From contig JABYQN010000006.1 in NCBI GenBank assembly GCA_022606135.1, forward strand, positions 1,860,001 to 1,924,000: a DNA stretch of 64,000 nt, given 5' to 3'. Positions 1 to 64,000 of the stretch are shown here, in pieces. The position numbers and the translations under genes are program-made. The notes under the pieces are model-generated. The model was given only the letters and a program-made list of their open reading frames with translations. It ran no database searches and was not told the origin of the DNA. Position 1 is the stretch's first letter; the number at the start of each line of letters is the position of its first letter. The DNA is from Fomes fomentarius (lineage: Eukaryota > Basidiomycota > Agaricomycetes > Polyporales > Polyporaceae).

Positions 1-1089
1 TGGATAGCAAGTACCTATGAGTGCACGTGTCTCTATAGCAAGCGTGGATGTGACGTACGGATCTGGACCACACACGAGGAACTTGATCTTCTTGCTGTCC
101 CCACCGTCCTGAGACTGTGCCTTTCCCGACGCGCCAAAAAGACTCCGCCACCAAGTTCTGTTCTCGGACCCCGTCGCACGTCTGATAGCTTCCTTGCTTA
201 TCCGACCCACGGTGAGCGCAGAGGAAGGTATTGCCGGATGTCTAGGACCCTCGAAAGAATCCACGAAGAGGGACAGCGAGAGCCTGTCAGGATGAGCCTG
301 GGAGTATGCTATAAGAGGCTGCAGCATCTCTGGCGGCGGAAGCTCTATCGGCCGACGAGACGAGTGCAACAGTGTGAAGTGAGTCTTCGTGTTGGGCGAT
401 GGTTGGCTCAACAACTCTTTGTGTAGAAGCTGATAGAAGGGTGTGATACCCGTTCCTCCTGAAATCTACTGCACCTCAGGGCATTCTCAACAATACCAGG
501 ACGGACCACGTACCATTATGACCTCGTCCCACTCGCCATCTGCCCAGGGCCACGTCTTGAGAGGTCCTCGTATTTCTATCTGGTCACCGGTTTTCTTGGA
601 ATGCAGCCACCGGCCGACTTCACCCGTTTCATACTTCTTGATCCAGAACTTCATGCAGCCTTCACTGTCCATACCTTCCAGAGGAGTAAACGGACGCTCA
701 ACCTGGATGTCGTCGTCCTTTATGTATACTGAGAATATGGGTTGCAACGCTGCCTCTTGCAAGGATGGGATGGAATGGCGGGGCACGACGAGGGTCATGA
801 GACGAGTATTTGCGTCTGGACACGGCTCGGTAAATGTTATTGTGACAGAGGTGAAATGAGTGGGAGATAGGAGCGCATCCTTTTTCGTGGGTGCTGCCCT
901 AGAAGAATTCGGCCAGAGAAGATAGGATACTACGACAGCACCACTTCCCAGTCCAAGGAGGAGAGCTGTCGAGCCCGTACTTGAAGCGGAAGAGAACTTG
1001 TTGGAGTAGAAGCGTCTTGATGAGCCGTGTCCGTGAGCAAGTATGTCATGAATGCGACGAAGAGGAGAGCGGGAGACAAGACGCAACAT
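1..1089 (-). CDS. Mitochondrial Cyc2/cytochrome b5 reductase-like FAD-NADH oxidoreductase (3' end outside window)
   Basis: Exons 1089-514, 465-59 and 14-1 (continues past the left edge); introns are 48 and 44 nt. The start at 1089 (MLRLVSRS) gives an Arg/Ser-rich amphipathic leader (about residues 1-30) followed by a glycine-rich membrane segment (about 35-52), as expected for a protein imported into and anchored in mitochondria. The FAD site RPFTPLEG, the GGTGITPFYQLL nucleotide-binding loop after the first intron and the NAD-site motif FLVCGPDP mark the ferredoxin-reductase fold used by cytochrome b5 reductases. The stretch around KKYETGEVGRWLHSKK resembles Cyc2-type proteins, which reduce haem or assist cytochrome c maturation at the inner membrane; that subtype is inference. 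It diverges from the zinc-finger gene 189 bp away. The last intron is less certain because little exon follows it. Confidence 0.75.
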
Positions 1090-1278
1090 CGCCGTTGGCG
1101 TTGAGTACCAAAAGGGGCAGGCGACTAGAGGGAGCACTACGTCAGTTATAGACGCCTACTTTGAGAGAAAGACGGACGGTGGTTGCTCTTTTTACACTAC
1201 TACTACCTCCATAATCTTCCGTCTGCTGCGCGGACTGCATTCCTACTTCCACACACTATCCTACATCTATTCGTTACC
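1090..1278. promoter_or_regulatory. Short divergent promoter
   Basis: 189 bp separate two divergent start codons (1089 on - and 1279 on +). Pyrimidine-rich tracts run toward the plus-strand ATG (ttaccATGg context). No specific operator is recognisable. Confidence 0.4.
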
Positions 1279-3368
1279 ATGGCAGACTCGCTCGAGTATC
1301 GCTTTGTATCCACCTTCGACACTAACCGCTCCGAGTTCTCTAACAGCCTTGGACCGACCCACGTCCGCTCCTTGCTCCTTCCAAATCACTTGTCCGCGCA
1401 AGCATCGCTGGGACCTTCCAGACATTCTGGACCCCCTGCCATATCTCAACATGCCTCTGGTGACCAGATCTTAATCTCCCCGTTCGAATTCTCTCTACCA
1501 TTGGTGCCCAAGGTCGGCTACAGTTCGGACCTCCAGTTGAATGCGGCTCCTGCACAATTCAGGGTACCAGTCGCGTCTCAATCAAGACATCCTCAAGACT
1601 TCTACACGAACGGAGTCCCGCCAATAACGACAAGCATTTCTGTACCTGTCTCAGCCCTTGTCAACTCGCCAGCCTCTACACCCATCCTGTGCGGCTGCTC
1701 TTCTGGACATCACGAGGAAGCTGATCAAACAAGTACCCTCGCTGCGTTACCCATCCCTGAAGATGCTCAGAAAGTTGCCAGTTCTGCACTATCACTCCAG
1801 GATTTCTGTCAGGTACCCTCTTCCACTGGTATCGACGAATCCAGCGTTGCACCACCCGTGGTGGATTGTCCTAGTCCAGATCCATCGAGGCTTCAGTCTG
1901 CTTCCGCTCCTGCACCCAGCATCTGCAATACAAGCGCATACTCCGCATGCCCGTCCGCGGAGTTCTCGGCACCAGCCTGGAGCCCTCCTTCGTCCATACC
2001 ATCCTTATCGTGTGGTAGTCTCTCTGGCTCTGAAGGCAACTACCTCCTGTCCCCCTCGTCAAGGAAACTCTCTTTCAGCGACTTCTTACGACTCTCCCTC
2101 AGTCCTACCCATAAGCCCTTGGATTGCGACCTCATATCCGCCTCCCCTTCTCCACTTCCACTGGGCATATTTGCAGACATCAATATGCGCGAATGCGCAC
2201 TGGACACGACAACCCTTCCACTATGCGTCAACCCCGCAGATATCATGTCTGATAGTCTCAGAGTTTCCTCGCCTAGCACGGATTGGTCTGCAAGTCCGGA
2301 ACCTGAACCTAGCCCTATCTCTGCTCAACGCACCCCGACTCTGGACGCCAGTGTAGCCAATGCATGCGCGCCCGGCTACAGTACAGACTTCCCGGACGGG
2401 GCTCTTGTTGACCTAGAGTTCCTTGACGAAGCCATCTCTGCCATTGTGACGGTCCTAAAGTCTTCTATCGGCGAAGCAGAGCCGTCAGGCAACGACAATA
2501 CAGAGAATGCCCTATCACCCGATACGTTTGTCCACAAGCCCTGTGAGGTCCTCGCCCCCCAGCCCTTGTACGCTCAGCGTGAACAGCTCTTCGGCGACAA
2601 TCTTGGAATGTTTCCTGGTCTATCTGCTGTTCCCACTCCGGCCCCTGGTGCTCCTGGTTCTAGCTCTGATCCCGGCAAGAGGATGCCTCTAGCAGAGCTT
2701 CACTTGCCACAGTCTCAGTACAGCGGACCATCCTACCCTGCTCAGTACCCACTGACAGAATACCCACAACTCGACGCTTACACCTTCCCGGCCCATGTTC
2801 CGGCGCCGGCTGTGGAACCTTCCAGTCCGGTTTTGAACGCGCACGCCGGTATTTCGCTGGAGGAGCTCAGGCGACGTGCGACAGACCACCGTCAGCGGAG
2901 TGGCGGCGCGGAGCTGGACAAGACCTTCTTGCAGTGCTTTGCCGGGCGGCTCAGTGCGCGGGGAGAGCTGTTGGACGATTACCGGTGCTATGTCATCGGG
3001 TGCGAGCAGCGGAACAAACGGCGAGACCACATCTTGGTGCATGTCGGCTCCCACGTGGAGCACCGGCCGTGGGCGTGTCGACACTGGTGCGATTTCGCAT
3101 CTTGACGCGTTTCATACAAGTAGAGAAGTAACTGACCGTCTTGGACAGCGGCATGAAGTTTCTACGCAAGAACGAGTGCAAGCGGCACGAGTCTAGCCAC
3201 GAGGGTCGGAAGCCGTACTCGTGTGAGATCTGCGCGCCGTTCCAGGACAGAAGCTTTGTGCGCCAGGATCTCCTCAAGAGACACTTGAGAGTCGCACATG
3301 GGCTTCACGACACGGGGCGGAAGAAGAAGGGAGTTGCCAAGAAAGATCAAGGAGAGTGCTGGCCATAA
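1279..3368 (+). CDS. C2H2 zinc-finger transcription factor
   Basis: Exons 1279-3086 and 3149-3368 (62-nt intron, phase 2). The first ~530 residues are Ser/Pro-rich, low in complexity and probably disordered, as in fungal regulators. The C-terminus has three consecutive zinc fingers. The first is irregular, starting YRCYVIGCEQ and ending in paired His (HVGSH). The second is created only by splicing: CRHC with HESSH, spacing C-x2-C-x12-H-x3-H. The third is CEIC...DLLKRHLRVAH with a longer C-to-H spacing. A basic tail follows (GRKKKGVAKK). The intact second finger across the junction is strong support for the model. The protein is expected to be nuclear and DNA-binding; the target is unknown. 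I cannot assign it to a named orthologue. Confidence 0.8.
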
Positions 3369-3649
3369 AGCGCACAGGCGTTGGGACACGCGCTCTCTGA
3401 ACTCGGTAGATTGTACATGAATATTCTAGAGACACTAGAGCTACGAACCACATATCACGTACACATGCCTGACTAGTGTTCATATAGAAGATATCAACAA
3501 TGATGCTTTGCGGTGATAGCCACTTGCGAGATGGTGAAAGAATATCGTACACGCTTGATCGACCGGAGTTGAGAGAACAATGTCAGAGCGACGATATGCG
3601 CACGGGATCGATGAGATACTCACTAGTAATCTTTTCCAGCGAACAGAAG
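3369..3649. other. Convergent 3' intergenic stretch
   Basis: About 280 bp between the stop codons of the zinc-finger gene (+) and the Spd1/Dif1-like gene (-). No coding potential or structured element seen. Confidence 0.5.
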
Positions 3650-4330
3650 TCAGAGCTTTAGATCCGGGACACCTCCAGACCCGCCGAAGCTCTCGCTCCA
3701 ATCGTCCTCTTCGGTGATCTTCGCCACCGTCGGAGTAGGCTTGACGTTCGACACCTCGTGCGAGAAGCGGAACATGCTCGCAGGAAGGGATTGTACTCCA
3801 CGGCTCGCGCTCCGCCTCAAAGGCTTGATCTCCCGCTTGGCCTTTTCTTCTTGGAGCTTCGCAGCCTCGCGTTTAACACGGATCGCCGACGCGCTTGCTG
3901 CATCATCCTCGTCGTCCAGGTCCAAGTCGATATCATCGTTGGCGTCAAGCGGTTCAGCGTCGACGTCGCTGTCGTCATCCGGTTCGACGCGCTTGGCGCG
4001 CTGTTGAGGAGAGGAAGGGACGGAAGAAGACCCCTTCTTGTTCTTGGAGAAAATCTCGCGCATGGCATCGTTTGAGGAGATGAAGGAGGGCGTTTGGGTG
4101 AAAGGGAGGCGTTTGTTCGCGGAGAAGGGGTCGACGGGGACAGAGACGGTGCGCTGGAAGCCCTCGGTCACACCTATGGTGGAGGTTGGCAGGTGGACGC
4201 GTCAGAGTGCGTCGAATTGACAGGAGGAGGATGGGGGAACAGCGGGGTAAGACAAAGACGTACTCTTTCTTACGCGCGGGCCGACGTTGCGGAGCTGAGC
4301 GCGAGTGTCCTCATCAATGCTTGAAAGCAT
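3650..4330 (-). CDS. Small acidic protein, Spd1/Dif1-like ribonucleotide reductase inhibitor candidate
   Basis: Exons 4330-4264 and 4173-3650 (90-nt intron), 196 aa, start MLSSIDED. Splicing joins NVGPRVRK to SVTEGFQR, producing a motif of the type VGxRVRKxVxxGY found in the fungal RNR-inhibitor/importer family (S. pombe Spd1, S. cerevisiae Dif1). Members bind the small ribonucleotide reductase subunit and control its location or activity. A poly-Asp/Glu stretch (about 85-115), a basic Lys/Arg segment (about 120-145) and a C-terminal EEDDWSES follow. Much of the protein looks disordered, as is usual for this family. The family call rests on one short motif, so it is tentative; an unrelated nuclear protein is possible. 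Confidence 0.5.
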
Positions 4331-4799
4331 GTATCAGCATGTTTGATACGTATGCATGCAAAAGGCATACTAGTTGAAGGACTGAGTCCGCTCCGGAGCT
4401 GCAGCGTTGGTTGCCTAGTATATTATGGGTTCAAACAGTATTAGAAGGCAGTCGCACGTGAGGCGGGACGTACTGACCATTTCGAAGTGAAAGAGAGAGC
4501 AGAGCAAGCGCAGTAGATGGCGCGGAGAGTGTATGGACAAGAGTAGGGTTATAGACGAGTGCCACTGGCAGAGCTGCTGCGCTGCAGCACGTTTGCGCGT
4601 GACCGTGAAGGACACGTGAGAGCAACCTTGACTCTTGAGCCACCGCTCTGAGCTCACGGTGAGTCGGTGACGCTCCCAGAAGCCTCCGCACCATCTTCCC
4701 TGTCCTCTCTGTTGAGTTCGGCGAGACCTTTCCTAACTATCCTTTCCTCCACCTTCTTGCTGGCGCAACGTGTCGGCACCGTCGCCAAGTCAATACGCC
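4331..4799. promoter_or_regulatory. Divergent promoter with probable 5'-UTR intron of NPC1
   Basis: Lies between divergent starts. On the plus strand a consensus donor (ctcacg|gtgagt) sits near 4660, a branch-like ctaac near 4733 is followed by a pyrimidine tract, and an AG occurs at about 4787, just before the NPC1 ATG at 4800. All three frames upstream of that donor contain stops, so this is read as a non-coding leader intron. Confidence 0.4.
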
Positions 4800-7700
4800 A
4801 TGGAGGTCATGAGTCCGGACACCAGTGTTCGGAATGAGGGCCGTTGTGCCATGCGCGGTTCTTGTGGACCCAAGGTCATCTTCGGCAAACCCTTGCCATG
4901 TCCATATAATGGACCGCCCTCCGAGGTACGTTCAATTTCCTGGAACAATAGTCTTGGGACTCACCTGATGAGAATATAGGATGACGTCGACCGGGAGCTC
5001 CTCACGACCCTTTGCGGAGACGAGTTCGCCCAAGGACCTACCTGCTGTACAACAGGCCAGTTGGAGACCCTGCGAGACAACCTCGGGATTGCCGAGAACC
5101 TCATCTCATCGTGCCCCGCCTGTCGAAACAACTTCCGCAAGTTCTGGTGTTCATTCACCTGCTCACCGCACCAGGCCGACTTCATCAACATCACTTCTAC
5201 CCAGAGGTCGTCGACGGACCAGACAGCGGTGGGGACGGTAGATTTTTTTGTGTCGGAGGAGTTTGGGGAAGGGTTCTTCAATAGCTGCAAGGACATCAAG
5301 ATGGGTGCTACCAACGGGTATGCCATGGATCTCCTGGGCGGCGGGGCGAAGGACTACCACGGGTTCCTAACTTTCATGGGCGAGGAGAAGGACATGGGCA
5401 GTCCGTTCACCATCAACTTTCCTCCGACTCCCACACAAGAGTTCTCCTCGCTAAATGTGACTGCACGAAACTGTTACGACAGCGACCTGGGGAGCAAGTG
5501 CACATGCATAGATTGCGAACAGGTATGCCAAGCATTACCAGAGATACCCCCACCTAATGCCGAACCGACATGTCGTGTCGGGTCTGTCACATGCCTCTCA
5601 TTCGTCCTCCTCATCACATATGGCCTCGCCGTCATCTCCTTCATTCTCGGGTACGGCCTTCAAGTGACGCTTCGCAGACGACGAGAGAAATCCTATGAGC
5701 GTGTGGCACTTTCTACCGATACAGACTCGCAGCATCTCATCTCCCCCCGGTCACGTACGCGCGGGCTTGTGGGGGCTTCTTCCCTTGCGCCTTACACTGA
5801 TGGTGAAGACTCAACAGGAACACAGTCCGAGTCGCGCCGTCTCGGACGCGGAGCGTCTCTCCTTGATCCCATAGAGACAGTGCAGCCTCGTCATTACAGG
5901 CTCAACAACGTCCTCCGGCGCATCTTCTACAAACTAGGTCTTTTCGCGTCCACGTATCCTTGGCTCAACTTTGCGCTCGTGTTCGCAATCGTCGGTTTGC
6001 TAAACCTGGGATGGAAGTCGTTCGAGGTGGAGACCGACCCCGTCCGCCTCTGGGTCGCGCCAGACTCTGAGAGCAAGATCCAGAAGGAGTTTTTCGACGA
6101 GCACTTTGGACCATTCTACCGAGTCGAGCAGATATTCGTCACCTCGAACAACGGATCGTCTCCGGACGACAAGGAGCTAGTGCTCTCTTGGGAGCATCTT
6201 CAGTACTGGGCTGACGTCGAAGACGACATTCGCAGGCTTGAGTCCTCGAATGGATACACGCTTGAAGACGTGTGTCTCAAGCCCGCTGGCCCCGATGGGG
6301 CTTGCGTGGTGCAGTCTGTCATGGCCTGGTTCGGGAATGACCTATATTCCTACGATCCCGACACATGGGCTCCCCATCTGCTCAGGTGCGCCGAGCAGCC
6401 GGTCAACTGTCTGCCAGACTTCCAGCAGCCGCTCGCGCCGCAGATGGTCCTTGGCAAGGTTCCGGAGAACCTAGACGGAAAGAAAAATTATCTCGACGCG
6501 AAGGCATTAGTGATTACATACGTGGTCCCAGACTCACTGGATACTGCAGAGCAGGCGAAGGCTATGGATTGGGAGTACGCTCTACGCGCCTACCTTGAAG
6601 ACCTCAGCGACAAGGCACCACAGGAGGTCGGATTAGAGATTGCCTGGTCTACAGGCATATCTCTCGAGGAAGAGATCAACAAGAGCACGAACACGGATAT
6701 CAACATTGTCGTCCTCTCCTATGTCGCGATGTTCTTCTATGTTGCGCTCACCCTCGGTAACGGCTCAGGCTTCCGTGATGAGGAGGGCTTGTGGGCATGT
6801 CTCTCGCAGTGGGTGACGAACTTCCCCAAATTCTTTGTCCAGACATCCGCATCATCTACCCTCTCCCTAGACTCCCGTCTTGCTCCCACCGTCTTCCCGC
6901 GCCTTCCACGAGGCCTGTTTGTCGGTTCGAAGTTCACGCTCGGCCTTTTCGGAATCGCGCTTGTCATCCTATCTGTCTCGTCCTCCGTTGGGCTCTTCTC
7001 TTTCCTCGGCGTCAAATGTACTCTCATCATCGCAGAGGTTATTCCCTTCCTCGTCCTTGCTGTCGGCGTCGACAATGTCTTCATCCTCGTACACGAACTG
7101 GATAGGCAAAACCTCCTGCATGGCCCGAACGCAAGTTCGTCCGTCGCGCCTACCTGGGCTACATATTCGGATACACCGATGAGCCCTACCCAGCGGACGC
7201 GCTCTGGGTTCGAGTCGCAGTTCGACCACGAGCGCGATGAGTCGCTCGATGCAGGCTCGACTCCGCAATACCTCAGTGCGGAGGAGCGTGTTGCCAGGAC
7301 GCTTGCGAAGATGGGCCCCTCAATTTTGTTGAGCACGGTCACGGAGACGACAGCGTTCGCGCTTGGTGCGCTCGTTCCTATGCCGGCCGTGCGCAACTTT
7401 GCGCTGTATGCGGCAGGAAGCGTCTTCCTGAATGCAGTGCTGCAGATGACGGTGTTTGTCAGTGCACTTATTGTCGACTTGAGGCGCGTAGAGGTGCGTG
7501 TTGAGCATCGTATGAAACCGAGGTGACTAACGGTGCATGCTTTAGGCGAATCGTGTGGACTGTTTCCCATGTGCACGCCTTCCCCCTCGTATTGCATTAC
7601 TTGAAGCGCCTCCGACGGGCAGTGGCCTTAGCTTCCTTGCTCGTGTTATCCGGAAGTACTATGCGCCACTGCTACTGAAGCCGCTTGTCAAGGGTGTCGT

Positions 7701-9318
7701 GCTCCTCACGTTTGGTGGAATGCTTGTCGCGTCAGTGATCTCAATCCAGCATATCAAACTTGGATTCGGTGAGCACTAGTGCACCTCGTCTTGAACATCA
7801 GACATTTCTGACAAGATGGATAGACCAACGCCTGGCCTTCCCGTCGGAGTCGTACCTGATTCCTTACTTCGACAGTGTCGACGCATACCTCGACATTGGT
7901 CCGCCCGTGTACTTCGTCGTCCACGGGGTCGATGTTGCACACCGTCCGGGTCAACAGGAGCTCTGCGGTCGTTTCACTACATGCGATCCTTTATCTATTG
8001 CGAGCTCTCTCGAGCTCGAGCGCGGCCGCCCTGAAGTATCGTATATCTCTCAGCCCGCAGCGTCGTGGATTGACGACTTTTTCAACTGGCTCGACCCGAA
8101 CAAGGACAAGTGTTGCCGCATCCGGAATAACGACCCTTCGACGTTCTGCGGCTCAGGTGAGTCACCACGGCGCTGTCACATATGCTACAAGGACCACGAT
8201 CCGGCATGGAACATCACGATGCGCGGCCTGCCCGAGGGCGACGAGTTCATGACGTACCTTCGCCAGTGGCTCATCTCACCCACCAACGAGGACTGCCCGC
8301 TTGCAGGCAAGGCATCATTCGGAGACGCACTGGCGCTGTCTGAGGATGGCATGGAGGTCGTCGCGTCTCACTTCCGCACGTTCCACAGCCCACTCAAGTC
8401 CCAGGCCGATTTCATCAACTCGTTCGCCGCTGCTCGCCGTGTGGCGGACGACCTGGCCGCCAGCACCGGCGCGAGCGTGTTCCCGTACTCGCTGCACTAC
8501 GTCTTCTTCGATCAGTTCGCGCACATCGTCCCCATCACGGAGCAGATCCTGGGCCTGGGGCTTGCTGCGGTCCTCCTCGTCACTGCCCTACTCCTTGGGT
8601 CCTGGCGCACGGGCACGATCGTCACGAGCGTTGTTGCACTCACGGTCGTGACAGTCATGGGTGTCATGGGCGTGTGGGGCATCGACTTGAACGCGATCAG
8701 CTTGGTGAACCTCGTCATCTCGCTCGGTATCGCGGTCGAATTCTGTGCACATGTCGCAAGGGCATTCATGAGCGCTGGATCCGGACTACCTGTGGACCAC
8801 CCTGCAGGACAAAAGGAACGCGACGAGCGAATGTGGATCGCGTTGGTGGACGTGGGACCGTCGGTGGGTAATCCCGGTGCCTCTCATTAGGAAGCAGTGC
8901 CCCTGACATTGGTTTCGTTCCAGGTCCTGTCTGGTATCACATTCACAAAGCTCATCGGGATGTGCGTGCTTGCCCTGACGCGTTCAAAGTTCCTGGAGGT
9001 GGGTCCGTCCGGTTCCCTTGTTACAAGCACAACTCACACTAGTGTTCCTAGATCTACTACTTCCGCATGTGGATCACACTCATTATCTCCGGCGCACTGC
9101 ATGGGTTGGTCCTTTTGCCGGTGATCCTCAGTCTTGCTGGGGGCTCTGGCTTCCCACAGCAAGAGGCTGACGAGGAGTGGATGTCTCACGCAATCCGAAA
9201 TGATTATGAGTACACGTGAGTCTCTTCGTCCCGTCTCCTAGCAAGAACACATAACTGAGGAATCGTCCCTGCATCAAGGCCTTTCCTAGCGGATGACGAT
9301 TCTGCCATGAGCGACTGA
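4800..9318 (+). CDS. NPC1: NPC1/Ncr1-type vacuolar sterol transporter
   Basis: Exons 4800-4925, 4980-7493, 7546-7768, 7824-8863, 8924-8998, 9052-9215 and 9279-9318; 1393 aa, in frame throughout. The Cys-rich N-terminal sterol-binding domain (GRCAMRGSCG, CCTTGQLETLR, CPACRNNFRKFWCSFTCSP) is followed by a luminal domain, then a sterol-sensing domain (about 650-850: FTLGLFGIALVILSVSSSVG; VGVDNVFILVHELDRQN). A second RND-type membrane block (about 1180-1340) follows. NPC1 proteins move sterol out of the late endosome/vacuole lumen. The third intron is fixed by frame: only the acceptor before the codon for D in KLGFDQRLAFPSES restores the conserved sequence. Odd point: no signal peptide is visible; an in-frame stop lies at 4734 and the first ATG is immediately before the N-terminal domain. 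Confidence 0.93.
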
Positions 9319-9487
9319 CCCTATCTCACTAGATCATATGTACATTTAGCATAGCGCATCGATATACTGGACAATTTTTTGGTATGACATTTTGCGTAGG
9401 GAACACGAGCACGCCGAAACAGAGCATATAGACCAGTGGTTCGAAGGGATTGTAAAAATCATCGCGCGAAGTGAAAATGTCAGTCGA

Positions 9488-10399
9488 CTAATCCTTGGGA
9501 GACCTCGACCTACTGTCTCGGATGTCGTCACGACTGTAGCTTCTACGGCCTCGACTATGGGAGTGTGAGCGACTTCTGCTGCGGGAATACGCAGAAGACG
9601 AGTAGTACGAGCGAGAGCGTGAGCGTGAACGAGGCGTGAGGGAGCGCGTCCGCGAGCGGCTGGATGCCACAGAGTAGCTCCCCGAGCGACCATGATAGCC
9701 TGGGCCTCCGCGCTCATAGCTTGGTGAGCGTCTTCTCGGTCCAAGACGGTCTCCTACACGGCGGATGGGAGACCGAGACCGAGTGCGCGAACGAGAGTAG
9801 CGGCGGTACGTGTCGCGAGGCGGAGGTCGGCGGCCTGGTGGTGGCGGTCGTCGGTAGCTATCATTAAAGCGCGGTTCGTAGCCCCGACGACCGCCACGAG
9901 GTGGCGGAGAGCGCGAACGCGAGACCGAACGCGAGGGGGACTTGCGGCCGTAACGTGTTGCACGGGGCGGAGGTCGGGGAGAGCGTGAACGGGAACGGGA
10001 ACGAGAGCGCACGGGGAGTTCAGAGAGTTCGCACTTGACGATCGCGCCGTCAAGTTGGCCTCCGTTCATGTGCGAAACGGCCTTCTGTGCAGCCAGGGGG
10101 TTGCTGAACTCGAGGGCTGCCTTGCCTCTGTTTTGGCCGGCTGTGACGACGTGGTATTAGGATGTCTTGGATGGTTGTTACATATCCATGTACTCACATT
10201 TACCGTATAACGGAAGGTCAATCTTCAGTATGTCTCCGTAGAAACCAAATATCGTTTGTAGGTGGGTCTCGGCAACGCTGCGGGTGAGGTTCGTTACGAC
10301 GACTACTTTTGCGTTGGATTTTGGGGGTGAGCCATTGTCCATGTCGACATCTTCGTCCCGAAGCGGATGCGGAGATAGAGACCGTCCTCTGGTAGACAT
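9488..10399 (-). CDS. RRM plus RS-domain splicing factor, RNPS1-like
   Basis: Exons 10399-10198 and 10140-9488 (57-nt intron), 284 aa. One RRM (about 28-105): RNP2-like VVVVTNL, LPLYGKSGQNRG, RNP1-like GKAALEF, and MNGGQLDGAIVKCEL at the end. It is followed by a long Arg/Ser domain with many RSRSRS and GYRR/PPRG stretches. This RRM-then-RS layout with the sentence-like AVSHMNGGQLDGA fits RNPS1, the exon-junction and splicing-activator protein; other SR-family proteins remain possible. Nuclear. It diverges from DPH1 with 216 bp between the starts. Confidence 0.8.
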
Positions 10400-10615
10400 T
10401 TGGCGCGAATGAGAGGAGGGGAAGGGAGCAAGGTTGGAGGGGCACTGGCAGCAGCCTGAGAATGATTGTGCAGAGTCACACCCAGGCGCGTCACTTTCAT
10501 GTCACGCTTTTTTGTCAGCGCCCGATGAGTGGAGGGCTTCTGAGTTGTCCGAGTGTGGCCATGAGTATCGGAGATCTTGACCCAATACTTCCATCTCGCA
10601 ACACAGTTGCTCACT
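10400..10615. promoter_or_regulatory. Short divergent promoter (RNPS1-like / DPH1)
   Basis: 216 bp between divergent start codons at 10399 (-) and 10616 (+). No specific element recognised. Confidence 0.4.
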
Positions 10616-12413
10616 ATGCCGGAGGCAGGTCCCTCCACAGCTTCCATAGCGAAGGATGCAGCAAAGCCGCGCAAGAGATTCGTAGGAAGCAAGTCTGCAA
10701 AACCATCCAAGCCCGGCTCTTCTCCTCTGGTCGCAAACCAGATTCCACCAGACATTCTCAACGACGCCCAGTTGAATGCAGCTATCAAACAGCTTCCGTC
10801 GAACTACTCTTTCGAAATACATAAGACCATACATCATGTGCGCAAGAACCAAGCGAAGATGGTCGCACTCCAGATGCCGGAGGGTCTGCAAATGTTCGCA
10901 TGCACTATCGCAGACATCATCGAGCGGTGCGGTTTACGACGTTCTTGAAAGGCCAAACGTTTACTGATGAATGGGAAGACCAGGTTTACGAGTGCCCTCA
11001 CTGTGATAATGGGTGATGTCACATACGGTGCTTGCTGTATAGACGACTACACAGCTGTCGCTCTCGGATGCGACATGCTTGTGCACTATGGGCACAGTTG
11101 TCTGGGTACGCGTCTATCTTCATGTATCGAGCACATAATATCTTATCCATTGATTTCAGTTCCGATTGACCAGACGACAATCAAGACGCTCTATGTTTTC
11201 GTGGAGATTGCGATCGATTCCTCGCATCTGATACAAACTATACGACTCAACTTCCCGAACGACAGGCAGCGGTTCCACGAGTCTTTGCTAGACTCCGAAG
11301 AACAGCGCGCCCAAATCCCAGCTGGGCAGCTTCTCAGTGGCGGCGGTCACCTACGCATAGAAGGACCACAATCGGAGGGAGACGAAACCGCTCCTTCTGA
11401 AGATACCGATGTCGATATCTTAAGCTCCCATCCTAATGGCTCAAAACCTCATGAGCTTACTCGTCTGGCATTAGTATCGACCATTCAGTTTGTATCGGCC
11501 CTATCCAATTTAAAGGACGAGCTATCGGTCGAATGCCCTGGTTGGGAAGTACTCAATCTCCCTGTTGGGTTGATCGAGGGTCCAACAGGAGAATCAGAGG
11601 CAAACGGTGCTGTCGGGAAACCCCAGTTGTGGACCGGCAAGTACGACGTCACCATCCCGCGATCCAAACCATTGTCTCCAGGAGAAATACTGGGCTGTAC
11701 TGCTCCTCAACTCGACGATGTCGACGCGCTATTGTCCGTAAGGCTGTGCTACCAGTGCAATTCATATGCTAACCCAGTGTGTACCCCACAGATATCTCGG
11801 AGACGGTCGTTTCCATCTCGAGTCCATCATGATCGCAAACCCCACGGTGCCAGCATTCCGCTACGATCCCTATTCCAAGAAGTTCACTCGAGAACGCTAC
11901 GACCACATAGAGATGCGTACAGCGCGCGATGAAGCCGTCCAGAAAGCACGACGCAGTATCACGTCATATCCGTCTCACTCTCCGTCCTCCTCACCTTCGT
12001 CCGAGCCACCGTTGTGGGGTGTCGTCCTCGGGACTCTCGGTCGCCAAGGTAGCTTCAAGCAGCTTCGCGCCATCACTCACCAGCTTACGGGCGCTGTGAA
12101 TCCTGTCCCGTACATGCCAATCCTGCTGTCTGAGCTTTCTCCCGCAAAGCTCGCCCTCTTCAATCCGCATATAGCCGCGTTCGTGCAGACGTCTTGTCCA
12201 CGTCTGTCGATAGACTGGGGCTATGCATTCGAGCGGCCGCTGCTGAGCCCGTACGAGACGGCAGTGGCGGTGGGCAAGGCCGTGGGGTGGATGGCCGATG
12301 GCGAGGGTGAAGAAGGGGGCAAGGAAAGGGCGAAGAAGGGTGGGGTATACCCAATGGATTTCTATTCCGCTGGAAGTCCGTGGGCCGTGGCGAGGGCGAA
12401 GGCCGTGTACTGA
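10616..12413 (+). CDS. DPH1: 2-(3-amino-3-carboxypropyl)histidine synthase subunit 1 (diphthamide synthesis)
   Basis: Exons 10616-10926, 10984-11105, 11160-11733 and 11792-12413; 542 aa. Dph1 with Dph2 forms the radical-SAM-like [4Fe-4S] enzyme that starts diphthamide synthesis on elongation factor 2. Diagnostic stretches are [91 protein letters not shown] and LSIDWGYAF. The three cluster-ligand cysteines are those in GACC, GHSC and [11 protein letters not shown]. The third donor is unusual (GTCCGT), but only it gives the conserved [14 protein letters not shown]. Cytosolic. DPH6, which ends the same pathway, lies at 32.9-35.3 kb. Confidence 0.93.
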
Positions 12414-12673
12414 TCTAAGTCAAAGTGTACTCAAAGCAATTTATCATGTAGCATCCCTCAGATGTAGCCGTAGCGCGATTTGTATCTCGATGGTGTCTGT
12501 TCGAACCAGACACGATCCCGCTCGAACATCAGTATGCACGTTGCACTCTCAATTCGTCTAGACCTGAATTGTTACAACGAGCCAGATATCTGGGACAGTA
12601 TGTCGTAAACGCCGTGAAACTATACACTACGGAGGCGTCAGCATGTCCTTTTTTACACAAGAGCAAACTAGAC
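12414..12673. other. Convergent 3' region with a perfect 7-bp hairpin
   Basis: Between the stops of DPH1 (+) and Far11 (-). At 12493-12513 gtgtctg pairs with cagacac around the 7-nt loop ttcgaac. It may act in 3'-end formation of one or both convergent transcripts (inference). Otherwise nothing is seen. Confidence 0.35.
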
Positions 12674-15600
12674 TCACCCATAAGCATACTCAACCTCATC
12701 CACACCGCCACCCAACTGGAATGGTCCAGAAGAGTCCTTCGGCATGGGCCCAAGCTCATCATCGTCATCGTTGTCGTCGATGGCTGTGCCATCGTCCAGC
12801 TCGAAGGGCAAGACAGGCCGGAGGCTCCCACTGCCCGAACTCGACCGGCGACCATGCGCAGGAGATTTGGTGAGCGCAGCCATCGTCTTGGGACTCATGT
12901 GCTACACAACCATATCAGTACTGCACATACCCAGAGCGGGCCTAGGACTCACCTCCCAGTTGTTGACGTTCTCGTCTGGCCCGTCCCTCGTCTCCTTGCC
13001 AACATCCAGGCGCGACTCGTCATTGAGCTCGCCAATCGAGACGATGCTCTCACTGTCGCTGATGCTGTCCGCCATGTCGTGCACGAGCTCCGGCAGACGC
13101 GACCACGCGGACGAGCCCTGGGAGCTGGTGTCCGAGTGCTCGTCCGACCAGCGGAGGTACTCCTCGTACTCCTCCTCGAACGCGATGTCTTCCGTGACAT
13201 ACGGCAGGAAGATTGACTGTTCTGTCGTCTGCGCACGGAGCGGCGGGAAGACGTCCGCGTCGACTGTGTTCGGGGTCTGCACGGGGCGCAGCATGCCTGA
13301 GAGTTCCGGTCCGGGGTGCAGGCCCTCGAGGTGATGTGAGATGCTCGCCGCACGGCGGTGCGCATTCGAGTGCGTCGCAGCCTGGACACCATACCGCTTG
13401 CTGTTGTCTGCGCGGCGACATGTAGTGTGTCAGTTTTGGCACGATGTCAGAGAAAGGATGGGAAGGTTGAGCGGCGCTACGTACAGAACTTTACCAAATG
13501 GCGTAACGCTTGCTCTTGAGCCTATATATGAGGTAAAGATGAGGAAACGCAGTCACGATAACTAAGCGACCATCCATGACTGACCTGCGCGTCGTACGCG
13601 TCGTCGACTTCAATACCCGTCAGCCATTCATCGCGGAGGTCGGGCCTGCAGTTGAGGTAGATTGCCGTGATGACCTGCATGTTTGCTATATGCGCGACAC
13701 GCGCCAACGTCAAAACCCAGACTCTGCCGATTGACCCGAGATGAGAGGGAGAAGCTCACACTGCCGCCACTTCCGACCACCGAACGGTACTTGGCTCTTG
13801 ATCAACTTGAGGACATGCAGCTGCAGCATGGGGTGCTGCACCTTCAATATCCGCTTCAACACCGCCTGTGGGTAAACACACGATACACGCCCTCCGGTCA
13901 GCGATCCGACAACAACCCACATAACCACACATGTCACGAAGGGCGCGCGGAAGGAGGACTCACGGAGCTCTTGTATTGCACGAGCATACGGATGCGATGC
14001 GACCGGTGCTTGGACAGCTTCTGCATGATCTTGGCAAAGTTGATAGTAGAGAAGAAGTTGCGCCACGAGAACTCCGTCAACAGGTCAACTTCCTCGTCGT
14101 GCTTCTGCCCGTTCGGGAGGATGGTCGTGCGCACAATCGTCTGTCGCGATGCGCGCTGCATGTGCTCGTCGCCCGGGCCGCTGGACTCTGATCGCCGCGC
14201 AAACCGTGTCTGGCAGTATCGGAAGAAGCTGGAGGAGAGATGTCGGTGAACTGCGATCCGCGCATCACCAACGTGCGCGAGTACTCACTTGTGCTCGGGT
14301 GCATCCGCCTTCGACACTACTGCAGTAGAGACTTCCTGAAGTCCAAAAATCTTCAGGATCAACAGGAGGCAGTTGGTATCTAGCAGCAGTTGCCCAAGGT
14401 GATGGAACTTCATCACGTCTACGTCACGTCAAACTATGGTGAGCCTCACGGCTGCATCACTGCCACAAGCCTGACCACTCACGAGACATCTTGAACCATT
14501 TCAAAGTGAGAAGTAAGATGGCTGAGACCGCCTTCGAGGTAATTTCCCGATGACGCGTCACATCTGTCTCATCCAGAGTGGCTGGCTTCGGGGGTGCCTG
14601 CTCCAGCGCTGTGCGCAGTCAGTTGTTCTGAGACGCATGTACAGTCATGTATTACTCACGCGACACAACGCCAGGTGGAAAGCCCGCAGCGGCTGTCTGA
14701 GGTGGAGCCCCGCCGTTTGCTGTAGACACCGTTGCCAGCAGGAGCTTGAGCAAAACAAGCACCCAACCTGACAAGACTGGCAGAACGGCGCTCTAAGGTA
14801 TCCATGAAGCCCGGTATCGGACCACAGATAAGGGTACTGGATACGTACATAGATCTGTTCGACCCGTTTTAAACGCACGAGGTCTTCGCGGTGTTCCATT
14901 GCGCGGCGCTTCTCGCCTGTGGTCTCACCCTCCGCGATTGCCTTCTCTGCTTCCGCGATCTTGGCGTCGAGGATGGCTACATCAGGCAACTTCTCACCGC
15001 CCTCCTCGTCCTGGGTGGGCGACTGAGATGCATGGTCGTCAGTGGTTCGGCGAGGCTTGCCAATGAGGCTTGTTCAATACTCACGACCGATGGGATCTTG
15101 GGCTCAGATGGGCGTTCAGACCCAGGAAGATATTCCAGGCCGCTCTCGACGGTCATGCACTCCTCTCGCGTCTTCCACATCTGCCACAAGGACAGGCTGA
15201 CGTACATGTGTTTCGCATAGAGTCTATCCGCTTCGTCGATGGCGAAGGGAACTAATCGCGAGTCATTGTAGCCCGCGCGGCTGCGCGAGAACGGGAAGAG
15301 GAATGGCCGGTTCTGGTCTGTCTGAAACTGCTGCTTCTTGGGTTTGGGGGAAGGTGGCGGGGAGGGTGCTGGGGTAGCTGGTTGGGGCATAGAGCGGAAG
15401 GAAGATCCTGATTGTGTGGCGTTGAAGGGGTGCATGCCGCTATGTGATTGGTCCTGGTGCTTCTGGTCGCCGCCATCGTGCTCGTAGTGGTGGCGGACGG
15501 GAATCGGCGAGTATGCCTGCGCGAGCTTCGCGGTGGTCACGGGAGTTGACGCAGGCACTGCGACGGGTTGAGTATTGAAAGTTGGATATTTCACGGAAAT

Positions 15601-16919
15601 TTCCTGTCGGAATAGCTCTAGGTCTATCGGGGACGCTTTGATAGGCACAGCTGCGATCGATAGTCAGGATGGTCAGGGAGCAATGACGCATGACTGGAAT
15701 AGTACCTTCTTCTGGGACAGGGGAGAGCCCTGCCAGCTCCCGCGTCAGCTTCTTCACAGAGGCTAGCTCACGGATGCCACCACAGCACGTCAGGATCGTC
15801 TTCCAGAGGACCAGCAGAAGCTATAGGCACGGAGCATGAGACTCCTCCGATAACATCACGAGTCATGAGAAAGTCCCTACTTTCTTCACAGGATACCCCT
15901 TAGCGCTTTTGTCACGGAGGCCAGCAACGACATTGAATAGATAAACAGGCAAAGGTGGATCCAGGCTCACTGATACAGGGAACAAACGGATCAGCGTCGT
16001 ATCCCGGCGGCAGACGGCATTGCTCACTCAGCTCATCGGCGAAGTCATCATGACCTTTGAAGACCTCGACCATGTGATAAAGCATGCCTAAATACACAGA
16101 TAACTCGGTAGTCACTTCCTCCATGAAGTCCGCCTTCTCCTGGGGTGAGATGTTGAAGTGCGCTGCGTCAGCGTCTGAGAGGCTACTGCTGAGGGCGTAA
16201 GTGCCCTTCACATGAGGTCATGAAAGGAGGAAATCACCAAAGAAGATCATGCTTAGAGCTAGCAATCTTGATGGCTTCAATAATATTGCTCAATCCGTTT
16301 GCAGCTCGAACGACTTTGCAATTCTCAATTATCCAATGAAGCTGGTCCTCGGGAGACGTAGTCTCGGCAAAGGTGCCTTAATGCAAAGTGAGGCTATAGC
16401 ATGTATACAGAAAGAGCAAGAATGACCTTGGAGAACGTAAAACAAGCGACGGGCGTTCGTGAACCGGATCTCAGCGTCGCGATGCTCCAAACTCTCGAGG
16501 AGGATCGCAACGTGCGCCTTGCGCTGTGCGAAGGAGCTTGAAGTCCATTCTGTGACGCGTCAGGGAGTCTCACAGCTGTGTGAGGATGGACACGGACCTC
16601 CGTGAAAGGAGCCCCCCTCCCAAGCCTTGAGATTCTCGGCCACCTGTGGCATTTCGACGTATGAATAGAACTCCTCTATTTCGTTAAGAACATGGTCTTC
16701 ATCGTCGTATCGGAAGTCGTAGTATGATTGCTACTTGTTCGCATGGGTGAGCCGAGGAGAGTAAATGGCTGGGAGCGTGCAGACCTTTGGTTTCGGGGCC
16801 GAGCCGACCATGGCCTTGAGCTGGCCGAGGGTGATGGAGTCGAGGCCGACTTGCTGAGGGGGACGAAGGTTAACATTGAGCTGGCTGGAGAACAATGAGG
16901 ACAGCTGGGATAGTACCAT
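12674..16919 (-). CDS. FAR11: Far11/STRIP-family STRIPAK scaffold subunit
   Basis: Eighteen exons: 16919-16785, 16730-16598, 16549-16427, 16376-16238, 16188-16028, 15969-15881, 15820-15706, 15650-15085, 15022-14849, 14792-14660, 14608-14483, 14418-14289, 14228-13964, 13865-13760, 13685-13585, 13521-13485, 13407-12953 and 12901-12674. The total is 3216 nt (1071 aa), in frame. Family landmarks in order: LTLGQLKA-like start, DFRYDDEDHVLNEIEEFY, EDQLHWIIENCKVVRAANG (N1221 domain), MEEVTTELSVYLGMLY, DEADRLYAKHMYVSLSLWQM, VLVLLKLLLATVST, HREITSKAVSAILLLTLKW, VLKRILKVQHPMLQLHVLK, AIYLNCRPDLRDEWL, NMSPKTMAALTKS-like end. STRIP proteins tie PP2A, striatin and GCK kinases together; in fungi STRIPAK controls hyphal fusion and sexual development. 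Introns are 48-98 nt. The start has no alternative in-frame ATG upstream. Confidence 0.93.
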
Positions 16920-17657
16920 GTTGGCTGTGACTGGAAGTCGGGACTGTCGGCAAAGGGTGACCGTGTAGGAACGCGAGTTGGGCGCCGGGGAAGACGGGCG
17001 CGTCGTCGGCTGCGGCGAGGGCGACGGATGGGGTCAGTTAGATGGAGTAAGCGTGCGCAAGGGCCATGAGTCAGGCTAGCGTAGACTAAGAGAGCAGACA
17101 GTAGGCCGGGGCCGGACAAAGAGAGAGGTATGTAAGAATGCAGCCCGAGATGGGAAGGGGGCGCTTACGTAAGTGGTTGGGGGCACAGAAAGAGACGGGA
17201 GCGGTTGTTTTCAGTTCAAGCCACGACGACATTGGCCCCCCCCAGGATCGACCCCCCCCTCCGTCGGTCCCTCGTCTCCAGTTCCTCCTTTCTCTCTCGC
17301 GACTGACGACTGCGACGGCGCCGACTTAGGAGAGGACGCTCTAGTCCCCGCCAGCGATACTCACGAGGTCGGAGGCTCCAGGGAGCAACGGCCACCGTCT
17401 TTGCCAGATATCCCCTTCTCTCCGTCGAGCATCCAAAAAGGCACGCCTTCGCTGTGCGTTTGCCACTTCGCCTCCATCCAGCCATATCCTCTCGTCTCTA
17501 TCCATTCCACATTCTTGCCTCCTTTACGACTTAGTTTACGACCGGCCTCAAGCCCCTTCAATCCACGCCGCAGCCCCCGGCCCCAACGTCATAGGTCCTG
17601 CCCTACCTCCTAGGTTGTGCAGCTTCCTGTGGCATTCCTTCTCCTTCTCTCTCGCCC
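16920..17657. promoter_or_regulatory. Divergent promoter region, Far11 / cyclin
   Basis: 738 bp between divergent starts. It contains two C-rich homopolymer tracts near 17226-17260 and a long CT-rich leader (17400-17650) on the plus strand before the cyclin ATG, a common agaricomycete promoter/leader feature. No defined binding site is claimed. Confidence 0.4.
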
Positions 17658-20126
17658 ATGCCCGTTCCCGTTCCCGTCTATACCAAGCAGCCCGCCCATC
17701 CGGTGATCAAGATCAATCATCCCTCCCAGCCTGATAGCAAATCTTCCGTCTTTCAGCAGCACCTGACCCACTCCTTACCTCTCCCGCCACAGGGACCCCC
17801 ACCGTCCTTCGCGACGAGGGAGGAGTGGATCAGTTCTCTCCCCTCTTGGAGGAGGAACAAGCACCGCCGCATCTGGGAAGACGAGTCCGCTCACTCCAAC
17901 GGGTGGGCTCAGCAGGGTTTTGCACAAGGGTTGACCGCTGCGGAGAACGCACCGGTCATTAAAGGAGAGCTCGCGCAGGCGTGCATTCCGCCCGTCGGTG
18001 GAAACCAACTCGATACGTGCTCTTACGTCGACATGTATCCACCCCCTGAAGACTCGGATGAGGAGATGAGTGCGTATCCTGCGGCGATGCAGGATTGGCA
18101 AAGCGAGGATGATAGCTTCCCTGAATTCTCTCCCGCTGACAACAAGTACTATGATCGTATGGCTTCCGACAGCCCCTCTGACGTCGCCATGGACTACGCC
18201 GCTCCCACCAGAGCCATCACACGCTCATACTCTGCCCCTGTGTCAGGCGAAGCGTATGCCCGCTTCGAGAGGGGTGCGTTCAGTCCAGTCCTTGAGGATC
18301 TCTCCCCCGAGGTTCCGGACAATTTCTCACCAGAACTACACAATGGTGGCGAGCCCAGTTCGAGTCCCATCGGCCCCGCCACTCCTTTCGCCGACTACGT
18401 CGACAGCGCTTTTGCTGAGGCCCACGTTCGCCCTGCGGTGCACCGTAACCACGATGTCGACGTCGCTGCGCACTATCCAGCTCCCGACGGGTATCATGCG
18501 TCATGCTATCAGTGTCAGACGTATCAAGCAGAACAGCCCGTTCAGCAAGCTCCCGTGGTCGAGTCCGTGGTAGCGCCCGTTGCCACAACAGCTTACAAGA
18601 AACTGGCCGCCCCTTTGTCGGAGTGGTTGGTCAGCTTCGTTTGGAGGGCCTGTACGACTGGCATGCGGCTCCCGCAGGAGTATGCGCAACCGTTGTAGGC
18701 AATCCAGCCGTCCTATACTCAGGGTGTGTACTGACGTTATCTCCAGTGCTTTCGCCAAGGAATATCCAACTGCTCCTCCCAGCCATCTCGCGGCTGCGAC
18801 CCACTCAATGCTGCTCTCAACGCTTCTGCAACCCTCTGCCGTCTTCCTGGCATTGTGGTACATCGTACGTCTGCCGGTATTCTTCGGCCCCGTCGGCTTG
18901 ACTGCGGAGCACGGCAAAGAAATGCGCTTCCGTGCCGAGTTGCTTGGAGAAGCTCATCTCGGGACGGATAGGGATATCATTGAGGCTTATGCGCCCTTCC
19001 GCCTGATCCTTCTGGGATGCATGTTGGCGAACAAGTGGCTGGATGATCACACTTTCTCGAACAAGACTTGGTACGTCAATCAATAGTGTCCTACCGAGAC
19101 GTCTCTCATCTCTTTTGCAGGCATACCATCTCCAACGTTCCTATCCGCTCTTTGAACCACCTGGAGGCTCTTGCTCTCGAGATTTTCCAGTATGACCTAT
19201 CCATCACGCCTGAGCAATGGGCGGATTGGCTCGGAGACCTCATGGGCTATCATCAGACATTATTCTCGCCCATATTCCCACAACCTATATCTCGGCCCTC
19301 TACCAGTCCGCACGTCATCGTGCGCCAGGCGCTTGAGACGCTGGTCAATGCTGGTCCTGTCGGCTGTCGTTGTGTCTGTGTAACCCAAGACGCACAAACG
19401 TGTGGCCCTCCGCAGCCTGTCTTTGTCAGCCTTGAGGATGGGAAGAAGGACAAGATGGAGTATGACGGGATGGATGACGTGCTGGAGATCGACCTGGATG
19501 AGGATGGCCCTCTCAGGGAGGAGTACATGCCCCGGCGACGATTCAACTCAAGGTCACGCTACATCAACGCGGAGTCATACGCCAAGGTGCCGGAGCGCAC
19601 TCTTCCTCCCCCGGCGAAATGGAGCCCCGCGGCAGACGAACCGATTATCCGTGGTCGTGAGCATCGTGCCCACGGTCAGTACGTTGCTCCCCAACCGCTT
19701 CCCCATATCTCGATGGCTCCTCCCTACCAACCTCCAGTGGAAGTGCATCGTACGTCGTGGCCCATGAGTGGCTACATGGTGAGGCACGAGCCCATCCACA
19801 GGCCTACGGTGTTCGCACCTCCGCCTGTGTTCCAAGCCCCTGCCCCTGGCTTCGAGTACGGATATGGCATGCCGCTCACTCACCACGGTCATGTGCGCTC
19901 GCACTCTCTCACCTACAATCAGGCTGTCGCAGAGCAGGCTCCTGCTCGGACGCGTTCGTACTCACAATCGCAATACGATCATTCGTACAGCGACGTCCGC
20001 AGTGCCGACGCTCACTATGCACCACCTCCTATGGCATCTCATTGGGCGGGTTACGATCGCATGGGGTTTCCGACATCCTATGATCGCCCTCTTGGGCTCC
20101 ATCACCGACCCTCGCTGAAGGCGTGA
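17658..20126 (+). CDS. Pho80/Pcl-type cyclin-domain protein
   Basis: Exons 17658-18694, 18747-19070 and 19121-20126; 788 aa. The N-terminal ~340 residues are Pro/Ser-rich and disordered. The cyclin box (about 365-510) is split by the second intron: WYIVRLPVFFG, EAYAPFRLILLGCMLANKWLDD, FSNKTWHTISNVPIRSLNHL, EALALEIFQYDLSITPEQW. The pair LGCMLANKWLDD and W-x-x-I is typical of Pho80-like cyclins, which activate Pho85/Cdk5-type kinases in phosphate, cell-cycle and morphogenesis control. The C-terminal half is again low in complexity, rich in Pro/His/Tyr. Splicing at GACTTG|gtacgt joins TW to HTISNVP, exactly the conserved order. The kinase partner is not inferable. Confidence 0.82.
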
Positions 20127-22015
20127 GGTTGTATAACATGCGTCTAGATTCGCAACGGAGACTTAGATAGTTGCATCAACTTCCCGTTCCCGGTACTTTC
20201 CACGCATTCATTATAATAATTTGTCTCCGTCGCCCCCCCTGGTGTACCATCCCTCCCCACTCGAGCTGCTCTGCGCAAGCGCAGGGTTGTTCGTACGCCA
20301 CTCTCTATTGCCGCCAGTTCCCCGCATATCCGGTCACGGCTTTCTCTCAAGTCTTTCTCGCATCACAACATCGTTTCTGTGCCGGGCTTTCCACATCTCA
20401 CGACATATCCATCCTGTCTTCACGGATCGCCCCTCTCCACTGGCCGCTCATCGTCAACATCGCACTTCGTATCTATTCTCACTACTATCGGCACACGAAC
20501 TTGGTCAGTGGACGCTATGCGTCCCTACCTATCCCGCGCCGGGGAGCTCCTGTCACCATGCATGACTTGAGGGGCCGTATATCAGCATTCCCGCACGTTG
20601 GACGGTTCTGCTTCCCTCGCTGTTTGATAACGTCTCTGCGTATTCGGTCTCCTCGTGTACAGAATACCTACCCGTACATTCACGTTTCGCTACCCCTAAT
20701 GTTGTTTCACGTCGCTTTCCCACTCTCGTCTTTCTGGTTCATCCTTACGTCTGTTCTGTTGCATTGTCCACAAACGCACAAAAACATACGGAAAATCCAG
20801 AAAACCCCATACATTGCCTCTCCTGTTCAGTCGTTTACTCCCCCCCTTCGTGGTGTTCCCCTCGCTCATCCACATCCTCCCTTCATCCCTCCTCTCCCGT
20901 AGCGACGAAGCTCCCTCGCACATCCTTCCTTGCCGCCTTCCTTCTTGTAGCACGCTTCGTCCACGTAGGTAGCTTATGTGACATCGACTCGCCCGTGTCT
21001 CCGACATCGCAGGTGACCGTGCTTCTGCTTGCTTGTATATGTCATCAATCGGAGACCGTTATGTTGAGCAAACTCGCCCGTTGGTCGCACAAATGATCGC
21101 TCGCCACGACTTCCTGATGATGAGGTTCCAGCATTATCATACGTCAACTCGTCGATCTCGTGTCCTTATTGTCCGCGGGTTAAATTGAGTAGCATGTAAC
21201 CAGATATCGTGACACGGTTCAGGGCTCAAATAATGGTTGACCAGGCATCTTACTCATCATCAGATGTTTCAGGAAGTGAGTGGATGATTGGTAAGTGCGC
21301 AGCTGTGTGGATTCTATTGGAAAAAGGTGTTATGTATAATTGGCCCGATGGGCGTCACGCCCTACGATGCACGGAGTTCGACGAATGCGACGATGTTCAT
21401 GTTCGTCGACAAGGGCATCGAGGCCGAAGCGGGAGTCAGTGGGATGGTGCTCATCCGAGACTAGTGCGAACGCACACATATCATGTTCAAACTGTGGAAA
21501 CGCGTCAGCACGAGTACTAGTCTCTGCGCTAGTATGTCGGAGATAGGATTGCGTATGTACACAGGTGGTTTGCAGCCCTCCCTCCTTGATATGTTGCGCT
21601 CTTTCCTGACATGTTTCTCGTGTGACTACTACATAGGTGAAGAAGGCACGAACTTTAAAGGGAAGCATCTTGCCGAGACGACTACGTTCAACATGCAATC
21701 TGGTCCCTGTCCGAGGCATGGTACCAGGCGGCGAAAATGACTATTGAGACCATGCTGGAATTTTGCGTGACGTGAGCACAGTCATCAACGCAACTCGTAG
21801 GCTCCGCATCTGGAGTCGATCAGGTTGCACCGCATTCACGGGGACTGTACAAACAGTCGTTCTTGATTCTTCGCTCTATGACAGTGGGAGGAGTGCGTGA
21901 CTGGAGAGAGTGACATGACGTTCGACGCCCCAACGGCGATGTCAGGGATTGACAGAGATACGAAGAGCATATGTTGCCCGTACTCGTCAAATTGACATTG
22001 TACACATGATACAAT
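20127..22015. other. 1.9-kb gene-free stretch
   Basis: 20150-21050 is strongly pyrimidine-rich on the plus strand and gives long but compositionally meaningless open frames; it may be the 3' UTR of the cyclin gene or a leader. 21050-22015 has only short frames without recognisable motifs. I see no RNA gene or mobile element here. Confidence 0.4.
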
Positions 22016-23314
22016 CTAAATATGCAATTTGCGACGCACAAAGGAAAGAAGTTGCCAGCAAAACTCTCTCTGAGCCAAGGCGAGCAGAAGCCTACGTCCC
22101 CAAGACTTCTGTGGCACTTGGCACATTCTCCATTGACGACGGTCACCAGGATCAAGCATCGACCAGTGGACATCTGGGTCATGCAGAGGTTCAGAGCTGG
22201 GGGTTAGATCCACAACGGACGCGAGCCGTTCGTCGAGAAACGGGGAGACGTGGTCGACATAGAATGAGAGCGCTTCTGCTGCGGTGAAGCGTTGTTCGAC
22301 TTTCCAGGTGGTCAACTTTGCGCAGAGCGCGGCTGAAGGGAATACCATGGGGATAGCGTCCTTCGGCGTAGTGTCAGTCCCAGAAAATTGATGATATCAA
22401 ACAGAACACGCACGGTGAAGTAGTACAAGAACATCATGCCAAGGCAACCCATGTCGAATGCGAATGGAATATACTCGGGCTCAGCGAGCAGACAGTCCGA
22501 TGGGTGAAATCGAGGCGATCCACGCCAAACCTCGGACGAAAATATCCGACCATTTCTGACAGAAACGTCACGAGGCAGCTGAATGGCGATATCGAAGAAA
22601 GCGAACACCGCCGTGAGGGAGCGCGAGTGCTCCATGACGATACGTCTAGCATCATGAGCGAATACTTCAAGACAGTATCCATCCGTTAAAATGTTGCGTT
22701 CGTTGATATCCTGTCTCAAGAATTAGGGTCTGTTCATGGGATCGGGGTACAACACAAGATAATTCACCCGATGAGCTATTCGATGCTCGTGCAGAAATGC
22801 TAGGCCATGAAATGATGTATGAGAATGGTGTATATGCGATAGGGGAATACGGACATTCAGCAAACATTCGATGAATCGTAGAATTCGGCGGATGGTCGTG
22901 GACCATTCCGGACTGCATCCATTGCTCCATCTGAGCGTGTTAGTACGAGTCTGACGGTTCGATGGTTGCAACTTACAGTGGTAAAACCATGAAAGAAAAT
23001 TCGTGGTGGGAGTCGAGCATTGCGATTGGCGATAGTATATAAGGAGATGCATAGGGTACTTCGGACAGCGTGACCTTCAGCAGATGTTTATCTATATTAT
23101 GCTCCGGAGAGCCCCGTTTAATGACCTTCACGAAAACGTCGTGTCCTTCCCAACCTTGTGCGAACGTGTAAGGCAATGACTGTGGAGTCTCGTCAGTAGC
23201 TGCTGCTATAGAGACGGTTGACGTAAGGGAGAGATCCAGGAGTCGAGCCGGAGGAACCATCCATACCTCGAGGCAGTGTGTTGGGTGTAGCAGTCGGAGG
23301 TCGTGCAGGATCAC
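22016..23314 (-). CDS. Protein kinase-like fold protein with degenerate activation motif
   Basis: Exons 23314-22977, 22930-22768, 22710-22414 and 22360-22016; 1143 nt (380 aa), in frame. The N-lobe lysine is in DVFVKVIKRG. The catalytic loop is formed by splicing: FLHEHRIAHR joins DINERN, giving H-R-D-x-x-x-x-N. The DFG position reads FFDIAIQL, so Asp is kept but Phe-Gly is lost. The C-lobe includes AFDMGCLGMM and, after the last splice, KLTTWKVEQRFTAAEAL, the usual C-lobe arginine region. Agaricomycetes carry many such short, divergent kinase-like genes of unknown role. The first exon may have more coding sequence upstream, so the N-terminus is provisional. Whether it is active is unclear. 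Confidence 0.68.
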
Positions 23315-24509
23315 GCAATGCGTGTTAAGCCATGGCCTCCAGGCTTTTCAAAAGGACTGCATGAGGGGTGCCATCTCGTCAGGTGGGTAGTGTTCTGTTT
23401 TAATGTCACAAGGCAGCTCCTATCGTTGAACGATGAGGATGAAGCTGGCCAAATAATATGCACAACTCACATCAGAGAGTACCTCAGGGTCAGCATTTGC
23501 TTCATACATCGTATGCTGTTATGCAAGCAGGAGAGTACAGACAGGGGCGTCGTACTCCAAGTTAAACCGTTGCGTGCCAAGCTAGACAATGCAACAGCGT
23601 CTACCCACGGTCGCTTGTTTCTAGATACCGTTTTGCGACAAATGGCACGTTCTTCTGACGCTCAATCAATTTGTTTGGGTTTATTTGCGGATTGCCGGAT
23701 TGACATCAAATAGGCGACGAGAGCTCGAAGTTTTTGTGTTTTCTGCTTCAGCTCAGCTCAGGTCTAACTCTTTGCCTTGGTCCTACTGGTCACTGTATGT
23801 TTGCAAGGTTGCGCAAGGCTTCAGGTTGCTGCTCGTGAGGACTTGCAAGACAATTACAAGGTGAGCTGACTCTCCTATGTCGCCGTTTATGATGCTATCC
23901 ATTTTCCCAAACATCTGAACGCCCTGCGCGTTGTGAAATGATATACTCTACAACGGTATCTGAGCCCTTTTGTATTGTGTCGCCTCGCGTGGATGGTTGG
24001 CCATGTGCTAACACTTTCCTTCTACCACGTAGAATCAGGGAAGTTTTGCACGAACACTGGACTGCTGGGGAAGGAAGCCAAGCGAGAGCCGAAATCGTGT
24101 GTTGAGTGGGAAGGTACGTTGTCGCGTTCTCCGTGTCTTTCTTAACCACACTCCTGTCCCCATCGTGTTTGATGACATTACATTCACACTGTACGAACTT
24201 CGACGCTATGGCGTCGTCGTTAATGAGTAAAACTTTCTCTACAACGGTATCTGACGCCTATTACACCTCTATACTATCGTTGTGTATGCTGTCAATGACC
24301 TCGACTGACGTATCTCCATGTTCAGGTCTTCCGTATTTAGTCGGTGGTGCAGCTTTCCTGTTCTTCCTGCCCCTATTGAGATCACATGTGTCCTTGCTTG
24401 CAATATCATTGATTTGATGCGAATATTCTACATGAACAAAGGGTGTACATTATGAGGCAGATGGCAGGATTGTGTGTACATAGGGCATAACAGGGGATCA
24501 AGACAACAA
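23315..24509. other. 1.2-kb intergenic stretch without a convincing gene
   Basis: Only short frames are present; the longest (24106-24417 on +) is hydrophobic but lacks motifs and a clear context. It contains an 18-bp direct repeat, listed separately. Confidence 0.4.
23946..24254 (+). repeat. Pair of identical 18-bp direct repeats
   Basis: ctctacaacggtatctga occurs at 23946-23963 and again at 24237-24254, 291 bp apart, with unrelated flanks. It is longer than expected by chance in this region. It could be a local duplication remnant; no mobile-element ends accompany it. Confidence 0.6.
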
Positions 24510-25205
24510 TCAAGCGATGTTACCATCAGTGAGGAGCTTCTCGTCTTCGAACGCATCCGACGGCACTTGACCCTGAATCTGACTGAGAGCACCCTTCAGG
24601 ATATATAGGAAAGGGCCAGACTTGACCGGAGGCGGTGTGGACTGGTATGCAACAGGAAGTGCGCAGCGTGGACAGTGAAACCTGTACTGCTTCTCATGCC
24701 CACCTTGTCTGATACAGGAGATGATCAAGAATGTTGGATGTGGATTCGTGACACGGAGTACGTGAACACTCACCGCTCAATAAGCACTGGTTCCTTCAAC
24801 GTAGCATTTAATTTGAACACTCTCGCCTTGGCATCCTGGGTGTCCTGACAGCGAATAACAATTGCGCCGTCTGTCTGTCTCCGTGGGAGGGCTGTTAGGC
24901 TCTTGTCCATGACAAGCTACGGATCGTGAGCATGACCGACTGGCCAGACGCGGGATGTAGACCAAATGGACACACAATGAACTCGCCGCAGATGCAATCT
25001 GTACGGCAGCAGTGGTAAGCTGTTTAGACCAGGGAAGGGAGAGGATATATCACACAATATACGCGTAACGCTGCTGTCGATGATGCGGTGGGTCGCGCTG
25101 AACCGAAAGACAATGCAATCAGCCCTAAGACGCGGGGAGCGGACGGCAGCCGAGCTGACCATCGGTGGAAGACGAGACGGCTGAGCGGGAGACGACCTTG
25201 GGCAT
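24510..25205 (-). CDS. STEEP1/CXorf56-family protein
   Basis: Exons 25205-25160, 25097-25056, 24998-24976, 24916-24774 and 24708-24510; 453 nt (150 aa), in frame. The third exon is only 23 nt, and with its neighbours encodes LRVYYCICGEF. Further family stretches are DKSLTALPRRQTDGAIVI, FKLNATLKEPVLIERQGG and YRFHCPRCALPVAYQ, with the paired cysteines expected for a metal- or disulfide-stabilised fold. The animal homologue helps STING leave the ER; the fungal role is unknown. The start MPKVVSRSA matches the typical N-terminus as I know it. Divergent from the ankyrin gene, 324 bp apart. Five exons in under 700 bp make automatic models likely to miss parts. Confidence 0.85.
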
Positions 25206-25529
25206 TGTTGAGCAAGAGGAGGAGTTAGGTGCGCTGCGGTTTGCAGTGCAGCTAGAACGGAGTGCGAGAACAGCGGATGACGGTGGGGGTTGGGTGGGAC
25301 AGGCACGGCAGCAGTGCAGCGAAAGATGGCGAACAGAGCAGTCGCCGAGCACCGTAGACGCCCGAGCTATTACCCTACGGCATTACGTACCGTCGTACAA
25401 GGGCGCTTCACGTGATCGTTTCTCCCTTATTATTGCCCGCCTTGGGCTGTGCACTGTCCTCTGCACTGTCGTGGCTTACTTTCGCTGACTCTCCTCACCC
25501 TCCCTCTTCCCCCTCCTTGTCCTCGAGCC
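25206..25529. promoter_or_regulatory. Divergent promoter, STEEP1-like / Avo2-like
   Basis: 324 bp between divergent starts at 25205 (-) and 25530 (+); a pyrimidine tract precedes the plus-strand ATG. No defined element recognised. Confidence 0.35.
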
Positions 25530-27602
25530 ATGGCAGAAAAGGACGCCTCTGCCCGCCTCCGCCGGGCCGTAAAAGGTGCGTACTCTCCGCCTTCGCGTAC
25601 AACCCTCGGCAAACCGTCGTGTGTCCCACAGAGAATAACCTCTTTCTCGTCAAACGTCTGATAAAGAGGACGGACATGTACAATCCCGATCCGTACAACA
25701 AGCGGTACACCTCTCTTGCATGGGCTGCTGTTTTGGGCCACGAGGAGACGTTCGAATTCCTCCTCAGTAGCGGGCATGATGACCATGAGTATAGTAAGGT
25801 GTGTATCCTTGTTCTATCACTCTTGCGTCTTCTGACTTTCGAAGCGACCTCTCGATGTTCAGGACTCGGAGAACAACACTATACTCATTCTGCTCGCCAA
25901 CGCCCGTCCGCCACCTTCTACCCCACATTCCAGTGGCCCGTCCGAGCAAGACTTCCTTGGGGCTACCCTTCGAATGGCTCGCATGTACATCGACCGTTAC
26001 TCCGACATCCTCGACTGGGCTAACATGGAAGGGAAGACTGCTCTCCACGTTGCTGCGTTGAAGGGAAACGAGGAATTGGTTCGAGTAAGTCTGTGCCCCA
26101 AGCTTCAGTCATTCTCATTCATCCTCAACCGTGTCAGATGCTCTGCGATCTGGGTGCAGATATTGACCTCGCCGATAACGAGGGTAACACCCCGCTGCAC
26201 TAGTGAGCATGGTCCACATTTCATTCCAAAAGAGACGAAACTCATCTTCTTCCAGCGCAAGCGCTTGGGGCCATATTACCGTAGGTGTCCGCTGCTAGCC
26301 CTAACGGGGAATCCCCTCTGACAGGGTCGTTCACAGGTTGTCCAATTATTGATTGAGCGCGGATGCCAGTACTCGGCACGCAATAATCAGGGTTTCACCC
26401 CCTCTGATTATGCATATTCGTTCGTAATTTTTGGAAATTGTCTCATTCATTCGACCCTAATTCGTATCACATCCACTAGAACGAGTACAAGAGACACTCT
26501 CCAAGACACCGCTCGAATACAGTTCGAGAATAACAAGAAAGCACGTCGGAATCAGACTCGAGGCGGCGAATGGGGTGGAGGCGCGAATATGCAAATATAC
26601 CCTCCATCGCCGAGGGATCCATCGTATGGGAACAGTGGCGGCGTCCGCATGCGTAGTGGTTCCGGGACCAGTCATACGACCACCACCTCCAATAGTGGAG
26701 ACGTGTTCGATACCTCGGCGCCGCCACAAGCACAATCTACGTCAAGATTCTGGTCTTCGCCATCAAGACGTCCCGCGCCTCTGCCTTCAGGGTCGCATTC
26801 GCCCGGCCAGCCCTCGGCGAGTTCGACAAGTAGCACTTTCGGCTTCTCCGCATCTCCCATCTCCCAACCCAATTCAGCTACTCTCCTACCACATCCTGCC
26901 CCGAATCCCGCATCTGCCCTATCTCCGGTTGCGACGCGCATGCGTGAACGCGATGCGGACGCGATGGAGAAGTACAAACTGCGACAACGTAGTGGTAGTG
27001 CTACCACCACTTCAACAGACAGTCCTTCGCAGAACGAGTCTGTATCCCCGCCGGCACCTCCTCCTAAAGACAACCAGGACGATATATCCGCACTCTCTTC
27101 GTTAGTCACGGTTGGCTCAGTCGCACCACGCCGACGATTACGGCCGTCCGCCTCTGCTGCACAATTACGGACAAATCCACAGCCACTGACAATACCTGCA
27201 AATCATTCGAACGAGCCGCGAAGTCGGTCCGGTACGAGTCCCGCTATGCTCAAACCGATACCGAATACGTTCCCGTCACCACCTAGTGAATCTTCTTCCG
27301 CACTCCCTACACCTACGCAGAACTCTACCGCGCCACGGCCAAGTTTACAACGGTCAGGCAGCACACAGCCAGTACCTCCAGAGAAGGACTACACCGGTCC
27401 GCCAAGCGAGTATGCGCGCTTCCCCCCGCCGCCGGTGACGGAAGAACCTGAGCGCGCTTTGACGCCAACCACCGCAACGGCGCCGACGCACTCGAGACGA
27501 TCACCCTTCAATTTGCTGTCATCGCACAAGAGCAGCATGGACTCGCACGTGTCTACCGGTAGCCACCGAAGGAACGCGTCTGTGAACGCGGTCGTACGAT
27601 AG
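25530..27602 (+). CDS. Ankyrin-repeat protein, Avo2 (TORC2 accessory subunit)-like
   Basis: Exons 25530-25575, 25632-25798, 25863-26084, 26138-26202, 26256-26280, 26325-26419 and 26480-27602; 580 aa. The start MAEKDASARLRRAVKENN followed by LFLVKRLIKR resembles the N-terminus of yeast Avo2 (SxRLREAI..GNLL.VKRLL). Ankyrin repeats cover about residues 15-205: YTSLAWAAVLGHEETFEFLL, NTILILLANA, GKTALHVAALKGNEELVR, NEGNTPLHYASAWGHITVVQ, NNQGFTPSDYAYS. The C-terminal two thirds are Ser/Pro-rich and disordered. Avo2 binds TORC2 at the plasma membrane. The fifth exon is 25 nt. The last intron uses a weak donor (GTTCGT) and could instead be retained, since the frame stays open through it. The Avo2 assignment is likely but not certain. 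Confidence 0.75.
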
Positions 27603-28773
27603 GGTTTGGACTCAGAGTGATGTGTAGGTTCACAGTGTTTTGCCTAGGCCCCCACAAGCCGTGTCGCTTCACGGGCTCTGACTGACCGAGTCGGGGTGTA
27701 TATCATGGGCGGAAGGAAGGGGCATAGGGAGCTCAGGGTTGGTGTACGAACTGCGTGTATGTATGACTGCATCGCTGTGTAATTTGCTCTGTCGTGTATT
27801 GGTCGTGCTGTGTAGTACTGTTGTTGTGGTCAGGTACAGCATTAGGTATATCATACGTACAATTTTGTTTGATCGCACTTCTACGGTAGAGTTATGTCGG
27901 CCTTGGTAGGATGTCTTCGAACTTGTTGACGACGCTCGTCTATCGGCTTTGACAATGTATATCGGGATGTGTTTGCAACCAAACTAGTATCAAGCTTAGT
28001 AAGGGATGGAAAGTCGGAGAGGAGGCAATCATTCAAATGTTTGGGAACGGCGTGACTCAGGTAATTGTAGGATGCAATGTTCGCACAGAGTAACACTCGG
28101 ACTAGGTCTCATTTAGAAATGACTTGTAGTACCACATGGGAGCAACACCCCGTGGTGTTGTGGCATAATTAGGACTCAGGGATCTGAAGTTGACTAGTGG
28201 CCAACCTCGTGCCACCACGGCTGGAGAAGGAACATTGAACTGCGAGTGGAAACACTTCTAGAATCAGGATCTACAGTCAGTGATTATTGTTGGATCCCAT
28301 CGGATTCTCGGTCACCAGCAGCGTTGCAACAGCCTTCGCGTCCATACTAGGTCTAGACAGAGGTTGTAAGTTGCTAGCTTAAGGCGGTTATAGACATCTG
28401 ATGAACAGTGAGGACATGGCAGTCACTCTATCTCACGCCCTGACTCCGGCCCTACCAGTGGATGCATTGATTACGTGCACGCAGCTTTGAGACCCCAGTA
28501 TATCCAGGCTGTGTAGTAGATGGCTGCAATAGCATCAGCAATCAATCAATAGTTTACACCACCCGGCTACGGATTGGGACTGCCACACATACATCTCGCT
28601 GATGTGCGTAGACAGTGTGTTTAAATTTAGAGCCTGCGGATGGCACTTCGGGATCGGAGTGGAGGCCAAGGTGCCAAGACTTCCTTATAACCCCCATTCC
28701 TGCTACTACACCGTACAGCAACTCCAAACAGCTTCCTCGCATCCACATCTATACTCGTAAATCGACGTCAAAG
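27603..28773. other. 1.2-kb intergenic stretch
   Basis: Holds the 3' UTR of the ankyrin gene and the upstream region of the nitroreductase. AT-richer than its neighbours. No coding signal, RNA gene or repeat seen. Confidence 0.45.
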
Positions 28774-29551
28774 ATGGCGAGCACCACATCCCTCCTCGAT
28801 GGCTTCCGCAGCCGCCGCTCTGTACACAAACTCACCTCGGAGTCCACGATTCCCGACTCGCGCATCAAGGAGCTGGTTCAGGAAGCGGTCCTGCACACTC
28901 CCAGTCCCTTCAACGCCCAATCTGCCCGCCTAGTCGTGTTGCTGAGCGACGAACACAACAAGCTATGGGATATCGCGAGAGATGCAGCTCAAGCAACTTC
29001 GCCGCCCGAGCTCTTCGAGAAGTTGTTCCGTCCGCGCTGCGAGATGTTCCGCGCAGCTTACGGCACTGTTAGTAAAACTCTGACACCTCGAGGCGCATGG
29101 CTGACGGATATGTTCCAGATCTTGTTCTACGAGGACCCGGAAGCGACCCGCGAGCTTGAAGGAAAGTGGCCGATGCTCAAGGACAAGTTTCCCGAGTGTA
29201 CGCAGACGTTTGTCGTATGGAATGTGACGGGCTTACTGACAGCTCTGCAGGGGCCAACCATTCAAACGGAATGCACCAATACGCACGTGGGTTTGGGGTT
29301 TCATCGTAGCACAAGGAAGAGGATGCTGACCTTAATCATGACTAGTGTGGACGATGCTCGAGGCTGAGGGCCTCGGTTGCAACCTTCAGCACTACAACCC
29401 GATGATCAACGCTCAGGTGGCCGAGAAGTGGAATATTCCCCCTGAGTGGTGCCTGAAAGCTCAATTGGTCTTCGGGAAACCCGCTGGGGCTCCACAAGAG
29501 AAGACATTTGAGCCTATCGAGAAGAGAGTCTTCGTCCATGGAGCAGTGTAG
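28774..29551 (+). CDS. Frm2/Hbn1-like nitroreductase
   Basis: Exons 28774-29067, 29119-29197, 29251-29286 and 29346-29551; 204 aa. Nitroreductase-fold flavoenzymes reduce nitro compounds and quinones with NAD(P)H. Landmarks are SRRSVHKLT near residue 13 (FMN phosphate contact region), LHTPSPFNAQSARLVV, LFYEDPEATRELE, SNGMHQYA and GLGCNLQHYNP. Length is close to yeast Frm2. The first intron (29068-29118) is 51 nt, keeps the frame open and would be missed by an ORF search; the read-through peptide interrupts the family sequence between AAYGT and ILFYEDP. One exon is only 36 nt. Function in lipid or oxidative stress signalling is known for yeast Frm2 and only inferred here. Confidence 0.87.
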
Positions 29552-29941
29552 AAGTCCCATGGCAGGAGCCTATATAAATATAAGCTATTATATGGACAGA
29601 TTTAGATATGAAGGCAAATGTCAAAGTGTGATACATACCCAAGGATATCTGGGAGTCCTGATCATGGTTCGTAGCTCTAGCTCGTGGTCAAGTTGAACTC
29701 GAGAGTCGAAGTTGTGCAAGTGAGTGGCGATCCGGATCTGAGATCTGATCGGTTAGCGGAGTTAGTCGAATTGCGTAATGTGTGGCCTGCTTGAGACTCG
29801 GAGTGTGTCCTGCGCGCGGTCGCTGTACGTCTTGCTTGGTTCTCCCGTACATTCCTCCTTCTGGTCATCGTCTACCTTCTACCTGCCCCCGGCCAGCACA
29901 TCCCCCGCCGGTCTCTCTCTTGACGACGACGCGTCTCCACC
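29552..29941. other. Intergenic stretch before the sugar transporter
   Basis: 390 bp with no coding signal; includes a CT-rich leader directly upstream of the transporter ATG. Confidence 0.4.
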
Positions 29942-32526
29942 ATGACCTTCCCTCCTTCCAATGCCGACTCAGATCCTGACCCAACCTCCCAGGTAGCCTG
30001 GCCTGGTCGACAGGGCGAGCGTGGTCGCAGAGGGTCTAACCTTTCCAACAAGCGCATCGCACAGCAAGGCAGAAGTGGAAGTAGGCCATCTGTCAGTCAG
30101 GTGAATGGCAGAGGTATGAGCAAACCTGCGCCCACTGGGTCTGCGGTGGAGGCAGAAGCGAGCCCGAGCACGGGGAAGAAGAGGATGTCAACCTTTGACT
30201 TGATGTGCATCAGTATATCGATGGGAGGATCTCAGGTCGCGTGGACGGTCGAGCTAGGGTGAGTTAGCATACGCACGTTCGAGGCGGGGTACCTGCAAGC
30301 GTTGACTCGTGAACCCCATGCGCGCAGCTATGGGACACCATTCTTGCTCGACCTCGGTCTGACTGAGCAATTGACAAGTCTTGTGTGGCTAGCGGGGCCA
30401 ATAAGTGGGCTCATTGCGCAGCCGGTCATTGGTGAGTGTTGAGCGTGCGGGTTGGCAGGACCTTACAGCTTACGCTGCTTGACACAGGCGCTATTTCCGA
30501 TGCGTCTACGTCCAAGTACCGTCGCCGATACTGGATCGTGCTCTCGACTTTCGTCCTCATTGTTTCTACCCTCACGCTCGCATACTGTCGCGAAATCGCT
30601 GCGTTCTTTGTCGATATCCTCGGAGGCGGCGCAGGAAGCTGGGATCCCAAGTATGGCAAGACAGTGAGTCATATGCATGCCTTGTGTCCTATCTGGACGC
30701 CCGTTCAGCGGTCTACAGGTCACAGACACAGCAATTGGCTTTGCTATCGTGTCATTCTATCTGTTGGACTTCGCGTTGAATGCGTTGCAAGCATCTCTCC
30801 GGAATCTTCTGCTTGATGTCACGCCTCCCGAGCAACTGAATGTCGGCAACGCGTGGCATAGTAGAATGCTGAACGCCGGTAACATCGTAGGCTACGGATT
30901 CGGCATGTCTTGCTCGCTACGCTATGAGCCGTCCTGAGATGACTGACGCTGCATCAGGTTTCTTGCCACTGGCGAACATGCCTATTCTCCGGCTGCTGGG
31001 AGGCTCACAGTTCCGGAAGTTCTGTGTCGTCTGCATGATCATCCTCACTATCACTGTCTGGATTACATGTTGGACGCAAGAGGAGCAACAGCGCGAGCCA
31101 AGGCGAATCGAGAAGCAGTGAGTCTTCCCGATGTCCTTTCGCGCCACTTCGCTAACCGTCACGATAGGACCAACATGCGGGACATCCTAAGGAACATATG
31201 GACAACAATATGTAGCCTACCGAAGCCCATTCGGCGCGTCTGCTATGTCCAGATATTCGCGTTCATGGGATGGTGAGTAGCACTGCAGAGATTCATTCGT
31301 CTGGTAGAGTTGACATCGCGTTTTACAGGTTCCCATTCTTGTTCTATTCGTATGGTGCTTTACTACTGATATAATGTAAGTGGCCGCTGATGAGAGTTAC
31401 ACAGAACGACCTACATCGGTCAAGTAATGGCATACGAACTTGACGAGGAGCCCGATCATGACTTGGCAACTCGGACTGGCTCATTTGCGATGCTCATCTA
31501 CAGTCTCGGTAGGACAGAACATTGGGCCACCTCTTTGTTGTCTTCTGACGCATTTCATGTGCAGTCGCTGTTGCCGCGGGAACACTGCTTCCCCACCTGA
31601 CCCGTCGCGACACCGCCCTGCTGGCTCACGAAGGTGACGAAGACGAAGACACCGAGCTTGCGCGTCTCCGCGTGCAAGTCCAGGAGTGGCGCGCAGAGGC
31701 CGCACGGCAGGGCAAGCCCCTCCGGCTCCCCATCATGCCCTTCTTCCTGCGGAACATATGGACGGGCGCAATGCTGCTCTTTACCTTCCTCACCCTTGCG
31801 ACGTTCTTCGTGACCAAGGTCTGGCAGGCGACCATACTCGTCTCGCTCGTTGGCATCTGCTGGGCGGTCGCATGCTGGGCGCCGTTCGCGATCATCATGG
31901 AGTTCCTGAAGGAGCGCGAGCGCGATGTGAACGAGGAGAGCGAGGCGATTGCGCGCGAGTGGACGAGGAGGCCGAGTCATAGCCGGACATTGTCGACACC
32001 GGCGATTAGGCGCAATAGTAGGCACGAGGGCGAGAGGACGCCGTTGTTGAGGAGGAGGCGGTCGTTTGACCAGCATAATCCGGACGCTGCCCCGGAGGCG
32101 GAGGCTGCTGTGGGAGGCACGATCTTGGGGATACATAATCTTGCGATCGTCATGCCGCAGTTCATCGTAAGTGCTCCTTGCTAATCCTATAACTACGAAC
32201 GTTTATTGACCGGTTGTGGGCGGATCGCAGGTCGCCCTAGCGTCAAGTTTGATCTTCCGCATTGTGGATGCTGATGTCGATGATGACCCCGCGAATAACA
32301 CTGCGCTCTATGGCAAGAACGGCGTCGCCTGGGTCCTGCGATTTGGTGGTGTCTGCACATTGGTGAGCGATCGGTCGTCTCATGTGTTATTATCCAGTTC
32401 TGACACTTGCTCGTATGATAGCTCGGCGCTGTTGTTGCGCGCATGGTCCCTCCCACTCGCACCGAGAAGGAGATGCGGAGGCGTCTCGCTGAGCTCAAGG
32501 TTCTCAATGAGGAGGGAACCCCGTGA
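29942..32526 (+). CDS. SLC45/sucrose-type sugar-proton symporter (MFS)
   Basis: Exons 29942-30258, 30328-30431, 30488-30663, 30719-30902, 30958-31117, 31168-31272, 31329-31349, 31405-31508, 31565-32166, 32231-32362 and 32422-32526; 2010 nt (669 aa), in frame. After a basic, Ser-rich cytosolic N-terminus come the twelve-segment transporter motifs: SMGGSQVAWTVELGYG, GLTEQLTSLVWLAGPISGL, AISDASTSKYRRRYWI, LLDFALNALQASLRNLLLD, FAFMGWFPFLFYSTTYIGQ. These are typical of GPH/SLC45 and plant sucrose transporters, and of S. pombe Sut1, which takes up alpha-glucosides with protons at the plasma membrane. A long Arg/Ser/Glu loop lies between segments 8 and 9. The fourth intron is GC-AG and the seventh exon is only 21 nt. 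Substrate is not deducible. Confidence 0.9.
30903..30957 (+). other. Non-canonical GC-AG intron in the sugar transporter
   Basis: The donor reads GCATGT. Only this cut joins GYGF to GFLPLANMPILRLLGG in frame; the nearby GT (30907) puts the downstream exon out of frame. The acceptor is gcatcag. Confidence 0.75.
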
Positions 32527-32854
32527 GCATTCGTCCAATGTTCAGTCTCTTTACTTTCTAGTCGGTTTGGCTTATACGCGTCGATCGTCGTTTATATTCA
32601 TTGTCTACTTCTGATCTGCTCCTACACCCTTGCCTGGGACACTCGGCTCTTGTTGCTCTCTCGTACTCGTCGTCATGTTGTATATCACCCGATCTCGATC
32701 ATAGTTGGACTGCGCTATCCCACCACCTTTGTACGTGTACATATAGCAAGTATCGCGTAATCCCAGTCGTCGCCGTCACTGCTTGCGAGATGTCTGCTCG
32801 GAACCAGGGTGACGGGCACTGTCTGGGTATTTGTCAAGTATTGTATGACGGGAG

Positions 32855-35285
32855 TTACGGCTGGACGAAGTTGTCAGCGAGCGATGGGGGGTCCACAGAA
32901 AGCGAGTACACACCCTGTGAGGCAGGGATTTTATAGAACAGTCGGGTAGATAATGCTTCGGAGTGCAAAGACTTTGTTTCGGTAACGTTCCGCAATTGCG
33001 AGAGCAACGGGATATGATCACTCTTGCCACAGATGAGTGTGACCTTGGATGGGGTCTCGTTGAAAGTCGAGACTTCCCAGTGAATCAGTCCGTCCGGGCT
33101 CTCGTACTTTCCTGGGAGGTGAAACGTCAGCTGTGGGTGTGCGCTGGGAGCTAAAGCCGAATTACCGTGTGTGTAGATGGGCTCAACTATACGGCGAACG
33201 ATCGTCCCATCATCGTCTTCAACATTACATTGGCCAGTGTGAACGAGGACTTGCTTCTCTACCAGCGCACCCTTTGGCAGTTCCGGCACGACTACGAAGA
33301 GTGTCGGCGCGCTCCTGTCCTGCGAACAAGACCATTGGTACATCAATCTCGTACTCACGCGCAAGATAATTGCATGAACCAACTTCTGTATGTTGCGCAC
33401 TCGCAACGCGGATAGGAGGGATGTCTTCTTCGTTCACGAGCCAGTACACAACTCCTTGCGTACGTCCGGGCCACCCTCCTCCAGAGTTGTTCTTCAGCGC
33501 ATCGACGACACGATGCACGTGTTGGAACGCGAGCGCTGCCTCGAGGGCGAGCGATCGTGGAGCGGGGAGTGCGAGGCTGCTTGGAATCATACCGATCTGG
33601 CCTGAGATGAAGACACGCTCGTCGACAGTGACGGCTTGCGAGTACGGCCCGATGTTCGCTGGGGCCCAGTAGCTGAGGCCTTGAACATGGAGAGCCTGCC
33701 GGTCAGCGGGTGTGCGTTCGGCATATGCCACACAGTCGAGCCGGACGCGGATTGGTGAAGGAAGGTCGACCGCAACGCATGCGCGGGCAGGTGGGCTGGT
33801 GCCAAAGTATGTTGCGTAGACCGCGTTAACGCGCGCGAATAGGTCCATAGAGGAGAGGAAGATGTTGATGTTGGCGCAGTGGGCCAGTGTCAGGGAGTGG
33901 GTTGAGAGGCGCGCTGGAGGGGATGATCAGAAGGGTTGGCATTGATTTGCGAAAGCTAATGATACCTTTCAGTGTCTCGAAACATTGGCGCACTTCGTCT
34001 TCAATAGAGAGATTTTGTGAGTCCGTAGCGAAGTCGCCTTGTACGTTTGCAACTGCAACCCAGGTGCCAATCTGCCTGATGGATGGTGGAAGAGTCGGCT
34101 CGGGGATGGGTATTCCTAGGGACTTCTGACCAGGGGTAGACAAAGTAATACCGCAGTCGGCGATATTGTCACGTATAGAAGCGTATGGCTCAGATAGCAA
34201 GGGCGGTATCGTCAACGTGAAGTGTTCTATCTGAGTCTTCAGTTGCAGAGAAGCGTTGTTGACACGGAGGTATGCCACGGTGGCGAAATCATTGTCCGAA
34301 TGTATGACCGTCTCAGCGTCGTCTCTGGAGGAGTTCATCTATCGTCGAACTCGTTGCAATTAGCAGTCAGAAGGTTAGGATGACCTACAAGTTGATACGA
34401 GACTTGAAGAGAGGGCAATCCAACGTGAGAGTCTCATATTCGCCTCCTTCTCCACAGATATGCGAACCGTATAGTGTATTCTAGAACAAGCTCAGGCATC
34501 GTTGCATCTAGATTATCAGGAGCATCCTTACCAGCTTTAGCAGAGTAGGTTGCATCTGAGCCAGTGTTTTTCCCAAGTGCTTTGTCGTCAGACCTATGCC
34601 GGCAACCTTGATGAGGAGGGCTTCCATGCCGGCCTCAATCATTTCGCGCAACAGCTCCTCCTGGTCTCTCTGCCAGAGATAACAGAGTGGAGTCAATTCT
34701 AACCGGCGCGCACTATAGTCATTGTCAGAGAACGTGCGCAACTAGGAAAGTCACGTCAACATACACATGCTCCACGCGTACACGCTGGTAGTTCGAAAGG
34801 ATTGCGCCGACTGACACTCCTTGGACATTGGGATGCTGCGTCTTGAGACATGCGTAGCAATTTAATGAGCCAGGCATGAAAGGGTATTTACGGGATATAT
34901 TACTTTGATGGTCGACAAAAGCTCGTACAAGTCCTCGGTCTCGTCGCCGGAGACACCACCGCTGCGAACAGGATCGCGTCCACCATACTCACCACCCTGT
35001 TCTACGGCAGCGCCCGATATGACCCTCCTGTAGAGTGGAACGTCCAGAGCGCGACCGACGAACTCGATCGCGTCCTGCCCGACGGTTTGATATAAATACG
35101 AGTCGAGCTCCTCTAATTTGCACGGGGTCGGTGAAGTTCATCGAGAGAACTTGAATTATGGTCGAACCTCTGCCTTGTTTGGGGCCTAGAGAAGCTGCGG
35201 CAACGAGCTCATGGCCATTGTCGGCGCAATGGAGAATGTTGTAACAGCTATCCTTGCCGCCGCTGAGCAATGCGACATATTTCAT
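32855..35285 (-). CDS. DPH6: Diphthine-ammonia ligase with C-terminal RidA-like domains
   Basis: Exons 35285-35168, 35112-34904, 34841-34765, 34712-34532, 34480-34389, 34324-33966, 33913-33355 and 33314-32855; 2055 nt (684 aa), in frame. Dph6 performs the last amidation in diphthamide synthesis on EF2. The N-terminal PP-loop ATPase domain shows LSGGKDSCYN (residues 7-16), LDSYLYQTVGQDAIE, VGAILSNYQRVRVEHV, YLWQRDQEELLREMI and CGEGGEYETLTLD. The C-terminal half carries two YjgF/RidA-like domains (YWAPANIGPYSQAV, ISGQIGMIP; VVPELPKGALVEKQ), as in yeast and plant Dph6. The splice at 33315-33354 is short (40 nt) and ambiguous: a longer intron with donor GTTGGT is also in frame. Several donors are atypical (GTTCGA). 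Diverges from UBA1. Confidence 0.9.
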
Positions 35286-35518
35286 GACAAACGGTGAATA
35301 AAGCAGACGATGGCACACAGCAGGAGAGGGAGAAGAGGAAACGCCGTCGAGTAGATTGCGCGTAGATCAGTCGCTTATGTCAGAGTCGCGTGCATGAGCG
35401 CGTATGAGTAACTCGCCCCCCCGCCACAGCCCAAGACACCAGTTACATCTTCCTCTCTTCCACCCACCACCCTCCCTTCTCTCATCTTTCTCGACAATTC
35501 CCTTCTACCTCACGAATC
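35286..35518. promoter_or_regulatory. Short divergent promoter, DPH6 / UBA1
   Basis: 233 bp between divergent starts at 35285 (-) and 35519 (+), with a CT-rich tract before the UBA1 ATG. Confidence 0.4.
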
Positions 35519-38500
35519 ATGGCCTCATCAAATCTTCCCTCCGCGATGGACGTCGATGAGGCAGCGATTGATGAGGGTCTGTACTCAAGGCAACTGTGAG
35601 TTTAGACTGATCAAGGACGCGTATCTTGACTGACTAGAGCTCCCAAGTTATGTCCTTGGGCATGAAGGTCAGTATACACGCGTGTGCTACTAGCTGTTGT
35701 TACTGAATACTTTGTTCGCCAGCCATGAAGCGCATGGCGGCATCCAATGTCCTAATTGTTGGATTGAATGGTCTTGGTGTTGAGATTGGTGAGTGATTCC
35801 ATGTCTATGTACGATTTCTTGAGACCGATCTTAATGTATTAATGCGAACAGCGAAGAACATCGTTCTTGCTGGTGTCAAGTCTGTCACAGTCTACGACCC
35901 CGAGCCGGTGAAAGTCTCCGATCTCAGCAGTCAGGTATTGCACACTCTCATCCGGAGGTGGTTCATTTACTCAGACCTATTCAGTTTTTCTTGAGACAAG
36001 AAGACGTGGGAAAGTCTCGCGCAGAGGCTACTGTCCCCCGTCTTGCCGAACTCAACGCCTATGTTCCCGTACGAAACCTCAATGGTCAATCTGGGCAAGA
36101 GATCTCAGTAGACTTGATTAAGGGCTTCCAGGTACGTCTCATTTGCAACCCCATCGATACTGCCATAAATGACTGATTTACGTGTGATAGGTCGTGGTTC
36201 TTGTAGGCGCGTCGCTCAAGAAGCAGTTGGAGATCAATGACTGGACACACGAGAACGATGTGCATTTCATTTCCGCAGACACACGTGGTCTCTTTGCGTT
36301 AGTAGCTCTTGAATCCGGTTTCACTTTGCTCATACTAACGTTGCAGCGCAGGACGGCATTCAATGACTTTGGTCCCAAGTTCACTTGCGTGGACCCTACC
36401 GGAGAGCAGCCACTCTCAGGGATGATCGTCTCAGTTGACAAGGTGCGATTTGACGCGCTAGGCTGTGTGCTGCAGCAGTTGACTCACGCAATGACCGTTG
36501 ACTAGGACAACGAGGGAGTCGTTACTTGCTTAGACGAGACTCGTCACGGTCTCCAGGATGGTGACTTCGTCACGTTCAGTGAAGTTCAGGGTATGAGCGA
36601 GTTAAATGGGTGCGAGCCTCGAAAGGTCACTGTCAAGGGACCCTACACTTTCGCAATCGGCGACACGTCGAATCTCAGTGATTACAAGAGTGGTGGCATC
36701 TTCACTCAAGTCAAGATGCCCAAGATCATCCAATTTGTATGGCAGCCTTCTCATCTGGAAGCATTACACCCTTTGACATGACGTGGTTCACTAGAAATCG
36801 CTACGAGAGTCGCTCCAGTCCCCCGAGTACTTCTTCACCGACTTCTCAAAGTTCGACAGACCAGCAACCTTGCACGCCGGGTTCCAAGCCCTCTCTCAAT
36901 TTGAGGAGCAACACCAGCGTCGTCCTCGTCCACGTAATCCGGAGGATGCTGCTGCTGTGGTTGCATCTGCGAAGAAGATTGACCCGGACGCAGATGAGAA
37001 GATCCTGACCGAGCTTGCATACCAGGCGACTGGGGACCTTGCTCCCGTAAATGCTGTGCTTGGTGGTTTCGTTGCTCAGGAGGCACTAAAGGCTGTCTCT
37101 GCGAAGTTCCACCCTATGATTCAGCATCTGTACTTTGATTCCCTCGAGTCGTTACCCACAGACCGCCCAACTGAGGAGGATGCACAACCCATTGGCTCGC
37201 GCTACGACGGTCAGATCGCGGTGTTTGGCAAAAATTTTCAGGACAAGATCGGTAACTTCCGCGAATTCCTCGTCGGCTCTGGTGCTATCGGCTGCGAAAT
37301 GCTGAAGAACTGGAGTATGATGGGTCTCGCAAGCGGACCTAACGGCAAGATCCATGTGACTGATCTCGATACCATCGAGAAGAGTAACCTGAACCGTCAA
37401 TTCCTTTTCCGTCCCAAGGACTTGGGCAAGTTCAAGTCTGAAGTCGCGGCGGCGGCTGTTGCTGAGATGAACCCCGACCTCACGGGTAAGATCGACAGCA
37501 AGCAGGAGCCTGTTGGTCCTGACACTGAGAGTGAGTTTCATGACCATTCTGCATATGACTGTTACTGACAGATGAAAAGACATCTACGACGCGGATTTCT
37601 TCGCTAGTATCGACGGTGTCACAAATGCACTCGATAACGTGAAGGCACGTCAGTACATGGACCAACGTTGCGTCTTCTACTTGAAGCCTCTTCTCGAGTC
37701 CGGCACCCTCGGCACGAAGGGTAATACTCAGGTCATCGTTCCTCACTTGACGGAATCATACTCCTCATCACAAGATCCCCCGGAGAAGGAGACCCCGGTG
37801 TGTACCGTCAAGAACTTCCCTAACCAAATTTCGCATACCATCGAGGTGAATTTCAGGACGCGACATTGAAGATCTATACTGACAGACTTGTAGTGGGCGA
37901 GGCAGGACTTCGACAGCCTCTTCGTGAAGCCTCCCCAGGCCGTCAACTCCTATCTGTCTGAGCCCAATTTCCTCGAGAACAACCTGAAGTACTCCGGTCA
38001 GCAGAAGGAGCAAGTCGAGCAGATTGCTTCATACCTCGTGACGAACAAGCCGCTCACCTTCGAGGAATGCATCGTCTGGGCGCGTCTCCAGTTCGAGGAG
38101 AAGTACAACAACGCCATCCGCCAGCTCCTCTACAGCTTGCCGAAGGACGCTGTCACTAGCACCGGCCAGCCGTTCTGGAGTGGTCCTAAAAGGGCTCCCG
38201 ATCCGCTCACCTTCAACTCTAACGACGTGAGTGAAACACAGGCATGCCCTCGTCACTACAACTCATACATGCTCCTCAGCCGGCACACCTGCAATACATC
38301 ATCGCTGCTGCGAACCTCCACGCATTCAACTACGGCCTGCGCGGCGAGACCGACCCGGCGTACTTCAAGAAGGTTGCGGACGAGGTCATCGTGCCCGAGT
38401 TCACTCCCAAGAGTGGTGTGAAGGTTCAGATCAACGACAACGAGCCCGCTCAGAACGATGCTGGCGGTGGTACGTCTATATTGACGTTTTCTCCTGGGCA

Positions 38501-39333
38501 TCATCAATAAATAATGGTTCGACGATGCTAGACGGCAACGATCTGCAAGACTACCTCAAGCAGCTCCCTCTTCCTTCATCGCTGGTCGGCTACCGTCTAA
38601 ACCCCGTCGAGTTCGAGAAGGACGACGACACGAACTTCCACATCGACTTCATCACTGCTGCGTCTAACCTGCGTGCTGCGAACTACAGCATCACGCCCGC
38701 TGACCGGCATACGACGAAGCAGATCGCAGGAAAGATCATCCCTGCCATCGCAACCACCACGTCGCTGGTCACCGGTCTTGTCTGTCTCGAGCTCTACAAG
38801 GTAACTACGCATGAATCAATGTTCTGCGTGCAGATGCTAAATACACTCCCTACAGTTCATCGATGGGCAGAAGAAGCTTGAGGACTACAAGAATGGCTTC
38901 ATCAACCTGGCACTGCCGTTCTTCGGCTTCTCTGAGCCCATCGCGCCGAAGAAGAGCACTTACAACGGCATCGACTGGACGCTGTGGGACCGGTTCGAGT
39001 TCAAGAACGATCCGACGCTCAAGGACATCGTCGATTATTTCTCGCGCGAGCACAAGCTCGACGTGAGCATGGTCTCGCAGGGCGTCAGCATGCTCTGGAG
39101 CTCGTTCATCGGTAAGAAGAAGAGCGAGGAGCGCCTGCCAATGAAGTTCAGTAAGCTCGTCGAGCACGTGAGCAAGAAGCCACTCCCGTCGCACGCGAAG
39201 CACCTCATTGTCGAGGTCATGGTTAGCGACGAAGAAGGCGAGGATGTCGAGGTCAGCCGCTTCCAGTCTTTGTCCGCAGAATGCACCACTGACAGTGTGA
39301 ATCCAGGTTCCATTCATTGTAGTCCACCTTTGA
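35519..39333 (+). CDS. UBA1: Ubiquitin-activating enzyme E1
   Basis: Fifteen exons: 35519-35595, 35648-35667, 35723-35788, 35852-35934, 35985-36131, 36191-36297, 36352-36442, 36506-36736, 36795-37530, 37580-37845, 37894-38226, 38280-38469, 38532-38800, 38856-39251 and 39307-39333; 3039 nt (1012 aa), the usual E1 length. E1 adenylates ubiquitin and loads it on its own cysteine. The inactive Rossmann half has [16 protein letters not shown]; the active half has [16 protein letters not shown] and [10 protein letters not shown]. The catalytic cysteine is Cys594 in [16 protein letters not shown]. The ubiquitin-fold domain closes the protein. The second exon is only 20 nt; joined to its neighbours it gives the conserved YSRQLYVLGHEAMKRM. 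The final exon has 8 codons (VPFIVVHL), in place of the common VPFVKI-type end. Nuclear and cytosolic, essential in yeast. Confidence 0.95.
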
Positions 39334-39534
39334 GCGTGTGCGAGCGTGCTGCAGTAGAAGAGAAACAGCGTGTATAACGGTGTATAGAAGTTCAAACCCA
39401 GTGTAGCTATACAAACAAACGTCCTTTCGCGTGGGCTGTAGCGAGATAGCAGATATGCGAGAGCGATACGGTCAATAGCAATGAACACAGCATTCTAGAT
39501 ATTGTCACCGAAATCCAAATCATCGCAGGTCTAG

Positions 39535-41620
39535 TCACGGACTGATTACAATGACCTCTGGGTTCTCCTGTTTGACGCGTTTTGGGGAACGTATCTCGTC
39601 CTTCAGATGGAGTTCTTCAGTTGTGGCGGATCGCTTCCGGGGCAAACTGGGAGGCTCATTAGCCTGTTGAGATGTCGAGGCCGACGGGCTTGTGGATGAA
39701 TTAGCGCCGTCATCCGCGAATGTCTCCGCATTGTCATCATCTCGTTCAGCCAGACAATCGTCTAAGTACGCTTGCAGTTCTGCGATAGCTATCAGTGCTG
39801 ACCCAACGAGGCATTCTCCCCGCACCACTCACCTGCGGCATGGTCCCTTGAGACGCAATACCAGCCATTGCGAGTCCGTCGGTATACATTCTAGGAGGCG
39901 ACTTATGAGCTAGGAGAGTGTGGGATCTGATCGTTTGCTCACCTTTGGGCGATCCGCGAACTCCACCCAGGGGCCTTGTTTGGTGGTGAATGTGTCCCAG
40001 GTATCGATCCTCTCCGCCTTGTATAGCGCCATCGCCCTGAGGTCCTCCTCGGTGACCCTCACGCCACTCGTGCCAGTCCGCCTGCGCCGAGGAGGCCCAG
40101 GCTTGGGGGCACCTTTCTCGTCGTCACCGCTATCCTCTTCCGGGGCATCGTCAGCGTCGTTGTCACTCTGTTCTTCTCCCGAATCATCTTCAGACTCTTC
40201 TTCTTCATCTTGACGAGCCTTCTTCTCCGCTTCAATCAAAATCTTGTCTGGGAGCTCGGAATTGTTGTCCCAGTGTTTCCGCCACGCGTCGGCGCTACGA
40301 TGAGGTCTTGTCTATACAGTGAATGGAGCCTATATTAGCTACGTATACGTCTACACCCGCCGACGTCAGCGGGCACTGACCTCCTTTGCCAGCTCCTTGT
40401 ATAGCGTGGTCTTCGACGGAATCCTGCCATTGTTGAGACGCCAGCGCAGGAAGTGGATGAAGAATATGCGTTCTTCGTCAGAGAATCTTGCTTGGTCGGA
40501 CGTGGTCGGGGCCTTAGGCTTCTTTCTAGGGTCGGATGGGGGTATTAAGGTGTCGACGTGGTACTCGCCCACAGGCTCGCCGCGCCTTGATCTGTTAGCG
40601 GACATGCTGTCGCTGACAGAGACGGGGTGTGTCCGTTGAGAGGACCCGCGGTTGGGCGTGCTATGCGCAGGCGAGCACGCCTGGACGTTCGCAGCTTGTA
40701 CTCGGCGTCGGTCCGAACTCCCAGTGGCGGTCGGGGGAGGATTACTCAAGAACCCCTTCGCGGATGCACTGGCATTCTTGCGTTTCATCGGATCGCGATG
40801 TGATTGGGAATTGGTACTGTGACTATTTAGTGTAGTCAGTATCTTCCTGTTATTCATAGCGAACGCGATTCCGCACCGAGGAAGCTCGCGTGAGGGCCGT
40901 TGAGGAGAGCGCGGTTGAGATGAAGATGAAGTCCCAGTGTGGTGTTCAGATCCAGCTACTAGGGGGTATATCTTTGGATATAGCTTCTCAAGATTACGCA
41001 GAAAGTAATCCTTCCAGACTGACCAAACCAGTCGTCAACATTGAAAACGTACATGGTGTGCATGTCCAATCTCACCAGTATCATCGTGCCCATTGACCTT
41101 ATAGCAAGCCTCATAAGCTCAATGATGTATCACGACGTCACGTTACGCTTACACTATGGAGCTTCTCCAACGCCTGGCAAGGATCCAATCCTCTCGCCTT
41201 CCACTTCTTCATCGTGTCAATCAGCAGCTGTTCGTCCTCTAGTGTAGGCTCAGAGGAAGAGGTTTTGTTGAGCATAGGAAGTAGAGCGGTTGTCACGGCT
41301 GTAGCTATCTCAGCAACGGACGGCGGGGAAGGATTGGCCTGAGCAGCTTGAGGTTGTAGTGCTCGAACTTGGAACTGAGCTGGATGTTGTACCCACTGCT
41401 GTTGCATTCCTATACCACCCATCGCCATCTGAGGCTGCCATCCTTGCCACACTGCCTGTTGCTGCTGTGGGAAATGTTGCATCTGCGCGATGATTTGCAG
41501 TGGCGTCGGAGGTATGGGCAGTTGTGCGGATCCATCGCCAGGTACGTGCGCTTGAGGATATGCCATATGGTTCGATGCAAGGGGTGGCATCATGGGCTGG
41601 TTGAGATTGTTTGAATTCAT
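39535..41620 (-). CDS. Array gene P1: triple-HTH, Rap1-Myb-like protein
   Basis: Exons 41620-41153, 41097-41076 (22 nt), 41018-40877, 40822-40381, 40311-39943, 39890-39833 (58 nt) and 39779-39535; 1746 nt (581 aa). N-terminus Q/P/M-rich. HTH1: DEQLLIDTMKKWKARGLDP, QALEKLHS, then VWKDYFLRNLEKLYPKI. HTH2 (Rap1/TERF2IP-like Myb): FSDEERIFFIHFLRWRL, LYKELAKE, then PHRSADAWRKHWDNN. An acidic stretch follows. HTH3: VTEEDLRAMALYKAERIDTW, WVEFADRPK, then RRTRNGWYCVSRDHA and ELQAYLDD. The C-terminus has basic patches and ends NPEVIVISP, a candidate SUMO-interacting motif. The 54-nt intron 40823-40876 keeps the frame open but matches a phase-2 intron in all paralogs. Probably nuclear and DNA-binding; no function known. 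Confidence 0.8.
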
Positions 41621-41751
41621 GGCGTCGAGGGGACTCGGAATCGTAGGGAGGGCAGGGATGCTTGCAGTACAAGTCAAGAAAGCCCTGGCGCTTGTTGAGG
41701 GCGCTTCACTTGTACTATTAGTGGGTCTGATACATAAGTACATATCCTGGA

Positions 41752-43148
41752 TCAATACTCCGGACTCCGAAGGTCTCTCTCACGCAGCCCATGCGACTCG
41801 GACGGACGGCCAGCTAGATCTCGTTGCGCCCGTCTCCTCCTCTTGTATTCATAGACGTAAGCCTTCAGCACTTTGCACCTCGCTCAGTTTGCGTACTCTT
41901 GCCAGATACAGCTTTTGCCTACCTGGCAGTGCTCTTTCTGCTGCTTTACTCCATCCGTCTAGGGAACGACGGTCTGCATTCTAGTGTGTGCCAGTCAATA
42001 GGCTGCATATCTACTAACAGGCCAACGCATCAAGCAGCGTACTTTTTTGCGTCCCGCAAACGTCTTCCAAAACGACTTAGTCGTCCACGGTTCACCTCGC
42101 AGCGGGGGATGCTTGACCACGTACCGAGCCATCGCTCGGAGGTCTCTTTCTGTCACCCTCTTCTGTGCACCATCACGGTTCCAGCACCTGCCAATCCGCT
42201 TTGAGGGAATGAGCGGAGTCTCCGTGTCTGACGAAGACTCGGAGCTCTCGCTGGCGACGTAGGTGGGGTCATCTTCCGGATCCGAATCTGAGGACGCGGA
42301 CTCTGGCTGTGGACTCTCGATGGACTCGGAGACATACCCTGTGGGCTTCTTAATGGGGCCACGAGTAGCTTTTTTGTGTGTGATGCTGGCCATCTCTTGC
42401 CCACGGGGTGTCGGTCGTCTGTGACTGCCATTCGGTCCATTGGGTCGAGAAGCGGACGACGACGGTCTTGGATGAGGTGAATGGCGGCTGCTCGACCCGA
42501 CCATCCGGTGAGTACACTGACATGATCTCGAAAGTCAGGATCTCACCTCACTGTAGCGCCTTTCGGCCGCGATGGGGGAGCATCAGAGCGTGTAAAATGG
42601 CCATGGATCTTTACATGGAGCCTTTCGTAGTGCTCGAGGAAGTAGTTCTTCCAAGCTAAACACCAGGATCAGGCAAAGGATTCCTGTGAGGATCATTGCC
42701 ATCTCAGTCGAGTATGTAGCGCTGTTCTCACCGGTCTCGGAATGACGATTCACCTATGCATTCCACAGCGCACCACTGATCAATCTTCCTTCACTACGGC
42801 TCAAGGTGGCACAAAACTCACGTTATGCAGCCTTTCTAGCGCCTGGCGCGCCGTCAACCCTTTTGTGCGACAGCCTCTAAGAGCCCTTACTAGAATGTCT
42901 TCATCGTCAGGAATGGAGCCCACTGGCATGGCGTCTCCGAGTGTCGCAGGCGACTGAGGCTGTACTGGTATCATTGAGGATACTTGCATGGCAGGCACGC
43001 CCGCCGGGAGCCACTGTGGCTGCTGCCACCCTGGGAATTGGAATACAGCGGGATATGCGGCGATGCCAGGCTGCATCTGCGGCGCTATTGGGTGATTAGC
43101 TGGGGCCTGCACCTGCGGAGAACTCATGTATGTGGCGTAGGTCGACAT
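41752..43148 (-). CDS. Array gene P2: paralog lacking the Rap1-Myb-like domain
   Basis: Exons 43148-42822, 42753-42732 (22 nt), 42655-42547, 42466-42043, 41980-41923 (58 nt) and 41870-41752; 1059 nt (352 aa), fully open. HTH1 is complete: DEDILVRALRGCRTKGLTAR, QALERLHN, AWKNYFLEHYERLHVKI. HTH3 is complete: VTERDLRAMARYVVKH, SFWKTFAGRKK, RRSLDGWSKAAERA, VLKAYVYEYKRRRR. HTH2 and the TYIPPS linker motif are absent: exon 4 runs from the Ser-rich linker straight into the acidic region before HTH3, as if exons 4 and 5 were fused with loss of the domain and its intron. The open frame and normal splice sites argue for a functional short form. Its stop lies 131 bp upstream of the P1 start. P1 and P2 share the 22-nt micro-exon length. 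Confidence 0.75.
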
Positions 43149-43615
43149 GGAATAGTGAGCAGATTGCTGCTGGCTCTCCACTGGCAATCGATGGAGGTGG
43201 GATGCACGCTGCACACAGGCGATGCGAAGCGTGAACCATATAATCATCGACGACTCGCAGACAGCTGGCATGCGTTGGAATGAGGTAAAAGCCTACAACT
43301 TCCGTGTCATAAGGTTCAGCTCTCACATTCTTGGCCTTCGGGAAGTACTATAGTAGCGTTGGGTAGGCATATCTTCACACGTTATAGTAGGCCACGTCCC
43401 GGTATCATGTATATCCCAACTCCCTGTGCTACCAATGAACCACTCTTGGCGCTGCAACTTCTGAGCCATGCTGCCGTGTCCCTTCTCTGCATCAGTTTAG
43501 TGGATTTCTTTCAAGCCGGGGCCTCGGATACGCCGTTCCAATGCAACACCTGACCTACCACCGTTCACATGCATGTGTGCTAAGTTCCGGTGTAGGGTAC
43601 AAGATGCAATGAACT

Positions 43616-45507
43616 TTAATAGGGAGAAGGTACGATGTCGCGGCGATTCGGGTGAGGGAAAGCGCGTTGCTGAGGCTCCTCGCGAGCCAGGGCCCTTGTT
43701 CCGCTTGCATGCATAAGCTCTCCGTAATACTTCATGATCTCTAAAACAATGTCGGATGGTCAATGCGCGCATTGTGGAATCACACGCAAGACTCACTGTC
43801 CTTATGTTGTCGTGCAACACTATACCATGCGCTGGTGGAACGGCGTTCACGATTCTAGCCAAATCCCAGAAGAGGTCAACAAACGAGCCACTAGCGCGGA
43901 ATGATCACCAAGCCTGAGTTGTCCCACCTTTGGCCTATTGCCAAACGTCACCCATGCATCGTGTGGGGACTTGAACTCGTGCCAGACATGGCGTTTCTCG
44001 AACATGAACAAGCTCATCTCCCGGAGGTCTTCCTCAGTGACGCTGCACTTCCCACGTCGAGACGAGCTTTTGCAGACCATCCGGGGGGTGTTACTGTAAT
44101 GAGCAGATGCCCCTCCCTCGTCTTCCGCTGAGTCGCCCGGATGGGCGCCAGTGCTCTGCCAAGGGTGACTCGATTCGTACATCCGTGCCTCATTCTCCGC
44201 CCGCTTGCATGCCGCGATGTATATGTCATCAGGCAGAGACGGGTTAGCATCCCAATGCTTCTTCCACGAGCGTTCGCTGTGGTGGGGTGCCTATTTCAGC
44301 GTGTAGGAGTTGAGCCTGAGCATCGACCTGACTACAAGTCCAAAGACATACCGCCTGTGCCAACTCCCACTCTAACACGGATCTCGCCGGGACGTCGCCA
44401 CTCTGCAAACGCCAGCGCAAGAAATGGATGAAGAAGATCTTGTCGTCGTCCGTGAACAAGCTGGTGTCGCGCGGATCTCTGCGCGGTGCCGTGGGTTTGG
44501 CGAAGGTCGTCGAGGGAGGGATGTAAGTATCTGCGTGGAAATCGGGCACAGGCCGACTCCTGCGATCGCTTGATGTACTTGAAGTAATGGAGGACGATCG
44601 CTGAGTACTCCTGTCCGGGTCTTCGTATGTGGCAGGACGTTGAATACTCGGGGACGTGGGTTGCGAAGGACCGGAAGAAGCATCATCGCGGGCAGAAACT
44701 GTGTGGGTACGCGGCGGAGCGAAGGGAACCGCAACGGAGTGGTGTGTCAATGAGCTGTTACTTCTAGATTCAGCCATAGAATTCAGCAAATGCTCATCAA
44801 AGACGGAAGGGAATAAGGGATGGGTACTCAGTGGAAAAGCGACTTGGGTTTTGATCTCGAGCGGGAAAAGTTCTAGTTTCGATGGGAGAGGCGGTTCCCC
44901 TGGACATAAGCCATTCAATCATGCCTAAGAGGGCTGCCCCGGACCCTTGAGATCTGGTCAGTATATCTACGTCGTTATCGTTACGATACTCACCCAAAAT
45001 CGTATGATTCTCGTAGTACCGAAGACATGGTCAGATGGTTCATTCAGGAAAGAACATATCAAGCGCTTACTTGTTGCAATCGTTCTGCCACTTGATGCGG
45101 ACTCAGTCCTTGTACCCCCCCGCCTCAAATGCATTCACCAGCATTTGCATGTCGCTTGTAGAAAGATTGGAACTGATACTAGGTCCCGTCGCGGTCCTCT
45201 GCGTGGATGCATCAGAGGAGTTGGCGTTAGAGGTAGCTGGTAGCACTGGTGGATGTAGTCGTGTCGCCGCCTGGAATGGTGGGTTGGCATCCCGTTGTGG
45301 CACAGATTGAGGAGTTGAAGGGAGCACCTGAGGCTGCCAGGCGTCGCGCAGATCGTAAAGCGAATACTGAGTTGTTTGTGGTGGCACCTGAGATTGTCGG
45401 GGAGGCACTGGTTGGTCCGGAGCAGGGTTCCCTTGAGGATCGGCCTGAGGAAGACCTTGAAACGTGTGTACAGAGCCCGGCGGGAGTCTTCGCCTCCAAC
45501 CCTCCAT
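43616..45507 (-). CDS. Array gene P3: triple-HTH paralog with one apparent frameshift
   Basis: Exons 45507-45071, 45009-44994 (16 nt), 44945-44828, 44763-44352, 44290-43928, 43854-43797 (58 nt) and 43740-43616; 1529 nt, one base short of a full frame (about 509 aa if intact). The break is in a run of seven C (45115-45121, + strand) between the two HTH1 segments QMLVNAFEAGG and GLSPHQVAERLQQ. Downstream everything is open: ALLGMIEWLMSRG, TYIPPS, FTDDDKIFFIHFLRWRL, PHHSERSWKKHWDAN, VTEEDLREMSLFMFEKRHVW, AWVTFGNRPK, STSAWYSVARQHK. It has the shortest C-terminus (ends RRDIVPSPY) and no SIM. The start could be 45516 instead. Either a very young pseudogene or a homopolymer sequencing error. Confidence 0.68.
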
Positions 45508-45956
45508 AGTCACCATGTAGAGGCTGTGACTGGTGGATGACAAGCTCGAGAACAAAGAGAAGAACACGGGGCAGGATGTTAGATGTAAGCCCAGTATTTA
45601 TGCGTCTGGGCTCGTGGTGCTGCGGTTCATTATGTGACTTGCTCAGTGTTAAGGTTACCGTACCTCCACTTTTGACCTCAAGATGTGACCCTGAGTCGGT
45701 CCTCGCAATCCTGACTTCCACCTTCATCTTCGTTCGCCGCATGTCAGCATAAAACCCTACCAAAGGAACAAGCTTCTCAAGAACCTAAATCGATCCCTGA
45801 CCTACCACGGGGAAGACAACAATACTGGATTTCCTAACACTGTGTCTATGTCTGGAAATTCATTCCTGTGAGGTCACACTGGCAACTCGTCACAGTAAGA
45901 TTACGGATACGTACACAAATCATGTCGACCGCATATAGTCCACGGGCTATTGCAAT

Positions 45957-46301
45957 TTACCCATTCCCAGCGCCGACACCGACACCAGTCTCATTCGATG
46001 GCCCTACTGACCCGTTATGATCATACTTGGCGCGCTTTCCATCTGAAAGATCCTCTTTGTCGCCAATGGTAGCAGCACGTTTTAGTGGCGAGGTTGCGAC
46101 AGTGGCAGGTGCGGTATCAGTCATCGGATGCGTCTCCTCAGGTGAAGCAGTGCGACATCCAAGTCGTGCGTTGCGCAAGAGCGTGCCAACCCTATTTCTG
46201 GGCTCGATGCGCCTTTCTGGGAAGATAATCGTTAGCGCTGAAGCTCTGCAACATAACGATCGATGACTTGCGAGCGGTGAGTCGTCTCGATGAAGTGCCA
46301 T
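45957..46301 (-). pseudogene. Relic of an array-gene C-terminal exon
   Basis: An open stretch encodes SPLKRAATIGDKEDLSDGKR followed by AKYD, which resembles the basic C-termini of P1 (PRKRSATTEELHLKDE) and P5 (GKRPSEDEHSVVAEKRAKLD). Upstream at about 46245 an acceptor-like gttgcag is followed by AGCTTCAGCGC, like the start of the last exon in P1 and P5 (codons for E-L-x-A-Y), but the frame then meets a stop. No HTH segments are recognisable up to P4 at 46779. Interpreted as what remains of a sixth copy. The similarity is short, so this is tentative. Confidence 0.45.
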
Positions 46302-46778
46302 AGGAAAAACATTAGTACCTTCTCAGTTTCAGACGCCCTTGCATACGTTCTTCGCCGAAGGATGTCTGATAGACTGAAGAAATCAACTCGAAAAGGATCC
46401 GGGCATTACTCACCTCTATCCAGCACGTCAGTAGGTCTCCCCAATCGTCTAGGGGGAGACTACTACTCACCAGTCTGGAGTCGCATGGACTCAGGATGGC
46501 ATTGGCAGGTAGGGTGGGCGCCTATCCCTTGTGCCAAGCACGTGGACGCGCGCTTGTTGACCCTTGGCTATCTATCGGTCTTCCGAAGAACCCTCCATCG
46601 TCCTCGTGGACATTTCCCTAACAGTTTTTAAAGGTTTGACATACAGATGCTGTGCACAACAAGTAGCGACATAACCCAAACTACTCTACTCCATACACAT
46701 GACCGAGAAAAAAGCAACAACAATAACAATAACCGTCACTGCCATCGACTTCGTGATCATCCGCTCCAGGCCCAAGAG
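46302..46778. other. Spacer between the relic and P4
   Basis: About 480 bp with two gtgagt sites on the minus strand but no recognisable family exon. Possibly further decayed relic sequence. Confidence 0.3.
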
Positions 46779-49106
46779 TCAGTCAGAGTCGAGCAACTCA
46801 ATCACTTCAGGAGACTCCACCTTCCGACGTTTCGACTCGTCGTCCAGCACTGAGTCGACCAATAGTACTGCATGCTCTTCCTGTGCTTCTGCTACACTCC
46901 GTTTCTTCGACACAGGGCTCTTTTCGTCATCATCTTGCGGGATCTCTACGGTGCGTACTGCATTGATAGCGTTGGTTGCTAAAGACTCTGGGAGCGCAGG
47001 TGCAGCAGCCTGACTCGGGGCGAGTGGGCCAGAAGGAAAGGCTAGAAGGAGTTCCGTCTCCTTTGCCTCGGTCGCGGTCGCGGCAGCCTTGATGTACTCC
47101 TCGTAGTACATTAAAATCTCTGCAGCATCGTCACATATCAAGACGCTCAATCGAGCATACCACAAACAAGAGAACGACGCACTCACCTCCCGCATGACCT
47201 CGAGCGGCACTGTTCCACCCAAAGTCAGTGCGCTTTTGGTTCTGCCACACTACGTCAGTTGATCGCACGTATACCATGAGGGAGGTCAACTCATGTGCAG
47301 ATCCGCGCACCTCAGGACGCCGAGCGAATTCCTTCCACAGGGCGAAGTTTCTCGTGCAGTCTGTGAGCGCCCACGGCGCTTCTCGACTAGGTACAACGCC
47401 ATGGCCCGCCTGTCATCGTCCGTGACCTTCACACTATAACCGCCCCGACCTGCACGTCTATTCCCTGCATTTGCGCTCGCAGACGATACACCATCGTCAT
47501 AGTTCGGGGAGGAGTCACCGTCAATCTCATCGTCGCCGTTGTCGCTCGACTCAGCCTCTGACAGAGAGGTTAGCGAGTCTGAATCACTGGGCCCACACGC
47601 TTGCAACCACTTGCGCGCCGCGATGTATATTTGGTCCGGTAGGCTCCAGTTGCCGTCCCAGTGCTTGTGCCATGATTCTGCATCGTGGTGGTGCAGGGTC
47701 TGGGATCGAATAATCGCGTCAACGCGGCACGTGGAGGCCGATGGCATTGCGAACGTCATCACGGTCTTGACTTACCTCTTTCGCCAACTCCTCCAGCAAG
47801 GTCAACTTTGACGGCAAGCGCTCTATATCCTGCAGCCGCCAGCGCAAGTATTGGATGAAGAAGATCTTGTCCGCATCGGTGAAATGGCTCGCTGACCCAC
47901 CGGATTCCTCGCTAGGTGCTTCGGGTTTGCGTGAGACCGTCGGGGATGGTGGTATGTAGGTGCCGGCATGATAATCAGGTATGGGATCGCCTCTTAGCAC
48001 CCGCCCATTCGCTGACTCCGAACTTGCGATACGGGTGCGTGTGTGACTACTAACCCCCGTTTTGCTGCGAGAAGGCGCGCTGGGATTTTTGGCCGAACGA
48101 AGTTGGTTGGGTGGCCCAGCATGAGCTTTGCGGGAGCTGTGGGCCGCATCGCGAGCTTTATGTTTCGCACCTTCGGCGGGGCCGGCGTGTTTGCGTTGTG
48201 CACTATCGGTAAATAGTGAGTCATCCATTTACTCGACATTGACATGACTAACCAAAACTCACCGGGTAGGTATGTGGTTCGCGGATCGCGCCGACAGGCG
48301 ACGTCCAGATGCTGAGGACCGAGCCTCGCGGGCCTTGCCCCCGTACTCGGATGGGTAGACGTTCGGGAGGAGCTTTTCAATGTTGCGCACGAAGCCTTCC
48401 TGCCAACCTTATTATTGTCACCAACCCATCAATTCCTCGCAGCGCCCGGAAGCACGATGAAGGTGCTCACCAACGTCTGCGTTCGACTAGGGTTGCCACG
48501 TTAACAACATCGTCCAGCATGAGACCTCACTACTGGCAGACGCACCTTCTGCAACTTATCCACGACCTCGCCCATGGTCAGCCCCTGGGCCTTCCCCGCC
48601 TTGAGTGCATCCACAAGCATCTTTTCGTTGTCTGATGATAACAGCGTCTTCTCCTTCACCTTACTGCTAGCAGGGTCACGATGACGGCGAAGATACGGGC
48701 GTATCCTCTCAGCCAAGCCCAAGTCTTGCACTGGAACCCGTGGCGCTTGGGGCTGCGGGTAGCCCATAAGCTGGGCCTGGAACTGTACCGGCATAGCCTG
48801 GGGTATCCATCCGACTGGGGCCTGAGGGTGCAGCTGCGGGACTGGGATCCCATATGCGCCATTCGGCTGCCATCCCTGCCACTGAGGATACGCCTGCATC
48901 ATTGGCTGTGGCGGCATCATGTTCTGAGGAAGAGGCTGCTGCTGTATGGGCTGGGGTACCAGTATATTTTGGGGAGGATTGTGCATCGGCATACCCGCAG
49001 GCTGAGGTGGTACCAGCGGTTGGCCATGATGGTAGTACGCGGCGCCGACGACACCCTGCCAGTGAGGCTGGAGGTACTGCCCTGGAATAAAGCCGTTCGG
49101 GTTCAT
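46779..49106 (-). CDS. Array gene P4: triple-HTH paralog with one apparent frameshift
   Basis: Exons 49106-48546, 48486-48471 (16 nt), 48407-48263, 48202-47776, 47699-47311, 47241-47187 (55 nt) and 47119-46779; 1934 nt, one base short of a full frame (about 644 aa if intact). N-terminus rich in Pro, Gln and Met. HTH1: NEKMLVDALKAGKAQGLTM, VVDKLQK, GWQEGFVRNIEKLLPNVY. HTH2: FTDADKIFFIQYLRWRL, LLEELAKE, HHHDAESWHKHWDGN. HTH3: VTDDDRRAMALYLVEKR, then a shift near 47371-47382, then LWKEFARRPE, RTDFGWNSAARGHA and EILMYYEEYIK. The C-terminus carries a basic patch and ends ESPEVIELLDSD, a SUMO-interaction-like motif. Either young pseudogene or assembly error; all splice sites are intact. Confidence 0.68.
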
Positions 49107-49829
49107 GTAACAGAGGTCACAGATCTTGGGGGAGGGTCAAAGTTGGGTCGAAGTGCCAGCATACGTGACAGTCCCAGTACTGCCAGACGTGGACTTCGGT
49201 CGGGGTGGCGTGCAATCCGAATCTACCTAGTTGGTAGCACACCGTACGTCAATGACTAGACGTGCTTCTGCAGTATTGTCCTCCATCGTCCTCCATTGTC
49301 CTCGAGGCGTCGAAGTTGATCATTAACGGCGGAAACTCGCGTCGCCCAAAGTCCGTCTTCGTCTCCGTCTCCGCGACTGGCAGCAGGCGGTCTAGAGGCA
49401 CCAGAACGCCAGCCGCGCGCCTCGATCTTCTACCGTGGCTGCTGATCTGCCACTGGTGAGGAGCACACATTATGTACAACGACCACAGCGACAGCTTGCG
49501 CATCCGCATCCGCACTTGATTAGTCCGAGATTCCTTCGTGGCACGCCTCTAGACCAAGCTACATCCCTAACACTCTCCTCCATGTGCGTGCGGTTGCAGT
49601 CGGCCGCACAAGGCGTGGTGTGCTTCGTGCCTCCGTCACGGTGCGTGTCCGTTAGTAGTAGCCAGGCACATGGTCGGATCGCCGCGTTTGTCCTCACGCC
49701 GAACTCGAAGGATGCACATCAATATTGCACCCGCCAAAGCACGGGTCGTTTGTATTCAGCCAGTCGACAGCGACCTACACGAAGCTTACAAGAAGAAAAG
49801 TTCCAAGTGAACTCTCTCTCGTCTGCACC

Positions 49830-52282
49830 CTACGAGTCCGGGTCCAGTTTCGCTCGCTTCTCTGCCACGACGGAGTGCTCATCTTCCGAGGGACGCTTGC
49901 CTGCCCAGTGCATGGCATCTTCCGATGTACCTGTACGCACAGCGTTCTCAGTCGCAGGAGACACCGCGGCCGGCGAGTCATGCTGAGGAGGAGTGTGCGC
50001 CTTTGGGTTCTGCCTCGCCCCCTCTCGTTCTGCCATGTATTCGTGGAAATACGCGCCAAGCTCTGTTCAAGTGTTCAACGTTCAGTGTTGAATACCAACA
50101 TTCAGTAAAAGAAGAGTGAGAGAAGGGTGGACCACTCACCACTCGCATGATGCCTCGCAATCCCAGACCATCCCGCAAGCGACCGGAGGCTCCTGTTCTG
50201 AGCAGCCCCCTCCTAGCTCAGCACGACGCCGACATTGCTAATGAAAGGAACAGTACACGTACCTCGGGCCGGTCCGCAAACTCCCTCCACCGTCCTTGGG
50301 TGGAACTTGTCTGTCCCCACACGGCGTGCTTCTCGACCATGTACCGTGCCATCTTGCGAAGGTCCTCCTCAGTGACCTTCAAGCCGGGCACCTTCATCCG
50401 CGGCTTGGGAGGCTTGGGAGGCTGGCGTCGAGGATTCGGGGCGCTGACGGGTGAAGTTGACTGGCTTTGGCCCAAGTTCTCACCGGCGCCCTTGCTTTGG
50501 TCGGATTGCGCGTCCGACTCCTCTTCACTCTCAACGTAGCTGCGTTCGTCCTCGCTTTCGCTTTCGCTCTCGCTCTCACTGTCGTCACTCCGCTTGTGCT
50601 CGCTTGAAGGCGGACGCTTCGCGTTCCCGCCCTCCTTCTCACGCTTGCGCGCCGCAATGTAGATCTGGTCGGGGAGTTCGGGCACGTCGGCCCAATGGCG
50701 CTTCCACGACTCAGCGCTGTGGTGTGGGGTCTGGGGAAACACAGGTCGAGAACAGAGCGTCCTTCAGCACAGTAGCACTTACCTGTTCAGCGAGCTCCGC
50801 ATATAACGCCTCCTTCTTTGGCACGGCGCCTTTGTGCAGCCGCCACTGCAGGTAGTGAATGAAGAACACCTTGTCGTCGTCGGTGAAGCGCGGATCCGCA
50901 TCGTCGGGGTCGCGACGCGGTGGGTCCGGTTTCATGTCGGGTGGTAGATAGGGTATGTACGTGTACGCATGGTACTGCTCGACCGGGCCGCACCTTGCCA
51001 AGCGAGAATTGGAGGTCCTGCCAGTGGACTGGGATGACGCAACAGCGTCGCGTCGAATAGATGATCTCTTCCGCGCCGCGGCGGCTTTCTGGCTGGTGCG
51101 TAGTCGACTCAGTGGTTTGGGAATCGTGGGTGGCTTCCTTTGGACGTTAGGGACTGGTTTGGTCTTCTTGGGTATCACCACTTGCACTTGCGGGCGTGGA
51201 GGCCTGGGAAGATAGTCAGTTTGGAAGGTAGGACACGCGCCATCCCATGAGACAACATACACAGCGCGCTTGTGTACCACTGGAGAGATGGGGGAAGGCT
51301 CCGAGGGTGGTGCTGACGAAGATGATGCAGGCGAAGCAGGCAGTGCGTTCTCACCAGATGAAGACAAACGGTACGCTTTCTTCGCGATTCGCTCCAGGTT
51401 GTCGAGGAGGTAAGAAGTCCAATCTGCAAATGCAAATGATGAGTGCACGATCCGCCAACCATCCCTGACTGTGAGTGAGTAGCCTGCTCACCGACGCCTG
51501 CTGCACGCTTTTCGCGTAGCGATGACCGAGTTACCCGACGATCAGTATGCAGCATTCAGTCCCCGCCTTGCACTTGGAATCAAACGCGAGACGTCGCGAC
51601 TCACCCGCTGGAGCTTTTCCACGACCTGCCTCGCAGTACGGCCCTCGGTCGTGCCCCGCCTCAACGCGTCGACCAGGACGCGTTCCTTCTCCTCCGGCGA
51701 GTACGCGCGCACCGAGGCAGGGCCAGGAGCGATCGCGAACTCCCCCGCCGGCAGCGACCATGCACTACTACCAGCCTGCATCGACGTCTGCGCCGCCGGC
51801 GGTAACTGGATCTGTACCGGGGGTACCCACTGCTGCCGCTGAGGGACGTGCATCCCCATCCCGGAAGGTTGAGCCATCTGGTGGCCCATCGAGGCCTGAT
51901 ACCGCAGCGCCGCAAGATCCTGCTGGTGCTGGTGCTGGTGATTCTGATTCTGATTCTGATTCTGACCGTACTGCAGCTGGTGCTGCTGCCATGGCGCCGG
52001 CTGCTGCTGCCAGTAGGTGGAGATGCCGGGGTGCGAGGAGGGGTTGAATGGAATCTGCATCTGCATCTGCATCTGTGACATGGGCAGCGGCGGCGCAGTG
52101 CCAGTCGCACCGGCGGCGGGGTACGCTTGACTCTGCATCATCTGATGCTGCTGGCTCCCTCCGCCCGCGGGGAAGAACGCGGTCATGTGGTTGACGGAGG
52201 ACGCGTTGACGTCGGCGTTGGCGTTGAACTGGGCTTGAGCTTGGGCGAACGCGTTCGCGTTGGGTCTGGCATTGGCGTCCAT
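49830..52282 (-). CDS. Array gene P5: longest triple-HTH, Rap1-Myb-like paralog
   Basis: Exons 52282-51605, 51507-51492 (16 nt), 51423-51261, 51203-50783, 50730-50263, 50197-50140 (58 nt) and 50062-49830; 2037 nt (678 aa), in frame. The N-terminus is Q/N/H/M-rich with imperfect repeats (QNQNQNQNHQHQHQQ). HTH1: EKERVLVDALRRGTTEGRTA, QVVEKLQR, DWTSYLLDNLERI. HTH2: FTDDDKVFFIHYLQWRL, LYAELAEQ, PHHSAESWKRHWAD. A SESESESE acidic stretch precedes HTH3: VTEEDLRKMARYMVEKHAVW, RWREFADRPE, LRSLAGWSGIARHHA, ELGAYFHEYM. C-terminus EKRAKLDPDS looks like a nuclear signal. The 57-nt intron 51204-51260 is hidden in an open frame but has a good branch site and the phase-2 position shared by all copies. It is the best full-length reference for the family. 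Confidence 0.82.
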
Positions 52283-53087
52283 AGATGGCTCCCGTGTCGC
52301 GGCCGCACCCGTTTGCTAAAGCCCAGGACGCGTCGGCGGGGGAGTATGTATCTGCGTGAAGGGATGGGCGGAGGGGGAGAGACAAGCGCGAGTTCACGCT
52401 GATTCGAGAAGAAGAGGAATGGGAGATCTTTGGCAACAAGCTTGAGCCACTGACCTGGATCTCGCTCTCGGCTTGACCGCGCAGAAAAAAGAAACTTTAC
52501 GCGTTCACGAGCACGCGGGGCAGTCGTGGACGTAGAGGTGGACGCGAACAACGTCGGACGCGTCGACGTCGACCCTTAGGCCTGGTGATGATCGCGTACC
52601 CGATCTGGAAGCACAACGCACCAACCCGGCGGCGCGCTTGGGCGTCTGTCACAAGTTGAACGAGATCCTCCGCCGGGTTGTGGCAATTAGTCGCCTCTCT
52701 CGAATCTCAGGCATCTGCACCCTCAATCATCGTGTCTAGAGCGAGCTGACCCTGCGCTGACGTTCCCGTCGGCGCGCCCCAACGTCTGTCCTCCAGCTGT
52801 CCTCCGGCCCCAAGCTTCGGCTTCGACTTCGACTTCGATCTCGAGTCACCGTGCGTGTGGTCCAAAGACACGCGATTGCCATTTGCTACCTACCTCCAAG
52901 CGCGCGCAGCCTCCTGGATATCCAGCTGCCAGACTCGGATATCCGAGGAAGCCAGCCCAGTACTGACTGCGCCGGGCAGGGGTTCATCGCTGTTCATCAC
53001 ACAACACAAGCTTGACCAGAAGCAAAGTAGTACGATCAATTCATCGCACGAAACTCAGTCAGACACATTACATCGCCTTCTTCGACT
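52283..53087. other. Region between P5 and the chitinase gene
   Basis: About 800 bp: upstream region of P5 and 3' flank of the chitinase. Contains a short TTCGAC/GACTTC repeat near 52810-52840. No gene recognised. Confidence 0.4.
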
Positions 53088-55302
53088 TCAAACGAAGCCC
53101 AGCCCCCGTCTCAACGCCTCCGTCAGGTCCCAGCCGTCCGTGTCCCCATGGACGTCGAACAGGTTCACCCCGCGCATGCCCGCCTGCCGCACCAGCTGCG
53201 CCTTCATCTCCAGCGACACCGGGTCGTCGTACGTCACAATCTGCCCTGCCCCCTCCGACCGCAGGTACGGCGTGCTCGAGCACCCGTCCCACATCCGCAC
53301 GAACCCCCCGTCTCCCGCGAAAAGCCGCCGCCGCTCCCCGTTCTCGATCCCCGCACGCAGTAACGCGGCCGATGACAGCGCGCTGAACCTCTCCGCGTAT
53401 GGTGCTGCTCCTGCTCGATCGGACGTTCCGGAGTCGTAACCAGAGCCAGAGCTAGAGTTAGAACTAGGGGGGCCAGACGAGTCAGAAGAGCCAGAAGAGC
53501 TAGAAGAGACAGTCGTGTCGTTTATGGAGCCCAAGTTGCCGCCAGTACCAGTCGTGCCGGTGGAGCCCAGCTGCGTCGCAGAAGTCGAGGGGGTAATACC
53601 AGATACATAGGGTTGTATGACGCCCTGACTGACGAGCTCGCGAAACTGCACTTGCCCGCTGTCCGTCCCACCATCGTCGTTCTTGACTCTGATCGCACCA
53701 GGCAGGAACCCGGTCACGGCCTCGGCCCAGTCTAACAACGGCGCGCGTCGGCCGCGCCGATTTCGACTCTTGCGTTTCCGTGTCCGGGGGCGCCCAGATC
53801 GAGAAGCCCGACTCTGCAGCAGCTTTTCGGACGACCGCGAGATGTAGCCGTACGAGGGCACGCCGAGAACAAGTTGCCGGGGCGCAAAGCCGGCTGCAGT
53901 CCACAGCTGCAGCGCGGATAGTGCGTTCGCGTTGCTCTGTGTCGAGTTGTTGCATGCGTTACTGAGTGGGGCGTTCGGACCGGGCCGGCTGGATGCTACG
54001 CATGGGCAGGGTCATGTTATTAGTGCGCGGGTCAGAGACAGGTACGGAGCAAGTAACAGAAGCACAATCACGCTAAATTCAGGGGGTGAGGGAGGAAGAG
54101 CGGGAGCGACAAGGGAAGATACCAGAGAAAGAGGAACACTCACAACCCCATGTATCGTAGTTCATCAGCAGCACCCAGTCGAGCACTCGCGCGAACTCGG
54201 AGACATTCTGCATCGGCTTCCCGTTCGCATCGGCAAACGGGACCGTCTGCGTCGCCGCGGTGATTGTCGCGTTCGGAGGGAGCGTGTTGCGGAGGGTACG
54301 GAGGAAATCGAGAAAGTTTGCGGAATCCTCCGGGCTCTCGAGGTTTCCGCCATCGCCGTCCTGGCTCGGGTACTCCCAGTCGATATCTATGCCGTCAAGC
54401 CTGTACCGGTCGTACATCGTGAGCAGGTTGTTCGCAAGCGTCACGCGGCCCTGCGGATCGGCCACCGCAGAGGAGAAGTATCTGCGGCGGAGCAGGTGAG
54501 GACTCAGTGGTCAGCGCGAAACCCTTTAATAAGGTCAGAGGCGACACGATAGAGTGCCAGAAACACGAGCGAGCCCGCGCTTTGTGGTGAGGCATATGAA
54601 GGAACCAGCAAGTGTGAGATGAAGGGACGGAGGATGAACTCACTTGCTTCCTGTCCAGCCGCCCACGCTGAGCTTGACGCGTTTGCCGCTCTGGTGTGCC
54701 CGGTCAACGAGCCGCCGTAGTGCATCCGGCGCGTCGTCAGACCCATCCCATGATAGCTGGAAGTTCTTCTCTGGAACCGTGAACGCAAAGTCGATCCAAT
54801 CAAAGCGGCCGAAATCGATCCTTTCTGGAGGGAACTCGTCAATCACCCAATCAGGATAGTATGCCATTACAAGAGGGGTTGGGTTCGGATCAGGCGCGCG
54901 AGGTTTTGAGAGCGAGGGCTGTGTAGGAAGGCCCGCGCTTGGTTGGCTGGCGGTGACGGTCTCCTGCGGTGTGGAGGAGAAAAGCGGAGAGCTGGGAAGC
55001 GGAAGCCTCTCGCCCGGAAAGACAAGTATTGGCCCCGAGCGCTCGTGCGCGGCTGGATTCGCGCTGTGTGATTGCGAAGGGGTGGGAAATGGGAGAGGTG
55101 AGGATAGATCCAAGGTGGTCGTGAATGTCGTATAGATGGTAGACGTCTCCGCCACGATCACTGTTGTCCTCATGGTGGCAGCGGGGTCCAGCTGTCGCCG
55201 CAGGAAGTGATTGTGTGCCTCCCACGGTGGCGGCATGCAGCGGGCGAAGAAGGGGAAGAGAAGAGGAAGGCCCGTAATTAAGATATACGGTTTGGAAGCC
55301 AT
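53088..55302 (-). CDS. GH18 chitinase
   Basis: Exons 55302-54644, 54481-54144 and 53995-53088; 1905 nt (634 aa). The two introns (162 and 148 nt) are the longest in the window. A signal peptide (MASKPYILITGLPLLFPFFA) and a Ser/Pro/Thr-rich linker lead to the (beta/alpha)8 barrel: MAYYPDWVIDEFPPERIDF, VKLSVGGWTGSKYFSSAV, then the catalytic DGIDIDWEYP with Asp249, Asp252, Asp254 and acid Glu256, then LLMNYDTWG and a closing GVNLFDVHGDTDGWDL. It cleaves beta-1,4-GlcNAc chains and is secreted. Odd features are a basic insertion (RTRKRKSRNRRGRR) and a Ser/Gly-rich stretch of roughly 60 residues inside the C-terminal half of the barrel. No carbohydrate-binding module is seen. Confidence 0.9.
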
Positions 55303-56745
55303 GGTGGATGAGAAGGAAGTTGTGCGGGGCGGACGACACGAGATAGCAACAAGGTCGGCGAAATGTGAAAAGGCCACCAGGGCGAATGGGAGAAGCTGAA
55401 GGCAAGTGCGCAAGAGGGTAGGAGAGAGGAGAGAGGAGAGCAGGCCATCTGAGCGGGTGGATATCGGCAAGGCTGACAGGTGGCTGACACGGGAAGCATT
55501 GCTTGCTGGGTGGCAGTCCAAATTCGAAGATGAGATTCGAATACGGACGGCGAGCAGACGCTGATCGCACATAGCTGGCACACAATTTCTAGATCAGCGG
55601 TCGACGATCGGAGAGGGCCATGGACTTGCCCACAGACTGTCGGTTATGCTCGCCAAGGACAATGAAGAGAAGGTTCGAAGCGAGATGGTGAGAGTGATCA
55701 CAAAATGGGATGCAGATGCAGATGCAGCTGCAGCTATATTGCGAAGGATCGCATCGCGTTGGAAGAGCGGGATCACGCTCGTATGCGTAGTCGGAAGTTG
55801 GGACAAAGGACTCGGGCGGCAGGGCAGAAGGCTCGTCCAACTCGAGCGGGCTTTCGTCGTCAGAAGCCGAGTTTGGGAAAGGCCGAGGAGGAGAAATTGA
55901 GAGTCAGGGAAGGGCGACGGGTTAGAAGATAGATCTGAGGGCGCGCGATATGTCCGAATGGCCAATCAATCAGGAGGAGGTCGGGCGGCGAGGACCATGA
56001 ATGGAAATATGAGGGATAGGGTGCGCGACGGGCGCGGACCGGGAGAGGACGAGAGCGAGGACAAGGACGGCCAAGGACGGGCGGCTGAGGGTGTGCATGG
56101 AAGACGAAAGAAGATGAGCTCTGTGGCCTGAAGGCTGCCATTCGGGATAGAACGAGTGCTTGTTTTGGAGGCGAGGCGCCACAGGCAGACGATCCTGCTA
56201 GATTCCGTGCGCGCAGCTCGCGGTCTGTTATCCCGAAAAGGGCGGACAGCGGCGCGCCGGGATGCCGATGGCCAGATATGGCAGGAATGCAACCAAACGC
56301 AGGCGGAACATTCGGCGCCTGTTAACGTTTTCGACTGAGAGGGAGTGTTGCAGGCATGTGGCCATATTCGCGGGCTGTTCGCTGTGCGATTCTCTGCGGT
56401 GGCGCGTCTTCTCGTGGGTAATTGGACAGGATATGGAGAATATCTGCGTGCTCGGACGACGTGATGCAGCCGAGGGTCCTGCCAGGGTCCGTGCGCGCGC
56501 TACGGGCCATGCGTCCTCGGCGTTTGTCAAGAAGTAGGTGTTTCGAATATTGGATCTCAGTGTGTCCTGCCACTGCCAGCTGTCTTCTTCACAGCGCGTG
56601 TCATGTCCCTTCGCTTCGCAGCCATTGGCTGCCCGTCCTTTCTTCTTTTGTCCTTGTCCCCAGCTTCTCCCTCATGCATATATACCCACCTCTCTCTCCC
56701 CGTCGCCGTCCGCCACATATCCGCCCCAGACTAGTCTTTCAGCCC
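55303..56745. other. Upstream region of chitinase and of the low-complexity gene
   Basis: About 1.4 kb with overlapping antisense frames typical of GC-rich DNA but no family motif or splice pattern. A CAGATG-type short repeat occurs near 55710-55730 (+). Confidence 0.35.
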
Positions 56746-57435
56746 ATGTCTCTCTGCCCACCACCAAGGATGCCTTCCCCTCAGCTCATCCCTGCTCCTC
56801 TCCCCTCTCCCCCGGCCTTCCCACGCAGAATCTCCTCCCGTTCCCGCCTCCAGCTGCCGTCCCACCCAAACGAGCCTCCAATTCCTCCTCGTCTAGTTGG
56901 CTCTCCCCTCCTCGAGAAGCTCACTCATCCGGACCCGCCCACCCTCACCCCAAAGATACAGAAGCAGCTATGGTTCGATGGAGACGAGTTTGGAACACGG
57001 AGGTCAGGTCCCGCTCAGACACAAGACTCGACCGGCTCTCTTTCCTCTGCTTCCTCTGCTTCTCCGCCAAGCACGCCACGCAGTGCGTCATCCAGGCGGT
57101 CTCACCGCCGTACCTCTTCCATAGCACTCGCTCATCGTGCGCGCTCCCATTCCCCGCCTCCCCCTCAGCAGATCTCCCTCTCCATCCCCCCCGTACCCCC
57201 AATCCCTTCATCAGCCTTCAGCAGCCCAGGAGCAAGGCGCTCCGTCGTGCGCACCCCTCCCGCAACTCCCATGCGCTCCCGCCCGATGCAGATCGTCATT
57301 CCTGATCTAACCGTCCCGTCCAATCCCATCTCTGGTGGATGTCCATCACCAGCGCTCCGACATACCTCCCGCAATTCCCGCACTAGCACCAGCGCCAGCC
57401 CGAGACGACGAGGCTTAGGCTGTGAATCCCACTGA
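56746..57435 (+). CDS. Hypothetical Pro/Ser/Arg-rich protein
   Basis: Not recognised. An open frame from ATG 56746 (MSLCPPPRMPSPQ; another ATG at 56770) to 57435, about 229 aa, rich in Pro, Ser and Arg. It includes KIQKQLWFDGDEF, the only non-repetitive block, and RSVVRTPPATPMRS with SP/TP phosphosite-like motifs. A second frame starting at 57416 (AVNPTEPPRFVPPS ... RRSSFTGRDRRGAFGRRRMS) directly overlaps the end and follows a cttag acceptor-like site, so a spliced, longer product is plausible. The small Ser/Pro protein could be a regulator, but no function can be given. Confidence 0.42.
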   Translation: MSLCPPPRMPSPQLIPAPLPSPPAFPRRISSRSRLQLPSHPNEPPIPPRLVGSPLLEKLTHPDPPTLTPKIQKQLWFDGDEFGTRRSGPAQTQDSTGSLSSASSASPPSTPRSASSRRSHRRTSSIALAHRARSHSPPPPQQISLSIPPVPPIPSSAFSSPGARRSVVRTPPATPMRSRPMQIVIPDLTVPSNPISGGCPSPALRHTSRNSRTSTSASPRRRGLGCESH

Positions 57436-60400
57436 ACCCCCGCGCTTCGTTCCCCCGAGCGCCCGCCATCCCGCTGGTTATCGTCGCAGCAGTTTCACCG
57501 GTCGTGATCGACGCGGGGCATTTGGGAGGAGGCGGATGTCGAGCGACCCTGTGCGACGGCATCGGTCCTACACCCTGGGAAGCCACGGGGACCCCGGGGA
57601 CATTCCAATCCTGCACTTGTTCGCTTCTCAGCCAACGTCGGAAAATATGGAGGCGCCTCAGCGACAGAACGTCCCAGCTTACTACGCTCTCATCCTTGCC
57701 CCAAATCATTCAAACTCGGTGTCCTGGACAATTCTTTCTGGGTTGGCGTGTCGCGCCGAGTGTCAAAATTTGTACCATCACGTACGCTACTGCCACATTT
57801 TTATTCCACGGTCATTATATACCTTTTCTCTCTGGGTTTCTCGGTCGGCTCTGTTGTCATGGCGCGTTCAGTGTGTCTCTGCATCTGTGCATATCCACCC
57901 CTCCTTCACGTTCACCTTCTCGCATCACTGGACATATTCATTCGCATTCATTCACTGTATAGAGTTCCTGCAATCTTTCCCATCAGCTTCGTCGTGCCTA
58001 TATTATCCGTACCCTCACCCTCCTTTATCGTATGGTGTAGTAATCACTACTATACATAGACTGAGACTTTAAAGTTCTCTTGCTCGTAATCTTCTACTTG
58101 ATGGCGATACAGCCCATGTAGAGTATGTGTTTCCTCATTTGTGTACGATATCTGTACAATAGACAGTGTCGTCGCACACCCACATTCATTAATTGGATTC
58201 TGTGGTTGACGTGCGCCTCACGTTCTGTCTTGCACCGCATCAACCAACAAGGTGCTCCCTATGCTATCTGGCGTCGGGGAAAAGAAGCCAGAAGCTGTGG
58301 CAATTATACTTTAGCTTCAAGGGTGCTGCGTTCGTGAGTTCGCGCTGCGCATCGAGAACAAGTGGGTCCGTGTCCGTAGGACCGTGGCGGCGTAGGTATC
58401 AAACTTGGGTCTCCCGTTCTCTCGGACTAAGGTACATATCGTCGACACAATCATGGTCTACGCAGCGTCCCGACTCCCGACCCTCGTTATACTAGTTCTT
58501 TGCAAATATGGGCTCCGGACGTGGGAGCACCCGGGCAGTGAGACAGGTTCCGTTGATCACTTGACAGTATATATCATGCATGTCTCGAGGGTCGAAATAT
58601 TATTATTAACATGGGGAGCGCAACATATGATGCATCGCCGAAGCGCAACATCGGGCTCGGCGCGACATAGGAACGCATCAAGGAGACATATATGTACACG
58701 TTTGTATGGCACGCCGCTCAGGCTCAGCCTGGCTGCAAACCACCGCACAATCGCCCGCGTGCCAGAATATTACAGTATATTGCAATATCTGCGTCATGAT
58801 ATATGCAATTAGCCGTGATTGGTCGTATATAAGGCATGGAGGGTTGCCGCAATGTTACTTACATGCACAACCGACGTGGGGCGGCGATCCCGCCGCTGCT
58901 TGCTATTACTAGCACCCGCAGATTTGCACAGCCGGAGAGTCGCAGGTGCCACCGCTGCGGCAGCCAAAACATGACTTGAACAGTGTACTTGCACTGTGTG
59001 CTTATTGCCACGGTGTCCGTGTCTCAATAACTGCACGGTGGCCTGGTGGCGGTGCACTTAAGGTGCCACTGAAGTGGCAGGCTGTCCGAAGTGCGAGGAC
59101 TCTATCCGGAGCACAGACCCCATCCAGATTGCATGATCCCAGGACCCAGGGTCGTCCGCGCTTGCGGATTCGATAACTGAATGTACGAAGGATGAGGGTG
59201 GTATGCTTGGTGCTGATCATAACACAGACCAGAACAGGGTCCCCGAGAGTCCGTGCTGCGGTCGGAGGCTGCGCTTGCAAAGTCGACATGTTCAGCAGTC
59301 CACCAACATATACACATATATATGCATACATCAAGTTTCAACCACTGGCAGAGTGCACTGCCTTGGGTGGTCCGCAGTGATTTGTCCCGAGTCTTGTCAT
59401 GTTCTTCGTGGCATCGCGTTCGCGTTCGTGTCCACCACTCACCCATAGGAGCAGCCAGCGGGACTTCACCAGTAGTGGCACAAGCACCCTGGCCCTGGCC
59501 TAGCGCATATGCGTAAGCCGGCTGCCGCAGTCACCCGCCCGACCGCGCGTGCAAGGAGACGGGCACAGGCACGCGGTGGCGCGCAGCCAGATATCACCGC
59601 TACCACACTGCAAGCACTAACTTCTAAGTACACACACAGCACGTATCTGCGTCATATCTGCGTCAGCCGTGCATGAACGATACGAGCTCGAAGGGGAAAC
59701 GGAGCGCCCACGCACATGCGCACATATGTAGCGTTGCTTCCCGAATGCATCTGGAGGGTTCGGGATTCGGGATTGGTCGTGGGCGGTATGCCCAATGCGC
59801 GCACGCCGAGCGGGGTCGGACTGCGCCTCCTGGACTCGTGCTTCATCCATCGGGTGCATAAGCATGGTTCAGGGTGCGGCGCGCATCGCGCACCGCGCGC
59901 GCCGGCAATGAGTTGCAATGTGTGCCGGTGGACCCGACGTCTGCGTTACGTGACCAGAGCCGCGAGCGGAGTGCTCGGGACCGGGGAAGCATCGACGGAC
60001 GCTGAGCGCGCCTTGGAGGGGGCGCCCCGACTCGGAGGGTCGAGGTGTTCAGGACAGGCACGACCTGTACCAGCGATACGCGAGGAAAGGCGTCGGGCGA
60101 CATTGAAGAAGTGAAGGAAGGAAGAGGCCTAGGGAGGTTCCCAGAAGGAGAATGGCTTCGAAGTCGGCGTCCCCACGGATGGATCATGGGATGCGGTGTT
60201 GCAACGTTGCACTTGTGCGTGTCGCTCTGACCCACAAAGGATGACGGAGTTACGTATTGGCACGACCGACAAGTATATCCAAATTGCCGAAGGTGAGGGC
60301 AGATAATTCATGGTTGTGCGGCGACTTCAATCTTCCTGGCAACCCGTTTGGACGCCGGCGAAACGTGCGGCTCGTATGACGAGGAGCGTTGGAACGGTTT

Positions 60401-61443
60401 GGGCTCGTGTGTCCCGGCGCACGTTTGAGAACACCAACATAATTAGCCTTCCAGAATGTTGTGGTCGGCAGAGTCGGTCCATACCTTTACGAAATCAGCT
60501 CTCAGAAGTCAGACCTTCAATGTGAACTGAGATCACATCGATTACCTCGGGGGAAGCACGAAGAGACCGACATACCTACGTAGGGCCGACGACGCGAGGG
60601 CAAATTCAGTGACCATGATTCGAATACCCACTCATGAAGCCTCATGGATCTGGCGCCGCAGGTAATGCAGATAGGAAGCCCTGTCAACACTAGATGAGGA
60701 TGATAGAACTGTCAGAGAGAGCATACCTCGCATGTGATGAACAGCACTTGGGGTGAGTGAGATCATGTCGTGTGCTCTGTGCCGAAAGACATATATAGCA
60801 TCCACCACAATGATATCTGTCGGTAGTTACTTTGACATGTGGACGTATGCTGCTGATGTCGGGGATATGCTTGGGTAGGCATCATTTCGACCGCAGAACG
60901 CCGGTTTTGCTAGTCTGATTACATGTCAGAGCAGCTACGGAGAAGCAATCTAGCACACGACATGAGTGGGAATGTGAAAGCATACGTAGTACAACTTTCT
61001 GACGTATGGCCATATAGGCCGTGGCTGGCATGCGTTATCGACATCTGTGGTTTAGGAAGTCAAGATACGACGGTCAGAGCGGCCAAAGGAGGTTGTAACG
61101 ATGGAACGACCGCTCATTCCGAGGTATGTAGCTGCAGGGAGGGGAAGGAGGCGGTAAAGTTGTGACTACAATGACTAATAAGGCAGGTTAGTGGACGTGT
61201 ACACAAGATGGAGAGGTGCAGGTGATTAGATAGATACAACGAGACAATACGATTTCAGAAAGCATTACGACGATAGAGCGTGAACATGGTATGAATACAA
61301 CTGTGGGTAAGCATCCAAATACGGATAAGTTAGACTTGATGAATACACATGTAGTCAAGTCCGAGAGGGAAGTCGTACCGTATGTACTACACAAGACGGC
61401 AATGCGTCCGTGGTGCGCGCCACGATTGGCCATTCGAGTCCAA
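57436..61443. other. About 4 kb without a recognisable gene
   Basis: Apart from the possible second exon of the preceding gene (57416 to about 57700), only short frames are found on both strands. No tRNA, transposon end, long repeat or family motif seen. 58400-58850 is AT-richer with several tatata runs. Confidence 0.4.
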
Positions 61444-62725
61444 TTATAGTCCCATACGTTCCGCGAGCGTCCGATCTCCGAAGGCGTCGATATTCGTATT
61501 GGTATTGTTGCCATTTGTCCGTCTGCCACTACGGCGACCTCCTCCTCCTCCTCCTCCTCCTCCCCTCCACCAGCACCTGCAGCAGCACCTGCAACAGCGC
61601 CGCCGCCGCCGCCACTACTACCACCACCACCACCACCACTGCGGCGAGAGGGCCTATCATGCTCCCGGTCGCGATCACGCTCTCTGTCGCGTTCTCGGTC
61701 ACGGTTCCTAGGACGGTCTCTGTCCTTATCGCGCTCCCGGTCCCTATCTCGGTCGCGTTCTCTGTCTCGGTGAGGTGGTCGATCGCGCTCACGGTGGGGC
61801 GACCGTGGCCGGGAGTGATTATCCTCGTCTACGTCCATGCCCACAGCCTCGACCGGCTTCCTGTCTTGAGACATACGGGAGTCACGGGAAACGCCGCGGG
61901 GCTGCGTCGCATTAGCTGCGGAAAGGTGGGGTTTGGGTGGTATCGGGAGGGACACGTTGGACACAGCGGGAGATATCTGAGTCTCAGAGATACGAGGCTT
62001 TTTGTATGCGCGCGGACCCGTCGGCGGGAGTTTACCACTGCCATTCGCAAGATGGGGGGGAGCATGATGTGACCGAGGCGCTGGGGACGGATAGACTTGG
62101 CGCCCGTGTGCTTGGAGGAGCGCGTCTTGTGCCTTCTCCCATTCAGCCCTATAAGCACGGGTCAGGGGACGCACGGAGCACAAATATATAGGAACGCACG
62201 ATAGGGACGCAATGACTTGATGTGATTCTGCGGCCCAAAAGACTGTCAAGCAGGCCATTCCTCCACTCCTGAGATATCTACACAACGCACCTCGAAGCGC
62301 CCCCTCCATCTTCTGCACGACTCGTCGGAGTGCACGGACGTCTTCCTTCAGTCGCCCAGTTTCTCCAACTTTCAGGAGCTCATACAGCTCGTCATTCTCC
62401 TCTTGAAGAGTCTTAGCCCTCTGGACGAGGGCGGTCATTGCAGAACTAGAGTTAGATGTGGCGGCTGCTGCATGATGGTTTAGGTGGGGTAATAGTAACG
62501 ACATCAACGCCGGCGGTATCGTGGTTGCCTCTGTGGCTGAGGCCGGGGGTTGGGTCGCGAGGAATTGGCGTAGATGCGTGACCTCATCCTGGTACGCGTC
62601 GAGATGTGAGCCGTGTACCATATCGGCCGGGAAACAGTTATACGCACAGTGAGCTCAGCGACTTGCGCGTCCCGTTGGCGCAAGAGAGTCTCTAGCTCCA
62701 ATTCTCGAGACGTTGGCAAATCCAT
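61444..62725 (-). CDS. WTAP/Mum2-like coiled-coil protein
   Basis: Exons 62725-62648, 62588-62291, 62227-62200 (28 nt) and 62148 to about 61444. Coiled coil at the N-terminus: RELELETLLRQRDAQVAELT, DEVTHLRQFLA, AKTLQEENDELYELLKVGE, RLKEDVRALRRVVQKMEGAL, ESHQVIASLS, AEWEKAQDALLQAH. The ESHQVIASLS block made by the 28-nt exon resembles WTAP/Mum2, an adaptor of the m6A methyltransferase complex. The rest is disordered with an RERDRD-type repeat and Gly/Glu runs encoded by trinucleotide repeats. After the Glu run two endings compete: the continuous frame runs to 61188 with a hydrophobic tail; a shifted frame ends at 61444 as DAFGDRTLAERMGL, which looks more protein-like and would need an intron or a one-base change. 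The family call is moderate. Confidence 0.6.
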
Positions 62726-62989
62726 TGTGTGGATGGAAGGGAAGAAACGCGTCGCCCGCCTGAGAGACTGGCCGAGGATGGGTACTGGTCAGAACAGCGA
62801 ATCGACTTCGCCTGGAACCGCCCCGCGAGTATCGGCCACGTGGCTCTCGCGTGTGCCCGTCAAGAATAGTACTGCGGCGTCTTGCTTCATCCCGCGCACT
62901 TTCGATTTCACGCACTCACATCTCTGAGATTGGGTAAACGCAGGATGTGGTTCTCGACATTACAGCCAATGTAAGTAATATGTCTGTAA

Positions 62990-63473
62990 TCACGATGCAA
63001 CACCGCCCGCAAGCGCCTTCAGATCCCCAATATTGAGCCCACCCTCCTCCTTCAGATTCAGAAGCTCTCGGTGCCGCGAGAGTTACGCCGCAGGATGTAA
63101 TGCCTCTATCGCAATACGAAACGTACGATGTATGTTACTGGGACAAGTCGCACAGACAAGCCCGGCGCAGGTCACCTGGACCTGAGACAGGCTGGTATCC
63201 GGAAGTGGACTGACAGATCCATTCTGATGGTAGAGTGTTGTTCATGGCCCGAGCCTGAGGATTCTCTTCAAACTGGAGCCGCTCTTGGAGGAGCCCAAGT
63301 CCCGCCGCCCACGCGGCTGTTGTAAGGACGCAGACCTGGCGTGCCTCTTCGTACATGTGGTAGGTATAGCAGTGCGAGTGTGTCGCAGCAAAGAGGTTGA
63401 AGGCGTGAGGGGTGGTGGCGGCGGTGGGAAAGAACGAGAAGGAAGGAGAGATAGTAGCGCAAGACCGTGACAT
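62990..63473 (-). CDS. 3' part of an unrecognised minus-strand gene
   Basis: Not recognised. Near 63030-62990 an open tail reads LLNLKEEGGLNIGDLKALAG and ends VAS-stop at 62990. Upstream, 63375-63230 encodes EEARQVCVLTTAAWAAGLG and LLQERLQFEENPQAR, which look like helical protein rather than noise. Several donor/acceptor pairs could join them, and an in-frame TAA in the intervening DNA means at least one intron is needed. I could not build a closed model; the span marks where coding evidence is seen. Confidence 0.3.
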
Positions 63474-64000
63474 CTTCGATGGAGGTCTTCACAGCAACTG
63501 TAGATCCGGTGAGGCTACGCGATGTTCTGAGACTGAGATTCTGATAGCAATGCAGCTTCTCCACGCCTCCTTAAGTATCATCCAGCCAAACGATTGCTAG
63601 CAAGTGCCAGAGGTGCAATATTGCCGGTGGATGGGCAATCGTGCGAGGTGACGGTTGTCTCGAGTCGCGCGTCAGGAGTCCGTCATCGATCATCCATCAT
63701 GCCATAACCAAAAGACGTAAGTTGCTAAAAAGTATCGCTCATGGGGACGCTATTAGACGTGGAAGTCGGGAACTACCATTGCAGGTAATTGATTTAGTTG
63801 GAGATATACAAGCACAAGTATCCACACAATCTCTCTAGTTGCCTGAGTACTGAGTCGCTCACAATGACCTACAGCAAGCAGAGGAGGATCATGACCAGAA
63901 GAGGCAGCTACATAGTTGGAGGATACACAGAGTGGCGTGAGGAGGGTGTGTATTCGGCTCCGACACAAGACTGTGACAAATCTAAACGGTGCGCGCCAAC
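63474..64000. other. Right edge, no gene recognised
   Basis: About 530 bp with only short frames. It may hold 5' exons of the unrecognised minus-strand gene. Confidence 0.3.

What the first reader, a model, noticed from the sequence alone, without database searches (positions are those of the whole stretch)
39535..52282. Undescribed-looking tandem array of five triple-HTH, Rap1-Myb-like genes
Five head-to-tail paralogs share three HTH segments in fixed order, a Q/N/P-rich N-terminus and identical intron phases, yet are strongly diverged in sequence. Rap1-type Myb proteins are normally single-copy telomere or chromatin factors, so a local expansion with ongoing loss suggests a lineage-specific DNA-binding family under rapid change (telomere or subtelomere recognition, genome defence, or allorecognition are possibilities, all inference).
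Basis: partly seen in the sequence, partly recalled or inferred. Interest (0 to 1): 0.88.

Follow-up and report, generated by a model that had tools for sequence, protein, structure and literature searches.

The report
Ancient array of Rap1-like Myb genes
In the tinder fungus, a mushroom-wide gene that is usually found once per genome, and that probably makes a DNA- or chromatin-binding protein with three Myb-like parts, sits as a row of five fast-changing copies, some with parts lost, and the row is older than the genus.

Summary
Largely real. Window 39535-52282 (minus strand, Fomes fomentarius) holds five head-to-tail paralogs. P1 and P5 are intact with three HTH segments; P2 has all three but a frame break in HTH3; P3 keeps HTH2+HTH3; P4 keeps HTH1+HTH3. 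So "five triple-HTH genes" overstates it. AlphaFold gives confident HTHs for P5 and a Trametes relative; HTH2 and HTH3 are Rap1/SANT-type Mybs.

It is not an expansion of telomeric Rap1: a stronger Rap1-Myb gene lies on another contig, TTAGGG repeats end contigs, and the array is 1.08 Mb from its contig end. The array belongs to an apparently undescribed Agaricomycete family, found as one copy in 40 of 40 named species outside Polyporales. In Polyporaceae it is multi-copy (two or more in 9 of 19 species found) and faster-evolving. The array is old: P5 and P3 pair with Daedaleopsis genes, and one Fomes-only clade is rejected (AU p=0.00014).

Best reading: nuclear DNA/chromatin-binding regulators under birth-and-death, HTH2 the most conserved, outer HTHs varying or lost. 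DNA binding is inferred, and near-neutral domain charges speak partly against it. Genome defence and allorecognition have no positive evidence.

The parts
49830..52282 (-). P1, intact gene, 7 exons, 678 aa, HTH1+HTH2+HTH3
   Evidence: open spliced frame, GT-AG introns, phases 0,1,2,0,0,1; exons 52282-51605, 51507-51492, 51423-51261, 51203-50783, 50730-50263, 50197-50140, 50062-49830
51377..51688 (-). P1 HTH1 (over two introns and a 16-nt micro-exon)
   Evidence: profile hits
50647..50971 (-). P1 HTH2, Rap1-type Myb
   Evidence: PF08914 24.5 bits; profile 60.7 bits without Fomes rows
50141..50376 (-). P1 HTH3
   Evidence: profile 41.6 bits without Fomes rows
46779..49106 (-). P2, three HTH segments, one frame break inside HTH3
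   Evidence: exon phases and reading frames; HTH1 48632-48358, HTH2 47970-47613, HTH3 47426-47191
43614..45516 (-). P3; as annotated (44777-43614) it encodes HTH2+HTH3; the upstream HTH1-bearing exon is frame-broken and its recognition helix is not found
   Evidence: GenBank model P0010; HTH2 44537-44210, HTH3 44041-43798
41752..43148 (-). P4, intact open frame of 359 aa with HTH1+HTH3, no HTH2, one intron fewer
   Evidence: HTH1 42908-42606, HTH3 42156-41921
39535..41620 (-). P5, intact gene, 7 exons, 581 aa, HTH1+HTH2+HTH3
   Evidence: GenBank model P0001 confirms introns 1-4 and the HTH1-HTH2 junctions; exons 41620-41153, 41097-41076, 41018-40877, 40822-40381, 40311-39943, 39890-39833, 39779-39535
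40969..41239 (-). P5 HTH1 (over two introns and a 22-nt micro-exon)
   Evidence: profile hits; AlphaFold 10-residue block means 94-97 over its core
40228..40560 (-). P5 HTH2
   Evidence: profile hits; AlphaFold block means 92-98 over its core
39834..40056 (-). P5 HTH3
   Evidence: profile hits; AlphaFold block means 94-96 for the part held in the cut GenBank model

Best explanation
The five genes are an old tandem set of co-orthologs of one Agaricomycete family of nuclear proteins: a disordered Q/N/P-rich N-terminus, three Myb/SANT-type HTH domains separated by disordered linkers, and in most intact copies a K/R-rich tail. The ancestral gene is single-copy in most orders sampled. Near the base of Polyporaceae it duplicated in place and sped up, and copies have since been gained, trimmed and lost (birth and death). 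Shown here: gene anatomy, family membership, domain folds as confident predictions, age of the array, faster change, domain loss. Inferred: the proteins bind DNA or chromatin as sequence-guided regulators of transcription or chromatin state. HTH2, the most conserved domain between copies, would act as anchor, HTH1 and HTH3 would set the site or partner, and the disordered N-terminus would recruit other factors. The two-HTH copies P3 and P4 would then read only part of the site, or compete with or complement the full copies.
Against: No binding, localisation or expression data. Foldseek finds no significant PDB match for either model (best E 6.9 and 5.4), and the VIA lists also hold unrelated bacterial HTHs at similar Z. 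HTH1 is only weakly tied to the Mybs by profile (prob 36 and 22). Net domain charge is near zero in Polyporaceae rows (HTH1 -0.4, HTH2 -0.9, HTH3 +1.5) and lower in HTH2 and HTH3 than in the other members (+2.8, +4.2), so protein or histone binding is a live alternative. P5 itself reaches only 13.1 bits, E 0.14, with PF08914.
Confidence: 0.55

Rival explanations
1. The HTHs are SANT-like protein- or histone-binding modules (as in CoREST, or the Myb of human RAP1) and the proteins are scaffolds of a chromatin complex that do not touch DNA directly.
Confidence: 0.25
2. Telomere or subtelomere factors derived from Rap1.
For: PF08914 similarity of HTH2; a Rap1 duplication with one telomeric and one subtelomeric paralog is published for Hansenula (PMC6510891, abstract).
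Against: A separate, stronger Rap1-Myb gene (47.4 bits over two exons that I joined) is on C10. Telomeric repeats are canonical TTAGGG. The array lies at C6:1.90-1.91 Mb of 3.00 Mb. No BRCT domain or Rap1 C-terminal domain was found in the family by Pfam in 81 members at E<=0.01.
Confidence: 0.07
3. A genetic-conflict locus: paralogs track a changing DNA target (transposon, satellite or centromere repeat) or act in self/non-self recognition.
For: Fast change that coincides with tandem duplication and loss; outer HTHs differ more than HTH2 between copies.
Against: No target known; no site-wise selection test was possible (DNA only for Fomes; dS not estimated). Nothing tested points to allorecognition; the neighbours are housekeeping or metabolic genes.
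Confidence: 0.12
4. Mostly decaying duplicates: one or two copies (P1, P5) do the ancestral work and the rest are pseudogenes drifting.
For: Frame breaks in P2 and in the first exon of P3.
Against: P4 and the annotated part of P3 have open spliced frames, and copies with the same domain sets occur in Daedaleopsis (P0071: HTH1+HTH3; P0012: HTH2+HTH3), though those rest on gene models and P4's orthology to P0071 is allowed (p 0.326), not shown.
Confidence: 0.25

Closest known systems
Rap1 / TERF2IP (PF08914 Rap1 Myb domain)
   Same: HTH2 aligns with the Rap1 Myb over its length; HTH3 superposes on human RAP1 Myb 1fex
   Different: Three Myb-like domains; none of the 81 members scanned listed BRCT or a Rap1 C-terminal domain among the six Pfam families found; the genome has a separate Rap1-Myb gene
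Hansenula polymorpha RAP1A/RAP1B (PMC6510891, abstract and outline seen)
   Same: An old duplication of a Rap1-Myb gene kept with divergent roles
   Different: Two copies of true Rap1 in yeasts; here a different family, up to five copies in tandem, with whole HTHs lost
Tay1 / TayL2 Myb proteins of basidiomycetes (PMC7952879, passages seen)
   Same: Basidiomycete multi-Myb proteins; TayL2 is about 550-700 aa, some annotated with three Mybs
   Different: No classical Myb family (PF00249, recalled accession) appears among the Pfam families matched by the 81 members. No TayL2 sequence was compared directly
CoREST / SANT domains
   Different: No detectable sequence family match; low Z

Membership tests
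Rap1 (telomeric) | Rap1 Myb domain PF08914 above cut-off | tested here: inconclusive
   P1 24.5 and P5 13.1 bits against a cut-off of 27.1; 37 of 81 relatives match at E<=0.01; some relatives carry PF08914 in precomputed annotation
Rap1 (telomeric) | BRCT domain and Rap1 C-terminal domain | tested here: not met
   Not among the six Pfam families matched by any of 81 members at E<=0.01. Weak test: Pfam also listed neither for the pieces of the C10 Rap1-type gene
Rap1 (telomeric) | being the genome's main Rap1-Myb gene | tested here: not met
   C10 gene scores 47.4 bits with PF08914
Rap1 (telomeric) | telomere binding or interaction with a telomere protein | not testable with these tools
   no binding or interaction data
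Agaricomycete three-Myb family (named here) | HTH1, HTH2, HTH3 in that order with disordered spacers | tested here: met
   P1, P2 and P5 have all three, P3 and P4 two each; profiles from non-Polyporaceae members alone still hit
Agaricomycete three-Myb family (named here) | no separate slow-evolving ortholog in the Fomes genome | tested here: met
   P0045 (Gelatoporia) as query: 6 matches at E<=10, the best 3 in the array, the rest E 0.038 or worse; exon-wise search, best candidates only
Tay1/TayL2 | classical Myb (PF00249) repeats similar to TRF Mybs | tested here: not met
   PF00249 not among the Pfam families matched by 81 members at E<=0.01; accession recalled
SANT/CoREST-like | fold similarity well above background | tested here: inconclusive

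The most novel reading that the evidence does not exclude
In Polyporaceae a conserved chromatin-binding Myb gene was drafted into a genetic conflict. Its tandem copies became target readers that change their outer HTHs while keeping HTH2, and split two-HTH copies (HTH1+HTH3 and HTH2+HTH3, seen in both Fomes and Daedaleopsis) work as complementary or interfering partners of the full copies, for example against repeats or at centromeres.
Probability: 0.13. Interest if true: 0.85.

Novelty: new variant of a known kind. Interest (0 to 1): 0.55.

Why it matters
It replaces a one-genome oddity with a family-level question: why does a gene kept as one copy in five orders of mushrooms turn multi-copy and fast in Polyporaceae? 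The array offers natural domain-deletion variants (P3, P4) for dissecting what each Myb does, and a wood-decay lineage with cultivable species in which to test it. No function is on record in what I searched.

Tried and rejected
Recent, Fomes-only expansion: rejected by the AU test (p 0.000136). P1+P2+P3 as one Fomes clade: p 0.022, and P4+P5: p 0.00025 (these groups were chosen after seeing the tree). P4 as ortholog of Daedaleopsis 1153843: not rejected (p 0.326), not shown; its HTH1 is nearest to Lentinus 131941 (66%) and Daedaleopsis 1153843 (64%) but its HTH3 is not.

A sixth, C-terminal relic at 45960-46322, suggested by eye, scored 0.5 bits with a tail profile: dropped. The outside hit at C6:542592 (E 0.052) lies beside retroelement-like integrase reading frames: taken as chance.

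First two homolog searches were swamped by Q-rich words (7,993 and 7,986 candidates scored; 13 hits each). Masking the linkers gave 77 hits. Sequence search of the PDB gave nothing of use. Foldseek gave no significant match; the human RAP1 Myb row appears for the Trametes model and not for the P5 model, whose HTH3 is cut short in the GenBank model. dN/dS was not computed: only Fomes DNA was at hand and the paralogs are far apart. Expression: the main text of the Fomes co-expression paper PMC11827164 does not mention 816465, 816241, Myb or Rap1 (passage search); its supplements were not available.

Rows left out: A2 used 10 of the 12 masked rows printed; A4 used 81 of 87 proteins (without P0032, P0062, P0068, P0082, P0086, P0087); the large tree used 85 rows (P0001 and P0010 replaced by the window copies; P0082, P0086, P0087, P0032 and P0084 out); the careful tree and AU tests used 38 of those 85.
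Full report
What is there. The window is C6:1,860,001-1,924,000, so the array is about 1.08 Mb from the nearer contig end. There are no N bases. On the minus strand, in order of transcription, lie P1 (52282-49830), P2 (49106-46779), P3 (45516-43614), P4 (43148-41752) and P5 (41620-39535), with gaps of 723, 1262, 465 and 131 bases.

State of the copies. P1 (678 aa) and P5 (581 aa) have open spliced frames with seven exons and intron phases 0,1,2,0,0,1. P2 has the same exons but one frame break in the exon that starts HTH3. P3 as annotated starts at 44777 and holds HTH2 and HTH3 only; the upstream exon is frame-broken and no HTH1 recognition helix is found. P4 has an open frame of 359 aa with HTH1 and HTH3, lacks HTH2 and one intron (an earlier choice of the last acceptor gave an early stop). 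The start of the HTH1 recognition helix is coded by a micro-exon of 16 nt in P1 and P2 and 22 nt in P4 and P5.

Chance and circularity. With all Fomes rows left out, profiles still give HTH2 exons at 26-61 bits in P1, P2, P3 and P5, HTH1 first halves at 20-37 bits in P1, P2, P4 and P5, and HTH3 first halves at 27-42 bits in P1, P3, P4 and P5 and 13.0 in P2. Fifty dinucleotide shuffles peaked at 9.8 (HTH1), 9.1 (HTH2) and 16.5 (HTH3) bits. At the DNA level only short coding stretches repeat between copies (54 and 60 nt, four copies each; 33 nt, three copies).

Not Rap1 itself. PF08914 gives 24.5 bits for P1 and 13.1 for P5 against a cut-off of 27.1, while a gene on C10 gives 47.4 bits over two joined exons. 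Pfam listed no BRCT or Rap1 C-terminal domain for the pieces of that C10 gene either, so only its Myb identifies it.

Family and breadth. A masked three-HTH alignment found 77 proteins; with the earlier searches 87 in all. Outside Polyporales 40 named species have one protein each (orders recalled: 17 Agaricales, 12 Boletales, 8 Russulales, 2 Gloeophyllales, 1 Atheliales); Boletus edulis has two entries at distance 0, counted once. Of 19 Polyporaceae species (family recalled except Fomes and Daedaleopsis), 9 have two or more proteins in one named genome; Dichomitus squalens has several but across strains and is not counted. Laetiporus, another Polyporales genus, also has two. All these are lower bounds: the database returned only 2 of the 5 Fomes copies.

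Age. In the careful tree (38 rows, 212 columns) Polyporaceae rows form one clade (100/99); P5 pairs with Daedaleopsis 1153847 (99/93), P3 with Daedaleopsis 530093 (96/83), and P1, P2, P3, Daedaleopsis 530093, Lentinus 569192 and Polyporus form one group (95/96). Holding the five Fomes copies together is rejected (AU p 0.000136). P4 is unplaced. Thus at least the P5 and P3 lines are older than the split of Fomes and Daedaleopsis.

Rate. On the 85-row quick tree the mean path to three Boletales references is 2.89 (range 2.35-3.38) for 34 Polyporaceae rows, 1.80 (1.50-2.42) for 7 rows of other Polyporales, and 1.40-1.58 for Agaricales, Russulales and Gloeophyllales. The ranges of the first two groups touch: Laetiporus 726581 is a long branch and P4, at 2.35, is the slowest Fomes copy. 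This is faster protein change, not proof of positive selection.

Domain loss. HTH2 is absent from P4 and from Daedaleopsis P0071 and P0002; HTH1 is absent from P3 and from Daedaleopsis P0012. The Daedaleopsis cases rest on gene models that I could not check against DNA, and P0002 is the ortholog of the three-HTH copy P5, so a skipped exon in its model is possible.

Function. I commit to nuclear DNA/chromatin-binding regulators at 0.55. Against easy DNA binding speaks the net charge: -0.4, -0.9 and +1.5 for HTH1-3 in Polyporaceae rows, against -1.7, +2.8 and +4.2 elsewhere. The confidences of the rivals overlap, since decay of some copies or a conflict can be true along with the main reading.

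Literature. Title, abstract and full-text word searches listed no paper on this family; the library lacks most subscription journals. Seen: passages of PMC7952879, PMC7744550, PMC11827164, PMC6073129 and PMC10506213; abstract and outline of PMC6510891.

Noticed in passing
window 41076-41097, 42732-42753, 48471-48486, 51492-51507: Micro-exons of 16 or 22 nt encode the start of the HTH1 recognition helix; the length differs between copies.
   Followed up: partly
window 36795-39374: Ubiquitin-activating enzyme E1 (ThiF, SCCH, UFD domains), convergent with P5.
   Followed up: no
window 53091-54011: GH18 chitinase-like reading frame on the minus strand, upstream of P1.
   Followed up: no
window 4980-8887: NPC1-like sterol transporter.
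   Followed up: no
window 61191-62654: WTAP/Mum2-family protein.
   Followed up: no
L001 (C10:1953011-1956058): Rap1-type Myb gene, 47.4 bits with PF08914; its other parts have no Pfam match above cut-off.
   Followed up: partly
L010 (C6:541092-544265): Retroelement-like integrase reading frames; the HTH2 query's E 0.05 hit here looks like chance.
   Followed up: no
P0002, P0012, P0071 (Daedaleopsis nitida): All three annotated copies found carry only two HTHs each; whether a three-HTH copy exists there is unknown.
   Followed up: no
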